Below, piece by piece: positions 1-64,000 of a stretch of 64,000 bases of DNA. The notes beneath the pieces were generated by a model. The model was given only the letters and a program-made list of their open reading frames with translations, made no database searches and was not told the DNA's origin. Made by a program: the position numbers and the translations under genes. Numbering within the stretch: position 1 is the stretch's first letter; each line of letters opens with the position of its first letter. Source of the DNA: Paraescarpia echinospica (taxonomy: Eukaryota > Annelida > Polychaeta > Sabellida > Siboglinidae); NCBI GenBank assembly GCA_020002185.1, contig CM034534.1:31659573-31723572 (forward strand), in the 5' to 3' direction.

Positions 1-1094
1 TTACATAAACTGTTCATCGATCAGTTGGGGAAGTTTTACATAAACTGTTCATCGATCAGTTGGGGAAGTGTTACATAAACTGTTCACCGATCAGTTGGGG
101 AAGTGTTACATAAACTGTTCACTGATCAGTTGGGGAAGTGTTACATAAACTGTTCACCGATCAATTGGGAAAGGTTTACATAAACTGTTCACCGATCAGT
201 TGGGGAAGTTTTACATAAACTGTTCACCGATCAGTTGGGGAAGTTTTACATAAACTGTTCACCGATCAATTGGGGAAGTTTTACATAAAGTGTTCACCGA
301 TCAGTTGGGGAAATGTTACATAAACTGTTCACCGATCAGTTGGGGAAGTTTTACATAAACTGTTCACCGATCAATTGGGGAAGTTTTACATAAAGTGTTC
401 ACCGATCAGTTGGGGAAATGTTACATAAACTGTTCACCGATCAGTTGGGGAAGTGTTACATAAACTGTTCACCGATCAGTTGGGGAAGTTTTACATAAAC
501 TGTTCACCGATCAATTGGGGAAGTTTTACATAAAGTGTTCACCGATCAGTTGGGGAAATGTTACATAAACTGTTCACCGATCAGTTGGGGAAGTGTTACA
601 TAAACTGTTCACCGATCAGTTGGGGAAGTTTTACATAAACTGTTCACCGATCAGTTGGGGAAGTGTTACATAAACTGTTCACCGATCAGTTGGGGAAGTT
701 TTACATAAACTGTTCACCGATCAATTGGGGAAGTTTTACATAAAGTGTTCACCGATCAGTTGGGGAAATGTTACATAAACTGTTCACCGATCAGTTGGGG
801 AAGTGTTACATAAACTGTTCACCGATCAGTTGGGGAAGTTTTACATAAACTGTTCACCGATCAGTTGGGGAAGGTTTACATAAACTGTTCATCGATCAGT
901 TGGGGAAGTTTTACATAAACTGTTCATCGATCAGTTGGGGAAGTGTTACATAAACTGTTCACCGATCAGTTGGGGAAGTGTTACATAAACTGTTCACTGA
1001 TCAGTTGGGGAAGTGTTACATAAACTGTTCACCGATCAATTGGGAAAGGTTTACATAAACTGTTCACCGATCAGTTTGGGAAGTTTTACATAAA
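1..1094. repeat. 35-bp tandem satellite, about 31 copies
   Basis: The unit begins TTACATAAACTGTTCACCGA and ends with a TTGGGGAAG tail; it repeats every 35 bp from the first base of the window, so the array continues to the left. Variants recur: a unit with TAAAG in place of TAAAC followed by AAATG appears at about 287, 392, 532 and 742, always a multiple of 35 bp apart, which suggests multi-unit duplication. The array ends about 70 bp before an MMS19 exon, so it appears to lie in an MMS19 intron. No coding potential is seen. Confidence 0.97.
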
Positions 1095-1167
1095 TTGCAA
1101 CAATTGTAGAAAATATGTGCAAAAAACTCAACTGAATTGAACTGTCAATCAACTTCCTGTGTTTCAG

Positions 1168-2807
1168 CTGCTACCATTGTTGGTTCAGTCCCTGCACAGC
1201 CAGCAGGTGGTGCTGTGGTTGTCGACACTGAACACGCTCGATGACCTCATTGCCGAGATGCCAGACATATTCAGTCGACATGTCGATGACTTTCTGCCCC
1301 GACTGCTTGAGCTGACCCAGTTCCGTCCTGACATGGTAGGTCATAGCAGACAGACCTGACCCAGTGAAGACCTGACATGGTAACTCATATCAGACGTACG
1401 TGACCCATTGAAGACCTGACATCGTAGCTCATATTAGATAGACATGACCCAGTGAAGACCTGACATGGTAGCCCATATCAGACTGCCTGACGTAACATGG
1501 TACCTTCACAGTATGGTAGCTCATATCGGACTGCTTGACTTAATGTGGTAACTACATAACATGGTAGCTCATATCAGACTACCTGACGTAATGCGGTAAC
1601 TACATAACATGGTAGCTCATATCAGACTATCTGACTTAACGTGATACCATCATTTGTGAATCTGAGTCTCACTGTACAAAATTAACATAAAAATGGGGAG
1701 CCAAGTTTACAAATTAATATTTTGGTCACAATTTGAAAATTTTGCAGATGCAGCTTTCAAACTGTGAACATTGCTTCAGGCTTATTTAAAGCAATTTGGT
1801 GGGCAGTACCCAGCGACATAATTCTAAACTTAAAAACATTTTAAAATGCGGAACGTAGAACATCTGTTTAACAAGTGCATGAACACCAAGTGGATACATG
1901 TGTGTAGCCATGATCGTGCTGTTGGTTAACAGAAAGTGCGCATGGGGGCGCTCCTGTGTCTTGCAAAGTTCACGACACTCCCTGAACATGTCATTTTGCC
2001 ACAACAAGACAGAGTGACACGCCATCTGGTGGCAGCGCTAGACGATCACAAGAGACTGGTACGCCGGGCGGCAGTGGACACTCGAACACAATGGTAGGTT
2101 CACTGTATTGTTACATGGTATACGACACTTTGTGATGGTTCACACCTTAAGGTACATTTTGGTGGCATAGAGTTATATGCATCATGCTAAAGGGCAATAT
2201 TTCAGTTTTACAATGATACTAGTGTCATTTGTATAAGTCAATTTATCGCAAAGTTATAGGTGGTTGAACTGACCCACCCAAAAAATTACAGTTTTGAGGT
2301 GGACGACATCAAAGTATTTGCATTTCAAATCACGTACCATCAATTGAAAACACACACACATCAAATATGCTTTTTCAAGACAGTAATTCCAAATTGCATT
2401 ATTGAAAGTGGTATTAAATTGTTTGTTTCTAAAATGCTTAAAAACATAAATCAATGCCTTCACCCCTGTGAACATATTTTGGTTTTTCCTCAGCTTTATG
2501 AAATGTACCTTACAGTTCAAACTGTTATAGCCTTTTACAGAGTCCCCTATACATATGGAGTCCCTGTCTGTACTGAGCCTCTGACTACAGATGGAGATCT
2601 GTGGTAAAGCAACGTAGTTCCTGGTTGGTGATGCGATCACTCCAGGACACATTTAGCAATTGTGCACTGTATCGTATAATTCGGGAATATAATTGTAACA
2701 AATGTACATGTTCAAATAATTGTCACTGTAGTGATCTTTCAAGGAATACTATTTTTACGCAATATATTTTTCATTTCAGGATCCTGCTGGGAGCTCCAGT
2801 TACCTGA
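1168..2807 (+). CDS. MMS19 homologue, last three coding exons (partial, 5' part outside window)
   Basis: Exons are 1168-1335, 1933-2093 and 2780-2807, each with AG/GT borders (TTTCAG before 1168, GTAGGT after 1335, TTAACAG before 1933, GTAGGT after 2093, TTTCAG before 2780). Phases 0, 0 and 2 join cleanly to the stop TGA at 2805. The 118 residues match the C-terminal HEAT-repeat end of MMS19: LLPLLVQSL..., then DDHKRLVRRAAV and the terminal QWILLGAPVT, parallel to DDKKRLVRKEAV and EWFLLGSPGS in the human protein. MMS19 is the adaptor of the cytosolic iron-sulfur assembly targeting complex (with CIAO1 and CIAO2B) and delivers Fe-S clusters to DNA repair and replication enzymes; this C-terminal region is the part that contacts partners. 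A 35-bp satellite precedes the first exon and a minisatellite follows it. The family match was recognised by eye, not by search. Confidence 0.88.
1312..1645 (+). repeat. Degenerate minisatellite derived from the MMS19 exon end and splice donor
   Basis: The block GACCCAGT...CCTGACATGGTAG...CATA.CAGAC first occurs at the 3' end of the MMS19 exon, spanning its donor at 1336. It is repeated with divergence 5-7 times in the intron (for example around 1356, 1402, 1446, 1500, 1560 and 1610). Several units keep an ATG-GTA core that resembles the real donor. Confidence 0.8.
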
Positions 2808-2867
2808 TGAATGAATGACTCATCTACCAGCAGATTTATGGAAATTACATTAAATCTACTGTGTCCA

Positions 2868-2873
2868 ATAAAA
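2868..2873 (+). terminator. Poly(A) signal AATAAA of MMS19
   Basis: AATAAA lies 61 bases after the MMS19 stop codon, in the expected place for a short 3' UTR. The cleavage site is not determined. Confidence 0.7.
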
Positions 2874-3170
2874 CACATAAAGCCAACTGTAGTTTTGTTA
2901 ATTTAAACAAATTTATGCCACTGTACTTGCCTTCATGGTTTGAAATACATCTCTTCTTGCCTGGTTACAAAAACAAGAATTAGGTGAAATTACTATATAT
3001 TAATGTTACCTTCGGGGGCAGCTGCAACATCCCCTCCCCAGCCGCGGTCCACTCATTGTCGTCATTCACTTCCTTCGACCATTGCATTCTGATATCTACC
3101 TATCGATTATGTATTAAAAACAATCAAAGGGGGTTTAAGTTAAGTTAATTATAGAGTTATTTACTTATGT
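2874..3170. other. Intergenic sequence downstream of MMS19
   Basis: AT-rich sequence with no convincing open frame, RNA gene or repeat visible. Confidence 0.6.
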
Positions 3171-3736
3171 ATATGAGGAGTCGCACAATACTGGGCCAAA
3201 AAAGGAGGACTGGACACCAAAAACAAAGTGCTTAAAATAAATGAAAAACTGTCTTAGATGATAGCCAAGATACATCTACACCTAAAATTAAAGAAGAAGA
3301 TAAAGTTCTCTGTACTCACTGTTATGTGGCGCAATGCCAAGTGAAATTCATGATGTAAGTTACATGGTGTCTGTTAACTAAAATATGAGAGTGAAACCTT
3401 TCAGAAATCAAAATTTGCTGGACCGATGTATGCTAGCACCTCATCAGAATCCAACAGACTTTTAAAATGTTAAGAATGATCAGAGCACTCTGAACCTGAA
3501 ATGGTGGACACTGTAACTTACGTTATCTACCACATTGACCACAACCACAATTTTTTCAAACAACAATAAACAGGCAGATTGTTTTTTTGTGTCTTCTTTC
3601 TTCATGGACCTAAGATACAGCACAAATGTTATCAACAGGAACTGTCTACAAAGAAGCTGGTTAGCCTGGTTATGGAGCAGAATATAGAGTAAGTTACAGG
3701 ACACCAATTTGGCCCAGTATTGTGCAACTCCTCATA
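3171..3736. mobile_element. Non-autonomous element with terminal inverted repeats of about 28 bp
   Basis: The left end ATATGAGGAGTCGCACAATA is matched in inverted orientation by the right end, CAATTTGGCCCAGTATTGTG followed by CAACTCCTCATAT, with one or two differences. The repeats enclose about 510 bp of AT-rich sequence with no transposase frame. Flanking TA may be the target duplication. This fits a MITE or deleted DNA transposon; the superfamily is uncertain. Confidence 0.7.
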
Positions 3737-5032
3737 TCTGATATGCTTTTCTATCTGTTGGAGAAAGATGGAAACTGTGAAGGAATCTCTAGAGGGCACT
3801 ACTGTAGCTTTACATGGAAATATTGGCAAGCGAAGAAAAAATGTAGAACCTGATAATGATAACTGTTGCCCTTGCTTTGGTGATTGGCTGTTGGCTTGTA
3901 TTGTTTACTTGTGTTAGAATAAAATGTTTGTGTGACGAGGTATTTATATTTTGTATTGATTGACTTGGTGTTAAATTTGTGTGATTATTCCCTGACCTGA
4001 ATACATATCATGTGACCATCATGTGAATGGCTGACAAGAACACACTTGTTATTTTGTTTGCATAACAGATATATAATAATACATATTTATGCATCTACAA
4101 CAAACACTTCATTAATCAACCTGTACCTTATTTGTTTTAATCATACTGGAATGATCTCATAGGAAACTTCCGGAGATCCCCATTGTATAGTTACATAAGG
4201 AAGTGACATGTATTTCAAAATGCCCAGTGCATTACTGGCACACCATGTGTGTGTGTATGCATGCACGCACACACACAACAAGACATCTACACCAAAGAAG
4301 CATCTAACATTTTAGATGACATCACAGCTGCTTCATCATCTGCTTTTCCCATCATGAACCTGGATGTTTTGTCCAAATGTGCAGTGCATGAATAGTTTAA
4401 GTAATGTGTGCACTGTGCAGTCTGCGTAATAAAAGTTTGCATACATTCTTTAATTGTCGATAGAAATATCTGTGCTCGTTACATGACATTTAACATCCAA
4501 CCCATTGAACAGTGGTGGTCACATGACCTTCAATTAATTGTACATACAACATCAACTAATTTGTAGTTTCTGATTGTTTGTATAACAAAATCACCAAAAG
4601 ACAAAGTTATACACAACTTATATATTGGAATGCTGTACATCTGAAAGATGTACTTGTAAAGACCTGCATTTCTCCTGTTGGTGTTATCTAGATCTCAGGA
4701 AGTGAGCAAACTCAGACTCTTGTCTTGTTTAACAGGCGGACGTCTTTGCGGTACAACCATTATTGTAATTACCCAGTACACTGTACTTGGCAGATGTTAC
4801 AAATGTAACATAGTGCTTGAAGTCATGACTTCAGTGTTCCTGATGCAGCGGCACTGCCATCAGCCATGCTTTCCCTCACTTCTCTCTTGAAATATTCTGT
4901 TGCCGAAGCACCATTTTCTTCCAACTTTATGCCCTGGGGACAATTATCACTTACCATTCTGCAGCCATAGCACCATTTTCTTCAGACTATCACAACACTT
5001 TGGTGACAACATTCAAAGATGATATGACATGT
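3737..5032. other. Intergenic / 3' flank between MMS19 and the BTB zinc-finger gene
   Basis: No supported gene was found. The stretch next to 5032 should include the 3' UTR of the minus-strand zinc-finger gene, but I could not identify a clear AATAAA on that strand. A small (GT)n...(AC)n inverted microsatellite lies at about 4246-4279. Confidence 0.5.
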
Positions 5033-8000
5033 CTAAATGTCATCAGATTGCCTCAATAGATCATCACTGCCAAACACAGTTGAGTCTAACCTCATCAACT
5101 CAGCTGATGAGGATATCATCACTGGTGTCAAGATATCTGACGTCATTGAAACTCCAGTGATATCTGAAGATACTTCCTCCACTGAAGTCGTACTTGTTGA
5201 ATCTGTGGCTGTCACGGGCGTAGTCTGACAACCCTGACAGCAGGGCGTGACCCGCACCTGGTGGGTCGTGACCTCTATGTGATGCATCGATCGAAGATGT
5301 TTTGTAAGATTACCCTTCACCCCCGTCTTGTAGGGGCACATGTGACATGTGAACGGCCTATCATCCTGGAAACAGGACAAATATCGGTTACTTAGAAACG
5401 ACAGAGAAACCTGTGAAACATGTCTTGAAGAAACTTGCAAATATGCCCATCCCATCTCCCAGATGATGCTACATACACACAGGTGCAATGGACAGGTTTT
5501 TCGAAGTATTCACACCAGCTGTTGGTTAAAGATAGCATGAATGACATTTTTTTTGTAACTGCATGTTTTCTACGACTGTTGCAAGTTATGTAAAAGGTCC
5601 CCAACTGATACATGGGTGGTTTATGTAATTTCAAACAATCACTGAAAACACATGGAAAATTCCAAACAATCATAGGAACCTTTAGCTGATAAGGAATAGA
5701 ATTGCTCTTTTTCTTACAGGGGTCCTATACAAATCACTGAAAGTTTGAAACCCAAAATGGTTTGCCACACAGACAAATATTTTAAAGAATATATTAAAAA
5801 TGTGATGATTGCTAATGGGAGCATACAATCATGTGTGCATTATCATCCCACCAATAACTAACTATTTGATATGTTATTTTGTTAGAGTATCTACTTGATA
5901 TCTACTACGCGTTATATATTTAGTTTGGTCTCGTACCTTGTGTGTGTGTTGGAGGCGGACGTGAGAGGTGAGCTTACTGTTGGTGGCCGCCACGTACTGG
6001 CAGCCTTCAGATTTCTCATACGGACACTTGTACTTCCTCTCTGGCAACACAAAGGTAAAGGTAAGTTCTTATATAGCACAGTATGGGTCCTGCTCAAAGC
6101 GCTTTACACTTTACTCCCTGGCAGACCTGTTCAATCGAACACCATCTTGACTTCTCTGGGAAGCATTCAGCCATGCTGCTATTAACACATGATGGTTATT
6201 CATAAACAAATATATACCATTCTCTATTGCCAGGTAATCATTCATAGATGTGAGTAAACTGGAGCAATTTAGAGTGAACAAACTTGGCCAAGGTTTGAAA
6301 TGGCAACATGAGAATTGAACAGAGATTCTCTTGAATAAGAGCCTGACGTTCTAATCACTGTGCCACTGCACTACACAAAGTATTTTTCCAAGTACCTATG
6401 CAAACATCATGAAAATGTTCTACAAACGATAGCATAAATAAACAGGTTCATGAATAATGTTAAACAAGACTTATATTACAGTGTATTTAGAATGCATGTA
6501 TCGGTATTTATTTATGTATGTGTACGTGCATGTGTGTAGGTATGTATGTATAGGTATGCATATATGTAAATACAGTAATAACAGGTCTAATTTATCTAAT
6601 TTTATTTATTTATTTAATTATTAGTTTTAATATAACTAACTTAAGTTGTTCTACATTTTATTTGAAGTTTCTTTTTTTGCAGTTTTTATAAGTATACATT
6701 GAATCGCTTGATTGGATTTTATTGTACAGCGCTTATGGATATTGCGCTCTATAAATATTAAATATTATTATTATTAAGGCATATTACCTGACACTGGCAG
6801 ATGCCATACAGCATGTCCACGAAGATCGCCACTTGACACAAACGTTTTGTGGCACACCTTACATTCAAACGGCCGCTGTCCTGCAGACACAACGCAGCAA
6901 CAGTTTAGCCGTGCACTGACAAAACAACAGTGCTGAGACTTTCAACTTCAGATGTAAAGAGAATTGGCTTGCTATTAATTTCATAATTTCCACCAAAATG
7001 TAAAAAATTAACAAAATGTAAAAATGTGAGATTCCATAAATATTAGTGCTGGATATGTATTTTCTAGTTATCATTAATAATTATTGATTAATGTATAGTA
7101 ATGATTTTAAATTGCCCACCCGATTTTATTTAACTTAGAATCATGATTCATGTAGTATATTTGTCATAGTAATGTACATGGAAGACCTCTACCAAGACAG
7201 CTGAAGTACCATAAAATAACCCAAAATGTAGCTAGTCTGATCAAGTACCACACCATAGCTAGCGTCATGAAGTACCAAGTCAAGTGACCCACTCACCCAG
7301 ATGTCGTCGCACGTGACACTGCAGCGTGTTCTTGCTGACTGTCTCAAACTGGCAGATGTCACAGTGGTATCTGAAATATAAAATGTAAATACACGTCTGT
7401 CTCGAAGGTAGAGTGGAACCTCCCTATTAAGGTCACCCTTGGGACTCGACAAAAGTGACCTGAATAGCGAGGTGACCATATTAGCGAGATTAATTTCCTA
7501 TACTTTATTGTTACACAAGTAATTTGGCACTATCTTAGTGACCTTGATTGCAAGGTGGCTGTATTACTGAGGTGATCAAAAAGCGAGGGTCGACTGTACC
7601 TACAACCATCCTCTATCAAATTTTTATGATGCTATTGTCAACAACTCTAGTTGACTGTCACACCAAGCAATGACATCACAAAGGTACAATCAACCTTCAA
7701 CCAGTGGTGACATTGTCAACGATATCAAGAAAGTACTCTACAAAATATGTCAAAAAATAATTTGTGTTAAGTGAAATATCTTCACTTCGAAGTACTGGTC
7801 TGTAGTGTATAACAGGATGTCAACATGATTATCATGTTGTTTTAAATTAAAAAAAATTAATACCAAATATAATTATTCAAAATATAAAGATCCTTTATGA
7901 AACCTATAGAATTATTATACACCAATGATGAATGTGAGCATTCTAGTTATTTTAAAATATCCTTTACTTGTTGAGTGTTGTATTTTTAGATATATTTCAT

Positions 8001-11000
8001 CATACAGTGGCCATTTTGTTTGTTGCTATGGAAAAGGGATGTCTGACAGAAGATGTCAGACAATAGATAGCTTCTATTAAGCAGTATGATTTTACCAGAA
8101 ACATTATCACACTTTCTACCTTTAGTAACTAAATAAAGTAAACGCAACTTCTTATATAGCGCAGTATCCAGTCTTCAGGACTCCTCAGAGCGCTTTACAC
8201 TTTACTCCCTGGTAGACCTGTTCCATCGAACACCATCTCGACTTCCCTGGGAAGCATTCAGCCTTGCTGCAATTACTGCGCGAAGACTATTCGTACACAA
8301 ATATCCACCACTGTCTATATCCAGGTACTCATTCATACAGCGGAGTGAATTGAAGCAACGTAGAGTGAACAAACATGCCCAAGGTTCGATACCACTGCAC
8401 AGGATTCGAACCCGGGTTCTCTCTCTGACGCTCTAGCCACTGCACCACTGCACTCCACAAAAATTTTAATGATGATTTAGCACCATGAGAACATACATGA
8501 AGATGTTGGACGGTAGCGCCACCGCGTGTCTGCGGTAGCGGTGAAGATCAAGGCTGGTCTTCTTGCTCGTTGTATACGGACATTCATGACAGAAGAGGTG
8601 ATGTGGGTGTGTCTCGTGGACACTGCGTTGGTGACACTGCAATCAGATGACAGGAGGTGGTGACAATTTTGAAGCCCCAGGTTTAAGGTGGCCAGGTGAA
8701 TGAGCTCATGTAACAAAATCCTGCATTAAACAGAATTCATTGATAAAATGTTAGTAGCTTTTTTAAAAATACTGCTGTGTCAATGATTGTATTAGGTGTT
8801 TTTTATCTAGTGCATATTTTATTGTTTATAAAATGTGTATTCCCAGCTGGCTGACTGGTGCATGCCAGCACCATTTCAGCTTCTCTGTGAAGCTTTCAGC
8901 CACACTGCAGACACCAGTAAATGTTCAAATATTGTGCACATAATTTTCAGGGTAATGAAGAGCATCAAGTTCAATTTACCGTGAAGCGATTGCTACTTGA
9001 AATTTGTATCGGCTGCATGCAATGCCATAACTGAAAGTAGGCAGTCAGTGGGAACAAGTTTAGGATCGAAATACTGTAACCGAGATCATCTCAGGACATC
9101 GTTGTCCAATATCACTTGAAATTACTTTCATTTGGGAGAGTCAGAGGCAATGCTGGCGTCAAACATCGATATTTTACACTTCCGACCGATACTGTTAATA
9201 TTATTGATATCATCATATCAGTGTTTACAGACTTTCATCTGATGGGGGTGGGGGGCTGAGGCCAGATGAAAGTAATTTTGTCTGATATTGGACATCGACA
9301 TTCCGAGATGATCCCTAAGGAAGTGAACGCACCTTGAGGATTGATGACTGTCTGAAGGTGTGACCACATATCTGACACACGTATGGTTTCACCCCAAGAT
9401 GAATCCTCACATGCAGCGTCAGAGCGACCTTTGACCTCAGTGCTTTTCCACAGTACTCGCACACAAACATTCGACCGGTGTGTTGTGCCTCATGGTGGCG
9501 CCAGATGTACTGCTTGTACAATGATTTGTAGTCACACCCATTCACCTACAGGGTTACCACGGCAACATGAACAACAATTGTTGTTATTGGTTGTTCAATG
9601 CGTTGTCAATGCAACAAAAGCTTAACTATTAAGTTATTACATAGCAAGAAAAAGGTTATTTAAAAAATTCAAGATGTAATTCGTCGTCATATTATTACTT
9701 GTAATCAAGATGACTCCACAAAAAATGCAAAGCTACTTTGGAAGGAAGTTTCCAAAAGGAATCAAGATGCAGTATTTAAATTACCATGGTATTTGTGAAC
9801 AAGACAACACAAGACAACACAAGACAACAATCAGTCAACCAGGAATTTGCTCAATATTTACAGCACAAAAAAACGTCCTGTAAGCAACATATGTAATCAA
9901 ATAATCAGTTCAATGTGTGATTTTATTCTAGCAGAGTGTATAGAATTCCCACAACTTCCTAATCTCTTGAGATTACAATGTGATGAGTACGCGGTGGGAG
10001 AGAACAAGGGAGGAGACAACGAGGGAGGAGAGAACGAGGAAGAAGAGAACGAGGGAGGAGAGAACGAGGGTGGAGAGAACAAGGGAGGAGAGAATGAAGG
10101 AGGTAAGAACGAGAGAGAAGAGAATGAGAGAGAATGAGAAAAAAAGATGTCCTAGGAGTGAATGAGACAGAGAAACAAAGAGGGGTATAATTGGGAAAGT
10201 TGGTAAGGAATTAGAGAGAAGACTGGGAGAGATAAAGGTGGAATGAATTGGATATGGAGATAGGTACAAGATGAGGGAGCAAGGTGTAATGTTACATGGT
10301 CACAACAATGAACCTGCAGAGGTGATAGAAAGACACAAAAGCATATAGCAGTAGATGAATAACTCTAGTCACCTGACATGTGTGCACTGGATACTTGTCC
10401 TGCGCAGTCAGAGGCACATCATGTTTGTTGTTCATGTGAATCAACAGCAGTTTCTCCGTACGTGCCACATATGGGCACTGCTCACAGTTGTACTTGCGAG
10501 GGTTGGGCCCCCTAGCACACGGATGACATGACTTCCTGTGCTCAATGAGAATGTTGGGGGTGACAAATGTTTCCTTACAAACGCTACACTTCCTGCGTTT
10601 GTACTTACCACGGGGTCCTGGCGGTTCTCTTTCTGTGGACATTTTACAAGTTCTGGTCTTATTGGGAACATCACAACTGGAGGGGATGTCTTCCACTGCT
10701 GCAGTTGTGATTTCATCAAAACATTTGTAAGCCACTTTGTTGGCTTCGTTAGGAGATAATTTACTGTCATCCAATAAATTCTGCTTACCCAACTCCTGCG
10801 TAGCGGAACTTCTACGCAGTGACACCACAGACCTGTATTGAACACTTGATGCTGGTTTAACATCCTCATCACTTTTGGATTGAATGTTATGTTCACAATT
10901 TGATCCTGCCATTTCACCTCCCACAATAGGATCACATCCATGATCCAAGTGTTCTTCTCCCTTCATCGTTTTGTAAGCCGTCTGCGTTGGGTCAGCCCCA

Positions 11001-12205
11001 CACTGGGTTCCAAATGTCCCAATATGCCCCAGGGTGATACCCCATGCTATGTCTTCAATGTACCTCTTTGGTACTTGCTTCACCCGCCCTGACCTACGAC
11101 AAACCACCTCACCACCACTGTCGTCGCAAGTTGACGCTAACTTCTTCGACAAACATCTTATGATGCACTTAACATTTCTCCCCTTTTCCATATCTCTGAG
11201 TGTGTCTGCCTGTCGTGTTGTGCATCTCTCTGTTGTGTGGGGATATAAAAAATGACCACCAGCAGCAACTAAAACCACACCTTTTCTTGCAACAGAACAG
11301 CTTTTGTTGCTAGTCTCTAAACTAGTTTCTTCATCCATACTTTGAGTCAGTACATTATCTTTCCCATCTTCTCTCATGTTCCTGTTAATAGCACTGTTGA
11401 ACTTAAATTCTGGTGCCTTGCTATGTCCCACTGATGCCGCATCAGAAACATTGGACTTTTCAGAAATCTTTCTTCCAGTGACATGTTCAGGTTCTAAATA
11501 TGGATGTACTTTGACTTTGTAAGAATCAGTGACATACACAAACTTTGTCATTGCTCTGCAGTGGTGAACCTCTACTGATGACCTAGCCATCATCAGAGTT
11601 TGGTTCTGCCCATCAGTCATCAGTGTTTGGTTCTGCCCATCTGTCATCAGAGTTTGGTTCTGCCCATCTGTTATCAGAGTTTGGTTCTGCCCATCTGTTA
11701 TCAGAGTTTGGTTCTGCCCATCTGTCATCAGAGTTTGGTTCTGCCCATCTATCACTTGACCCCGGATCTGCGCATCATTCAAAGAATCAATGCTATCTAC
11801 TGCGGTGACAGACTTTGCTGCGAGGTCTCTCTCCTTCACATATGCCTCACACATCTGCACCCCTGCCAAGAGTCCCATGCGTTGACAACACACACAAATG
11901 GCAGCGACATCCATGCCTTCCCCAAGCAGCAATTCGCCCATGTAGAAGTAGCGCACAAGTTGTTGCAAGGCAACGACGTCCAACGAACCAAGGAGACTGA
12001 GACAGGACGTGTCATCACTCCTTCCTTGTGTCAACTCTGTGGCGAGAATGTCACTGCAGCCAGCTAACACGACACTGTGAAGACAAACACGGTTGATGCC
12101 AACTTCGATTATGATGTCACAGTATGTGCCTTCAGTCTGAAGTTTGTACATCTGGGCACAGAGGTCACGGGGGTGGTCAGCACTGGTCAACCTCCTGTTG
12201 GCCAT
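5033..12205 (-). CDS. BTB/POZ zinc-finger protein with ten C2H2-like fingers, seven coding exons
   Basis: Coding exons on the minus strand are 12205-10373, 9545-9333, 8636-8497, 7370-7297, 6880-6788, 6040-5937 and 5365-5033. All have GT/AG borders, and the phases agree, giving about 929 residues. The N-terminus (residues 10-120) is a BTB domain: YCDIIIEVG, LHSVVLAGCSD, LVRYFYMGEL. A long low-complexity middle follows, with six 9-residue repeats (core DGQNQTLMT). From about residue 550 come ten fingers, starting CSVCKETF...H and ending CHMCPYKTGVKGNLTKH. Two fingers span exon joins, which supports the splicing model. BTB domains dimerise and recruit corepressors; the fingers should bind DNA, so a nuclear transcription regulator is inferred. 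An acceptor (TTTTCAG) ends at 12212, just before the ATG, so a 5' UTR exon lies upstream. The middle region also contains basic KRYIEDIAWG-type segments. No orthologue is recognised, so no symbol is given. Confidence 0.88.
6062..6378 (-). mobile_element. tRNA-derived SINE in a zinc-finger gene intron
   Basis: About 320 bp, about 75-80% similar by eye to the element at 8143-8460. On the minus strand it starts with a degraded tRNA-like head at about 6378 and ends in a GCGCTTTGAG...TATATAAG type tail at about 6062. Its tail stops only about 15 bp before the acceptor of the exon at 6040. Confidence 0.7.
6722..6777 (+). mobile_element. SINE/L2-type 3' tail fragment
   Basis: The stretch ACAGCGCTTATGGATATTGC followed by GCTCTATAAATATTAAATATTATTATT resembles the common AGCGCT...CTATATAA tail plus short (ATT)n of SINEs and L2-like LINEs. 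Only the tail is present. Confidence 0.45.
7411..7596. mobile_element. MITE with mariner/pogo-like ends and TA flanks
   Basis: The left end GAGTGGAACCTCCCTATTAA and the inverted right end CAGTCGACCCTCGCTTTTTG are related imperfect inverted repeats, flanked by TA on both sides. The interior repeats GTGACC/GGTCAC words. CAGT-GAACCTC-like ends are common in pogo/mariner MITEs of invertebrates. No coding capacity is present. Confidence 0.65.
8143..8460 (-). mobile_element. tRNA-derived SINE, better preserved copy
   Basis: On the minus strand the head contains GTGGCTAGAGCG (A-box-like) and CCCGGGTTCGAATCC (B box), the internal RNA polymerase III promoter of a tRNA-derived SINE. The body ends in AGCGCTCTGAGGAG...GCGCTATATAAGAAG. 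It lies in the intron just after the exon at 8497 and is a diverged relative of the copy at 6062. Confidence 0.78.
9990..10140 (+). repeat. Polypurine minisatellite in an intron
   Basis: The GAGAACGAGGGAGGA motif is repeated with variation on the plus strand; a weaker purine-rich tail continues to about 10280. It can be read as an open frame (GGENE repeats), but the sequence is an intron of the minus-strand gene and the frame has no other support. Confidence 0.8.
11588..11752 (-). repeat. Coding 27-bp minisatellite in the BTB zinc-finger gene
   Basis: Six near-identical 27-bp units encode the 9-residue repeat TDGQNQTLM/I within the large first coding exon. It is in frame and lies between the BTB and zinc-finger regions, so copy-number change would not break the protein. 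Confidence 0.9.
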
Positions 12206-13835
12206 TGTCTACTGAAAATTGTAATATTAATGATTTCATACACATCATCTGAAGGTTTGTGTGCAGCACATATGTACTGAATGTGGTTGTGAAGTTGCAG
12301 ATCCAAAGAAATTAATTTAAAAAAATAACAATGATGTGACATTTGTATAAGTTCATTCCAAAGTAATATAATAATACAATTACCAATGTGTTGTTACATG
12401 GAAACAAGTTGAAAGTCGACCACATCATAATGGATTCTCTCCCGGCTGAATTAGCAGCACTACCTGTTGACATCACCAAGATTTATTTATTACAAACAAA
12501 ATACTAGTTAACTATCTAGACAAAATAAAATGTACAAATTAACATATATTTTGGACATATATCAATAACAACTACGAGTACTGTACTTTTCATGATAATG
12601 CCTTATTAATGGCCCATAAAGATTTGGCACATGTCTACTATCCAGACCCACCTCGATTTCACTGCTATAACCACATTTTTACCTAAATTTGATACCACGG
12701 TGCATTCGTTCCATCAGTCAATATCGCCCCTGGCATATTAACGTAAATGCCTGGGATAATGCTGAATGGTGGAACTAACACACTGTGTCTGTCACCGAGG
12801 TATCAAAGTTAGACAAAACTCAAGTTATAACGGCGAAATCAAGGTGGATCTGGATTCAACACAAGTTCCGCAAGTGTCAAACATTTTAATCATGACCTAC
12901 TGCCCTCTCCCTAAATGCGCCACCGGCCAGGGTGAAACATTGCCTCTCGCTAGGCCTAGGAGGCTAGGGGAAGTAGGGCTAGGCTACTGAATTTGCAAGA
13001 TGTCACTGCATTATCGCCCGTACCAACCCAGAGAAATGAAACAAATACATGCCACGGTGCTTAACATAGATGATAGCTAGATGACAACAACCCAGGTTAT
13101 GTGTGTGATTCGACAGTACTTGTGCCGATTGGTATGTTTCTGCTTAAATCTGACACATTGCTACTAATACTAATATCCACTCTACACTTCGAGTAGCAAC
13201 GCCGGAGCTCGCCAGAGGCGCTAATGGTCCATAGCCTGCGCGCAGATGTAAATAGAGGGGTCAATACACAGATGGTTTTCCCATTGTCGACCATGTTAAC
13301 GTTTTGTCTGATTATAAGAAAACGTGACCTGCAAAATGTCTTAAACTTCTCACCTGCTGTTATCATTATCTGATTGACATGCTCATAGGTTTTAACCAAA
13401 ATTGCATACTTCTAGCTCTCGTAAAATGCCTGTATGTATGACACCCGTCAATATTTACAAATGCCGGCAAGCATTACTCCGCAAACAGGTCACACAGGCA
13501 AATTGCTGCCAAATATCCTTTCGCTTATTCAAGTCATCTAGAAATACACCATTTTACAGTCAACACCTTCTACAATCACACATGAAAATCTGCATACTCA
13601 AATTGCACTTATGTTACAGCATGTGAATTTTGTAAAAAAATCATTTCTTAAAAATACACTGCATTTTCTTCGTAACCAAACAGGAAGTCTAACTAGAACA
13701 TGACCCCTAGAACATGCTAGGGGAATGATTATTGTTGTAACTCTATGAGCCTGGGTTACCAAGGCGCCATGAAATGGCAACACTTTTTGCGCCTCTCTTC
13801 TTGCCGAGTTCACGAAGGCGAATGAGAGTCGGATA
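12206..13835. other. 5' flank of the BTB zinc-finger gene, no further gene seen
   Basis: The region should include a 5' UTR exon and promoter of the minus-strand gene; no exon could be placed. GC content rises around 12890-13260. No clear TATA box or repeat was found. Confidence 0.45.
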
Positions 13836-14041
13836 AGTGGGCTGACAATATTCCCATATCAACTAAAAATTGCCAAAATCATACCACTTTACAAATCCGG
13901 CGATGCCAGTTTGTTTACTAACTACAGGCCCATCGCGCTATTGTCAGTTTTCTCCAAACGACCAGTCTCTGAAAGATTGATCTATAATCGCCTGTATAGC
14001 TTTATTGACTTGATAAACTTGCACACAATACTACAGTCATT
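13836..14041 (+). pseudogene. Reverse transcriptase fragment of a jockey/CR1-type LINE
   Basis: One open stretch of about 68 codons reads IFPYQLKIAKIIPLYKSG, then NYRPIALLSVFSK and ERLIYNRLYSFID. This is the conserved RT region just before the first catalytic aspartate in non-LTR elements. The fragment is cut off by the Tc1 element at 14044. It differs from the Tx1-like LINEs that dominate the rest of the window, so it is an older, unrelated insertion. Confidence 0.75.
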
Positions 14042-14043
14042 TG

Positions 14044-15068
14044 CAAAAGGTTAAGACCAGGCACGATTTTTTGAAGAAATTTGACAAAACTATGATTTTT
14101 TGGCCTTCACATAACATTATATCAGTTTATTTCGCCAAATAAACGTAGTACAACATAATATGAAATTTTATGTCGACCAAAAGTGTCAGTGTCTCTACTT
14201 TTCAGTATTTAGTGTGGCCTCCTTTGCTGTCAATGACCGTCTGGATGCGATGTGGCACGCTAGAAACCAGAGATTCGCAGTACTCCTGGGTGATTTCAGT
14301 GACCCAAACGTCCTTGATAGCTTGTTTCAAGTTTTGGGCTTGATGGTTGTTTGTCTGCCACCTTATCCTTCATTATAGTCCACATGTTCTCAATGGGATT
14401 TAGATCTGGGCTGTTCCCAGGCCATTCCAGCACGGAGATTTATTTTGTTCTTCTTGAGGAAATCAGTGGCTACCTTGGATCGGTGACAAGGATCGCCATC
14501 TTGCATGAAAATCGTACATTTGCGGATGTCCATATGCAGTTTCAGCTTCTCCTTCAGCAACTCCGCTTACCTAGGTCCATTCATAGTGGTGTTAGGTGGA
14601 ATAAAATACAGACCAGAAGGGCCAAAACATGACATGGCACCCCAAATCATCTGACTTGGCTGGTGTTTCATTGTGGCTGCTGTATATTTCTCATCAAATC
14701 GCTTACCTACTGGCCGCCTAACGTGCCTCTTGCGAGGTATAAACTGTTGCATGGTCGATTCATCTGAGAACAACACTTTCTTCCACTGCGCGAGAGTCCA
14801 GTGGCGATGTCGTCTGGCAAAGTCCAGTCTCTTTTTTTCATCACAGGTGTCAGGCGTGGCTTCCGGGCCGGCTTGCGGGACTTGAGCCCCTTTTCTTGCT
14901 GAGACGTCTCGAAACAGTACTGAGACTTATTTCCGTACATTTTAAGCGTAAAGCAGCCCGGATTTTCTTGCATTAGCTCATTGGCGAGCGCATCACGATG
15001 CGTCTCATTGCGTGGTCATCCCTGAGCGTAGTTTTCCGTGGACGACCACTCCTTTTACTGTGCACTGG
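14044..15068 (-). mobile_element. Tc1/mariner element, truncated at its transposase N-terminal side
   Basis: The left end CAGTCATTTGCAAAAGG follows a TA dinucleotide at 14042 and resembles a Tc1 terminal repeat. The matching right end is missing: at 15068 the sequence switches directly to LINE A ORF1, so the second end was lost with the 5' part of that LINE, or the LINE truncation removed it. Confidence 0.85.
14202..15062 (-). pseudogene. Tc1-type transposase, decayed
   Basis: On the minus strand the order of conserved blocks is RSGRPRKTT (paired-type DNA-binding arm), LFSDEST with the IWGAMS block, [16 protein letters not shown] with the second catalytic aspartate region, and a C-terminus ending in DSKGGHTKY before the stop at 14202. 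These are hallmarks of DD34E Tc1 transposases, which cut and paste at TA sites. Several frameshifts separate the blocks, and the N-terminal methionine and first helix-turn-helix are missing. It cannot make a functional enzyme. Confidence 0.85.
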
Positions 15069-15805
15069 GCACGACCATACTTGCCCAGTGAGTCCATTGT
15101 AAACAAACTGGAACAGTATGGGAAAGTTTAGTCGTTAGTGTTTGAGAAGTCGGTTGCAAAGGGGTTTGAGGGGGTATGTACGGGAGTTCGAAGTGTTATA
15201 ATGACGGGGGATAAGGAAAAGTTACCACATATTGTCCCCTTCGTCAGTGACCGCACAGGAGAAAAGTGCGAGGTGCTGTTGACCGTCACGGGTCGGCAGC
15301 CACTGTGTCTGCGTTGCAGGAAGGAAGGGCACTACCGCCGGGGATGTACAACCCCGTACTGCCGACACCACGGTCAGTACGGTCACGCCACTGAAGACTG
15401 TTCGACGGAGGGGTCATACGCATGCAGGAGCACTGAGGGGGCAGACTGGTGAGGAACATTTGCATGATATGGATGAGGAGACGGCTGTAGATGTGACGGT
15501 GACAACGAAGGTGACAGTGACGACGGAGGTGACGAAGGAAACGACGGCGACGGCGACGGCGGCGGCGGCGGCGGCGCGACGACGGTGGCGATGACGACGG
15601 CTGCGACGGTGACAATTATTATGTCGGAGATGGTGACTATGGACAGAGACGACTCTGTGCCGGTGGTCAGCGAGGATCACGAGGGGACGACGACAAAGGA
15701 GAAGTCCTCGGTGTCGGACCAAGCTTCTACGTCGGATGACATGTTCTGCGAACCGGAGGATGTAGGATCTGGCGGTGAGGGGCGGTCCCAGCCGTGGAAC
15801 ACGTC
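15069..15805 (+). pseudogene. LINE A copy 1 ORF1 remnant (zinc-knuckle nucleic-acid-binding protein)
   Basis: The retained part starts inside the RRM-like region and keeps the knuckle CLRCRKEGHYRRGC and the following C-H-H-C block (YCRHHGQYGHATEDC). A degenerate Thr/Val/Glu-rich segment follows. A frameshift occurs after the knuckles, and the C-terminus is fused by deletion directly to the ORF2 sequence NCRGL. ORF1 of Tx1-like LINEs coats the element RNA. Confidence 0.82.
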
Positions 15806-18788
15806 AATTGTAGAGGTTTATGGGACTGGCGTAAAAGAAAATTTATTATAAATGTTTTAACAGAAAAAGAAATTGATATATGTTACCTTCAAGAAACACA
15901 TTGTAATACAAAATTTATTGGGAATTCTTGGAGACATGAATGGGGTGGGAACTGTTATTGGTCTTTCGGCAATAATAGGACGCGAGGGGTAGGGATTTTT
16001 TTAAAAACCAGGATTGTCCTTTAAAATTGTTTCCCTCTCCAGAAATAATGATGGTAGAATATTATCCTTATTAGTGAAATTTGGCGAACAAGTTATAAGA
16101 TTAGCAGTTATATATGCTCCTGTAATTAATATGGATCGAACTATTTTTTTTCTACTACCATTTACAAGGTCAATATCGTATAATTCTGGGAGGAGATTTT
16201 AACTGTGTATTAGACAGTGAATTTGATAAAAGTGGAGGAATTGATAGTTACGGTGAAACGAGAAGTAAAGTTCTTAAATCTGTCTGTGATGATTTCAATC
16301 TGGTTGACCCATTACGGAGATTATATCTCGGGAAGAAAGCATATACTTGGAGGAATTCATTAAATACAATTTTTTGTAGACTTGATCGAGTTTATGTATC
16401 CAACTCTCTCTTACAAGACACAGTTTCTGTAGAACACATTGATATTCCTTATGTTATCACTGATCACAGTTTAGTTAGTATGGTTATTAAAACGGATGTT
16501 TTGATAAGTCTACATTAGGGCTAAATTATTGGAAATGTAATGTAAAGATTTTAAAGGATGAACAATTCAAAGCTGACTTTGCTGTCCTGCGGGAAACATT
16601 GGCGGAAGAGACTGACCAAAGCTCTGATTGGAAAAGTGCAAAGGTGAGTTATCTCGGGATACGAACCCACCAGATAACTTAGATGATCAAATATCTGACG
16701 CTCGTGGAGTTATTAATAATTTGTATACTGAAAAAGCAGAAGGATCAAAAATTAAAGCCAAAGTGCAACATCTTGAATTGGATGAGAAACCAAACAGATA
16801 TGTTCTACGAAAGGAAAAACAATCTGCTGAGTCAAAATTCATTAAGAAGTTGACTAGGGAAACAGGGGAGATTATTACATTAAATAAAGAAATTCAAGAA
16901 GAATGTGTAAATTTCTACAAAGACCTTTACAAATATGAAGTGATTGATTATTATTTAAATTATTACTTTTTGAAAGATTTGCCGACAGTAAATATTGAAA
17001 CAGCAGTATAATGTGAAGGACCGATTACATTAGAAGAAATTAAGAATGCTTTGGGAAAGATGTCAAATTACAAAATTATATGGATTACCTAAAGAATTTT
17101 ATACTTTTGCCATGCCGTATATTGGAGAGGCTTTCACTAAATTACTGAATAGATGATGGCACGAGGCGAAGTTACCCTCTTCTCAAAGACAAGGACTCAT
17201 AACTCTTATATGTAAAGATAAAGACAATCATGATAAATTGAAGAACTGGAGGCCTATCTCGTTACTAAATGTTGATTATAACATTCTTTCAAAAGTTTTA
17301 ACAATGCGATTACGCATAATTTTAGGGGACATTGTTAATAGTGATCAAACTTGTTCTATCCCAAGTCGGACTATGCAAGACAATGTCCACTTGATGCATA
17401 ATCTAATTGAATATACAAATAATAAAAATATGGCCGCTGCAATTATTTCCTTAGACCAGTCTAAGGCTTTTGATAGGGTTTCGCATGCATACTTGTTTAA
17501 TGTACTACATGCATTTGGTTTAGGACCAGAGTTTATATCTTTGGTTAAACTCTTACACACAGACATCTCTAGTCAAATTTTGGTAAATGGGTTCATTACC
17601 AATTCGTTTCCAGTAAAAAGAAGTGTGGGACAAGGTTGAAGCTTATCTCCTCTGCTATATGTTCTATGTATGGAACCATTCGCACACCGTGTTCGCAGTG
17701 ATCCTATGATTAAAGGAGTTCCTCTACCTGGAACGGTGGAACAAGTAAACATTTCACAATATGCAGATGACACGAATCTATTTGTCACAGATAATAGTTC
17801 AGTTAGAAAAATACTCATGGTAGTAGAATTATTTGAATTAGTATCAGGAGCCAAACTGAATAAACAGAAAACATTTGGAATATGGTTGGAAAAATGGAGA
17901 ATCAGACAAGATCAGCCTTTTGTTATACAATTAGTTATACAATTAGTTAAAGGTAGCGAAGCTAAGTGGACTTTTTTTGCAAGGTACTGGATAGGAATGC
18001 AACTCCGGAAATACAATTCTTTTCTAGCCGCTCTAACAAGGCCACACTCGGAAACTACGCCGAAATTCTATTGTAATGTTATGAATGTTTTCCGGATGTT
18101 CCTCAGAGAATGTCCGTCCTTTTGTGGAACTGAATCTGTCACTACGAAATTTATATATATCAAATTGTTTAAGGTTCACCCACCAAAAGTGGTGTCGATT
18201 TATCCAACGATTGATTTCAGTGTTACCTGGGAAAGTATACAATGTTCGTTTGTAGATCCTCGCTATAGAGATGTGGCATGGCGAATAGTGCATCAAGCGT
18301 TAATGACCCAATACAAACTGTACACTTTTAATCTTAGTAGAAATTCTAAATGCAACCTTTGTAACAAGACAATTGAATATTTTTCTCATTTATTTTGTGA
18401 GTGTTCCATGGTATCAAGTTGTTGGGCGTATGTTGAATTTGTATTGAAAGAATTAACTGGTTGCGCTGTCTGCATAACTCTGAAAACTGTATTATTTAAC
18501 GTGTTTGATAAACATGGAACTTCTCACTTTAATGAACTACTTATATTATTGGTTAATTTGCTCAAGTCTTGTATTTGGGCCAAGCGCAATGACGTAAAAT
18601 ACAATAAGAAACATGTGTCCGCTGTAGGTATAAAAGGTCTCTTTATTAGAATGTTACAGTCCCGAATTAAAGCAGATTATCAACGCTTTGACCAAGCTAA
18701 ATTCAAGAAGTATTGGTGCAGAAACAATTCGATAGTACAAGTGGATGGAGACAAAATCAAGATTTTGTTGCGCCTCCATCCACCTTGA
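15806..18788 (+). pseudogene. LINE A copy 1 ORF2 remnant (endonuclease and reverse transcriptase)
   Basis: Endonuclease blocks (NCRGL, CYLQETHCN, GGDFNCVLD-like) and RT blocks (LLNVDYNILSKVL, SLDQSKAFDRVSH, QYADDTNLF) are found in several frames with stops and frameshifts. An internal deletion near 17930 joins QPF directly to VIQLVKGSEAKW, removing the thumb region. The C-terminal CCHC-type motif CNLCNKTIEYFSHLFCEC and the terminal LLRLHPP are kept. Confidence 0.85.
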
Positions 18789-18828
18789 ATTGTCATCATT
18801 TAATATGTACGTATATATATATATATAT

Positions 18829-19185
18829 ATTAATACTGGTGAATTTCGTATACACTCAAAACTGTAGGCATTACAGGAACACACGTAATAATTGTACACT
18901 AATCTCCTTTATATATCGATATAGAAAATGTATAACCATTAACCTCACGAGGAACCGATAATTTGTATATATATATATATATTCATCTGTGTTTTGCTTC
19001 ATTTAAATATATTTATTTATTTAGAATTTAATTACAAATTATTGGTTCCTCGTGAGGTTAATGGTTATACATTTTCTATATCGATATATAAAGGAGATTA
19101 GTGTACAATTATTACGTGTGTTGCTGTAATGCCTACAGTTTTGAGTGTATAAGAAATTCACCAGTATTAATATTATTCATTTGGT
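18829..19185. repeat. Inverted duplication in the 3' UTR of LINE A copy 1
   Basis: About 140 bp at 18829-18968 (from TAATACTGGTGAATTTCG to CCTCACGAGGAACC) reappears in reverse complement at 19040-19185. The other two LINE A copies have only the second arm, so the first arm was added in this copy. The spacer is AT-rich and carries (TA)n runs. Confidence 0.85.
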
Positions 19186-20757
19186 TTCATAAGTTTGTAA
19201 TGTTTTGATAATGATATGTAATGTAGTTGGATTTATAATTGTATTTAGTCAGGGTGAAAGAAATACCGCATAGAAAATGCATAATAATGGTTCCCTGTAT
19301 ATTTAATACGCTCGAACATTTATATGGGTGACCAGCTTGCGGCACAGTAGTGCTTCGTACCGATCGGGGATAGCCCGTGAAGCGCTTTCGACAAAATCGT
19401 CCCTGTTAGATACTGAACGGGACAGTTCGAGAAGCGTCTTCGACACAGTCGTGCCTCGTACCGATCGGGGATATTTCGTGAAGCGCCTTCGACAACACAC
19501 TTGTGCCCCGTTACATACTGAACAGGACAGTTCGTGAAGCGCCTTCGACACAGTCGTGCCGTGTTACATACTGAACGGGACAATTCGTGAAGCGCCTTGA
19601 CACAGTCGTACACTGTTACGTAACGACCGGGGTGCTCTTGAAATGCGTCAGCGTTCGATTGCCACCCCAGGCCCATCGTTCCGGACAACATGTTTCCACC
19701 CCGGCCAGCTCCTCGACAGACTAGCGCCTTAGAGTGCTCGTTACGCGTCAGCGAGCACAGTCTGACCGGAACTGTCAACGCAAACAGTGTTTACAATGTA
19801 TATTGTATATCATATAGAGTGATGTGCACACAGTGAACGTTAATTCACTCTAATTTGACACTTGATCACATTATATAGTGACATGTGAATTTACACATTT
19901 ATTCACATATTTCTTGTCACATTATAGCACCTGTATTCATGAAGTAACACTATATCAAGTCTGTTGACTATTGCTCCAATTGGAGATCGTTACGAACATT
20001 GGACGAACATCACCACGATTGAATTGTTGACACTATTACTTCGTACTATCTTACAGTGGACATTACTTGTTGTTTACAGAAGGGCGATACATATATCATA
20101 TAAGGCCTGTTGTGTAGAAACCATTAGAGATATGCCTTTTGAAGAATATTTCTGCAATGTTTTTGGTCTACAGGAATATCACCTGCAATGTACGTATGTA
20201 TACTTGCGTGGCATGGTGCGTACGCTTGTGTTTTATACATACACCAAATTAAAAATTTTGGCGTGGTAGGATACATCCTGTAACCTGTATCATAACCACC
20301 TCATGCCATTGTGTTAGGGCAGGTGTGTGTAGACCCCTATAGGGGGGTTTACCCCCTCCGGTTCAGCACTCTGCCTACTGGCGCGGCCGTAAAAAGCCCG
20401 TAAGCTACATCGTTCAATATTGTTTTCATCCTCTTCATCATTGTAAGGATCTATGGGGAGGTAAACTCCTGCAAGTTCGTCTACAACTGCAGGTAAATGA
20501 TAAACATATACCGTGCAGAGATTTGTTTCAAAATTAATGATATTTCTAGTAAATTAGTTGTATATATAACAGGCGATTTATACAGTTTGTAAGCCCGATT
20601 GGGAGCATACGTCCATTTAAAAACGTAAACAACCGGGTAAAACCAGATGATTGTACACAGCATATTTTCTCCGTTAGTTTGTTCAATTATTGATACAACT
20701 TTTATACTGTAAATATATGTACAATAATGTGAATAAACATTTAAAGAAAAAAAAATT

Positions 20758-20834
20758 ACTAAACATTTCCGTGGAGAGGAACATTACAATGAGTCTATAG
20801 ACTAATTTGTCGAACCCTGACTTCGGTTAGGGTA
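20758..20834 (+). pseudogene. U5 snRNA 3' half, split by LINE A copy 1
   Basis: It begins inside loop I at ACTAAACATTTCCGTGG (one G-to-C change from the intact genes) and runs through GTGGAGAGGAAC to the 3' hairpin CCTGACTTCGGTTAGGG. The Sm site reads AATTTGTCG, a disrupted version of AATTTTTCG. The 5' half is missing. Confidence 0.88.
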
Positions 20835-21390
20835 ATTCAAACACAAAAATAAATCCACCTACTTAATTCGTGTGTGTTATTGCATTAGGGTTAGGACAGC
20901 CGTTTCCGAGTATTTGGAAGCCACCTTAGACCTACTTAATGTTCCGTATTGCACAGCTGGCTTGATTCCACATCATCAAGGATCAAAGATCGGACCGCCA
21001 TTACGTACATATAGAATCCTTGGGAACATGAGGATTGGGTGTGTGGTGTGAATTTCTTTCAAGTAATTAGTTGTGGAATAAATTGGTACAGTTAATTTTC
21101 GATGTACTACTGCAATAAATTAAGTCTTTCACTGGGGACTAATCATAATCAATAGACGCTGATCGTTCGCGAATCTCCACAGTGACAATTTTTCAGAACG
21201 CACAAGCATTTCAAAGATAATCTTCATGCCGGTTCGAAATCGAGGGGTACTATGTTTGGGTGGGATTCTTTCTCGAAAACGGTATGCAGTTTTTACGAGT
21301 TTCCTACTGGAAACTAACGTGTCATGTGATGCCTAATTGTTAAGAAATATATATTTAGCACAGGAAACGCAATAGTTTTCCCTCGTGTGA

Positions 21391-21425
21391 ACTTACCTGG
21401 CACAGGAGACACCTTGATCATCAAG
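21391..21425 (+). ncRNA. U1 snRNA 5'-terminal fragment fused to the LINE B 5' end
   Basis: ACTTACCTGGC is the invariant 5' end of U1 (pairs with 5' splice sites), and it continues as ACAGGAGACACC and TTGATCATCAAG, matching the first strand and loop of U1 stem-loop I (the U1-70K site). It stops after about 35 bases, where LINE B begins. The upstream join is to U5-array spacer at CTCGTGTGA, a place where the intact spacer continues ACTACCTTC. It is a fragment, not a gene. Confidence 0.8.
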
Positions 21426-21447
21426 TAAGTTAGAATATGAGCGGCGT

Positions 21448-22910
21448 ATGATGGTGGAGTTGGAAGATGGTTGGGAGGCGGTGCAGCGATGTTCTGTAGT
21501 TTTGACAGGCCCGTATGACGGAACATTCTATCTGCGAGATGATTTCTTATCACCAATAGAAAACATCGTGGGAAAGGTGAGCGAAAATGTGTTAGCTTTT
21601 GGGCCGTTAAACAAAAGTAATGTGTGGCACTTGGCCGCCAAGTCTGAGCAAGCGAAAGATGCCTTTCTAAAGGCAGGGATTATGAGGGTGAAAGGAAAAC
21701 TTTTCAAGACAAAATCTACAGATAATAGGCAGTTTACAGCCCGAATTCACTGGGCCCCGCCCTTCGTATCTAATGAGGCCGTCGTAGAGCAGCTTGAGAC
21801 GATTTTTGTCGTATAACTTCTATAAACTATGAGAAATCGTCTAGTGTAGGTTTTGAAAGTGTGGCAACAGGTGTAAGGTCGGTATTGATGATCGGTGACA
21901 AACGTGATATCCCGCATATCATTGAAATAACAAATCCGACTACCTATGAGAAATGTGAATGTTTGGTGACCATAACGGGCACACCGCCACTTTGTTTAAA
22001 ATGTCGGAAAACAGGTCACTACCGCAGAGAATGCAGTACACCCTTCTGTCGTCACCATGGTGAGTATGGCCACACGACAGAGGGGTGTAGTGAGAAGAAA
22101 GCAACATACGCCAAAGCTACCCGTGGGAAGAAGAGTGGAGAGGGAGAAGACAGAGAAGGAATGGCAGAAGACATGTGTGTAGACGAAGAGACAGTCGTGG
22201 AGACCCCGTCGCAAGAAAGAATGGAAGCTGAGACGACAATGAAAAATGCGACAGACAACGCCCAGTTACACAACAACGGAGACGGCACGCACGGTAGCGT
22301 GACGGTAGCACCGGCGGAGACAAATGCGACAGACGAGGTAAGCACCGCCTATGTTGGAGACCATCTACAGGGCGCGGTCAATTCCTAACAAAGAATAGAT
22401 ACACTAACCGAACAAATGCGTTCAGCATTAAATGGTTTGTCTAAGGAGGAAAGAAAAGCGTGGGTGGTTGCCGCGGAAGGCATCCAAAGATTATATTTAG
22501 ACAGACTAACAGAACTAAGAAGGAATAGAAATAAGATTGTGAGGCCAGTACCAAAGGAGTCTGAACCGGAGAGGGAAAACTCACATAGCCCACCAGTTCA
22601 GGGGATTGAAGAAAATGTCCAGTCACCAGAGAAGGCAGGGGGAAGTAGCCCTCAGAGGGAGGACTCAGCCCCGGTGTCGGGAGACATGTTCTCAGATGAT
22701 AGTGCGGAGAGCATGTCTCCCGACGACGGGGAGGGGAAATGGGAGATAATGTTGAGGAAAAAGAGATCACGTAGTGTTTCCCCTCCGCCCTCGCCGGCAA
22801 GCCCTTCACTGGGCAGACTAGTGATAGTGGAGGGAGAGTCCGATCATAACTCAGGTTATGAATCGGAGTCAGGTATTTCAAATAAGAAGAAATGTGGAAC
22901 TGAAGACTAA
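21448..22910 (+). pseudogene. LINE B ORF1, frameshifted
   Basis: The N-terminus (MMVELEDGWEAVQR) leads into an RRM-like region with FGPLNKSNVWHLAAKSE, parallel to FGPLSKNTEWHIVLKTE in LINE A. A frameshift near 21815 and a TAA at 22386 break it. The knuckles CLKCRKTGHYRREC and FCRHHGEYGHTTEGC are intact. The C-terminal third is charged and ends in a Ser/Asp-rich block followed by NKKKCGTED. A leucine-rich segment (KEERKAWVVAAEGIQRLYLD) has no counterpart in LINE A. The role is inferred to be RNA binding in the LINE ribonucleoprotein. Confidence 0.83.
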
Positions 22911-22939
22911 AGAAAAAAATAAAACTACAAAAAACTTAA

Positions 22940-25900
22940 ATGAGTAACAAATTACGAGTTTCGTCTTTAAATTGTAGGGGTCTCAAAGAATTTCTGAAGA
23001 GAAAAAAATTATTCAGTATTTAAAAACCAACAAAGTAGACATTTGTTTATTACAAGAAACACATTGTTGTAATACTTCCTCTAGTAAAAATTGGGAACAA
23101 CAACGGGGAGGGAAAATGTATTGGTCATTTGGATCACCGAATTCAAAAGGGGTAGCCATTTGGTTTAGAACGAATTTAAAATTTGAAATTAAATCAATAG
23201 AAAGAGATACAGAAGGAAGATTACTATGGCTACTGGTAACAATTAATGGCCAAACAATACAATTGTTAAATATTTACGCTCCAACAATTCCCGTCAATCG
23301 TAAAGAATTTTTTACTTCCTTCAATCAGTACCTAAATGAAAAATTCCCCATAATATTAGGAGGAGATTTTAACTGTGTAATTGATATAAAATTAGACAAG
23401 AGTGGAGGGAATGACATGAACGGAGCTCGGGGTCGTAATGTCCTATTACCTATTTGTAATAAAAATAAACTACAAGATGCTTTTAGAAAATAGTACCCTC
23501 ATAAAAAAGAATATTCCTGGGAAAACTCAATACAATGCAGACTTGACCAATTCTATGTATCAAACACACTTTTAAAAAGAGTAATTTCAGTACAACATGA
23601 CTCATTAGGCAATAATATTTCAGATCACATGATGGTGTCATTATATGTTACTTTGGGTGATGTTCTGCAAGAGACTGGACCAGGGTATTGGAAATGTAAT
23701 ACGAAAACTTTAGAAGATCCATACTTTCAAATTGATTTTAAATATTTATGGGAAACATTAGAAACAAGTACTCAACATAACACCGAGTGGTGGGAAGAAT
23801 GTAAAATACAATTCCGACGATTAATAATGTTCCATTCTATGCGATTATTACGAGTTAAACAATCTGAATTACAAGAAGCAAAACAAAATTTAAAAAGACT
23901 AAACCGACTCGGAAACAAACACGGAATATCACAAGATTTACAAAACCAAATTAAAAAAGCACAAAGCTTGGTAGATTCTATTAATAATACATTGTTAGAA
24001 GGTTCGAAAATAAGATCCAAAGTTAAATACTTAGAAAATGGTAAAAACCTACAACTTTCTTCTTAATTAAAGAGAAAAAGTCGGCCACAGAGAAATATAT
24101 TAAATTCTTAAAAAATGATAAAGGAGAAATATTTACTACTAATGAAAGAAGAATGTAGACAATTTTATGAAAAATTGTATAAACGAAAAGATACTGACGT
24201 TTCCCTAAATGAGTATTTTCTTAAAGACATCCCAAAACTGAGTGAAGAGAGTTCACAACTGTGTGAAGGACAAATAACGTTGGAAGAATGTAAGAAAGCA
24301 ATAAAACTAATGGAGAATAATAAATCCCCAGGACCGGATGGATTACCAACATAATTTTACACTTTCGCTTTTCCTTACATTGGTAAATCGTTTGTAAATC
24401 TGATAAATCGTTGTTGGTTAGAAGGAAAACTTCAACCTTCCCAAAGACAGTGTTTAATAACACTAATATGTAAAGACAAAGAAAACGCAGAACTTTTGAC
24501 AAATTGGCGTCCTATTTCCTTATTAAACTGTGATTACAAAATTGTTTCTAAAGCTCTTACTTCAAGACTAAGGACAGTAATGAATGAAACAGTACATCCA
24601 GACCAAACATGTTCAATTCCAGGGCGTACCATCCAAGATAACATACATCTGATTCGAAATATTACAGAATATATAAATGGGAAGAATATGGCAGGTGCCA
24701 TTATATCATTAGATCAATCTAAAGCGTTTGATAGAGTATCACATACTTTTACTGTACTAGAAGCTTTTGGGTTTGGAACGCAATTCATTTCCTTGGTCAA
24801 ACTATTATACGCTGACGTGTCAAGTCAAATATTAGTAAACGGATTCATTACAGAGTCCTTACCAGTTCAGTGTAGTGTACGACAAGGATGCAGCCTGTCA
24901 CCTTTGTTCTATGTGCTATGTATAGAACCTTTTGCCCAACGCATACGCAATGATCCCATGATCAAAGGATTCCCACTTCCTGGGACACAAGAAGAGGCAA
25001 AAATATCTCAGTACGCCGATGATACAACTTTATTTGTAACAAATGACAGTTCAGTTAGGAAAATTCTAATGTTAATAGAATTGTATGAGTTGGTATCAGC
25101 AGCGAAGTTAAACAAACAAAAAACATTTGGAACTTGATAGGTAAATGGAGAGATAGAAAAGACCAGCCTTTTGGTTTAAAATGGTCGAGTGAACTTAAGA
25201 AGTTATATGGGATTTATTTAGGGTCAGAACATGCTGAAAGTAACAACTGGGGGAAAATTGCTTCGAAAATTGAAAAAACTGTAAATTTATTTAGTAATAG
25301 AGACTTGACATTTAAAGGCAGAAGCGTTATCTTACATACGGTTATCTGTAATTCCATTTGGTATGCAGAAAGTGTATTACTTATGCCTGCATATGTGGAA
25401 ACACGGTTAAACAAACTATTGTTTTCATTCACATGGAAAAACAAAGTAGAAATGGTTAATAGAAAGACAACGCAAAACAGTTTCTATGAAGGAGGGATGA
25501 ATGTGGTAAACTTACGAACTAAATTGAATGCATTAATAATTAAACACGTGTTGACATTAATAAAAGGAAGTCAAGCAAAATGGATTTTTCTTGCACAGTA
25601 CTGGATATTAATTCCTCTCTAGCTGACAAAACCAAACCACATTCATAGTCAGCACCCAAGTTTTATAGAGATGCCTTAAAGCTTTTCCGCAGTTTCGTTG
25701 AAGAATTTCCCAATTATTGTGGAACTGAAATGGTGACTACAAAGATTATATATAATAAACTAATGAAAGTGCACCCACCATATGTCAAATCGATTTTCCC
25801 GTCAATCGAATTTGAACTGGCCTTGAGAAACATTCATTGTTAGTTCGTAAATCAAAAATACAGAGATTTAGCATGGAGAATTGCACACCAAGCATTGAAG

Positions 25901-26381
25901 ACGCAAGTAAAGTTGCACACTTACAAACTTAATAAAACACCCGAGTGTAATCTGTGTGCGAAACGACGAGTCCTTAACACATTTGTTTTTTGGGTATACT
26001 TTAGTACAAGAAAATTGGACTTTCGTTGAAGCTGTGTTTGAACGGTTAACAGGAATTCATTTCCACATAGACCAGAAACTGGTAGTATTCAATCTTTACA
26101 AAAAAATGAATGTTCCACAATTTAATGAAATGTTGCTGTTCTTTGTGAACTTACATAAGTACTGCATATGGACGTAGAGAAATGAAGTAAAATATGACAA
26201 AAAGAAGGTGACAACTTTGGGTATAAGAAGTTTCTTTATTAGATGCTTAGAATCACGAATTAAAACAGATTACCACTGATTCGACAGAGAAATGTTAACA
26301 AAATACTGGTGCAGAAACAGGAATATAGCTTACATGGATAATGATAACATTAAAATTCTGTTGCGGCTTCATCCACCGTAA
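22940..26381 (+). pseudogene. LINE B ORF2, endonuclease-RT with several stops
   Basis: The start is ATG at 22940 (MSNKLRVSSLNCRGL). An APE-type endonuclease follows (LLQETHC, IYAPTIP, GGDFNCVID), then RT (DYKIVSKALTSRL, LDQSKAFDRVSH, RQGCSLSP, QYADDTTLF) and a C-terminal CCHC-like motif, ending LLRLHPP. Frames change or stop near 23000, 23490, 24060, 24350, 25137, 25620 and 25840. The expected full length is about 1150 residues as in LINE A. The RT catalytic YADD is still present. Confidence 0.87.
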
Positions 26382-27888
26382 GTTGCTTATTCTATTGAAT
26401 AACTTACTAGAAAACTGGATTTGGAATATCAGAAATTTATGTAAACAAGACTTAAAAAAGTAAAAGCATTAAATATTAATGCTTTCATTCGCAAGCATTC
26501 TTTTAGATGCCGAGATAACTATGTTGTCTGAGTTGAAGGCAATTCGGTTAAGACCCTATTGTGCGTACACCCGCCTTAGAACCGTTTAACTATAAGTCAT
26601 AGGAGTGTTTCAGTTGAAACCACAAGGACAACAAATTCACCGTGAGACCAACCAGTCGCTCCTCAGAGAAGGCTGGGAAACAGCAAGCAGTGTAACATTC
26701 AAACCCAGCCTCGACTCGTAACATTTGGGAGTGCTCGCTAGATGTCAACAACCCACGTCCTAGAGGAGACTCACATCAAGCAGTCGCCAGCCAGTTGTAC
26801 CTTGGAAGTTTCACAACGCCACAATGAGCAGTGTCGTTCGACCGGCGGGCCTAACACGCAAACACTCACGCAGAAAGACCGTTAAACAACACGACCGCCT
26901 TGTGACACGCGACTCATAAAGTCCGGGAAGTTTGCGGAAACAACACCGACCAATGTTGCTCGTTCGAGTCAGAACACTTTCACAGCCGATAGCACAAGTG
27001 GCCTGTCATCACAGTCGTGCCTTGTAGCGACAGGAGTGTCTCGTGAAGTGTTATAACGATCAAAGTCACCTGATCGGCCCGGCTAAATCGTTACGCAATT
27101 TCGAACAGTGTCGCTCGACCGATAATTACAATGCGACGTCCGTCTACTCACATAGTGAACACTTGCAATCATACAGTGTCATTATTAGCTTCGCACAGTG
27201 ATGTTTTTTTCCTCTGCCTATATTGTAGAGGCAGCTTTACGAAGTGACTACACTAAAGAATTTGAATTCAGTCATTTACCTTTAATAATATATGTTAGAC
27301 ATACTGTTGTATCAAACAATATATCGTGACATTTATTGATGTAGTTACTATAATTGCTTGATTAGATATGTGTATGTATGTATGTTTATATGTATATATA
27401 TATATATATATGTGTGTGTGTATATATGTACGTATGTGTGTGTATATATATGATTGCATCAGGTGGACGCTACCTCTTGGTGTACTACACCTTTAGAGAT
27501 TAATTACAACATTTGCAGAGCTGTGTGACAACTCAATATAATAATATTATGGACACCTTCAGGATCACTACAGAAACGTCTACGTATTCTGGTACATATA
27601 ACCTGTTGTAATCGTATTTCTAATTAACATTTTTGGACTTGTACTTTCGACTCACCTTTAAGGGTACCGGCCCATTATGAATGTATAAAAGTGTGCGCGT
27701 TTATGAGTGCATATATGTGTATACATAGAGTCGCACATATGGTTATACAAATTCTAAATCGCTTTCTTGCACGGTAGGATATATCCTATACTCAAGTAAC
27801 ATCATCCAATGATCAACTGAGTGGAAACAGCCACAAAGAGCCTGACTTCTCATTTCGTGTCATTTTGTCAAGGCTTGTGAGGGAGGAC

Positions 27889-27957
27889 TCCTATAGGGGG
27901 GTCTACCGTCACACGTTCTTTCATTCTGCCACTGGCGCGGCCCTAAAAAGCCCCCAA
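27889..27957 (+). promoter_or_regulatory. Conserved 3' UTR element of the U5 LINEs (LINE B copy)
   Basis: CTCCTATAGGGGGGTCTACC followed by CTGCCACTGGCGCGGCC and TAAAAAGCCC is shared with LINE A at about 20331-20400, 51450-51520 and 58948-59020, although the surrounding 3' UTRs differ strongly. CCCCTATAGGGG in LINE A is a perfect palindrome. A role as RT recognition structure is inference. Confidence 0.5.
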
Positions 27958-28261
27958 GCTACCTCATATCATATTGAAGTCAGTAATGTCATCATTCATT
28001 CGTCATTTGGACCAATGGAGGGTTAATTCCCGCAAGTCCGCAAACCAAATAATTGGATAAGGGATAAACATATACCGTGCTAAGAGATCCTTTAAAAAAA
28101 AAAAATTTCAATTGATAAATTGTGGAAAAAAATTCCTTTCTTGAACCGCTTACAGCAGGGGACTGTATACAAGTTATATCGAAGGTAGTTTATTCGATTA
28201 TTCGTGCAACTTTTACTTTGTATATACATGTACAATATTGCGAATAAACATTTAAAGAAAC

Positions 28262-28353
28262 AAATCTTTCGCCTTTTACTAAAGATTTCCGTGGAGAGGA
28301 ACATTACAATGAGTCTATAGACTAATTTGTCGAACCCTGACTTCGGTTAGGGT
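28262..28353 (+). pseudogene. U5 snRNA lacking its first 28 bases, behind LINE B
   Basis: It starts at AAATCTTTCGCC, keeps loop I GCCTTTTAC and the 3' hairpin, and has the same disrupted Sm site AATTTGTCG as the fragment at 20758. Without the 5' strand of stem I and its promoter it cannot be expressed as U5. Confidence 0.9.
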
Positions 28354-30540
28354 AATTCAAACACAAAAATAATTACACCTGCTTAATTCGCGTGTGTTAT
28401 TGAATTGGGGTTAGGACAGCCGTTTCCGAGTATTTGGAAGCCACCTTAGACCTACGTAATGTTCCGTATTGCATAGCTGGCTTGATTCCACACCATCAAG
28501 GATCAAAGATCGGACCGCCATTACGTACATATAGAATCCCTGGGAACATGAGGATTGGGTGTGTGGTGTGAATTTCTTTCAAGTAATTAGTTGTGGAATA
28601 AATTGGTACAGTTAATTTTCGATGTACTACTGCAATAAATTAAGTCTTTCACTGGGGACTAATCATAATCAATAGACGCTGATCGTTCGCGAATCTCCAG
28701 TGACAATTTTTTAGAACGCACAAGCATTTCAAAGAAAATCTTCATGCCGGTTCGAAATCGAGGGGTACTTTTTGGTGGGATTCTTTCTCGAAAACGGTAT
28801 GCAGTTTTTACGAGTTTCCTACTGGAAACTAACGTGTCATGTGTTGCCTAAATGTTAAGAAATATATATTTAGCACAGGAAACGCAATAGTTTTCCCTCG
28901 TGTGAACTACCTTCTGCTCTCCCGTCCCGGCTACTTCGAGGAAATGACTTTCGATACGCGTCTCAGCTAGTTTCCTTACAATTGCATTTTTTTGTTATTT
29001 TCAAAAGAATCAATCATCCCGGATAAGTTTTGAAATCTTGTTTGAATATGCACGTTTCCAAGAATCTAACAATGGTGTTTCTCAGCTCGCATTTACGGCG
29101 CAGCTACTATTGTATACAGACGCGAGCACCTGGCCATCTCGCTTGGATTACACTGCAGAACACACACTATACCAGCCACGAGTAGAATCGTTCGATCGCC
29201 AAACTGAGCGAACGATTCGGCATTGCCACACGCAACTGGTGTGTCACGCTTTGTGAAATAACATTACGCAAATGTTGAGCTTTCTTTTGTAACGACGTAG
29301 CGTTTTGTTGTCGCTAACGCGAACACGCTTCTCGACTGTAAAAATCCAATTAGTCAAATTCGCACACCCTGTTGCTTTCATTGTCAAAAAACGCACGATT
29401 GACCCCATGAAGTTCGATTGCGGTAATTAAAAGGTGTTGCGTACCGTCTACTAACTGTTGGCGACTGCATTGTGTGATTGACACGCGAATAGTGGGCTAT
29501 TGTTCTGAAACGGCAATAACATAAAGCGACAATGTCGCACCATCGGAAAACTTAACTTGATTAACTCGGTTCATATGTGCCAAATCAACGAAATGCCCTT
29601 TGAAGATATAGTTAACAACAAATCGGGATCTGCAGGTCAAAAGTTGATTTTGTTTTCCATAAGCGGTCATTTCACTTTATGCAGCCTATTACGCACTATG
29701 ATCACACGGACAAGATCACAATGGCACACGTCGTTGCCCGTCATGTGATCGACCTGTTGCAGTTTTTCTTTACTTCTTAACAATTGCTAAAAGCAGGACG
29801 GTATGTGTACATATGCACGTTTAATGTTGTCACTGACTAGTGAGTGCGCATGCGTCAGGTGTAGTTGATTCTTGTTTTATTCTCATTCGTTTATTGTTAA
29901 AAACACAAATTATCAAGACTGTCATCATTCAAAATTTACATACAAGCATTTGTAGCATCATCACAATACGTACATATCAATACATTTGCGATCAAGTAGT
30001 CCAAAGTTATAGTTCACTAAATTATATTGCCTAACAACCAACACAAACTTTTAAATCAAAATGGCGGATTTGTAAACAATAAGCAGAGCGCGCCAAACCA
30101 AAATCGCCCCCACAGCAACTCAAATAATCGACGCACTCTTACAAAATAAATGCACATTACCTTGAGTCATTAAATATTAGTAATACCAGTCACATAAACT
30201 AGGCATTATCGAAATAGCTCTAGATTAGGAACATCTGTGTAAGGAATAATATCCCCCCTCTGTTTTATCATCTCATGAACTTACTAACAGGCCCTCCTTC
30301 GGGTGTACAACTGTCACGTACCCCTGTGTTAAAACATACCCTGAGTCCTGAGTCGGCCCAGGACATAAACTTACTATTATTCATATACCCTACCATCTAC
30401 CTGTTTGTGTTTGCACCAGCCCAAACCCTGCACTTGCACTGTTTTAAAACAGCTTAGTTTTATTTACTTTTATTCTACTTAAATGCGGCTTTAGCTAATC
30501 CAAAGGCAGTATATTTCGCAATCCACTCCCTGGCCTCGAC

Positions 30541-31137
30541 ATGAAGTTCACACAGCTCATAGCCCTGTGCTTTGTTGCTGCAAACATGCATAGATACCTC
30601 CACCAAAACTCCATAATTGAGGATGGCGTCCCAACATTTTCAACAATGCTGACAAGAAAGCTGCCATCCTTTCCAAAATTCACAGATACAAAGAAAAACA
30701 AGATGATGCCAACTAAACCTCACAGCCTTTCCTTACTGTATATTTGTGGACTACTAGTCCAAGCAGGGAACCTTCATCCAAACCCTGGCCCCACGTCAAC
30801 CTCCATTCCAGACTTCCCATGTGGCACCTGCAGTCATGCAGTACATGAACACCACCATGCCATCCAATGTGATGAATGTGACTGCTGGTACCACACCTCG
30901 TGTGTCCAAATAAATGATACCACATATGAACAATTAAAGCACAACAGTGTCCTATGGTTTTGCTCTTGCTGTGGGCTCCCAAACAATTCCAGATGTATAT
31001 ACTCAAGCAACATAACCACATCAAACCAATACTCAGTTCTGCAGTCTCTTTCAGACAGCAGTAACTACACACATAGCATGGATGACCAAAACCCTACATT
31101 TGCACCTAATCCAGCAAATACATCTACCCCCGACTGA
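30541..31137 (+). CDS. LINE C ORF1 protein with PHD finger
   Basis: 198 codons, open from ATG 30541. After a basic N-terminal part comes LLYICGLLVQAGNLHPNPGP (the HPNPGP motif typical of CR1-type LINEs), then a PHD-like C4HC3 finger: CGTCSHAVHEHH, CDECDCWYHTSCV and LWFCSCC. The Ser/Asn-rich tail has no domain. It ends 33 bases before ORF2. In CR1-type elements this domain is thought to aid RNP assembly or chromatin contact; the role here is inferred. Confidence 0.8.
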   Translation: MKFTQLIALCFVAANMHRYLHQNSIIEDGVPTFSTMLTRKLPSFPKFTDTKKNKMMPTKPHSLSLLYICGLLVQAGNLHPNPGPTSTSIPDFPCGTCSHAVHEHHHAIQCDECDCWYHTSCVQINDTTYEQLKHNSVLWFCSCCGLPNNSRCIYSSNITTSNQYSVLQSLSDSSNYTHSMDDQNPTFAPNPANTSTPD

Positions 31138-31170
31138 GCAAATGCTAAAACAAAATCTAAACTAAAAACC

Positions 31171-33981
31171 ATGCTGATCAACTGCAACAGTGTCAAGAGC
31201 ACAGCCAAAGTATCCCAACTTCAAGCAACAATAAATTCAACAAACCCTGACATACTTTTCCTAGTGGAAACCAAACTTGATTCAACCATCCCCACATATT
31301 CTTTTCTCCCCACAAACTATGATGCAATCAGAAAGGACCGCAACACTCATGGAGGTGGTGTTCTGATAGCACTGAGAAATGACATAATTGCAGACCCCCA
31401 AAATAAACTGAATACTACGTGTGAAATAGTTTGGACTAAACTACACTTCTTTTATAACAAAGCCATCTATTTGGCATCCTACTACAGACCCCCAAATGAT
31501 CATACAACATCCCTGGAAGCCCTACATGAATCCCTGGCTATCCTCTACCGTGGCTGCAAACTTCCTCCATCAGTTATAATCGCCGGGGACCTAAACCTAC
31601 CAGACATCAACTGGGAAAACCTCTGTACAACAAACCAACAGACAGCAACAAAACACAACAAACTACTTGAAATAGTCAGTGAATATGGTTTAACAAATAT
31701 GGTAAATGAACCGACCCGACTAGACTCTGGAAATATCCTTGACCTTGTACTTACACCAAACCCCGCCCTTATATCCAGCGTAAACACAGTGACAGGTATG
31801 AGCGATCACGAAACTGTTCTCTTTCACATTAATATGAACCCGATGAAGAAAACCAAACCTCCACACAAAGTGTACAACTTTAAGTCTGCTAACTGGGAAG
31901 CCCTCAGATCAAACTGTACCCTTCTTGCTCAAAAGTACTTTGCCCGAAATCCCGATAACCTAGACATTGATGCAAATTGGAACTTTTTTCACCAAAACTA
32001 CACTCGACTGATAGAACAATCTATCCCTAGCCGCATGACAAAATCAAAACCGCATTTACCCTGGATCACAAAAAAACATAATCAGACTACAAAGAAAACG
32101 GGACAAAACTCATGCTAATGCTAAGAAAACAAAGAAAAACAAACACTGGGAACACTTCAAGAACCTAAGAAAAGAAGTCAACAAAGAAATAACCAAATCC
32201 TACAACAGCTACATCAATAACATCATAGGTGAAAGCCTCACCACAAACCCTAAGCGATTCTGGTCCTTCATTAAACAAACAAAAACTGAAAACCTTGGCA
32301 TCCCAACACTAAAAGCAAATGGCAAGATGCAAACAACTGATCACGATAAAGCAAACACACTAAATGACCACTTCAAATCAGTTTTCACCAAAGAACAACT
32401 TCCTATCCCAACTAAAGGCCCATCACCATTCCCTTCAATCGAAACACTTAATATCGGAATAAATGGCATCATAAAACAGCTTGAAGCTCTAACACCAAAC
32501 AAGGCACCAGGACCAGATGAAATCCCAGCAAAAGTATTAAAGGAGACTGCTAGAGAAATATCTACAATAATACAACACATATTCCAGCAATCATACACCT
32601 CCAGCAAACTCCCACAAGCCTGGACCACAGCTCTTGTCACCCCAGTATACAAGAAAGGCAGCAAAAGTGATCCCGTAAATTACAGACCAATTTCCCTGTC
32701 ATGCATTCTGTGCAAGGTGATGGAGCATATCGTTCTTAGTCACATGTGGAAACACCTCAGTGCTAACAACGTTATCCTCCATCACCAGCATGGATTCCGA
32801 ACTGGACTATCCTGCCAAACACAGCTTGTGGAAGCAGTCCATGACTGGGCTTCCTCTATGAACGACCAGAAACAAATATACGTCATCCTCCTCGATTTTT
32901 CCAAAGCTTTCGACAAGGTTCCCCACAAACGACTTCTCAATAAATTAAACTACTATGGTATCACAGGTCACACACTACAATGGATAACGTCATTTCTATC
33001 AAACCGCACCCAGATCGTATCAATAAATGGTTCCCACTCAGCTCCTGCAAATGTCATCTCCGGCGTACCCCAAGGCTCAGTCCTTGGCCCAGTCCTCTTC
33101 CTACTGTACATAAATGACATCACCAATTCAATTAACTCAACTATCAGACTCTTTGCCGATGACTCGATCCTATATAGAGAAATCCAAACACCTGCAGACC
33201 ATAACATCCTTCAAACAGACCTAAACAAACTAACCGACTGGACAGACAAGTGGCAAATGAACTTCAATATCCCAAAATGTCAACTTCTCAGAATTACCCA
33301 TAAACGCAAACCAAGCCTTTTCACTTACACCATCTCAAACCAACCAGTTTCCCAAGACGATTCACATCCCTATCTTGGCATCACAATAGATTCTAAACTG
33401 TCGTGGACAAAGCATGTTAACACCACTGCATCTCAGTCCGCTAGAACACCTGGCCTCCTTAAACGCTCTCTCCACCCTGTAACATCTAAAGTTAAGGAAA
33501 CAGCCTACAATATGTTAGTAAGGCCAAAACTAGAGTACGGAGCTGTAGCATGGAATCCCCATACACAAAATAACATTGATACCCTTGAAAATATCCAAAG
33601 AAGCGCAGCTTGATTTACTTTAAATGACCACCGCCGCACAACAAGCGTAACCAGCCTCATAAATAAACTTGGTTGGCAGACTCTAGAAAGAAGACGATTA
33701 CAACACCAACTTACTTTCTTCTACAAAATAAACCACAAACTCCTGAACATTACCCTACCACAACATCTTATAGTCCCATGCTCCCGTACACGAAACAGTG
33801 ATCCAAACAAATACATACAAATACATGCATAAATACATATGCATACTTATTCTATCCTAGAGTTATAAGAGCTTGGAATTTACTTCCCCCAGAAACAATA
33901 ACCCTACCCACACTACGCCCATTCCAACAAGCTCTGAGCACCATCCACCTTGTTGCTCCAGCCCACCTTACCAGACTATAG
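31171..33981 (+). pseudogene. LINE C ORF2, endonuclease-RT with one frameshift and stops
   Basis: The endonuclease half (31171-32118) shows INCNSVKSTAK, LVETKLDS, YYRPPND, AGDLNLPDINW and MSDHE. A frameshift near 32100 breaks the linker. The RT frame (32327-33613) has NKAPGPDEIP, NYRPISLSCILCKVME, LLDFSKAFDKVPH, GVPQGSVLGP and LFADDSILY. A TGA at 33611 interrupts the C-terminal part, which continues as LGWQTLERRR to a natural end at 33981 after one more stop. The ADDS variant of the catalytic box is usual for the CR1/L2 group. Only about three lesions separate it from an open frame. Confidence 0.87.
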
Positions 33982-34634
33982 ACAGAGACTGTGTTTTTAA
34001 CCTGCACAAATTATTGCACTTGGTTTACATAATTATTTGTTTTATTTTATTTTAAAATTATTTGTCAAATTCAGTTTCACGCACCCTTTGCAATGAGCAC
34101 TGCACATCTCCTAGGTTAGCCCCAGAAGGGGCTGTGTGGAGAAGCAATACTTAAGAACGTAAACCCTACACTTCACGCGCCAGCCAGAAATGTAAGCGTC
34201 GGACATACGCAATTGTCGTAGACTTCAAATGTCACCATTTCTGTGATATACATATTGTTATTACAGAACAAATCTTCATCGAGTCATCACATCATTTTAT
34301 TTCCCTAAACCGAGAAATAAAATGATATTTTCTTCACACGTCATCGGGTACTCATAGGGTGGCCAAAGGTGAATCGATACCGTTTGGTGACGGTCGCCTC
34401 CAAAAGAATTGCGACTTTGCTGTCCCTATCGGTCAAGTAGGAAATTAATTAATCTGTAGTTCTTATTCCTTTAGGGTGACCAGTCCACAGCTGGTTAAAA
34501 TCATAATGTCACTTACTATATGTCGATTATAACACTTCATGATCGAACAGAGACCTGATGTTTATCAAACGGTAGTCAGTTTTCAAAGTGATTAATTTCT
34601 AGCCCTGTCTCTGAGTCGTGTGTGCGCCGTTATA

Positions 34635-34653
34635 GGCACCATTTTCTATGCCG
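34635..34653 (+). promoter_or_regulatory. Candidate proximal sequence element of the U5 gene
   Basis: GGCACCATTTTCTATGCCG lies about 41-59 bases upstream of the U5 start and is conserved at 61406-61424 and 63532-63550. The place fits the metazoan snRNA PSE. It is absent from the deleted 507-bp units (before 35201 and 52343). The assignment rests on position and conservation only. Confidence 0.4.
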
Positions 34654-34693
34654 ACCTTTTTCATAGCGCTTGCTTCACGCACCGATGTACAAG

Positions 34694-34813
34694 TACTCTG
34701 GTTTCTCTTCAGCCCACGCATAAATCTTTCGCCTTTTACTAAAGATTTCCGTGGAGAGGAACATTACAATGAGTCTATAGACTAATTTTTTGAACCCTGA
34801 CTTCGGTTAGGGT
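34694..34813 (+). ncRNA. U5 spliceosomal snRNA gene, intact
   Basis: 120 bases from TACTCTGGTTTCTCTTCAG to GGTTAGGGT. The 5' stem, loop I (GCCTTTTAC between AAATCTTTC and TAAAGATTT), GTGGAGAGGAAC, the Sm site AATTTTTTG and the cTTCGg-capped 3' hairpin are all present; the first 40 bases are almost those of human U5. U5 loop I aligns the two exons in the spliceosome. The downstream CAAACATAAAAATAAC may act as 3' box. A conserved candidate PSE lies upstream. Confidence 0.93.
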
Positions 34814-35200
34814 AATTCAAACATAAAAATAACTCCATCTGCTTAATTCGCGTGTGTTATTGTATTAGGGTTAGGACAGCCGTTTCCGAGTATTTGGAAG
34901 CCACCTTAGACCTACGTAATGTTCCGTATTGCATAGCTGCTTTGATTCCACATCATCAAGGATCAAAGATCGGACCGCCATTACGTACATATAGAATCCC
35001 TGGGAACATGAGTTAATTTTCGATGTACTACTGCAATAAATTAAGTCTTTCACTGGGGATTAATCATAATTAATAGACGCTGATCGTTTGCGAATCTCCA
35101 TAGTGACAATTTTTTAGAACGCACAAGCATTTCAAAGATAATCTCCATGCCAGTTCGAAATCGACGGGTACTATGTTTGCTTCACGCACCGAAGTACAAG

Positions 35201-35238
35201 TACTCTGGTTTCTCTTCAGCCCACGCATAAATCTTTCG
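35201..35238 (+). pseudogene. U5 snRNA 5' half, split by LINE A copy 2
   Basis: TACTCTGGTTTCTCTTCAG to AAATCTTTCG, then an abrupt switch to the LINE 5' end AATTGTTGGAGTG. The upstream spacer is the deleted short type and lacks the candidate PSE. Confidence 0.92.
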
Positions 35239-35280
35239 AATTGTTGGAGTGTTGCAGGTATTACAAGGTGTAGCAAGTGA

Positions 35281-35444
35281 ATGGTGACGATGGCGGAATC
35301 GTCAGGTCTCGGACAAGATTGGGCATCGGTGAAGAAGAGATCACTAATTCTGTCAGGACCACGTGAAGGTAATTTTTACTTTCGAGAAGATTTCTTTGCG
35401 TCTTTGCAAACAATTCTTGGTAGTGTCAAAGATAATGTGTTGTC
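35281..35444 (+). pseudogene. LINE A copy 2 ORF1, N-terminal piece
   Basis: MVTMAESSGLGQDWASVKKR to about residue 54 (SVKDNVLS), cut by the palindromic element. The start ATG lies 43 bases into the LINE; a second ATG (MAESSG) follows three codons later. The frame resumes at 45163 with FGPLSKNTEWHIVLKTE. Confidence 0.85.
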
Positions 35445-36257
35445 AGTAGTAAAGGAGGTTAAGTACCGGGGATGTTGGATTCGGAGTGAAGCAAAAGCAA
35501 AGTACCCGGATGTAGGTCAAGGTCAAAGGTCAATGTCAAGTACCCGGATGTAGGTCAAGGTCAAAGGTCAAGTGACCAGGATGTAGATCAAGGTCACGTG
35601 GCGCCCATATCGGAATTTTTCGGAACTAAAATAGCTCCCCTGGCGGATAGTTGGTGAACTAAAATATTTCCCGCCAAAACAAAAGTAGCGCCCCTGACGG
35701 ATAGTCGGTGAACTGAAATATTTCCCACCAAAACAAAAATAGCGCCCCTGGCGGATAGTCGGTGAACAAAAATATTTCCCGCCAAAACTAGATAGCGCCA
35801 CCTAGCGAAATTTCTCGGAACTAAAATAGCACGCCACCTAGCGGATTTTTGGGGAATTAAAATAGGTTGACCCGCAGCGTCCCTAGCGGATTTTTTCCCG
35901 GAAACAACTATTCAAGTGGTGCCACCTGACGGACAAATTGTAAACTAAATGTGCGAGTACTTCCCAATTTCGTGCATCTTAGTTGACCATTAGCGCCCCC
36001 TGGCGGATTTTTTTGTACTAAAGTAGGTTGACCCGCAGCGCCCCTATCGGAATTTTTCGGGACTAATTATACAAGTGGTGCCATCTGACGGACAAGTTGT
36101 GAAGTAAATGTAGGAGTACTGCAAATATTCGTGTCTCTTGCACGCTTGCGTGCAATAGAGTCCCCTGACGGATACATCACGAACTACAAACATCATCCCC
36201 TAGTGGACAAATGTTCGTTCGGCACGACCACGTGACCTTTATGTTCTGTCGAACTGT

Positions 36258-36265
36258 TATAAAAG
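36258..36265 (+). promoter_or_regulatory. TATA box of the arm-encoded small gene (left arm)
   Basis: TATAAAAG lies 45 bases before the ATG at 36311, with a TCATT initiator-like word about 30 bases downstream. The mirrored box CTTTTATA is at 44388-44395. Confidence 0.6.
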
Positions 36266-36310
36266 ACCTGCGTCTGTTTTTTGTGGTCATTATATCTTAC
36301 ATTTTGGAAG

Positions 36311-37098
36311 ATGAACAACATGACTAGTGATGCCGTCCGACAAGGGATTTTGCTACCGAAGGCGCAGCCTTCTCCGGCTACGGGACCACTCGACCTCTCG
36401 ACCCCAACAATCAACCCGGACCAACAACCAACGACCAGTTCAACGACCAGTCCGACGACCAGTTTGACGACCAGTTCGCCGATCAAACCAATTTCGTCTC
36501 TGTCATCAGCTCCGGCAATCAACCCAACCATCAACCTGACATCGTCACCTCCGACGAAGCGTCAGAAGCTGTTGTCTCGTTATACTTGCTGTATGTGTGG
36601 CAGTACCGTCAAGTATAAAGGGAATCGGTCCGCTCATGTGAAGCAGGGCTGCTGTCAAAGGAAGCAAGATAAACAGCGGCGACGTAAAGAACAACTTGAA
36701 CAACAGCTTGAAGAACAACTTGAAGAGATAACAGTAAGCTTCAATTTTTCATAGTGTTCAAATGGTATTCATGCTATTTTGTTAGAACATTTTCAAAAGA
36801 CCATAATATTATATTTTTTCTTATATATATCAGGTGAACATTCATTACTAAGCTCATCTCGTTACTGTTTCAGCGACAAGAAAAGGCATCCTCAAATCAC
36901 ACATCACGTCCATGAACTCAGACCAATTAGATGGTGAAAGACTGTTTGAGCGTTTTGTTAGACGCAGGTGTGAAGCTATCCGATGTGACAGTCGAACAGT
37001 TGTGTAATATCAATACATGGTTGCAAGAATCTGTTTCGAAACAGTGGCGAAACACTATGAAACATATGGTTCTTGCAGTTATGGAGCGTGACATGTAA
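36311..37098 (+). CDS. Small arm gene with C2HC zinc finger and coiled coil (left copy)
   Basis: Exon 1 36311-36733 encodes 141 residues: a Ser/Thr/Pro-rich half with TTS-TSP repeats, a basic KRQK, then a C-x2-C-x12-H-x4-C finger (YTCCMCGSTVKYKGNRSAH followed by VKQGC) and a Gln/Glu/Arg-rich helix (KEQLEQQLEEQLEE). A donor GTAAGC follows in phase 0. A 55-residue frame (36931-37098, starting MVKDCLSVLL) can be joined in phase if CCAATTAG is the acceptor; the stronger acceptor CTGTTTCAG at 36873 would instead add 13 residues and stop. AATAAA is at 37119. The translated exon 1 is identical in the other arm. The family is not recognised; DNA binding is possible from the finger and basic region. 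Confidence 0.55.
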
Positions 37099-37118
37099 AT
37101 ACGTTTGTGTTGTTCACG

Positions 37119-37124
37119 AATAAA
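37119..37124 (+). terminator. Poly(A) signal of the left-arm small gene
   Basis: AATAAA 21 bases after the TAA at 37096-37098; mirrored as TTTATT at 43529-43534. Confidence 0.55.
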
Positions 37125-37204
37125 CTGTGCAAACCTCATCTTGTATCTTTTTCATAGTGTAATGCAAAGCATATGTTGGAAACCTTACTAATAGTCTTAC
37201 CCTT

Positions 37205-37868
37205 CACAAGTATGTCTGTGTAGTTCAGTAGAGATGATAGCCACTTATGCCTGTGTAGTTCAGTAGAGATGATAGCCACTTATGTCTGTGTAGTTCAGTA
37301 CAGATATGTTAACCACTCATGTCTGTGTAGTTCAGTACAGAGATGTTAATGTACTCAGACCAACTAGTGGTGCAAACGAAACACTATGCTTTGACCAACA
37401 CACGGCACGAATCGGACTCAGACCAACTAGTTGCGTAAACGAAACAGAAACTTAACCGATTACGCTGCACAAATTGAACTCAGACCAACTAGTTGCGTAA
37501 ACGAAACAGAAACTTAACCGATTACGCTGCACGAATTGAACTCAGACCAACTAGTGGTGCAAACGAAACACTATGCTTTGACCAACACACGACACGAATC
37601 GAACTCAGATCAACTAGGGGCGTAAACGAAACAGAAACTTAACCGATTACGCTGCACGAATTGAACTCAGACCAACTAGTTGGACAAACGAAACACTATT
37701 CTTTGACCAACACATGTCACAAATTGAACTCAGATCAACTAGTTACACAAACGAAACACTATGCTTTGACCAACACGCTGAACGAATCGAACATTGAACT
37801 CAGACCAACTAGTTGTGCAAACGAAACACTATGCTTTGACCAACACGTGTCACGAATTGGACTTAAGT
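37205..37868 (+). repeat. 36-bp and 63-bp minisatellites in the left arm
   Basis: Four units around TGTCTGTGTAGTTCAGTA-GAGATGATAGCCACTTA are followed by about eight units built on AACTCAGACCAACTAGT, CAAACGAAACACTATGC and TTTGACCAACACG; a variant unit has AACTTAACCGATTACGCTGC. They are mirrored at 42781-43450. Confidence 0.9.
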
Positions 37869-37930
37869 GGTGGTGGTGGTGTGTGTGTGTGTGTGTGTGT
37901 GTGTGTGGTGGTGGTGGTGGTGGTGGTGGT

Positions 37931-37968
<38 letters not shown>

Positions 37969-38072
37969 GTGGTGGTGGTGGTGGTGTTGTGTGTGTGTGT
38001 GTGTGTGTGTGTGGTGGTGGTGGTGGTGGTGTTGTGTGTGTGTGCGTGTGTGGTGGTGGTGGTGGTGGTGGT

Positions 38073-38105
<33 letters not shown>

Positions 38106-38278
38106 TGGTGGTGGTGGTGTGTGTGTGTGTGTGTGTGTGTGGTGGTGGTGGTGGTGGTGGTGGTGTGTGTGTGTGTGGTGGTGGTGGTGGTGTGTGTGTG
38201 TGTGTGTGTGGTGGTGGTGGTGTTGTGTGTGTGTGCGTGTGTGTGGTGGTGGTGGTGGTGTGTGTGTGTGTGTGTGTG
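37869..38278 (+). repeat. Compound (GT)n / (GGT)n microsatellite
   Basis: Blocks of pure GT of 10-35 bp alternate about ten times with blocks of GGT of 12-27 bp. The mirrored right-arm copy (42416-42780) instead has one long pure AC run of about 110 bp followed by shorter alternating blocks. Confidence 0.97.
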
Positions 38279-38762
38279 ACTACTCCATCGTCGACACACT
38301 TCCGCGAATGTTAGAACTGTAGAGTCAGCCATTACAATCACATGACTTGAGGTGTGACGGAACTTCTAGCGTAGCGCTTCACGTTTATAAATACGCGGGT
38401 AACCAATTCACTAGTCGGAACTTATACTCAGACCGACGAGTTCCAAAAGTTGCGCAAACGAAACACTATGCTTTGACCAACACGTGTCACGAATTGGACT
38501 TAGATCAACTAGTTGTACAAACGAAACACTATGCTTTGACCAACACGTGTCACGAATTGGACTTAGATCAACTAGTTGGACAAACGAAACACTATGCTTT
38601 GACCAACACGTGTCACGAATTGAACTCAGACCAACTAGTTGCACTAACGAAACACTATGCTTTGACCAACACGTGTCACGAAAACGAAACACTGCTTTGA
38701 CCAAAAAAGTTGGGGTTAACCTCGCGAAAATTTAATGTGTCACGAATTGAACTTAGATCAAC

Positions 38763-39954
38763 TAGGCACATCACACGAGACTATGGCCGAGATATGTCAC
38801 GAGACTTCGGATGCACGTCACACGAGAGTACCGACGAGACAAGAGACGAGACTATGACCGATATATGTCACGAGACTACGGATGACACATCACACGAGAC
38901 TACGGATGACACATCACACGAGATTACGGACGAGATATCACACGAGAATACCGACGAGACAAGAGACGAGACTATGACCGAGATATGTCACGAGACTACG
39001 GATGACACATCACACGAGAGTACCGACGAGACAAGAGACGAGACTATGACCGAGATATGTCACGAGACTACGGATGACACGAGACTACGGATGACACATC
39101 ACACGAGAGTACCGACGAGACAAGAGACGAGACTATGACCGAGATATGTCACGAGACTACGGATGACACGAGACTACGGATGACACATCACACGAGAGTA
39201 CCGACGAGACAATGTCCGAGATATATCACGAGACTACGGATGACACATCACACGAGACTACGGATGACACATCACACGAGACTACGGATGACACGTCACA
39301 CGAGAGTACCGACGAGACAAGAGACGAGACTATGACCGAGATATGTCACGAGACTACGGATGACACGAGACTACGGATGACACATCACACGAGAGTACCG
39401 ACGAGACAATGTCCGAGATATATCACGAGACTACGGATGACACATCACACGAGACTACGGATGACACATCACACGAGACTACGGATGACACGTCACACGA
39501 GAGTACCGACGAGACAAGAGACGAGACTATGACCGAGATATACCACGAGACTACGGATGTCACATCACACGAGACTACGGATGTCACATCACACGAGACT
39601 ACGGATGTCACACCACACGAGACTACGGATGCCACATCACACGAGAGTACTGACGAGACAAGAGACGAGACTATGTCCGAGATATGTCACGAGACTATGG
39701 CCGAAATATGTCACGAGACTATGACCGAGATATGTCACGAGACTATGGCCGAGACTACGGATGACACATCACACGAGAGTACGGACGAGACAAGAGATAT
39801 GCTACGAGACTACGGATGACACATCACACGAGACTACGGATGACACATCACACGAGACTTCGTATGCCAAGTCACACGAGAGTACCGACGAGACAAGATA
39901 CGAGACTATGACCGAGATATGTCACGAGACTATGGCCGAGATATGTCACGAGAC
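38763..39954 (+). repeat. 24-bp-based minisatellite in the palindrome core
   Basis: The unit GAGACTACGGATGACACATC plus ACAC alternates with variants containing GAGTACCGACGAGACAAGAG and ATGACCGAGATATGTCACGA. Larger blocks of about 200 bp are duplicated (compare 39137-39330 with 39334-39527). One frame is open and reads ETTDDTSH repeats, but I regard it as satellite. It runs into the N gap. Confidence 0.93.
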
Positions 39955-40954
39955 NNNNNNNNNNNNNNNNNNNNNNNNNNNNNNNNNNNNNNNNNNNNNN
40001 NNNNNNNNNNNNNNNNNNNNNNNNNNNNNNNNNNNNNNNNNNNNNNNNNNNNNNNNNNNNNNNNNNNNNNNNNNNNNNNNNNNNNNNNNNNNNNNNNNNN
40101 NNNNNNNNNNNNNNNNNNNNNNNNNNNNNNNNNNNNNNNNNNNNNNNNNNNNNNNNNNNNNNNNNNNNNNNNNNNNNNNNNNNNNNNNNNNNNNNNNNNN
40201 NNNNNNNNNNNNNNNNNNNNNNNNNNNNNNNNNNNNNNNNNNNNNNNNNNNNNNNNNNNNNNNNNNNNNNNNNNNNNNNNNNNNNNNNNNNNNNNNNNNN
40301 NNNNNNNNNNNNNNNNNNNNNNNNNNNNNNNNNNNNNNNNNNNNNNNNNNNNNNNNNNNNNNNNNNNNNNNNNNNNNNNNNNNNNNNNNNNNNNNNNNNN
40401 NNNNNNNNNNNNNNNNNNNNNNNNNNNNNNNNNNNNNNNNNNNNNNNNNNNNNNNNNNNNNNNNNNNNNNNNNNNNNNNNNNNNNNNNNNNNNNNNNNNN
40501 NNNNNNNNNNNNNNNNNNNNNNNNNNNNNNNNNNNNNNNNNNNNNNNNNNNNNNNNNNNNNNNNNNNNNNNNNNNNNNNNNNNNNNNNNNNNNNNNNNNN
40601 NNNNNNNNNNNNNNNNNNNNNNNNNNNNNNNNNNNNNNNNNNNNNNNNNNNNNNNNNNNNNNNNNNNNNNNNNNNNNNNNNNNNNNNNNNNNNNNNNNNN
40701 NNNNNNNNNNNNNNNNNNNNNNNNNNNNNNNNNNNNNNNNNNNNNNNNNNNNNNNNNNNNNNNNNNNNNNNNNNNNNNNNNNNNNNNNNNNNNNNNNNNN
40801 NNNNNNNNNNNNNNNNNNNNNNNNNNNNNNNNNNNNNNNNNNNNNNNNNNNNNNNNNNNNNNNNNNNNNNNNNNNNNNNNNNNNNNNNNNNNNNNNNNNN
40901 NNNNNNNNNNNNNNNNNNNNNNNNNNNNNNNNNNNNNNNNNNNNNNNNNNNNNN
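39955..40954. other. Assembly gap, 1000 N
   Basis: Exactly 1000 N, so probably a placeholder of unknown true length. It lies inside a tandem repeat in the palindrome core; genes of the element could be missing. Confidence 0.99.
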
Positions 40955-40962
40955 TGGTTTCC

Positions 40963-41945
40963 GGCGCCACTCAACGGACACCAATGTAATTAGTCAGAGT
41001 ATAGCCATCTATCGAACATGATAGTTCTCTATTCGTTGACACACATATTCGTTGAGAATAGCGGAAGCGTAGAGGCCGCCATGTCAGGTCGCCATGACAT
41101 TCAAATAACTTCCGGTACTACGTTACTTCCGGCGTAGCATCCCTAGTGGAGGCCGCCATGACAGTCAAGTGACTTCCGGTACCACGTCACTTCCGGCGTA
41201 GAGACACCTAGTGGATAATCGGAGTACCACGTCACACACGACCATAGCAAGCGAATTTGAAAACTGCTACGATCGAAAACGACTATGTCAATAACATGTA
41301 AGGACAACCACCTGACAGGACTTCATTCAATGAGGTGCCAAACATCACATACCTTCATGTCAAGAGACGATCATTTGTTCGGATTCACGTCCAACGAGGC
41401 GACCATAGGACTCGTATGAGGTATCGCTTCTTTTAATGGAAAACATATGTATATGAAGCAGCCGTCTTTTCAACGTAACAATTCCATATTTTCAAATAGT
41501 GCGAGCGACCAGATACGATACGATCTTCTCGAGAGTCGAAAAAGGAAAGACCAGAATCGTCGGAAGCACGGTATATACACTAGTTTTCGGCGTGATCTCA
41601 TTTGCATAATCAATCAGACCGAACGTACATCACGTGACTTCCCTTAACACAAAAACTGTGCACGTTCATGAGACAGGCGACATCTGATGGCCCCAACGGA
41701 TAGCAATGTAACTACTCAGAATAACGCCAACTACCGACCATGATAGATCTCTATTCGTTGACACACTTCCGGGAATACCGGAAGCGTAGAGGCCGCCATG
41801 ACAGTCAAGTAACTTCCGGTGCGACGTCACTTCCGACGTGTCGTCCCTAGTAGAGGCTGCCATGACAGTCAAGTAACTTCCGGTACGACGTTACTTCCGG
41901 TGTAGCGCCCCCTAGCGGATAATCAGAGTACTATGTCACATGGTG
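40963..41945. repeat. Two direct repeats of about 270 bp rich in ACTTCCGG motifs
   Basis: 40963-41245 and 41690-41945 share the order: ACGGA-AGCAATGTAA, CCATGATAG-TCTCTATTCG, GGAAGCGTAGAGGCCGCCATG, ACAGTCAAGTAACTTCCGGT and CCTAGTGGATAATC. Within each, the block CCGCCATGACAGTCAAGT is itself repeated. Sequence between them (41246-41689) shows no convincing gene. Confidence 0.8.
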
Positions 41946-41965
41946 GCGCCATCTAGCGGTTAAAA

Positions 41966-42156
41966 ATATATAATTAGGTTAGCTAGAGAAAAAAAAGTTG
42001 GGGTTAACCTCGCGAAAATTTAATGTTTTTGTCCCTCTGGGACAAAAACAGAAAATTTTCAGAAAATTTATGCAACAACCACTTTAGTGGTTGTTGTTAA
42101 CATTTTCGCGAGTTTAACCCCAACTTTTTTTTCTCTAGCTAACCTAATTATATATT
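41966..42156. mobile_element. Hairpin MITE of about 190 bp at the inner edge of the right arm
   Basis: The ends are inverted: TAATTAGGTTAGCTAGAGA with AAAAAAAAGTTGGGGTTAA at left, and the exact complement at right. The centre has CAACAACCACT...AGTGGTTGTTG and GTCCCTCTGGGAC hairpins. TATA lies on both sides. A 35-bp piece of it (AAAAAAGTTGGGGTTAACCT...) also occurs at 38702-38737 inside the left minisatellite. Confidence 0.75.
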
Positions 42157-42160
42157 TAGT

Positions 42161-45156
<2,996 letters not shown>

Positions 45157-45162
45157 GTTGTC

Positions 45163-46444
45163 CTTTGGGCCTCTGTCTAAGAATACGGAATGGCATATCG
45201 TGCTGAAGACAGAGGAGGGGAAAAACAAGTTGCTGTCTGCCGGCCAGCTTAAAGATAAGGGTGTGGCTTTCTGGGTGCTGTCGGCAGACAAGAGCCAATT
45301 CAAGATGCGTGTGCACTGGGCACCACCATACTTGCCCAGTGAGTCCATTGTTAACAAACTGGAACAGTATGGGAAAGTTCAGTCGTTAGTGTTTGAGAAG
45401 TCGGTTGCAAAGGGGTTTGAGGGGGTCTGTACGGGAGTTCGAAGTGTTGTAATGACGGGGGATAAGGAAAAGTTACCACATATTGTCCCCTTCGTCAGTG
45501 ACCGCACAGGAGAAAAGTGTGAGGTGCTGTTGACCGTCACGGGTCGGAAGCCACTGTGTCTGCGTTGCAGGAAGGAAGGGCACTATCGCCGGGAGTGTAA
45601 AACCCCGTACTGCAGACACCACGGTCAGTATGGTCACGCCACGGAAGACTGTTCGGCCTAGGTGTCATACGCAAGAGCACTGAGGGGGCAGACAGGTGAG
45701 GAACAATTGCATGACATGGATGAGGAGACGGCTGTAGAGCAGACGGAAGACGTGACAGATAAGACGGTGACAACGGAGATGACGAAGGAAATGACGACGG
45801 TGGCGGCGGCGACGGTGGAGATTACGGCGGCAACGACAGCTGCGACGGTGACAACCGTGGCCGCAGAGGGGTCGTCGGAGGTAGCGACGACGGCGATGTC
45901 AGTGGTGGAGGTGACGCCGGAAGTGATGTCGGAAGTGACGTCGGAGGTGACGTCGGAGGTGACGTCGGAGGAGAAGACGACGGCGACGTCGGAGGAGACT
46001 ACGAAGGTGACGTCAGAGGCGGAGGCAGAGGTGATGTCATCGGGGATTTCGGTGATGTCATCAGAGGTAATGATCATGTCTGAGATGGTGACTATGGACA
46101 GAGACGACTCTGTGACGGAGGTCTATGAGGATTATGAGGGGGGGGAGACAGAGGAGAAGTCCTTGGTGTCGGACCGCGCTTCGACGTCGGATGACATGTT
46201 TTCCGAATCGGAGGATGTGGAGTCTGACGATGAGGAGCGGTCCCAGCCGTGGAAAACTATGACAAGACGTAAAAGTGCTCAGAAACGGAAGAGAGGGGAG
46301 ATGGCTGCAAAGTCAGAGGACTCTTCCCCACCTTCCCCGGCCTCACCCCCACATGGTAGGCTGATTATTGTGGAAGAGTCCAATTCGGACTCTGAGAAAA
46401 GTCAAACTAAAAAGAAATGTGCTGCTAGCAGCAAACCTATATGA
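45163..46444 (+). pseudogene. LINE A copy 2 ORF1, main piece, one in-frame stop
   Basis: It resumes at FGPLSKNTEWHIVLKTE after the insert. The RRM-like region continues to FEKSVAKGFEGVCTGVRSV; knuckles CLRCRKEGHYRREC and YCRHHGQYGHATEDC follow. TAG at 45659-45661 replaces a glutamate codon found in copy 3. After it comes an acidic Thr/Ser/Val region with imperfect VTSE repeats (about 45890-46020) and a basic tail ending KKCAASSKPI. ORF1 binds the LINE RNA in this family. Confidence 0.85.
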
Positions 46445-46471
46445 GATGTGAAATTTGTTCTTTATAGTTAA

Positions 46472-49400
46472 ATGGCTGCCAAATTAAATTTTGCCAGTAT
46501 CAATTGTAGAGGTTTACGGGACTGGCGTAAAAGAGAATTTATTATAAAATATTTAAGAGAAAAACAAATTGATATATGTTACCTTCAAGAAACACATTGT
46601 AATACCAAATTTATTGGGAATTCTTGGAGACATGAATGGGGTGGAAACTGTTATTGGTCTTTCGGCAATAATAGGACGCGAGGGGTAGGGATTTGGTTTA
46701 GACCTAGATTGTCCTTTAAAATTGTTTCCCTCTCTATAGATAATGACGGTAGAATATTATTCTTATTAGTGAAATTTAGCGAACAAGTTATAAGATTAGC
46801 AGTTATATTTGCTCCAGTAATTAATATAGACCGAAATAATTTCTTTTCTAATTTTGTAAATCATATACAAGGTCAATATCCTATAATTCTGGGAGACGAT
46901 TTTAACTGTGTATTAGACAGTGAATTTGATAAAAGTGGAGGAATTGATAGTTACGGTGAAACAAAAAGTACAGTTCTTAAATCTGTTTGTGATGATTTTA
47001 ATTTAGTTGACCCATACCGGAAATTATATCCCGGCAAGAAAGAATATACTTGGAGGAATTCATTAAATACAATTTTTTGTAGACTTGATCGATTTTATGT
47101 ATCCAACTCTCTCTTACGAGACACAGTTTCTGTAGAACACATTGATATTCCTTATGTTATCACTGATCACAGTTTAGTTAGTATGGTTATTAAAACGGAT
47201 GTTTCTGATAAGCCTACATTAGGCCCAAATTATTGGAAATGTAATGTAAAGATTTTAAAGGATGAACACTTCCAAGCTGACTTTGCTGTCCAGTGGGAAA
47301 CATTGGCGGAAGAGACTGATCAAAGCTCTGACTGGTGGGAAAAGTGCAAAGGCAAGTTTAAACAGTTACTCATTGCACATTCTGTGAGATTAGGAAGAAT
47401 TTACAAAGAAAAACAAAAGATGGCAAATTGGAATTTTCAAAACATAACACAGCTAACTCGGGTCACGAACCCACCAGATAATATAGAAGATCAAATATCT
47501 GACGCTCGTGAGGTTATTAATAATGTGTATACTGAAAAAGCAGAAGGATCAAAAATTAGAGCCAAAGAACAACATCTTGAATTGGATGAGAAACCAACCA
47601 GATTTTTTTACGAAAAGAAAAACAATCTGCTGAGTCAAAATTCATTAAGAAGCTGACTATGGAAACAGGGGAGGTTATTACAGCAAATGAAGAAATTCAA
47701 GAAGAATGTCTAAATTTCTACAAAGATCTTTACAAATGTGAACCGATTGATGATTCTTTAAATGATTTTTTTTTAAAGATTTGCCGACAGTAAATGTTGA
47801 AACAGCAGTACAATATGAAGGACCGATTACATTAGAAGAAATTAAGAATGCTTTGGGAAAGATGTCAAATTACAAAACTCCAGGATTAGATGGATTACCT
47901 AAAGAATTTTATACTTTTGCCATGGCGTATATTGGAGAGGCTTACACTAAATTACTGAATAGATGCTGGCAAGAGGAGAAGTTACCCTCTTCTCAAAGAC
48001 AAGGACTCAGAACTCTTATATGTAAAGATAAAGACAATCCTGATAAATTGAAGAACTGGAGGCCTATCTCGTTACTAAATGTTGATTATAAAATTCTTTC
48101 AAAAGTTCTAACAATGAGATTACGCATAATTTTAGGGGACATTGTTAATAGCGATCAAACTTGCTCTATCCCAGGTCGGACTATACAAGACAACGTCCAT
48201 TTGATACGGAATTTAATTGAATATACAAATAATAAAAATATGGCCGCTGCAATTATTTCCTTAGACCAGTCTAAGGCTTTTGATAGGGTTTCGCATGCAT
48301 ACTTGTTTAATGTACTACATGCGTTTGGTTTAGGACCAGAGTTTATATCTTTGGTTAAACTCTTATACACAGACATCTCTAGTCAAATTTTTGTAAATGG
48401 GTTTATTACCAATTCGTTTCCAGTAAAAAGAAGTGTACGACAAGGTTGCAGCTTATCTCCTTTGCTACATGTTCTATGTATGGAACCATTTGCACACCAT
48501 GTTCGCCGTGACCCTATGATTAAAGGAATTCCTCTACCTAGAACGGTGGAACAAGTAAAAATTTCACAATATGCAGATGACACGAATTTATTTGTCACAG
48601 ATAATAGTTCAGTTAGAAAAATACTCATGGTAGTAGAATTATTTGAATTAGCATCAGGAGCCAAACTTAATAAACAGAAAACATTTGGAACATGGTTGGG
48701 AAAATGGAGAATCAGACAAGATCAGCCTTTTGGTTTAAATTGGTCCACCGAAGTGAAGAAATTATATGGGGTTTACCTTGGATCTGAATCTTCAGAAATG
48801 ACTAACTGGATAAAAATCCTTTCACGATTTCAAAAGACTATTAATTTGTTTTGTCAAAGAGATTTGTCATTTAAAGGCAGGAGCATAATTTTGCACACCG
48901 TTATTTGCAACTCCATATGGTATATTGGTAGTTTACTCGTAATGCCTGAGAATGTGGAGAAACAATTGAATAAGATGCTGTTTTCTTTCCTATGGAATGA
49001 TAAGACGGAGGTAATTAAGAGAGAGACATTGCAAAACAGCTTTAAAAATGGAGGTTTGAATATAGTTAATATTCGAGTCAAATTGAATGCGTTATTAATC
49101 AAACATGTTATACAATTAGTTAAAGGTAGCGAAGCTAAGTGGACTTTTTTTGCAAGTTACTGGATAGGAATGCAACTCCGGAAATATAATTTTTCTCTAG
49201 CCGCTCTAACGAGACCACACTCGGAAACTGCGCCGAAATTCTATTGTAATGTTATGAATGTTTTTCGGATGTTCCTCAGAGAATGTCCTTCCTTTTGTGG
49301 AACTGAATCTGTCACTACGAAATTTATATATATCAAATTGTTTAAGGTTAACCCACCAAAAGTGCTGTCAATTTTTCCAACGATTGATTTCAGTGTTATC

Positions 49401-49961
49401 TGGGAGAATATACAATGTTCGTTTGTAGATCCTCGCTATAGAGATGTGGCATGGCGAATAGCGCATCAAGCGTTAATGACCCAATACAAATTGTATACTT
49501 TTAATCTTAGCAGAAATTCTAAATGCAACCTTTGTAACAAGGCAATTGAATCTTTTTCTCATTTATTTTGTGAGTGTTCCATGGTATCAAGTTGTTGGGC
49601 GTATGTTGAATTTGTATTGAAAGAATTAACTGGTTGCGCTGTCTGCATAACTCAGAAAACTGTATTATTTAACGTGTTTGATAAACATGGAACTTCTCAC
49701 TTTAATGAACTACTTTTATTATTGGTTAATTTGCTCAAGTCTTGTATTTGGGCCAAGCGCAATGACGTAAAATAGAATAAGAAACATGTGTCCGCTGTAG
49801 GTATAAAAGGTCTCTTTATTAGAATGTTACAGTCCCGAATTAAAGCAGATTATCAACGCTTTGACCAAGCTAAATTTAAGAAGTATTGGTGCAGGAATAA
49901 TTCGATAGTACAAGTGGATGGAGACAAAATCAAGATTTTGTTGAGCCTCCATCCACCTTGA
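46472..49961 (+). pseudogene. LINE A copy 2 ORF2, endonuclease-RT, frameshifted
   Basis: The start is ATG at 46472 (MAAKLNFASINCRGLRDWRK). The endonuclease occupies residues 1-230 (YLQETHCN, DDFNCVLD, where copy 3 has GDFNCVLD, TDHSLVSM). A frameshift near 47650 and another near 47780 lie in the linker. RT motifs: PGLDGLPKEFY, LLNVDYKILSKVL, SLDQSKAFDRVSH, RQGCSLSPLL and QYADDTNLF. The C-terminal C-x2-C-x8-H-x4-C motif (CNLCNKAIESFSHLFCEC) is intact. A TAG at 49773 cuts the last 60 residues. Confidence 0.9.
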
Positions 49962-50072
49962 ATTGTTATCATTTAATATGCATGTATATGTATGTATGTA
50001 TGTGTGTGTGTATGTGTATGTATATATATATGTATGTGTGTATGTATGTATATATATATATGTATGTGTGCG

Positions 50073-50115
<43 letters not shown>

Positions 50116-51879
50116 CTGTGTTTTGCTTCATTTAAATTTATTTAATTATTTAGAATCTAATTAGAAATTATCGGTTCCTCATGAGGTTAATGTTTATATA
50201 TTTTCTATATCGATGTATAAAAGAGATTAGGGTACAATTATTATATGTGTTGCTGTAATGCCTATAGATTGAAGTGTATAAGAAACTCACCAGTATTACT
50301 ATTATTCACTTGGTTTCATAAGTTTGTAATGTTTTGATAATGAAATGTAATGCAGTTGGATTTATAATTGTATTTAGTCAGGGTGAAAGAAATAACGCAT
50401 AGAAAATGCATAATAATGGTTCCCTGTATATTTAGTACGCTCGAACATTTACATGGGTGACAGGCTTGCGGCACAGTAGTGCTTAGCACCGATCGGGGAT
50501 AGCCTGTGAAGCGCCTTCGACAAAATAGTGCCCAATTAGATACTGAACGGGACAGTTCGTGAAGCATCTTCGACACAGTAGTGCCTCGTACCGATCGGGG
50601 ATATTTCGTGAAGCGCCTTCAACAACACAGTTGTGCCCCGTTACATACTGAACGAGACAGTTAGGGAAGCGCCTTCGATACAGTCGTGCCGTGTTACATA
50701 CTGAAAGAGACAGTTCGTGAAGTGCCTTCCACACAGTTGTACACTCTTACGTAATGACCGCGGGTGCTCTTGAAATGCGTCAGTGTTTGATGCTACCCCA
50801 GCCCCATCTTTCCGGACAACATGTTTTCACCCCGGACTTGCGCCTTAGAGTGCCCGTTACGAGTCAGCGAGCGCAGTCTGACCAGAACTGTAAACGCAAA
50901 CAGTGTTTACAATGTATCTTGTATATCATATAGAGTGATGTGCATACAGTGAACGTTAATTTACTTTAAATTGACACTTGATCACATTATATAGTGACAG
51001 TGAATTTACACATTTATTCACATATTTCTTGTCATATTATAGCACCTGTTTTCATGAAGTAACACTCAATCAAGTCTGTTGACTATTGCTCCAATTGGAG
51101 ATCGTTACGAACATTGGACGAATATTACCACGATTGAATTGTTGACACTATTATTTTGTAGTATCTTACAATGGACATTACTTGTTGTTTACAGAAGGGC
51201 GATACATATATGAAATAAGGCCTGTTGTGTAGAAGACATTAGGGATATGCCTTTTGAAAAATATTTCTGCAATGTTTTTGGTCTACAGGAATATTACCTG
51301 TAATGTACGTATATATATACTTGCGTGGGCATGGTGCGTACGCTTGTGTTTTATATATACACCAAAATTACAATTTTCTGCATGGTAGGATACATCCTGT
51401 AACCTGTATCATAACCACTTCATGTCATTGTGTTGGGACGGGTGTGGATAGACCCCTATAGGGGGTTTTGCCCCCACCGGTTTCAACACTCTGCCTACTG
51501 GCGCGGCTGTAAAAAGCCCGTAAGCTACATCGTTCAATAATGTTTTCATCCTCTTCATCATTGTAAGAATCTATGGGGAGGTAAACTCCTGCAAGTCCGC
51601 ATACCACTGCAGGTAAAGGATAAACATATACCGTGCAGAGATTTGTTTCAAAATTAATGATATTTCTAGTAAATTAGTTGTATATATAACAGGCGATTCA
51701 TATAGTTTTTTTAAGCCCGATTGGGAGCATACGTCCATTTCAAAACGTCAACAACCGGGTAAAACCAGGTGATTGTTCACAGAATATTTTCTCCGTTAGT
51801 TTGTTCAATTATTGGTACAACTTTTATACTGTATATATATGTACAATAATGTGAATAAACATTTAAAGAAAAAACAATT
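49962..51879 (+). other. LINE A copy 2 3' UTR
   Basis: It contains a (TA)n/(TG)n microsatellite (49976-50110), a block of imperfect 65-70-bp repeats built on ACTGAACGGGACAGTTCGTG and AAGCGCCTTCGACACAGT (50470-50745), a conserved middle, the CCCCTATAGGGG element (about 51450) and the end GAATAAACATTTAAAG plus A-run. No frame is convincing. Confidence 0.85.
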
Positions 51880-51955
51880 ACGAAAGATTTCCGTGGAGAG
51901 GAACATTACAATGAGTCTATAGACTAATTTTTCAAACCCTGACTTCGGTTAGGGT
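51877..51955 (+). pseudogene. U5 snRNA 3' half, split by LINE A copy 2
   Basis: It starts at TTACGAAAGATTTCCG (T-to-G change in the loop I flank) and ends at the 3' hairpin. The Sm region reads AATTTTTCA. Confidence 0.9.
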
Positions 51956-52342
51956 AATTAAAACACAAAAATAACTCCACCTGCTTAATTCGCGTGTGTT
52001 ATTGTATTAGGGTTAGGACAGCCGTTTCCGAGTATTTGGAAGCCACCTTAGACCTACGTAATGTTCCGTATTGCATAGCTGCCTTGATTCCACATCATCA
52101 AGGATCAAAGATCGGACCGCCATTACGTACATATAGAATCCCTGGGAACATGAGTTAATTTTCGATGTACTACTGCAATAAATTAAGTCTTTCACTGGGG
52201 ATTAATCATAATTAATAGACGCTGATCGTTTGCAAATCTCCATAGTGACAATTTTTTAGAACGCACAAGCATTTCAAAGATAATCTCCATGCCAGTTCGA
52301 AATCGACGGGTACTATGTTTGCTTCACGCACCGAAGTACAAG

Positions 52343-52380
52343 TACTCTGGTTTCTCTTCAGCCCACGCATAAATCTTTCG
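52343..52380 (+). pseudogene. U5 snRNA 5' half, split by LINE A copy 3
   Basis: Same 38 bases and same LINE junction (TTTCG then AATTGTTGG) as at 35201-35238; the short upstream spacer is also the same, so the two loci may be copies of one event or independent insertions at one site. Confidence 0.92.
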
Positions 52381-52422
52381 AATTGTTGGAGTGTTGCAGG
52401 TATTACAAGGTGTAGCAAGTGA

Positions 52423-53877
52423 ATGGTGACGATGGCGGAATCGTCAGGTCTCGACAAGATTGGGCATCGGTGAAGAAGAGATCACTAATTCTGTCAGGAC
52501 CACGTGAAGGTAATTTTTACTTTCGAGAAGATTTCTTTGCGTCTTTGCAAACAATTCTTGGTAGTGTCAAAGATAATGTGTTGTCCTTTGGGCCTCTGTC
52601 TAAGAATACGGAATGGCATATCGTGCTGAAGACAGAGGAGGGGGAAAAACAAGTTGCTGTTTGCCGGCCAGCTTAAAGTTAAGGGTGTGGCTTTCTGGGT
52701 GCGGTCGGCAGACAAGAGCCAATTCAAGGTGCGTGTGCACTGGGCACCACCATACTTGCCCAGTGAGTCCATTGTTAACAATCTGGAACAGTATGGGAAA
52801 GTTCAGTCGTTAGTGTTTGAGAAGTCGGTTGCAAAGGGGTTTGAGTGGGTCTCTACGGGAGTTCGAAGTGTTATAATGACGGGGGATAAGGAAAAGTTAC
52901 CACATATTGTCCCCTTCGTCAGTGACCGCACAGGAGAAAAGTGTGAGGTGCTGTTGACCGTCACGGGTCGGAAGCCACTGTGTCTGCGTTGCAGGAAGGA
53001 AGGGCACTATCGCTGGGACTGTAAAACCCCGTACTGCAGACACCACGGTCAGTATGGTCACGCCACGGAAGACTGTTCGGCGGAGGTGTCATACGCAAGA
53101 GCACTGAAGGGGCAGACAGGTGAGGAACAATTGCATGACATGGATGAGGAGACGGCTGTAGAGCAGACGGAAGATGTAACAGATAAGACGGTGACAACGG
53201 AGGTGACGGTGACAACGGACGTGACGAAGGAAAAGTCGACGGTGGCGGTGACGACGGTAGAGATTTCGGCGACAAAGACGGCTGCTATAATGACAACAGT
53301 GGCCGCGGAGGGGACGTCGGAGGTAGAGACGTCGGCGATGTCAGAAGCGGAGGTGACGTCGGAAATGACGTCGGAAGTGACGTCGGAGGGAATGTCGGAG
53401 GCGACGTCGGAGGAGACGACGACGACGGAATCGGAGGAGACGACGACGGAGACGTCAGAGGCGGAGGCAGAGGCGACGTCGTCGGGGACTTTGGTGACGT
53501 CGTCAGAGGTAATGGTCATATCTGAGATGGTGTCTATGGACAGAGACGACAATAAGGATCACGAGGGGGGGGGAAGACAGAGGAGAAGTCCTCGGTGTTG
53601 GGCCGCGCTTCGGCGTCGGACGACATGTTCTCCGAATCGGAGGATATGGAGTCTGACGGTGAGGGGCGGTCCCAGTCGTGGAAAACAATGTCAAAACGAA
53701 AAAGTGCGCAGAAACGGAAGAGGGGGGAGATGGCTGCAAAGTCAGAGGACTCTCCCCCACCTTCCCCGGCTTCACCCCCCCCCACATGGTAGGCTGATTA
53801 TTGTGGAGGAATCCAATTCAGATTCTGAGAAAAATCAGACACACAAAAAATGTGCTGCTAGCAGCAAACCTGTATAA
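52423..53877 (+). pseudogene. LINE A copy 3 ORF1 with small frameshifts
   Basis: Compared with copy 2, one G is lost near 52455 and one gained in a G-run near 52641, which shifts the frame within the RRM-like region. From 52654 the frame is open through the knuckles (CLRCRKEGHYRWDC, with W for R and D for E; YCRHHGQYGHATEDC), then a long TSE/TTE-rich acidic part, with another run-length change at about 53560-53570. The start at ATG 52423 is inferred from copy 2. The product is the LINE RNA-binding protein. Confidence 0.85.
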
Positions 53878-53904
53878 AATGTGAAATTTGTTCTTTTTAC
53901 CTAA

Positions 53905-56900
53905 ATGACTGCCAAATTAAATTTTGCCAGTATAAATTGTAGAGGTTTACGGGACTGGCGTAAAAGAGAATTTATTATAAAATATTTAAGAGAGAAACAA
54001 ATTGATATATGTTACCTTCAAGAAACACATTGTAATGGAAAATTTATTGGGAATTCTTGGAGACATGAATGGGGTGGGAACTGTTATTGGTCTTTCGGCA
54101 ATAATAGGACGCGAGGGGTAGGGATTTGGTTTAGATCTGGTTTGTCTTTTAAAACTGTTTCCGTCTCTAGAGATAATGACGGTAGAATATTATCCTTATT
54201 AGTGAAATTTGGCGAACAAATTATAAGATTAGCAGTTATATATGCTCCAGTAATTAATATAGATCGAAATAATTTCTTTTCTACTTTTGCAAATCATATA
54301 CAAGGTCAATATCCTATAATTCTGGGAGGAGATTTTAACTGTGTATTAGACAGTGAATTTGATAAAAGTGGAGGAATTGATAGTTACGGTGAAACAAGAA
54401 GTAGAGTTCTTAAATCTGTTTGTGATGACTTTAATTTAGTTGACCCATTCCGGAGATTATATCCCGGGAAGAAAGAATATACTTGGAGGAATTCGTTAAA
54501 TACAATTTTTTGTAGACTTGATCGATTTTATGTATCCAACTCTCTCTTACAAGACACAGTTTCTGTAGAACACATTGATATTCCTTATGTTATCACTGAT
54601 CACAGTTTAGTTAGAATGGTTATTAAAATGGATGTTTCTGATAAGCCAACATTTGGGCCAAATTATTGGAAATGTAATGTAAAGATTTTAAAGAATGAAC
54701 ACTTCCAAGCTGACTTTGCTGTCCTGTGGGAAACATTGGCAGAAGAAACTGACCAAAGCTCTGACTGGTGGGAAAAGTGCAAAGGTGAGTTTAAACAGTT
54801 AATTATTGCACATTCTGTGAGATTAGGAAGAATTTATAAAGAAAAACAAAAGATGGCAAATTGGAATTTTCAAAATTTAACAAAGCTAATTCATGACACG
54901 AACCCACCAGATAACATAGAAGATCAAATATCTGACGCTCGTGAGGTTATTAATAATTTGTATACTAAAAAAGCAGAAGGGTCAAAAATTAGAGCCAAAG
55001 TGCAACATCTTGAATTGGATGAGAAACCAACCAGATATTGTCTACGAAAGGAAAAACAATCTGCTGAGTCTAAATTCATTAAGAAGCTGACTAGGGAAAC
55101 AGGGGAGGTAATTACAGCAAATGAAGAAATTAAAGAAGAATGTTTAAATTTCTACAAAGACCTTTATAAATCTGAACCGATTGATGATTCTTTAAATGAT
55201 TATTTTTTGAAAGATTTGCCAACAGTAAATATTTAAACAACAGTACAATGTGAAGGATCGATTACATTAGAAGAAATTAAGAATGCTTTGGGAAAGATGT
55301 CAAATTATAAAACTCCAGGATTAGATGGGTTACCTAAAGAATTTTATATTTTTGCCATGCCATATATTGGAGAGGCTTACACTAAATTACTGAATAGATG
55401 CTGGCAAGAGGAGAAGTTACCCTCTTCTCAGAGACAAGGACTCATAACTCTTATATGTAAAGATAAAGACAATCCTGATAAATTGAAGAACTGGAGGCCT
55501 ATCTCTTTACTAAATGTTGACTATAAAATTCTTTCAAAAGTTCTAACAATGCGATTACGGATAATTTTAGGGGACATTGTTAGTAGTGATCAAACTTGTT
55601 CTATCCCAGGTCGGACTATACAAGACAATGTTCACCTGATACGGAATTTAATTGAATATACAAATAATAAAAATATGGCCGCTGCAATTATTTCCTTAGA
55701 CCAGTCTAAGGCTTTTGATAGGGTTTCGCATGCATACTTGTTTAATGTAATACATGCATTTGGTTTAGGACCAGAGTTTATATGTTTAGTTAAACTCTTA
55801 TACACAGACATCTCTAGTCAAATTTTGGTAAATGGGTTCATTACCAATTCGTTTCCAGTAAAAAGAAGTGTGCGACAAGGTTGTAGCTTATCTCCTCTAC
55901 TATATGTTCTATGTATGGAACCATTTGCACACCGTGTTCGAAGTGACCCTATGATTAAAGGAATTCCTCTACCTGGAACGGTGGAACAAGTAAAAATTTC
56001 ACAATATGCAGATGACACGAATTTATTTGTCACAGATAATAGTTCAGTTAGGAAAATACTTATGGTAGTAGAATTATTTGAATTAGCATCAGGAGCCAAA
56101 CTTAATAAACAGAAAACATTTGGAACATGGTTGGGAAAATGGAGAAGCAGACAAGATCAGCCTTTTGGTTTAAATTGGTCCACCGAAGTGAAGAAATTAT
56201 GTGGGGTTTACCTTGGATCTGAATCTTCAGAAAAGACTAATTGGATAAAAATCCTTTCAAGATTTCAAAAGAATATTAATTTGTTTTGTCAAAGAGATTT
56301 GTCATTTAAAGGCAGGAGCATAATTTTGCACACCGTTATTTGCAACTCCATATGGTATATTGGTAGTTTACTCGTAATGCCTGAGAATGTGGAGAAACAA
56401 TTGAATAAGATACTGTTTTCTTTCCTATGGAATAATAAGACGGAGTTAATTAAGAGAGAGACATTCCAAAACAGCTTTAAAAATGGAGGTTTGAATATAG
56501 TTAATATACGAGTCAAATTGAATGCGTTATTAATTAAACATGTTTTACAACTAGTTAAAGGTAGCGAAGCTAAGTGGACTTTTTTTGCAAGTTACTGGAT
56601 AGGAATGCAACTCCGAAAATACAATTCTTCTCTAGCCGCTCTAACGAGGCCACACTCGGAAACTGTGCCGAAATTCTATTGTAATGTTATGAATGCTTTT
56701 CGGATGTTCCTCAGAGAATGTCCGTCCTTTTGTGGAACTGAATCTGTCACTACGAAATTTATATATATCAAATTGTTTAAGGTTCACCCACCAAAAGTGG
56801 TGTCGATGTTTCCAACGATTGATTTCAGTGTTACCTGGGTAAATATACAATGTTCGTTTGTAGATCCTCGCTATAGAGATGTGGCATGGCGAATAGCGCA

Positions 56901-57396
56901 TCATGCGTTAATGACCCAATACAAATTGTATACTTTTAATCTTAGCAGAAATTCTAAATGCAACCTTTGTAACAAGACAATTGAATCCTTTTCTCATTTA
57001 TTTTGTGAGTGTTCCATGGTAACAAGTTGTTGGGCGTATGTTGAATTTGTATTGAAAGAATTAACTGGTTGCGCTGTCTGCATAACTCAGAAAACTGTAT
57101 TATTTAACGTGTTTGATAAACATGGAACTTCTCACTTTAATGAACTACTTTTATTATTGGTTAATTTGCTCAAGTCTTGTATTTGGGCTAAGCGCAATGA
57201 CGTAAAATACAATAAGAAACATGTGTCCGCTGTAGGTATAAAAGGTCTCTTTATTAGAATGTTACAGTGCCGAATTAAAGCAGATTATCAACGCTTTGAC
57301 CAAGCTAAATTTAAGAAGTATTGGTGCAGGAATAATTCGATAGTACAAATGGATGGTGACAAAATCAAGATTTTGTTGCGCCTCCATCCACCTTGA
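53905..57396 (+). pseudogene. LINE A copy 3 ORF2, endonuclease-RT with a single stop codon
   Basis: 1163 codons from MTAKLNFASINCRGLRDWRK to LLRLHPP. The endonuclease is at residues 1-230 (YLQETHCN, GGDFNCVLD, DRFYVSN, TDHSL), a basic linker follows, then RT at about 460-760 (PGLDGLPKEFY, LLNVDYKILSKVL, SLDQSKAFDRVSH, RQGCSLSPLL, QYADDTNLF), thumb, and a C-terminal CCHC-like motif at about 1010-1030. Motif order and wording place it in the Tx1/L1 group. The only lesion seen is TAA at 55234-55236, where copy 2 has a glutamate codon. The enzyme nicks target DNA and copies the LINE RNA from the nick. Confidence 0.92.
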
Positions 57397-59383
57397 ATTG
57401 TTATCATTTAATATGTACGTGGATATGTATATGTGTATGTATATATATATATATGTATATGTATGTGTGTGTATGTATATACATATATTTACCTGTGTTT
57501 TGCTTGATTTAAAATTATTTAATTATTGAGCATCTAATTAGAAATTATCGGTTCCTCGTGAGGATAATGGTTATATATTTTCTATCTCGATGTATAAAGG
57601 AGATTAGTGTACAATTATTACGTGTGTTTCTGTAATGCCTACAGTTTGGAGTGTATAAGAAACTCACCAGTATTACTATTATTTACTTGGTTTCATAAGT
57701 TTGTAATGTTTTGATAATGATATGTAATGTAGTTGGATTATAATTGTATTTAGTCAGGGTGGAAGAAATACCGCATAGAAAATGCATAATAATGGTTCCC
57801 TGTATATTTAGTATGCTTGAACATTGACATGAGTGACAGGCTTTCGGCACAGTAGTGCTTAGTACCGATCGGGGATAGGTCGTGAAGCGCCTTCGACAAA
57901 ATCGTGCCCAGTTAGATACTGAACGGGACAGTTCGTGAAGCGTCTTCGACACAGTCGTGCTGTGTTACATACTGAACGAGACAGTTCGTGAAGCGCCTTC
58001 GACAAAATCGTGCCCAGTTAGATACTGAACGGGACAGTTCGTGAAGTGTCTTCAACACAGTCGTGCCTAGTACCGATCGAGGATATTTCGTGAAGTGCCT
58101 TCGACAAAACAGTTGTGCCTGTTACATACTGAACGGGGCAGTTCGTGAACCGCCTTCGATACAGTCGTGCCGTGTTATATACTGAACGGGACAGTTCGTG
58201 AAGCGACTTCGACACAGCCGTACACCGTTATGTAACGACCGTGGGTGCTCTTGAAGTGCGTCAGCGTTTGGAGACACCCCAGCCCTATCGTTCCGGACAA
58301 CATGTTTTCACCCCGGACAGCTCCTCGACAGACTCGCGCCTTAGAGTGCTCGTTACGCGTCAGCGAGCACAATCTGACCGGAACTGTCAACGCAAACAGT
58401 GTTTACAATGTATATTGTATATCATATAGAGTGATGTGCACACAGTGAACGTTAATTTACTATAATTTGACACTTGATCACATTATATAGTGACATGTGA
58501 ATTTACACATTTATTCACATATTTCCTGTCACATTATAGCACCAGGTTTCATGAAGTAACAATCAGTCAAGTATGTTGACTATTGCTCCAATTGGAGATC
58601 GTTATGAACATTGGATGAACATTACCACGATTGAATTGTAGACACTATTACTTCGTACTATCTTACAGTGGACATTACTTGTTGTTTACAGAAGGGCGAT
58701 ACATACATCATATAAGGCCTGTTGTGTTAGAAGCCATTAGGGATATGCTTTTTAAAGAATATTTCTGAAATGGTTTTGGTCTACAGGAATATCACCTGTT
58801 ATATACGCATATATATACATGCGTGGGCATGGTGCGTACGCTTGTGTTTTATATATACACAAAAATTACAATTTTCGGCGTGGTAGGATACATCCTGTAA
58901 CCTGTATCATAACCACCTCATATCATTGTGTTAGGGCAGGTGTGGGTAGACCCCTATAGGGGGGTTTGCCCCCACCGGTTCAGCACTCTGCCTACTGGCG
59001 CGGCCATAAAAAGCCCGTAAGCTACATCGTTCAATACTGTTTTCATCCTCTTCATCATTGTAAGGATATATGGGGAGGTAAACTCCTGCAAGTCCGCATA
59101 CCACTGCAGGTAAAGGATAAACATATACCGTGCCGAGATTTGTTTCAAAATTAATGATTTTTCTCGTAAATTAGTTGTAAATATAACAGGCGATTTATAT
59201 GGTTTGTAAGCCCGATTGGGAGCATACGTCCATTTCAAAAAGTCAACAACCGGGTAAAACCAGGTGATTGTACACAGCATATTTTCTTCGTTGGTTTTGT
59301 TCAATTATTGATACAACTTTTATTCTGTAAATATATGTACAATAATGTGAATAAACATTTAAAGAAAAAAAAAAAAAAAAATT
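57397..59383 (+). other. LINE A copy 3 3' UTR
   Basis: Same order as in copy 2: (TA/TG)n, imperfect repeats of the ACTGAACGGGACAGTTCGTG type (57850-58225, about one unit more than copy 2), the conserved middle, the CCCCTATAGGGG element (about 58948-59020) and GAATAAACATTTAAAG plus poly(A). Confidence 0.87.
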
Positions 59384-59458
59384 ACTAAAGATTTCCGTGG
59401 AGAGGAACATTACAATGAGTCTACAGACTAATTTTTCGAACCCTGACTCGGTTAGGGT
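59381..59458 (+). pseudogene. U5 snRNA 3' half, split by LINE A copy 3
   Basis: It starts TTACTAAAGATTTCCG, has an intact Sm site AATTTTTCG, and the 3' hairpin has lost one T in its TTCG loop. Confidence 0.9.
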
Positions 59459-61405
59459 AATTCAAACACAAAAATAACTCCACCTGCTTAATTCGCGTGT
59501 GTTATTGTATTAGCCGTTTCCGAGTATTTGGAAGCCACCTTAGACCTACGTAATGTTCCGTATTGAATAGCTGCCTTGATTCCACATCATCAAAGATCGG
59601 ACCGCCATTACGTACATATAGAATCCCTGGGAACATGAGGATTGGGTGTGTGGTGTGAATTTCTTTCAAGTAATTAGTTGTGGAATAAATTGGTACAGTT
59701 AATTTTCGATGTACTACTGCAATAAATTTAGTCTTTCACTGGGGACTAATCATAATTAATAGACGCTGATCTTTTGCGAATCTCCATAGTGACAATTTTT
59801 TAGAACGCAGAAGCATTTCAAAGATAATCTCCATGCCAGTTCGAAATCGACGGGTACTATGTTTGGGTGGGATTCTTTCTCGAAAACGGTATGCAGTTTT
59901 TACGAGTTTCCTACTGGAAACTAACGTGTCATGTGTTGCCTAAATGTTAAGAAATATATATTTAGCACAGGAAACGCAATAGTTTTCCCTCGTGTGAACT
60001 ACCTTCTGCTCTCCCATCCCGGCTACTTGGAGGAAATGACTTTCGATACGCGTTTCAGCTAGTTTCCTTACAATTGCGTTTTGTTGATATTTCCAAAAGA
60101 AACAATCATCCCGGATAAGTTTTGAAATCCTGTTTGAATATGCACGTTTCCAAGAATCTATCAATGGTGTTTCTCAGCTCGCATTTACGGCGCAGCTACT
60201 ATTGTGTACAGACGCGAGCTTTTGACCATCTCGCTTGCATTATATTGCAGAACACACACTATACCAGCCACGAGTAGAATCGTTCGATCGCCAAACTGAG
60301 CGAACGATTCGGCATTGCCACACGCAACTGGTTTGTCACGCTTTGTGAAATAACATTACGCAAATATTGTGCTTTCTTTTGTAACGACGTAGCGTTTTGT
60401 TTTCGCTAACGCGAACAAGCTTCTCGACAGTAAACATCCAATTAGTCAAATTCGCACACTCTCTTGCTTTCATTGTCAAAAAACGCACGATTGACCACAT
60501 CAAGTTCGATTGCCGTAATTAAAAGGTGTTGCGTACCGTCTACTAACTGTAGGCGACTGCATTGTGTGATTGACACGCGAATAGTGGGCTATTGTTCTGA
60601 AAAGGCAATAAGATAAAGCGACAATGTCGCACCATCGGAAAACTTAACTTGATTAACTCGGTTCATATGTGCCAAATCAACGAAATGCCCTTTGAAGATA
60701 TAGTGAACAACAAATCGGGATCTGCAGGTCAACAGTTGATTTTGTTTTCCATAAGCGATCATTTCACTTTATCCACCCCATTACGCACTATGATCACACG
60801 GACAAGATCACAATGGCACACGTCGTTGCCCGTCATGTGATCGACCTGTTACAGTTTTTCTTCACTTCTTAACAATTGCTAAAAGCAGGACGGTATGTGT
60901 ACATATGCACGTTTAATGTTGTCACTGACGTAAACCCTACACTCCACGCGCCATCCAGAAATGTAAGCGTCGGACATACGCAACTGTCGTAGACTTCAAA
61001 TGTCACCATTTCTGTGATATACATATTGTTATTGCAGAACAAATCTCCAACGAGTCATCACATCATTTTGTTTCCCTAAACCGAGAAATAAAATGATATT
61101 TTCTTCACACGTCATCGGGTACTCATAGGGTGGCCAAAGGTGAATCGATACCGTTTGGTGACGGTCGTCTCCAAAAGAATTGCGACTTTGCTGCCCCTAT
61201 CGGTCAAGTAGGAAATTAATTAATCCGTAGTTCTTATTCCTTTAGGGTGACCAGTCCACAGCTGCTTACAATCATAATGTCACTTATTTTATGTCGATTA
61301 TAACACTTCATGATCGAACAGAGACCTGATGTTTATCAAACGGTAGTCAGTTTTCAAAGTGAATAATTTCTAGCCCTGTCTCTCAGTCGTGTGTGCGCCG
61401 TTAGA

Positions 61406-61424
61406 GGCACCATTTTCTATGCCG
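61406..61424 (+). promoter_or_regulatory. Candidate proximal sequence element
   Basis: GGCACCATTTTCTATGCCG, about 41-59 bases before the U5 gene at 61465; same as at 34635 and 63532. Confidence 0.4.
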
Positions 61425-61464
61425 ACCTTTTTCATAGCGCTTGCTTCACGCACCGAGATACAAG

Positions 61465-61584
61465 TACTCTGGTTTCTCTTCAGCCCACGCATAAATCTTT
61501 CGCCTTTTACTAAAGATTTCCGTGGAGAGGAACATTACAATGAGTCTATAGACTAATTTTTCGAACCCTGACTTCGGTTAGGGT
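61465..61584 (+). ncRNA. U5 spliceosomal snRNA gene, intact
   Basis: Same 120-base gene as at 34694; the Sm site is AATTTTTCG. Loop I GCCTTTTAC, the internal GTGGAGAGGAAC and the TTCG-capped 3' hairpin are unchanged. No insertion in this unit. Confidence 0.94.
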
Positions 61585-63531
61585 AATTCAAACACAAAAA
61601 TAACTCCACCTGCTTAATTCGCGTGTGTTATTGTATTAGCCGTTTCCGAGTATTTGGAAGCCACCTTAGACCTACGTAATGTTCCGTATTGAATAGCTGC
61701 CTTGATTCCACATCATCAAAGATCGGACCGCCATTACGTACATATAGAATCCCTGGGAACATGAGGATTGGGTGTGTGGTGTGAATTTCTTTCAAGTAAT
61801 TAGTTGTGGAATAAATTGGTACAGTTAATTTTCGATGTACTACTGCAATAAATTTAGTCTTTCACTGGGGACTAATCATAATTAATAGACGCTGATCTTT
61901 TGCGAATCTCCATAGTGACAATTTTTTAGAACGCAGAAGCATTTCAAAGATAATCTCCATGCCAGTTCGAAATCGACGGGTACTATGTTTGGGTGGGATT
62001 CTTTCTCGAAAACGGTATGCAGTTTTTACGAGTTTCCTACTGGAAACTAACGTGTCATGTGTTGCCTAAATGTTAAGAAATATATATTTAGCACAGGAAA
62101 CGCAATAGTTTTCCCTCGTGTGAACTACCTTCTGCTCTCCCATCCCGGCTACTTGGAGGAAATGACTTTCGATACGCGTTTCAGCTAGTTTCCTTACAAT
62201 TGCGTTTTGTTGATATTTCCAAAAGAAACAATCATCCCGGATAAGTTTTGAAATCCTGTTTGAATATGCACGTTTCCAAGAATCTATCAATGGTGTTTCT
62301 CAGCTCGCATTTACGGCGCAGCTACTATTGTGTACAGACGCGAGCTTTTGACCATCTCGCTTGGATTATATTGCACAACACACACTATACCAGCCACGAG
62401 TAGAATCGTTCGATCGCCAAACTGAGCGAACGATTCGGCATTGCCACACGCAACTGATTTGTCACGCTTTGTGAAATAACATTACGCAAATATTGTGCTT
62501 TCTTTTGTAACGACGTAGCGTTTTGTTTTCGCTAACGCGAACAAGCTTCTCGACAGTAAACATCCAATTAGTCAAATTCGCACACTCTCTTGCTTTCATT
62601 GTCAAAAAACGCACGATTGACCACATCAAGTTCGATTGCGGTAATTAAAAGGTGTTGCGTACCGTCTACTAACTGTAGGCGACTGCATTGTGTGATTGAC
62701 ACGCGAATAGTGGGCTATTGTTCTGAACCTGCAATAAGATAAAGCGACAATGTCGCACCATCGGAAAACTTAACTTGATTAACTCGGTTCATATGTGCCA
62801 AATCAACGAAATGCCCTTTGAAGATATAGTGAACAACAAATCGGGATCTGCAGGTCAACAGTTGATTTTGTTTTCCATAAGCGATCATTTCACTTTATCC
62901 ACCCCATTACGCACTATGATCACACGGACCAGATCACAATGGCACATGTGGTTGCCCGTCATGTGATCGACCTGTTGCAATTTTTCTTCACTTCTTAACA
63001 ATTGCTAAAAGCAGGACGGTATGTGTACATATGCACGTTTAATGTTGTCACTGACGTAAACCCTACACTCCACGCGCCAGCCAGAAATGTAAGCGTCGGA
63101 CATACGCAACTGTCGTAGACTTCAAATGTCACCATTTCTGTGATATACATATTGTTATTGCAGAACAAATCTCCAACGAGTCATCACATCATTTTGTTTC
63201 CCTAAACCGAGAAATAAAATGATATTTTCTTCACACGTCATCGGGTACTCATAGGGTGGCCAAAGGTGAATCGATACCGTTTGGTGACGGTCGTCTCCAA
63301 AAGAATTGCGACTTTGCTGCCCCTATCGGTCAAGTAGGAAATAAATTAATCCGTAGTTCTTATTCCTTTAGGGTGACCAGTCCACAGCTGCTTACAATCA
63401 TAATGTCACTTATTATATGTCGATTATAACACTTCATGATCGAACAGAGACCTGATGTTTATCAAACGGTAGTCAGTTTTCGAAGTGATTAATTTCTAGC
63501 CCTGTCTCTCAGTCGTGTGTGCGCCGTTAGA

Positions 63532-63550
63532 GGCACCATTTTCTATGCCG
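63532..63550 (+). promoter_or_regulatory. Candidate proximal sequence element
   Basis: GGCACCATTTTCTATGCCG, 41-59 bases before the U5 gene at 63591. Confidence 0.4.
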
Positions 63551-63590
63551 ACCTTTTTCATAGCGCTTGCTTCACGCACCGAGGTACAAG

Positions 63591-63710
63591 TACTCTGGTT
63601 TCTCTTCAGCCCACGCATAAATCTTTCGCCTTTTACTAAAGATTTCCGTGGAGAGGAACATTACAATGAGTCTATAGACTAATTTTTCGAACCCTGACTT
63701 CGGTTAGGGT
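63591..63710 (+). ncRNA. U5 spliceosomal snRNA gene, intact
   Basis: Identical in layout to the gene at 61465, exactly 2126 bp downstream. The unit continues past the window end. Confidence 0.94.
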
Positions 63711-64000
63711 AATTCAAACACAAAAATAACTCCACCTGCTTAATTCGCGTGTGTTATTGTATTAGCCGTTTCCGAGTATTTGGAAGCCACCTTATACCTA
63801 CGTAATGTTCCGTATTGAATAGCTGCCTTGATTCCACATCATCAAAGATCGGACCGCCATTACGTACATATAGAATCCCTGGGAACATGAGGATTGGGTG
63901 TGTGGTATGAATTTCTTTCAAGTAATTAGTTGTGGAATAAATTGGTACAGTTAATTTTCGATGTACTACTGCAATAAATTTAGTCTTTCACTGGGGACTA

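Follow-up and report, generated by a model that had tools for sequence, protein, structure and literature searches.

Several mobile elements are known to settle in genes for small RNAs. Keno inserts about 37 nt into the U2 gene (PMC6136364, PMC4640811), Utopia is a U2 snRNA-specific non-LTR retrotransposon with a restriction-like endonuclease (PMC4640811), and the Dada DNA transposons occupy multicopy small-RNA genes, namely those for U1, U6, tRNA and 5S RNA (PMC3706591, PMC8869645). A 2015 paper states that the only elements reported in snRNA genes were Keno, Utopia, Dada-U1 and Dada-U6 (PMC4640811), and the excerpts of two papers that mention U5 genes describe no LINE inserted in U5 (PMC3464664, PMC10228655). 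Our search of the open-access literature, with Repbase and Dfam outside its scope, found no LINE in print that targets U5, U1 or U3; within that scope the original prediction, that the element analysed here has an undescribed U5 specificity, stands. Target-specific retrotransposons are of interest for targeted insertion, and the way in which they gain and switch targets is an open question.

The 64-kb window, that is, the whole stretch of DNA analysed, falls within an array of U5 snRNA genes, in a genome of 1.08 Gb. Splicing requires U5 RNA, whose loop I (GCCTTTTAC, nt 39-47) is the part that holds exons. Intact U5 genes lie at 34693..34813, 61464..61584 and 63590..63710, all on the + strand (Rfam RF00020; 95.5, 94.7 and 94.7 bits, respectively). 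Of the 13 array units that were read, six are interrupted, the intact complement consisting of seven array genes and five dispersed ones, and the destruction of loop I raises the question of how much loss of U5 genes can be tolerated. The LINE family considered here, family A, is about 7 kb long and interrupts U5 within loop I, between nt 39 and nt 44.

The full-length copy, A3 (52381..59381, + strand), was read in the sequence and its ends were used in genome-wide searches. It is preceded by U5 nt 1-39 (52342..52380, +; 100% identical to intact U5) and followed by U5 nt 44-121 (59382..59458, +; 96-97%), so that CCTT (nt 40-43) is the sole loss from loop I, as had been proposed. Its first ATG is at 52423, 42 nt into the LINE, an AATAAA stands at 59350-59355, and the 3′ end is an A-run. 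In A2, sequence comparison places U5 nt 1-39 at 35200..35238 (+), the first ~205 bp of the LINE at 35239..35443 (+; 99.5% to A3) and the remainder at 45157..51877 (+; 93.8% to A3 across 4933 bp); the two parts are separated by a nested inverted-repeat (foldback) element at 35444..45156, which includes a 1-kb N gap and whose edges are uncertain by a few bases. U5 nt 44-121 then follows, together with the start of the short spacer that precedes A3 (51878..51955, +). A1 (15059..20755, +) is 5′-truncated, lacks a U5 flank at that end and carries more indels and stops, and it ends in U5 nt 44-121 (20756..20833, +). The identical 5′ junctions originally noted for A2 and A3 and the identical 3′ junctions noted for the three copies in the window, where U5 resumes at nt 44, were thus both confirmed. 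Beyond the window, A4 has the order U5 1-39 / LINE / U5 43-121 (C4:31732212-31739327), its 3′ junction having one extra T (TTTAC) relative to the other A copies, and A5 begins after TCTTTCG at C4:31745827; a search for the 3′ end of A5 did not find it.

ORF2 of A3 (53905..57396, +) matches Pfam PF03372, PF00078 and PF13966 (EEP, RVT_1 and zf-RVT), and is divided into an APE-type endonuclease part (53905-55236), with a stop at its end, and a part with reverse transcriptase and zf-RVT (55237-57396). Family A therefore has the APE-type endonuclease and reverse transcriptase in ORF2 that characterise the Tx1 clade. The ORF1 region (52423..53874, +) has a broken frame and, by eye, CCHC-like cysteines; its open stretch at 52630-53877 has no Pfam match in A3, and the equivalent stretch of A2 matches zf-CCHC_2 under the Pfam cut-off. 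Relatives retrieved by protein search include one from Patella caerulea (40%).

Are these ends confined to U5? For the initial 240 bp of the LINE, the genome has at least five matches, which are the 5′ ends of A2-A5 and the continuation of A2 past its nested insertion. The last 201 bp have at least 38, and A1-A4 are the four with an identity of 92% or more; both counts are lower bounds from searches that covered the 5′ and 3′ LINE termini. Among the 38, there are 11 whose flanks cannot be assigned to U1, U2, U3 or U5 and six that adjoin another LINE, and each of these 17 matches is below 92% identity and outside family A. All A-type ends found in the 1.08 Gb are at the U5 site (5′ ends 4/4, A2-A5; 3′ ends 4/4, A1-A4) and none is outside it, which places the copies at one nucleotide of a repeated gene, with one 3′ junction one base off. 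In other collections, neither the junction nor relatives were found among viral contigs, and the two exact matches to the 21-base junction pattern among genome contigs are both in bacterial DNA and, as they are accompanied by no further U5 sequence, were taken as chance. Rfam searches of the window (E up to 1) returned U5 and, in low-complexity DNA, miRNA models, but no self-cleaving ribozyme at the 5′ junction.

Does the array hold several insertions or one that was multiplied with it? A single LINE insertion in a U5 gene, spread by unequal crossing-over of the tandem units, would explain why A2, A3 and A4 have a nearly identical upstream haplotype (0-1 differences per 228 positions), which lacks 1578 bp of spacer, and why A2 and A3 are 98.7% identical across the flank and initial 205 bp when their bodies show 93.8% identity. 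The coding sequences speak otherwise. ORF2 dN/dS is 0.286 for A2-A3, 0.276 for A2-A4 and 0.303 for A3-A4; comparisons of A1 with A2, A3 and A4 give 0.40-0.48. A synonymous excess is seen in each of the six A1-A4 pairs (p 1e-12 to 1e-4, sites being taken as independent). Because purifying selection would not be seen between copies of a dead insertion that the array had multiplied, these values (0.28-0.48) indicate that A1-A4 came from separate source RNAs, as independent insertions at the site, and amplification of one insertion was rejected on this ground. Moreover, the LINE bodies diverge more than their flanks, the tails and 3′ flanks vary among copies, the A4 3′ junction has its own base, and A5 alone has another 5′ flank; we therefore regard the multiplication of a single insertion as very improbable. 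The original prediction needs correction in one respect, since a single upstream haplotype is common to A2, A3 and A4; their 5′ junctions may have spread by array exchange and do not count as independent support.

This leads to a milder version, in which retrotransposition to U5 is real and some copies or 5′ flanks owe their spread or uniformity to array recombination. The short-spacer haplotype stands before all three A copies that retain U5 nt 1-39, while each of the seven intact array U5 genes is preceded by the usual 120 bp, and A2 and A3 differ once in their first 206 bp, below what their bodies would lead one to expect; on the other hand, A3 and A4 are 96-99.7% alike per 300-bp step throughout, without the jump typical of a recent crossover. 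We consider such a contribution quite conceivable, if slightly short of probable. We do not favour the view that LINE RNA carried along the short spacer found upstream of A2-A4, since the A2/A3 flank differs at 1/239 positions and the bodies by 6%, and A5 has no such spacer. An artefact of assembly, for its part, could be suspected because tandem arrays are difficult to assemble and the A2 foldback contains an N gap, but sequence and flanks are distinct for each copy, and on other chromosomes U1, U2 and U3 loci likewise show the LINE 3′ terminus joined to an RNA gene, so that such an artefact seems hardly credible. A general LINE landing in the array by chance has nothing in its favour beyond the existence of non-specific LINEs, and it would have had to hit one nucleotide repeatedly while leaving no A-type end found elsewhere in the genome, which makes it the most far-fetched of the explanations. 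Taken together, the prediction of a LINE family that integrates into loop I of U5 is supported, as no A-type end was found outside U5 and the copies do not go back to one amplified insertion; the best explanation, with high confidence, is a site-specific LINE family for which U5 loop I is the sole target found in the genome. The evidence comes from the assembly sequence of one species.

The junctions suggest a most likely course of insertion. The predicted APE-type endonuclease of ORF2 would make a bottom-strand nick at U5 nt 43/44, a position read from the 3′ junctions, and the nick would prime reverse transcription of a polyadenylated LINE RNA, as the common orientation of the copies and their A-rich tails next to the 3′ U5 flank imply. 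The 5′ junctions point to a top-strand cut at nt 39/40, which would account for the loss of CCTT. A new copy stands in the same sense as U5 and 39 nt past the U5 start, so the U5 promoter probably drives family A RNA, the U5 leader of which could anneal to the next target.

The step from the U5 promoter is proposed by analogy with another LINE of the window, B1 (21426..28261, +), which contains reverse transcriptase pieces and whose family has near kin in the U1 array, as shown by 94.9% identity to L065 over 564 bp. At its 5′ end B1 carries U1 snRNA nt 3-37 (21391..21425, +; 94% to the U1 of this genome), beginning about 2 nt from the U1 start and joined to U5-array spacer, and its 3′ flank is U5 nt 30-121 (28262..28353, +), the start being nt 30 or 33 on account of an ambiguous A-run; this 3′ junction is a second insertion site in U5. 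The U1-array relative starts as U1 1-37 / LINE. From its sequence, we interpret B1 as a LINE whose RNA would have been made from a U1 gene and which was preserved in the act of moving to U5; the switch would then be one that can be dated, and the arrangement points to an RNA 5′ end at the snRNA start site. The 3′ terminus of A is shared by related families that reside at two sites in U1, at the Keno site of U2 and in U3 snoRNA genes, clade relatives of A (L049-L051, L053 and L055) being at U2 nt 36/37, and A, B and the U2 elements form one well supported clade. It seems reasonably probable that one LINE lineage radiated over U1 (two sites), U2, U3 and U5 (two sites) by means of host snRNA promoters and a carried 5′ leader, with B1 as a frozen intermediate of the U1-to-U5 switch. 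Family A and its cousins in U1, U2 and U3 may thus show the movement of an element between essential RNA genes, and since related families in one genome have different targets and a common 3′ terminus, the part of the endonuclease that reads the target should be findable by comparison.

How does family A stand to the systems described so far? In a tree of 133 sequences, made of the copies of this genome alongside 120 database proteins of which none is listed under a Tx1 name, A groups with both U2 lineages of the genome (support values 1.0 and 99). The assignment to the Tx1 group originally made for the family is borne out in part, by a supported clade with U2 elements at the Keno site, and the Tx1/Keno kinship suggested by these sequences is indirect. 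Human LINE-1 ORF2p is the closest relative with a full-length solved structure (PDB), from endonuclease through reverse transcriptase (E 1e-122), but LINE-1 insertions, unlike those of family A, are not restricted to one gene. The Dada elements share with family A the use of multicopy small-RNA genes, but have a DDE transposase and 6-7 bp target site duplications, whereas ORF2 of family A is a reverse transcriptase protein. Utopia likewise has an snRNA gene as its target, but its restriction-like endonuclease, of the R2-like kind, contrasts with the APE-type enzyme of family A. Keno resembles family A in that it combines an APE-type endonuclease with insertion inside an snRNA gene, and its position corresponds approximately to the U2 nt 36/37 site of the clade relatives of A in this genome, which are not named Keno sequences. 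Family A is akin to these U2-site lineages but, unlike Keno, lies in U5 rather than around nt 37 of U2, and it loses 4 bp of its target where the U2-resident copies of this genome have a 9-10 bp target duplication.

The window (C4:31659573-31723572 of a 1.08-Gb assembly) covers part of a tandem U5 snRNA gene array, with long units spaced 2125-2126 bp and intact genes at 34693, 61464 and 63590. Three other U5 genes are interrupted by copies of the family A LINE, A1 (15059-20755), A2 (35239-51877, split by a nested element) and A3 (52381-59381). U5 nt 1-39 lie immediately 5′ of the LINE in A2 and A3, U5 nt 44-121 immediately follow the A-rich tail in A1, A2 and A3, and CCTT of loop I is absent at the insertions, as described in the original prediction. 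The array continues past the window with four further intact genes, then a copy A4 (U5 nt 1-39 at C4:31732212-31732250, LINE, U5 nt 43-121 from 31739249), whose identity to A3 is 96.5% in the initial 1253 bp and 98.4% in the 5759 bp that follow, and then a fifth 5′ end, A5 (C4:31745827), preceded by U5 TCTTTCG and the tail of B2, a copy of a second LINE family (B). Rfam matches U5 in at least 13 places genome-wide: the seven intact array genes, five intact ones dispersed elsewhere, and the incomplete unit at another family B copy, B1. Six of the 13 array units read are interrupted (A1, B1, A2, A3, A4, and A5 with B2).

The element nested in A2 (35444-45156) is an inverted-repeat foldback of about 9.7 kb that contains tandem repeats, both GT/CA-rich and longer ones, and an N gap of 1 kb. 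The family A 3′-UTR carries 53-bp tandem repeats (57872-58221; 6.6 copies in A3). Another LINE, unrelated and encoding a PHD finger in an upstream ORF, sits in a U5 spacer at 30499-33613, and positions 1-1094 hold a 35-bp satellite (31 copies, 94% alike).

Is family A confined to U5? The first 240 bp of A3 have five matches in the genome, namely A3, A4, A5, A2 and the continuation of A2 behind its nested element, so that U5 holds all four A-type 5′ ends. For the final 201 bp, the LINE 3′ terminus, there are 38 matches, of which the four at 92-100% identity are A1-A4, joined to U5 at nt 44 in three cases and at nt 43 in A4; the other 34 are at 74-88%. These counts, which cover copies that keep a 5′ or a 3′ end, speak against most copies lying outside U5. 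Insertion would proceed by target-primed reverse transcription that starts where the bottom strand is nicked, at U5 nt 43/44, with a top-strand cut at nt 39/40. The LINE lies in U5 sense in A3, with its first ATG after 42 nt and AATAAA at 59350-59355, and family A is probably transcribed from the U5 promoter, as judged from B1 with its U1 leader.

The other possibility raised was that one insertion had been amplified with the array. Differences in ORF2 show purifying selection in all six pairs of A1-A4, with dN/dS of 0.286 (A2-A3), 0.276 (A2-A4), 0.303 (A3-A4), 0.483 (A1-A2), 0.417 (A1-A3) and 0.402 (A1-A4), and a synonymous excess of p = 3e-12, 1e-12, 1e-4, 1e-5, 1e-7 and 4e-8, respectively. 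Because an inactive copy that was amplified along with the array would drift free of selection, much of the divergence predates insertion and arose in working source elements, so that the copies have separate origins. In agreement with this, the spacers of A2 and A3 are more similar than their LINE bodies. One result speaks against simple independence: over the 228 positions that lead up to and include U5 nt 39 ahead of A2, A3 and A4, the copies differ from one another at no more than one base, and the spacer there lacks 1578 bp of its usual sequence. This short variant (34736-35238, 51878-52380 and C4:31731664-31732250) is seen only upstream of LINE-bearing units; the usual 120 bp upstream are kept in 7/7 intact array genes. 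The LINEs either inserted into an uncommon short type of unit or had their 5′ flanks exchanged between members of the array. The identical 5′ junctions of A2-A4, those of the original prediction (A2 and A3) among them, therefore count as a single piece of evidence, with A5 as a second.

U5 has a second insertion site. The 3′ end of B1 (21426-28261) joins U5 at nt 30, or at nt 33 given the ambiguity of the A-run, which places it 11-14 nt upstream of the family A site. B2, whose ORF2 protein is 79% identical to that of B1, has its end there too. The 5′ flank of B1, joined to array spacer, is not U5 but U1 nt 3-37 (21391-21425), and that side lacks U5 nt 1-29 as well as some 1.46 kb of spacer. 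The stretch 21391-28353 is a chimera of two snRNA genes, with B1 between U1 nt 3-37 and U5 nt 30-121. In the U1 array, a B-type LINE (L065) starts after U1 nt 1-37 and is 94.9% identical to B1 over 564 bp; some 6.9 kb further downstream, a B-type tail (L041) runs into U1 at nt 26. Taken as one copy read at its two ends, the two fit an arrangement of U1 1-37, LINE and U1 26-164 with a 12-bp duplication. Judged by these junctions, B1 looks like an RNA begun at the U1 start, bearing a U1 leader and integrated at U5. B2 is apparently 5′-truncated, its 5′ end lying within ORF1 and adjoining spacer some 0.4 kb ahead of U5.

Sorted by 3′ flank, with an Rfam scan of 20 of 30 excised loci, the 38 ends fall into U5 (five: A1-A4 and B1), U1 (seven), U2 (seven, two with just ~30 nt of U2 after them), U3 snoRNA (two), LINE-abutting (six) and unassigned (11). 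For six of the unassigned (L052, L054, L056-L059), the BLAST comparison covered only the U1, U2 and U5 of this genome, so other RNA genes were possibly missed there. In the U1 region of C8, the six abutting tails each meet a further LINE at its ORF1-like start, as though by head-to-tail insertion. That cluster of related LINEs (C8:8.45-8.61 Mb; L023, L024, L026-L028, L031, L032, L035, L036, L038, L040-L042, L065) occupies U1 genes at two sites, nt ~26 and 39-44. On C1, two LINE 3′ ends (L030 and L045; 54083423-54083617 and 54120753-54120827) are followed by U3 sequence (RF00012, 98.7 and 110.8 bits); U3 is apparently targeted as well. L057 (C7:68369962) and L059 (C9:7904562), B-like ends on different chromosomes, share the same unassigned 3′ flank, either a segmental copy or another repeated target.

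Family A ORF2 contains APE-type endonuclease, RT and zf-RVT domains; among solved structures, LINE-1 ORF2p gives the best full-length relatives. A1-A4 are united (support 1.0) in a tree of 133 sequences and are sister (1.0) to P0001, a protein-search relative with 80% identity in RT, and next to them stand B1, B2 and two copies on C7 and C9 (1.0). All are nested in a 36-member clade (1.0) with two separate groups of this genome's U2-resident elements. IQ-TREE on 35 of the 133 agreed, with 100 for A, 100 for A, P0001 and B, and 99 for the clade that takes in the two U2 groups. No U1- or U3-resident copy is in the tree, but its member B1 closely resembles a U1-array copy at the 5′ end. The U2 cluster at C11:37.72-37.94 Mb (L029, L034, L046-L051, L053, L055) contains LINEs of two distinct lineages, inserted at U2 nt 36/37. 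Of five U2 regions examined, three have U2 1-45 before the LINE (L050, L051, L053) and all have U2 from nt 36/37 after it.

For snRNA genes, only Keno and Utopia (U2), Dada-U1 and Dada-U6 had been listed by 2015 (PMC4640811), and the open-access papers searched were not seen to name a LINE at U5, U1 or U3, which favours the suggestion that the U5 specificity may be undescribed. The U2-resident LINEs of this genome, at nt 36/37, sit at the position published for Keno (PMC6136364, PMC4640811). We infer that the clade they share with family A is a Keno-like one, within which family A has moved to U5; its place in the Tx1 group is putative. We rate family A as a known element type with a new target and, in addition, a likely captured case of target change.
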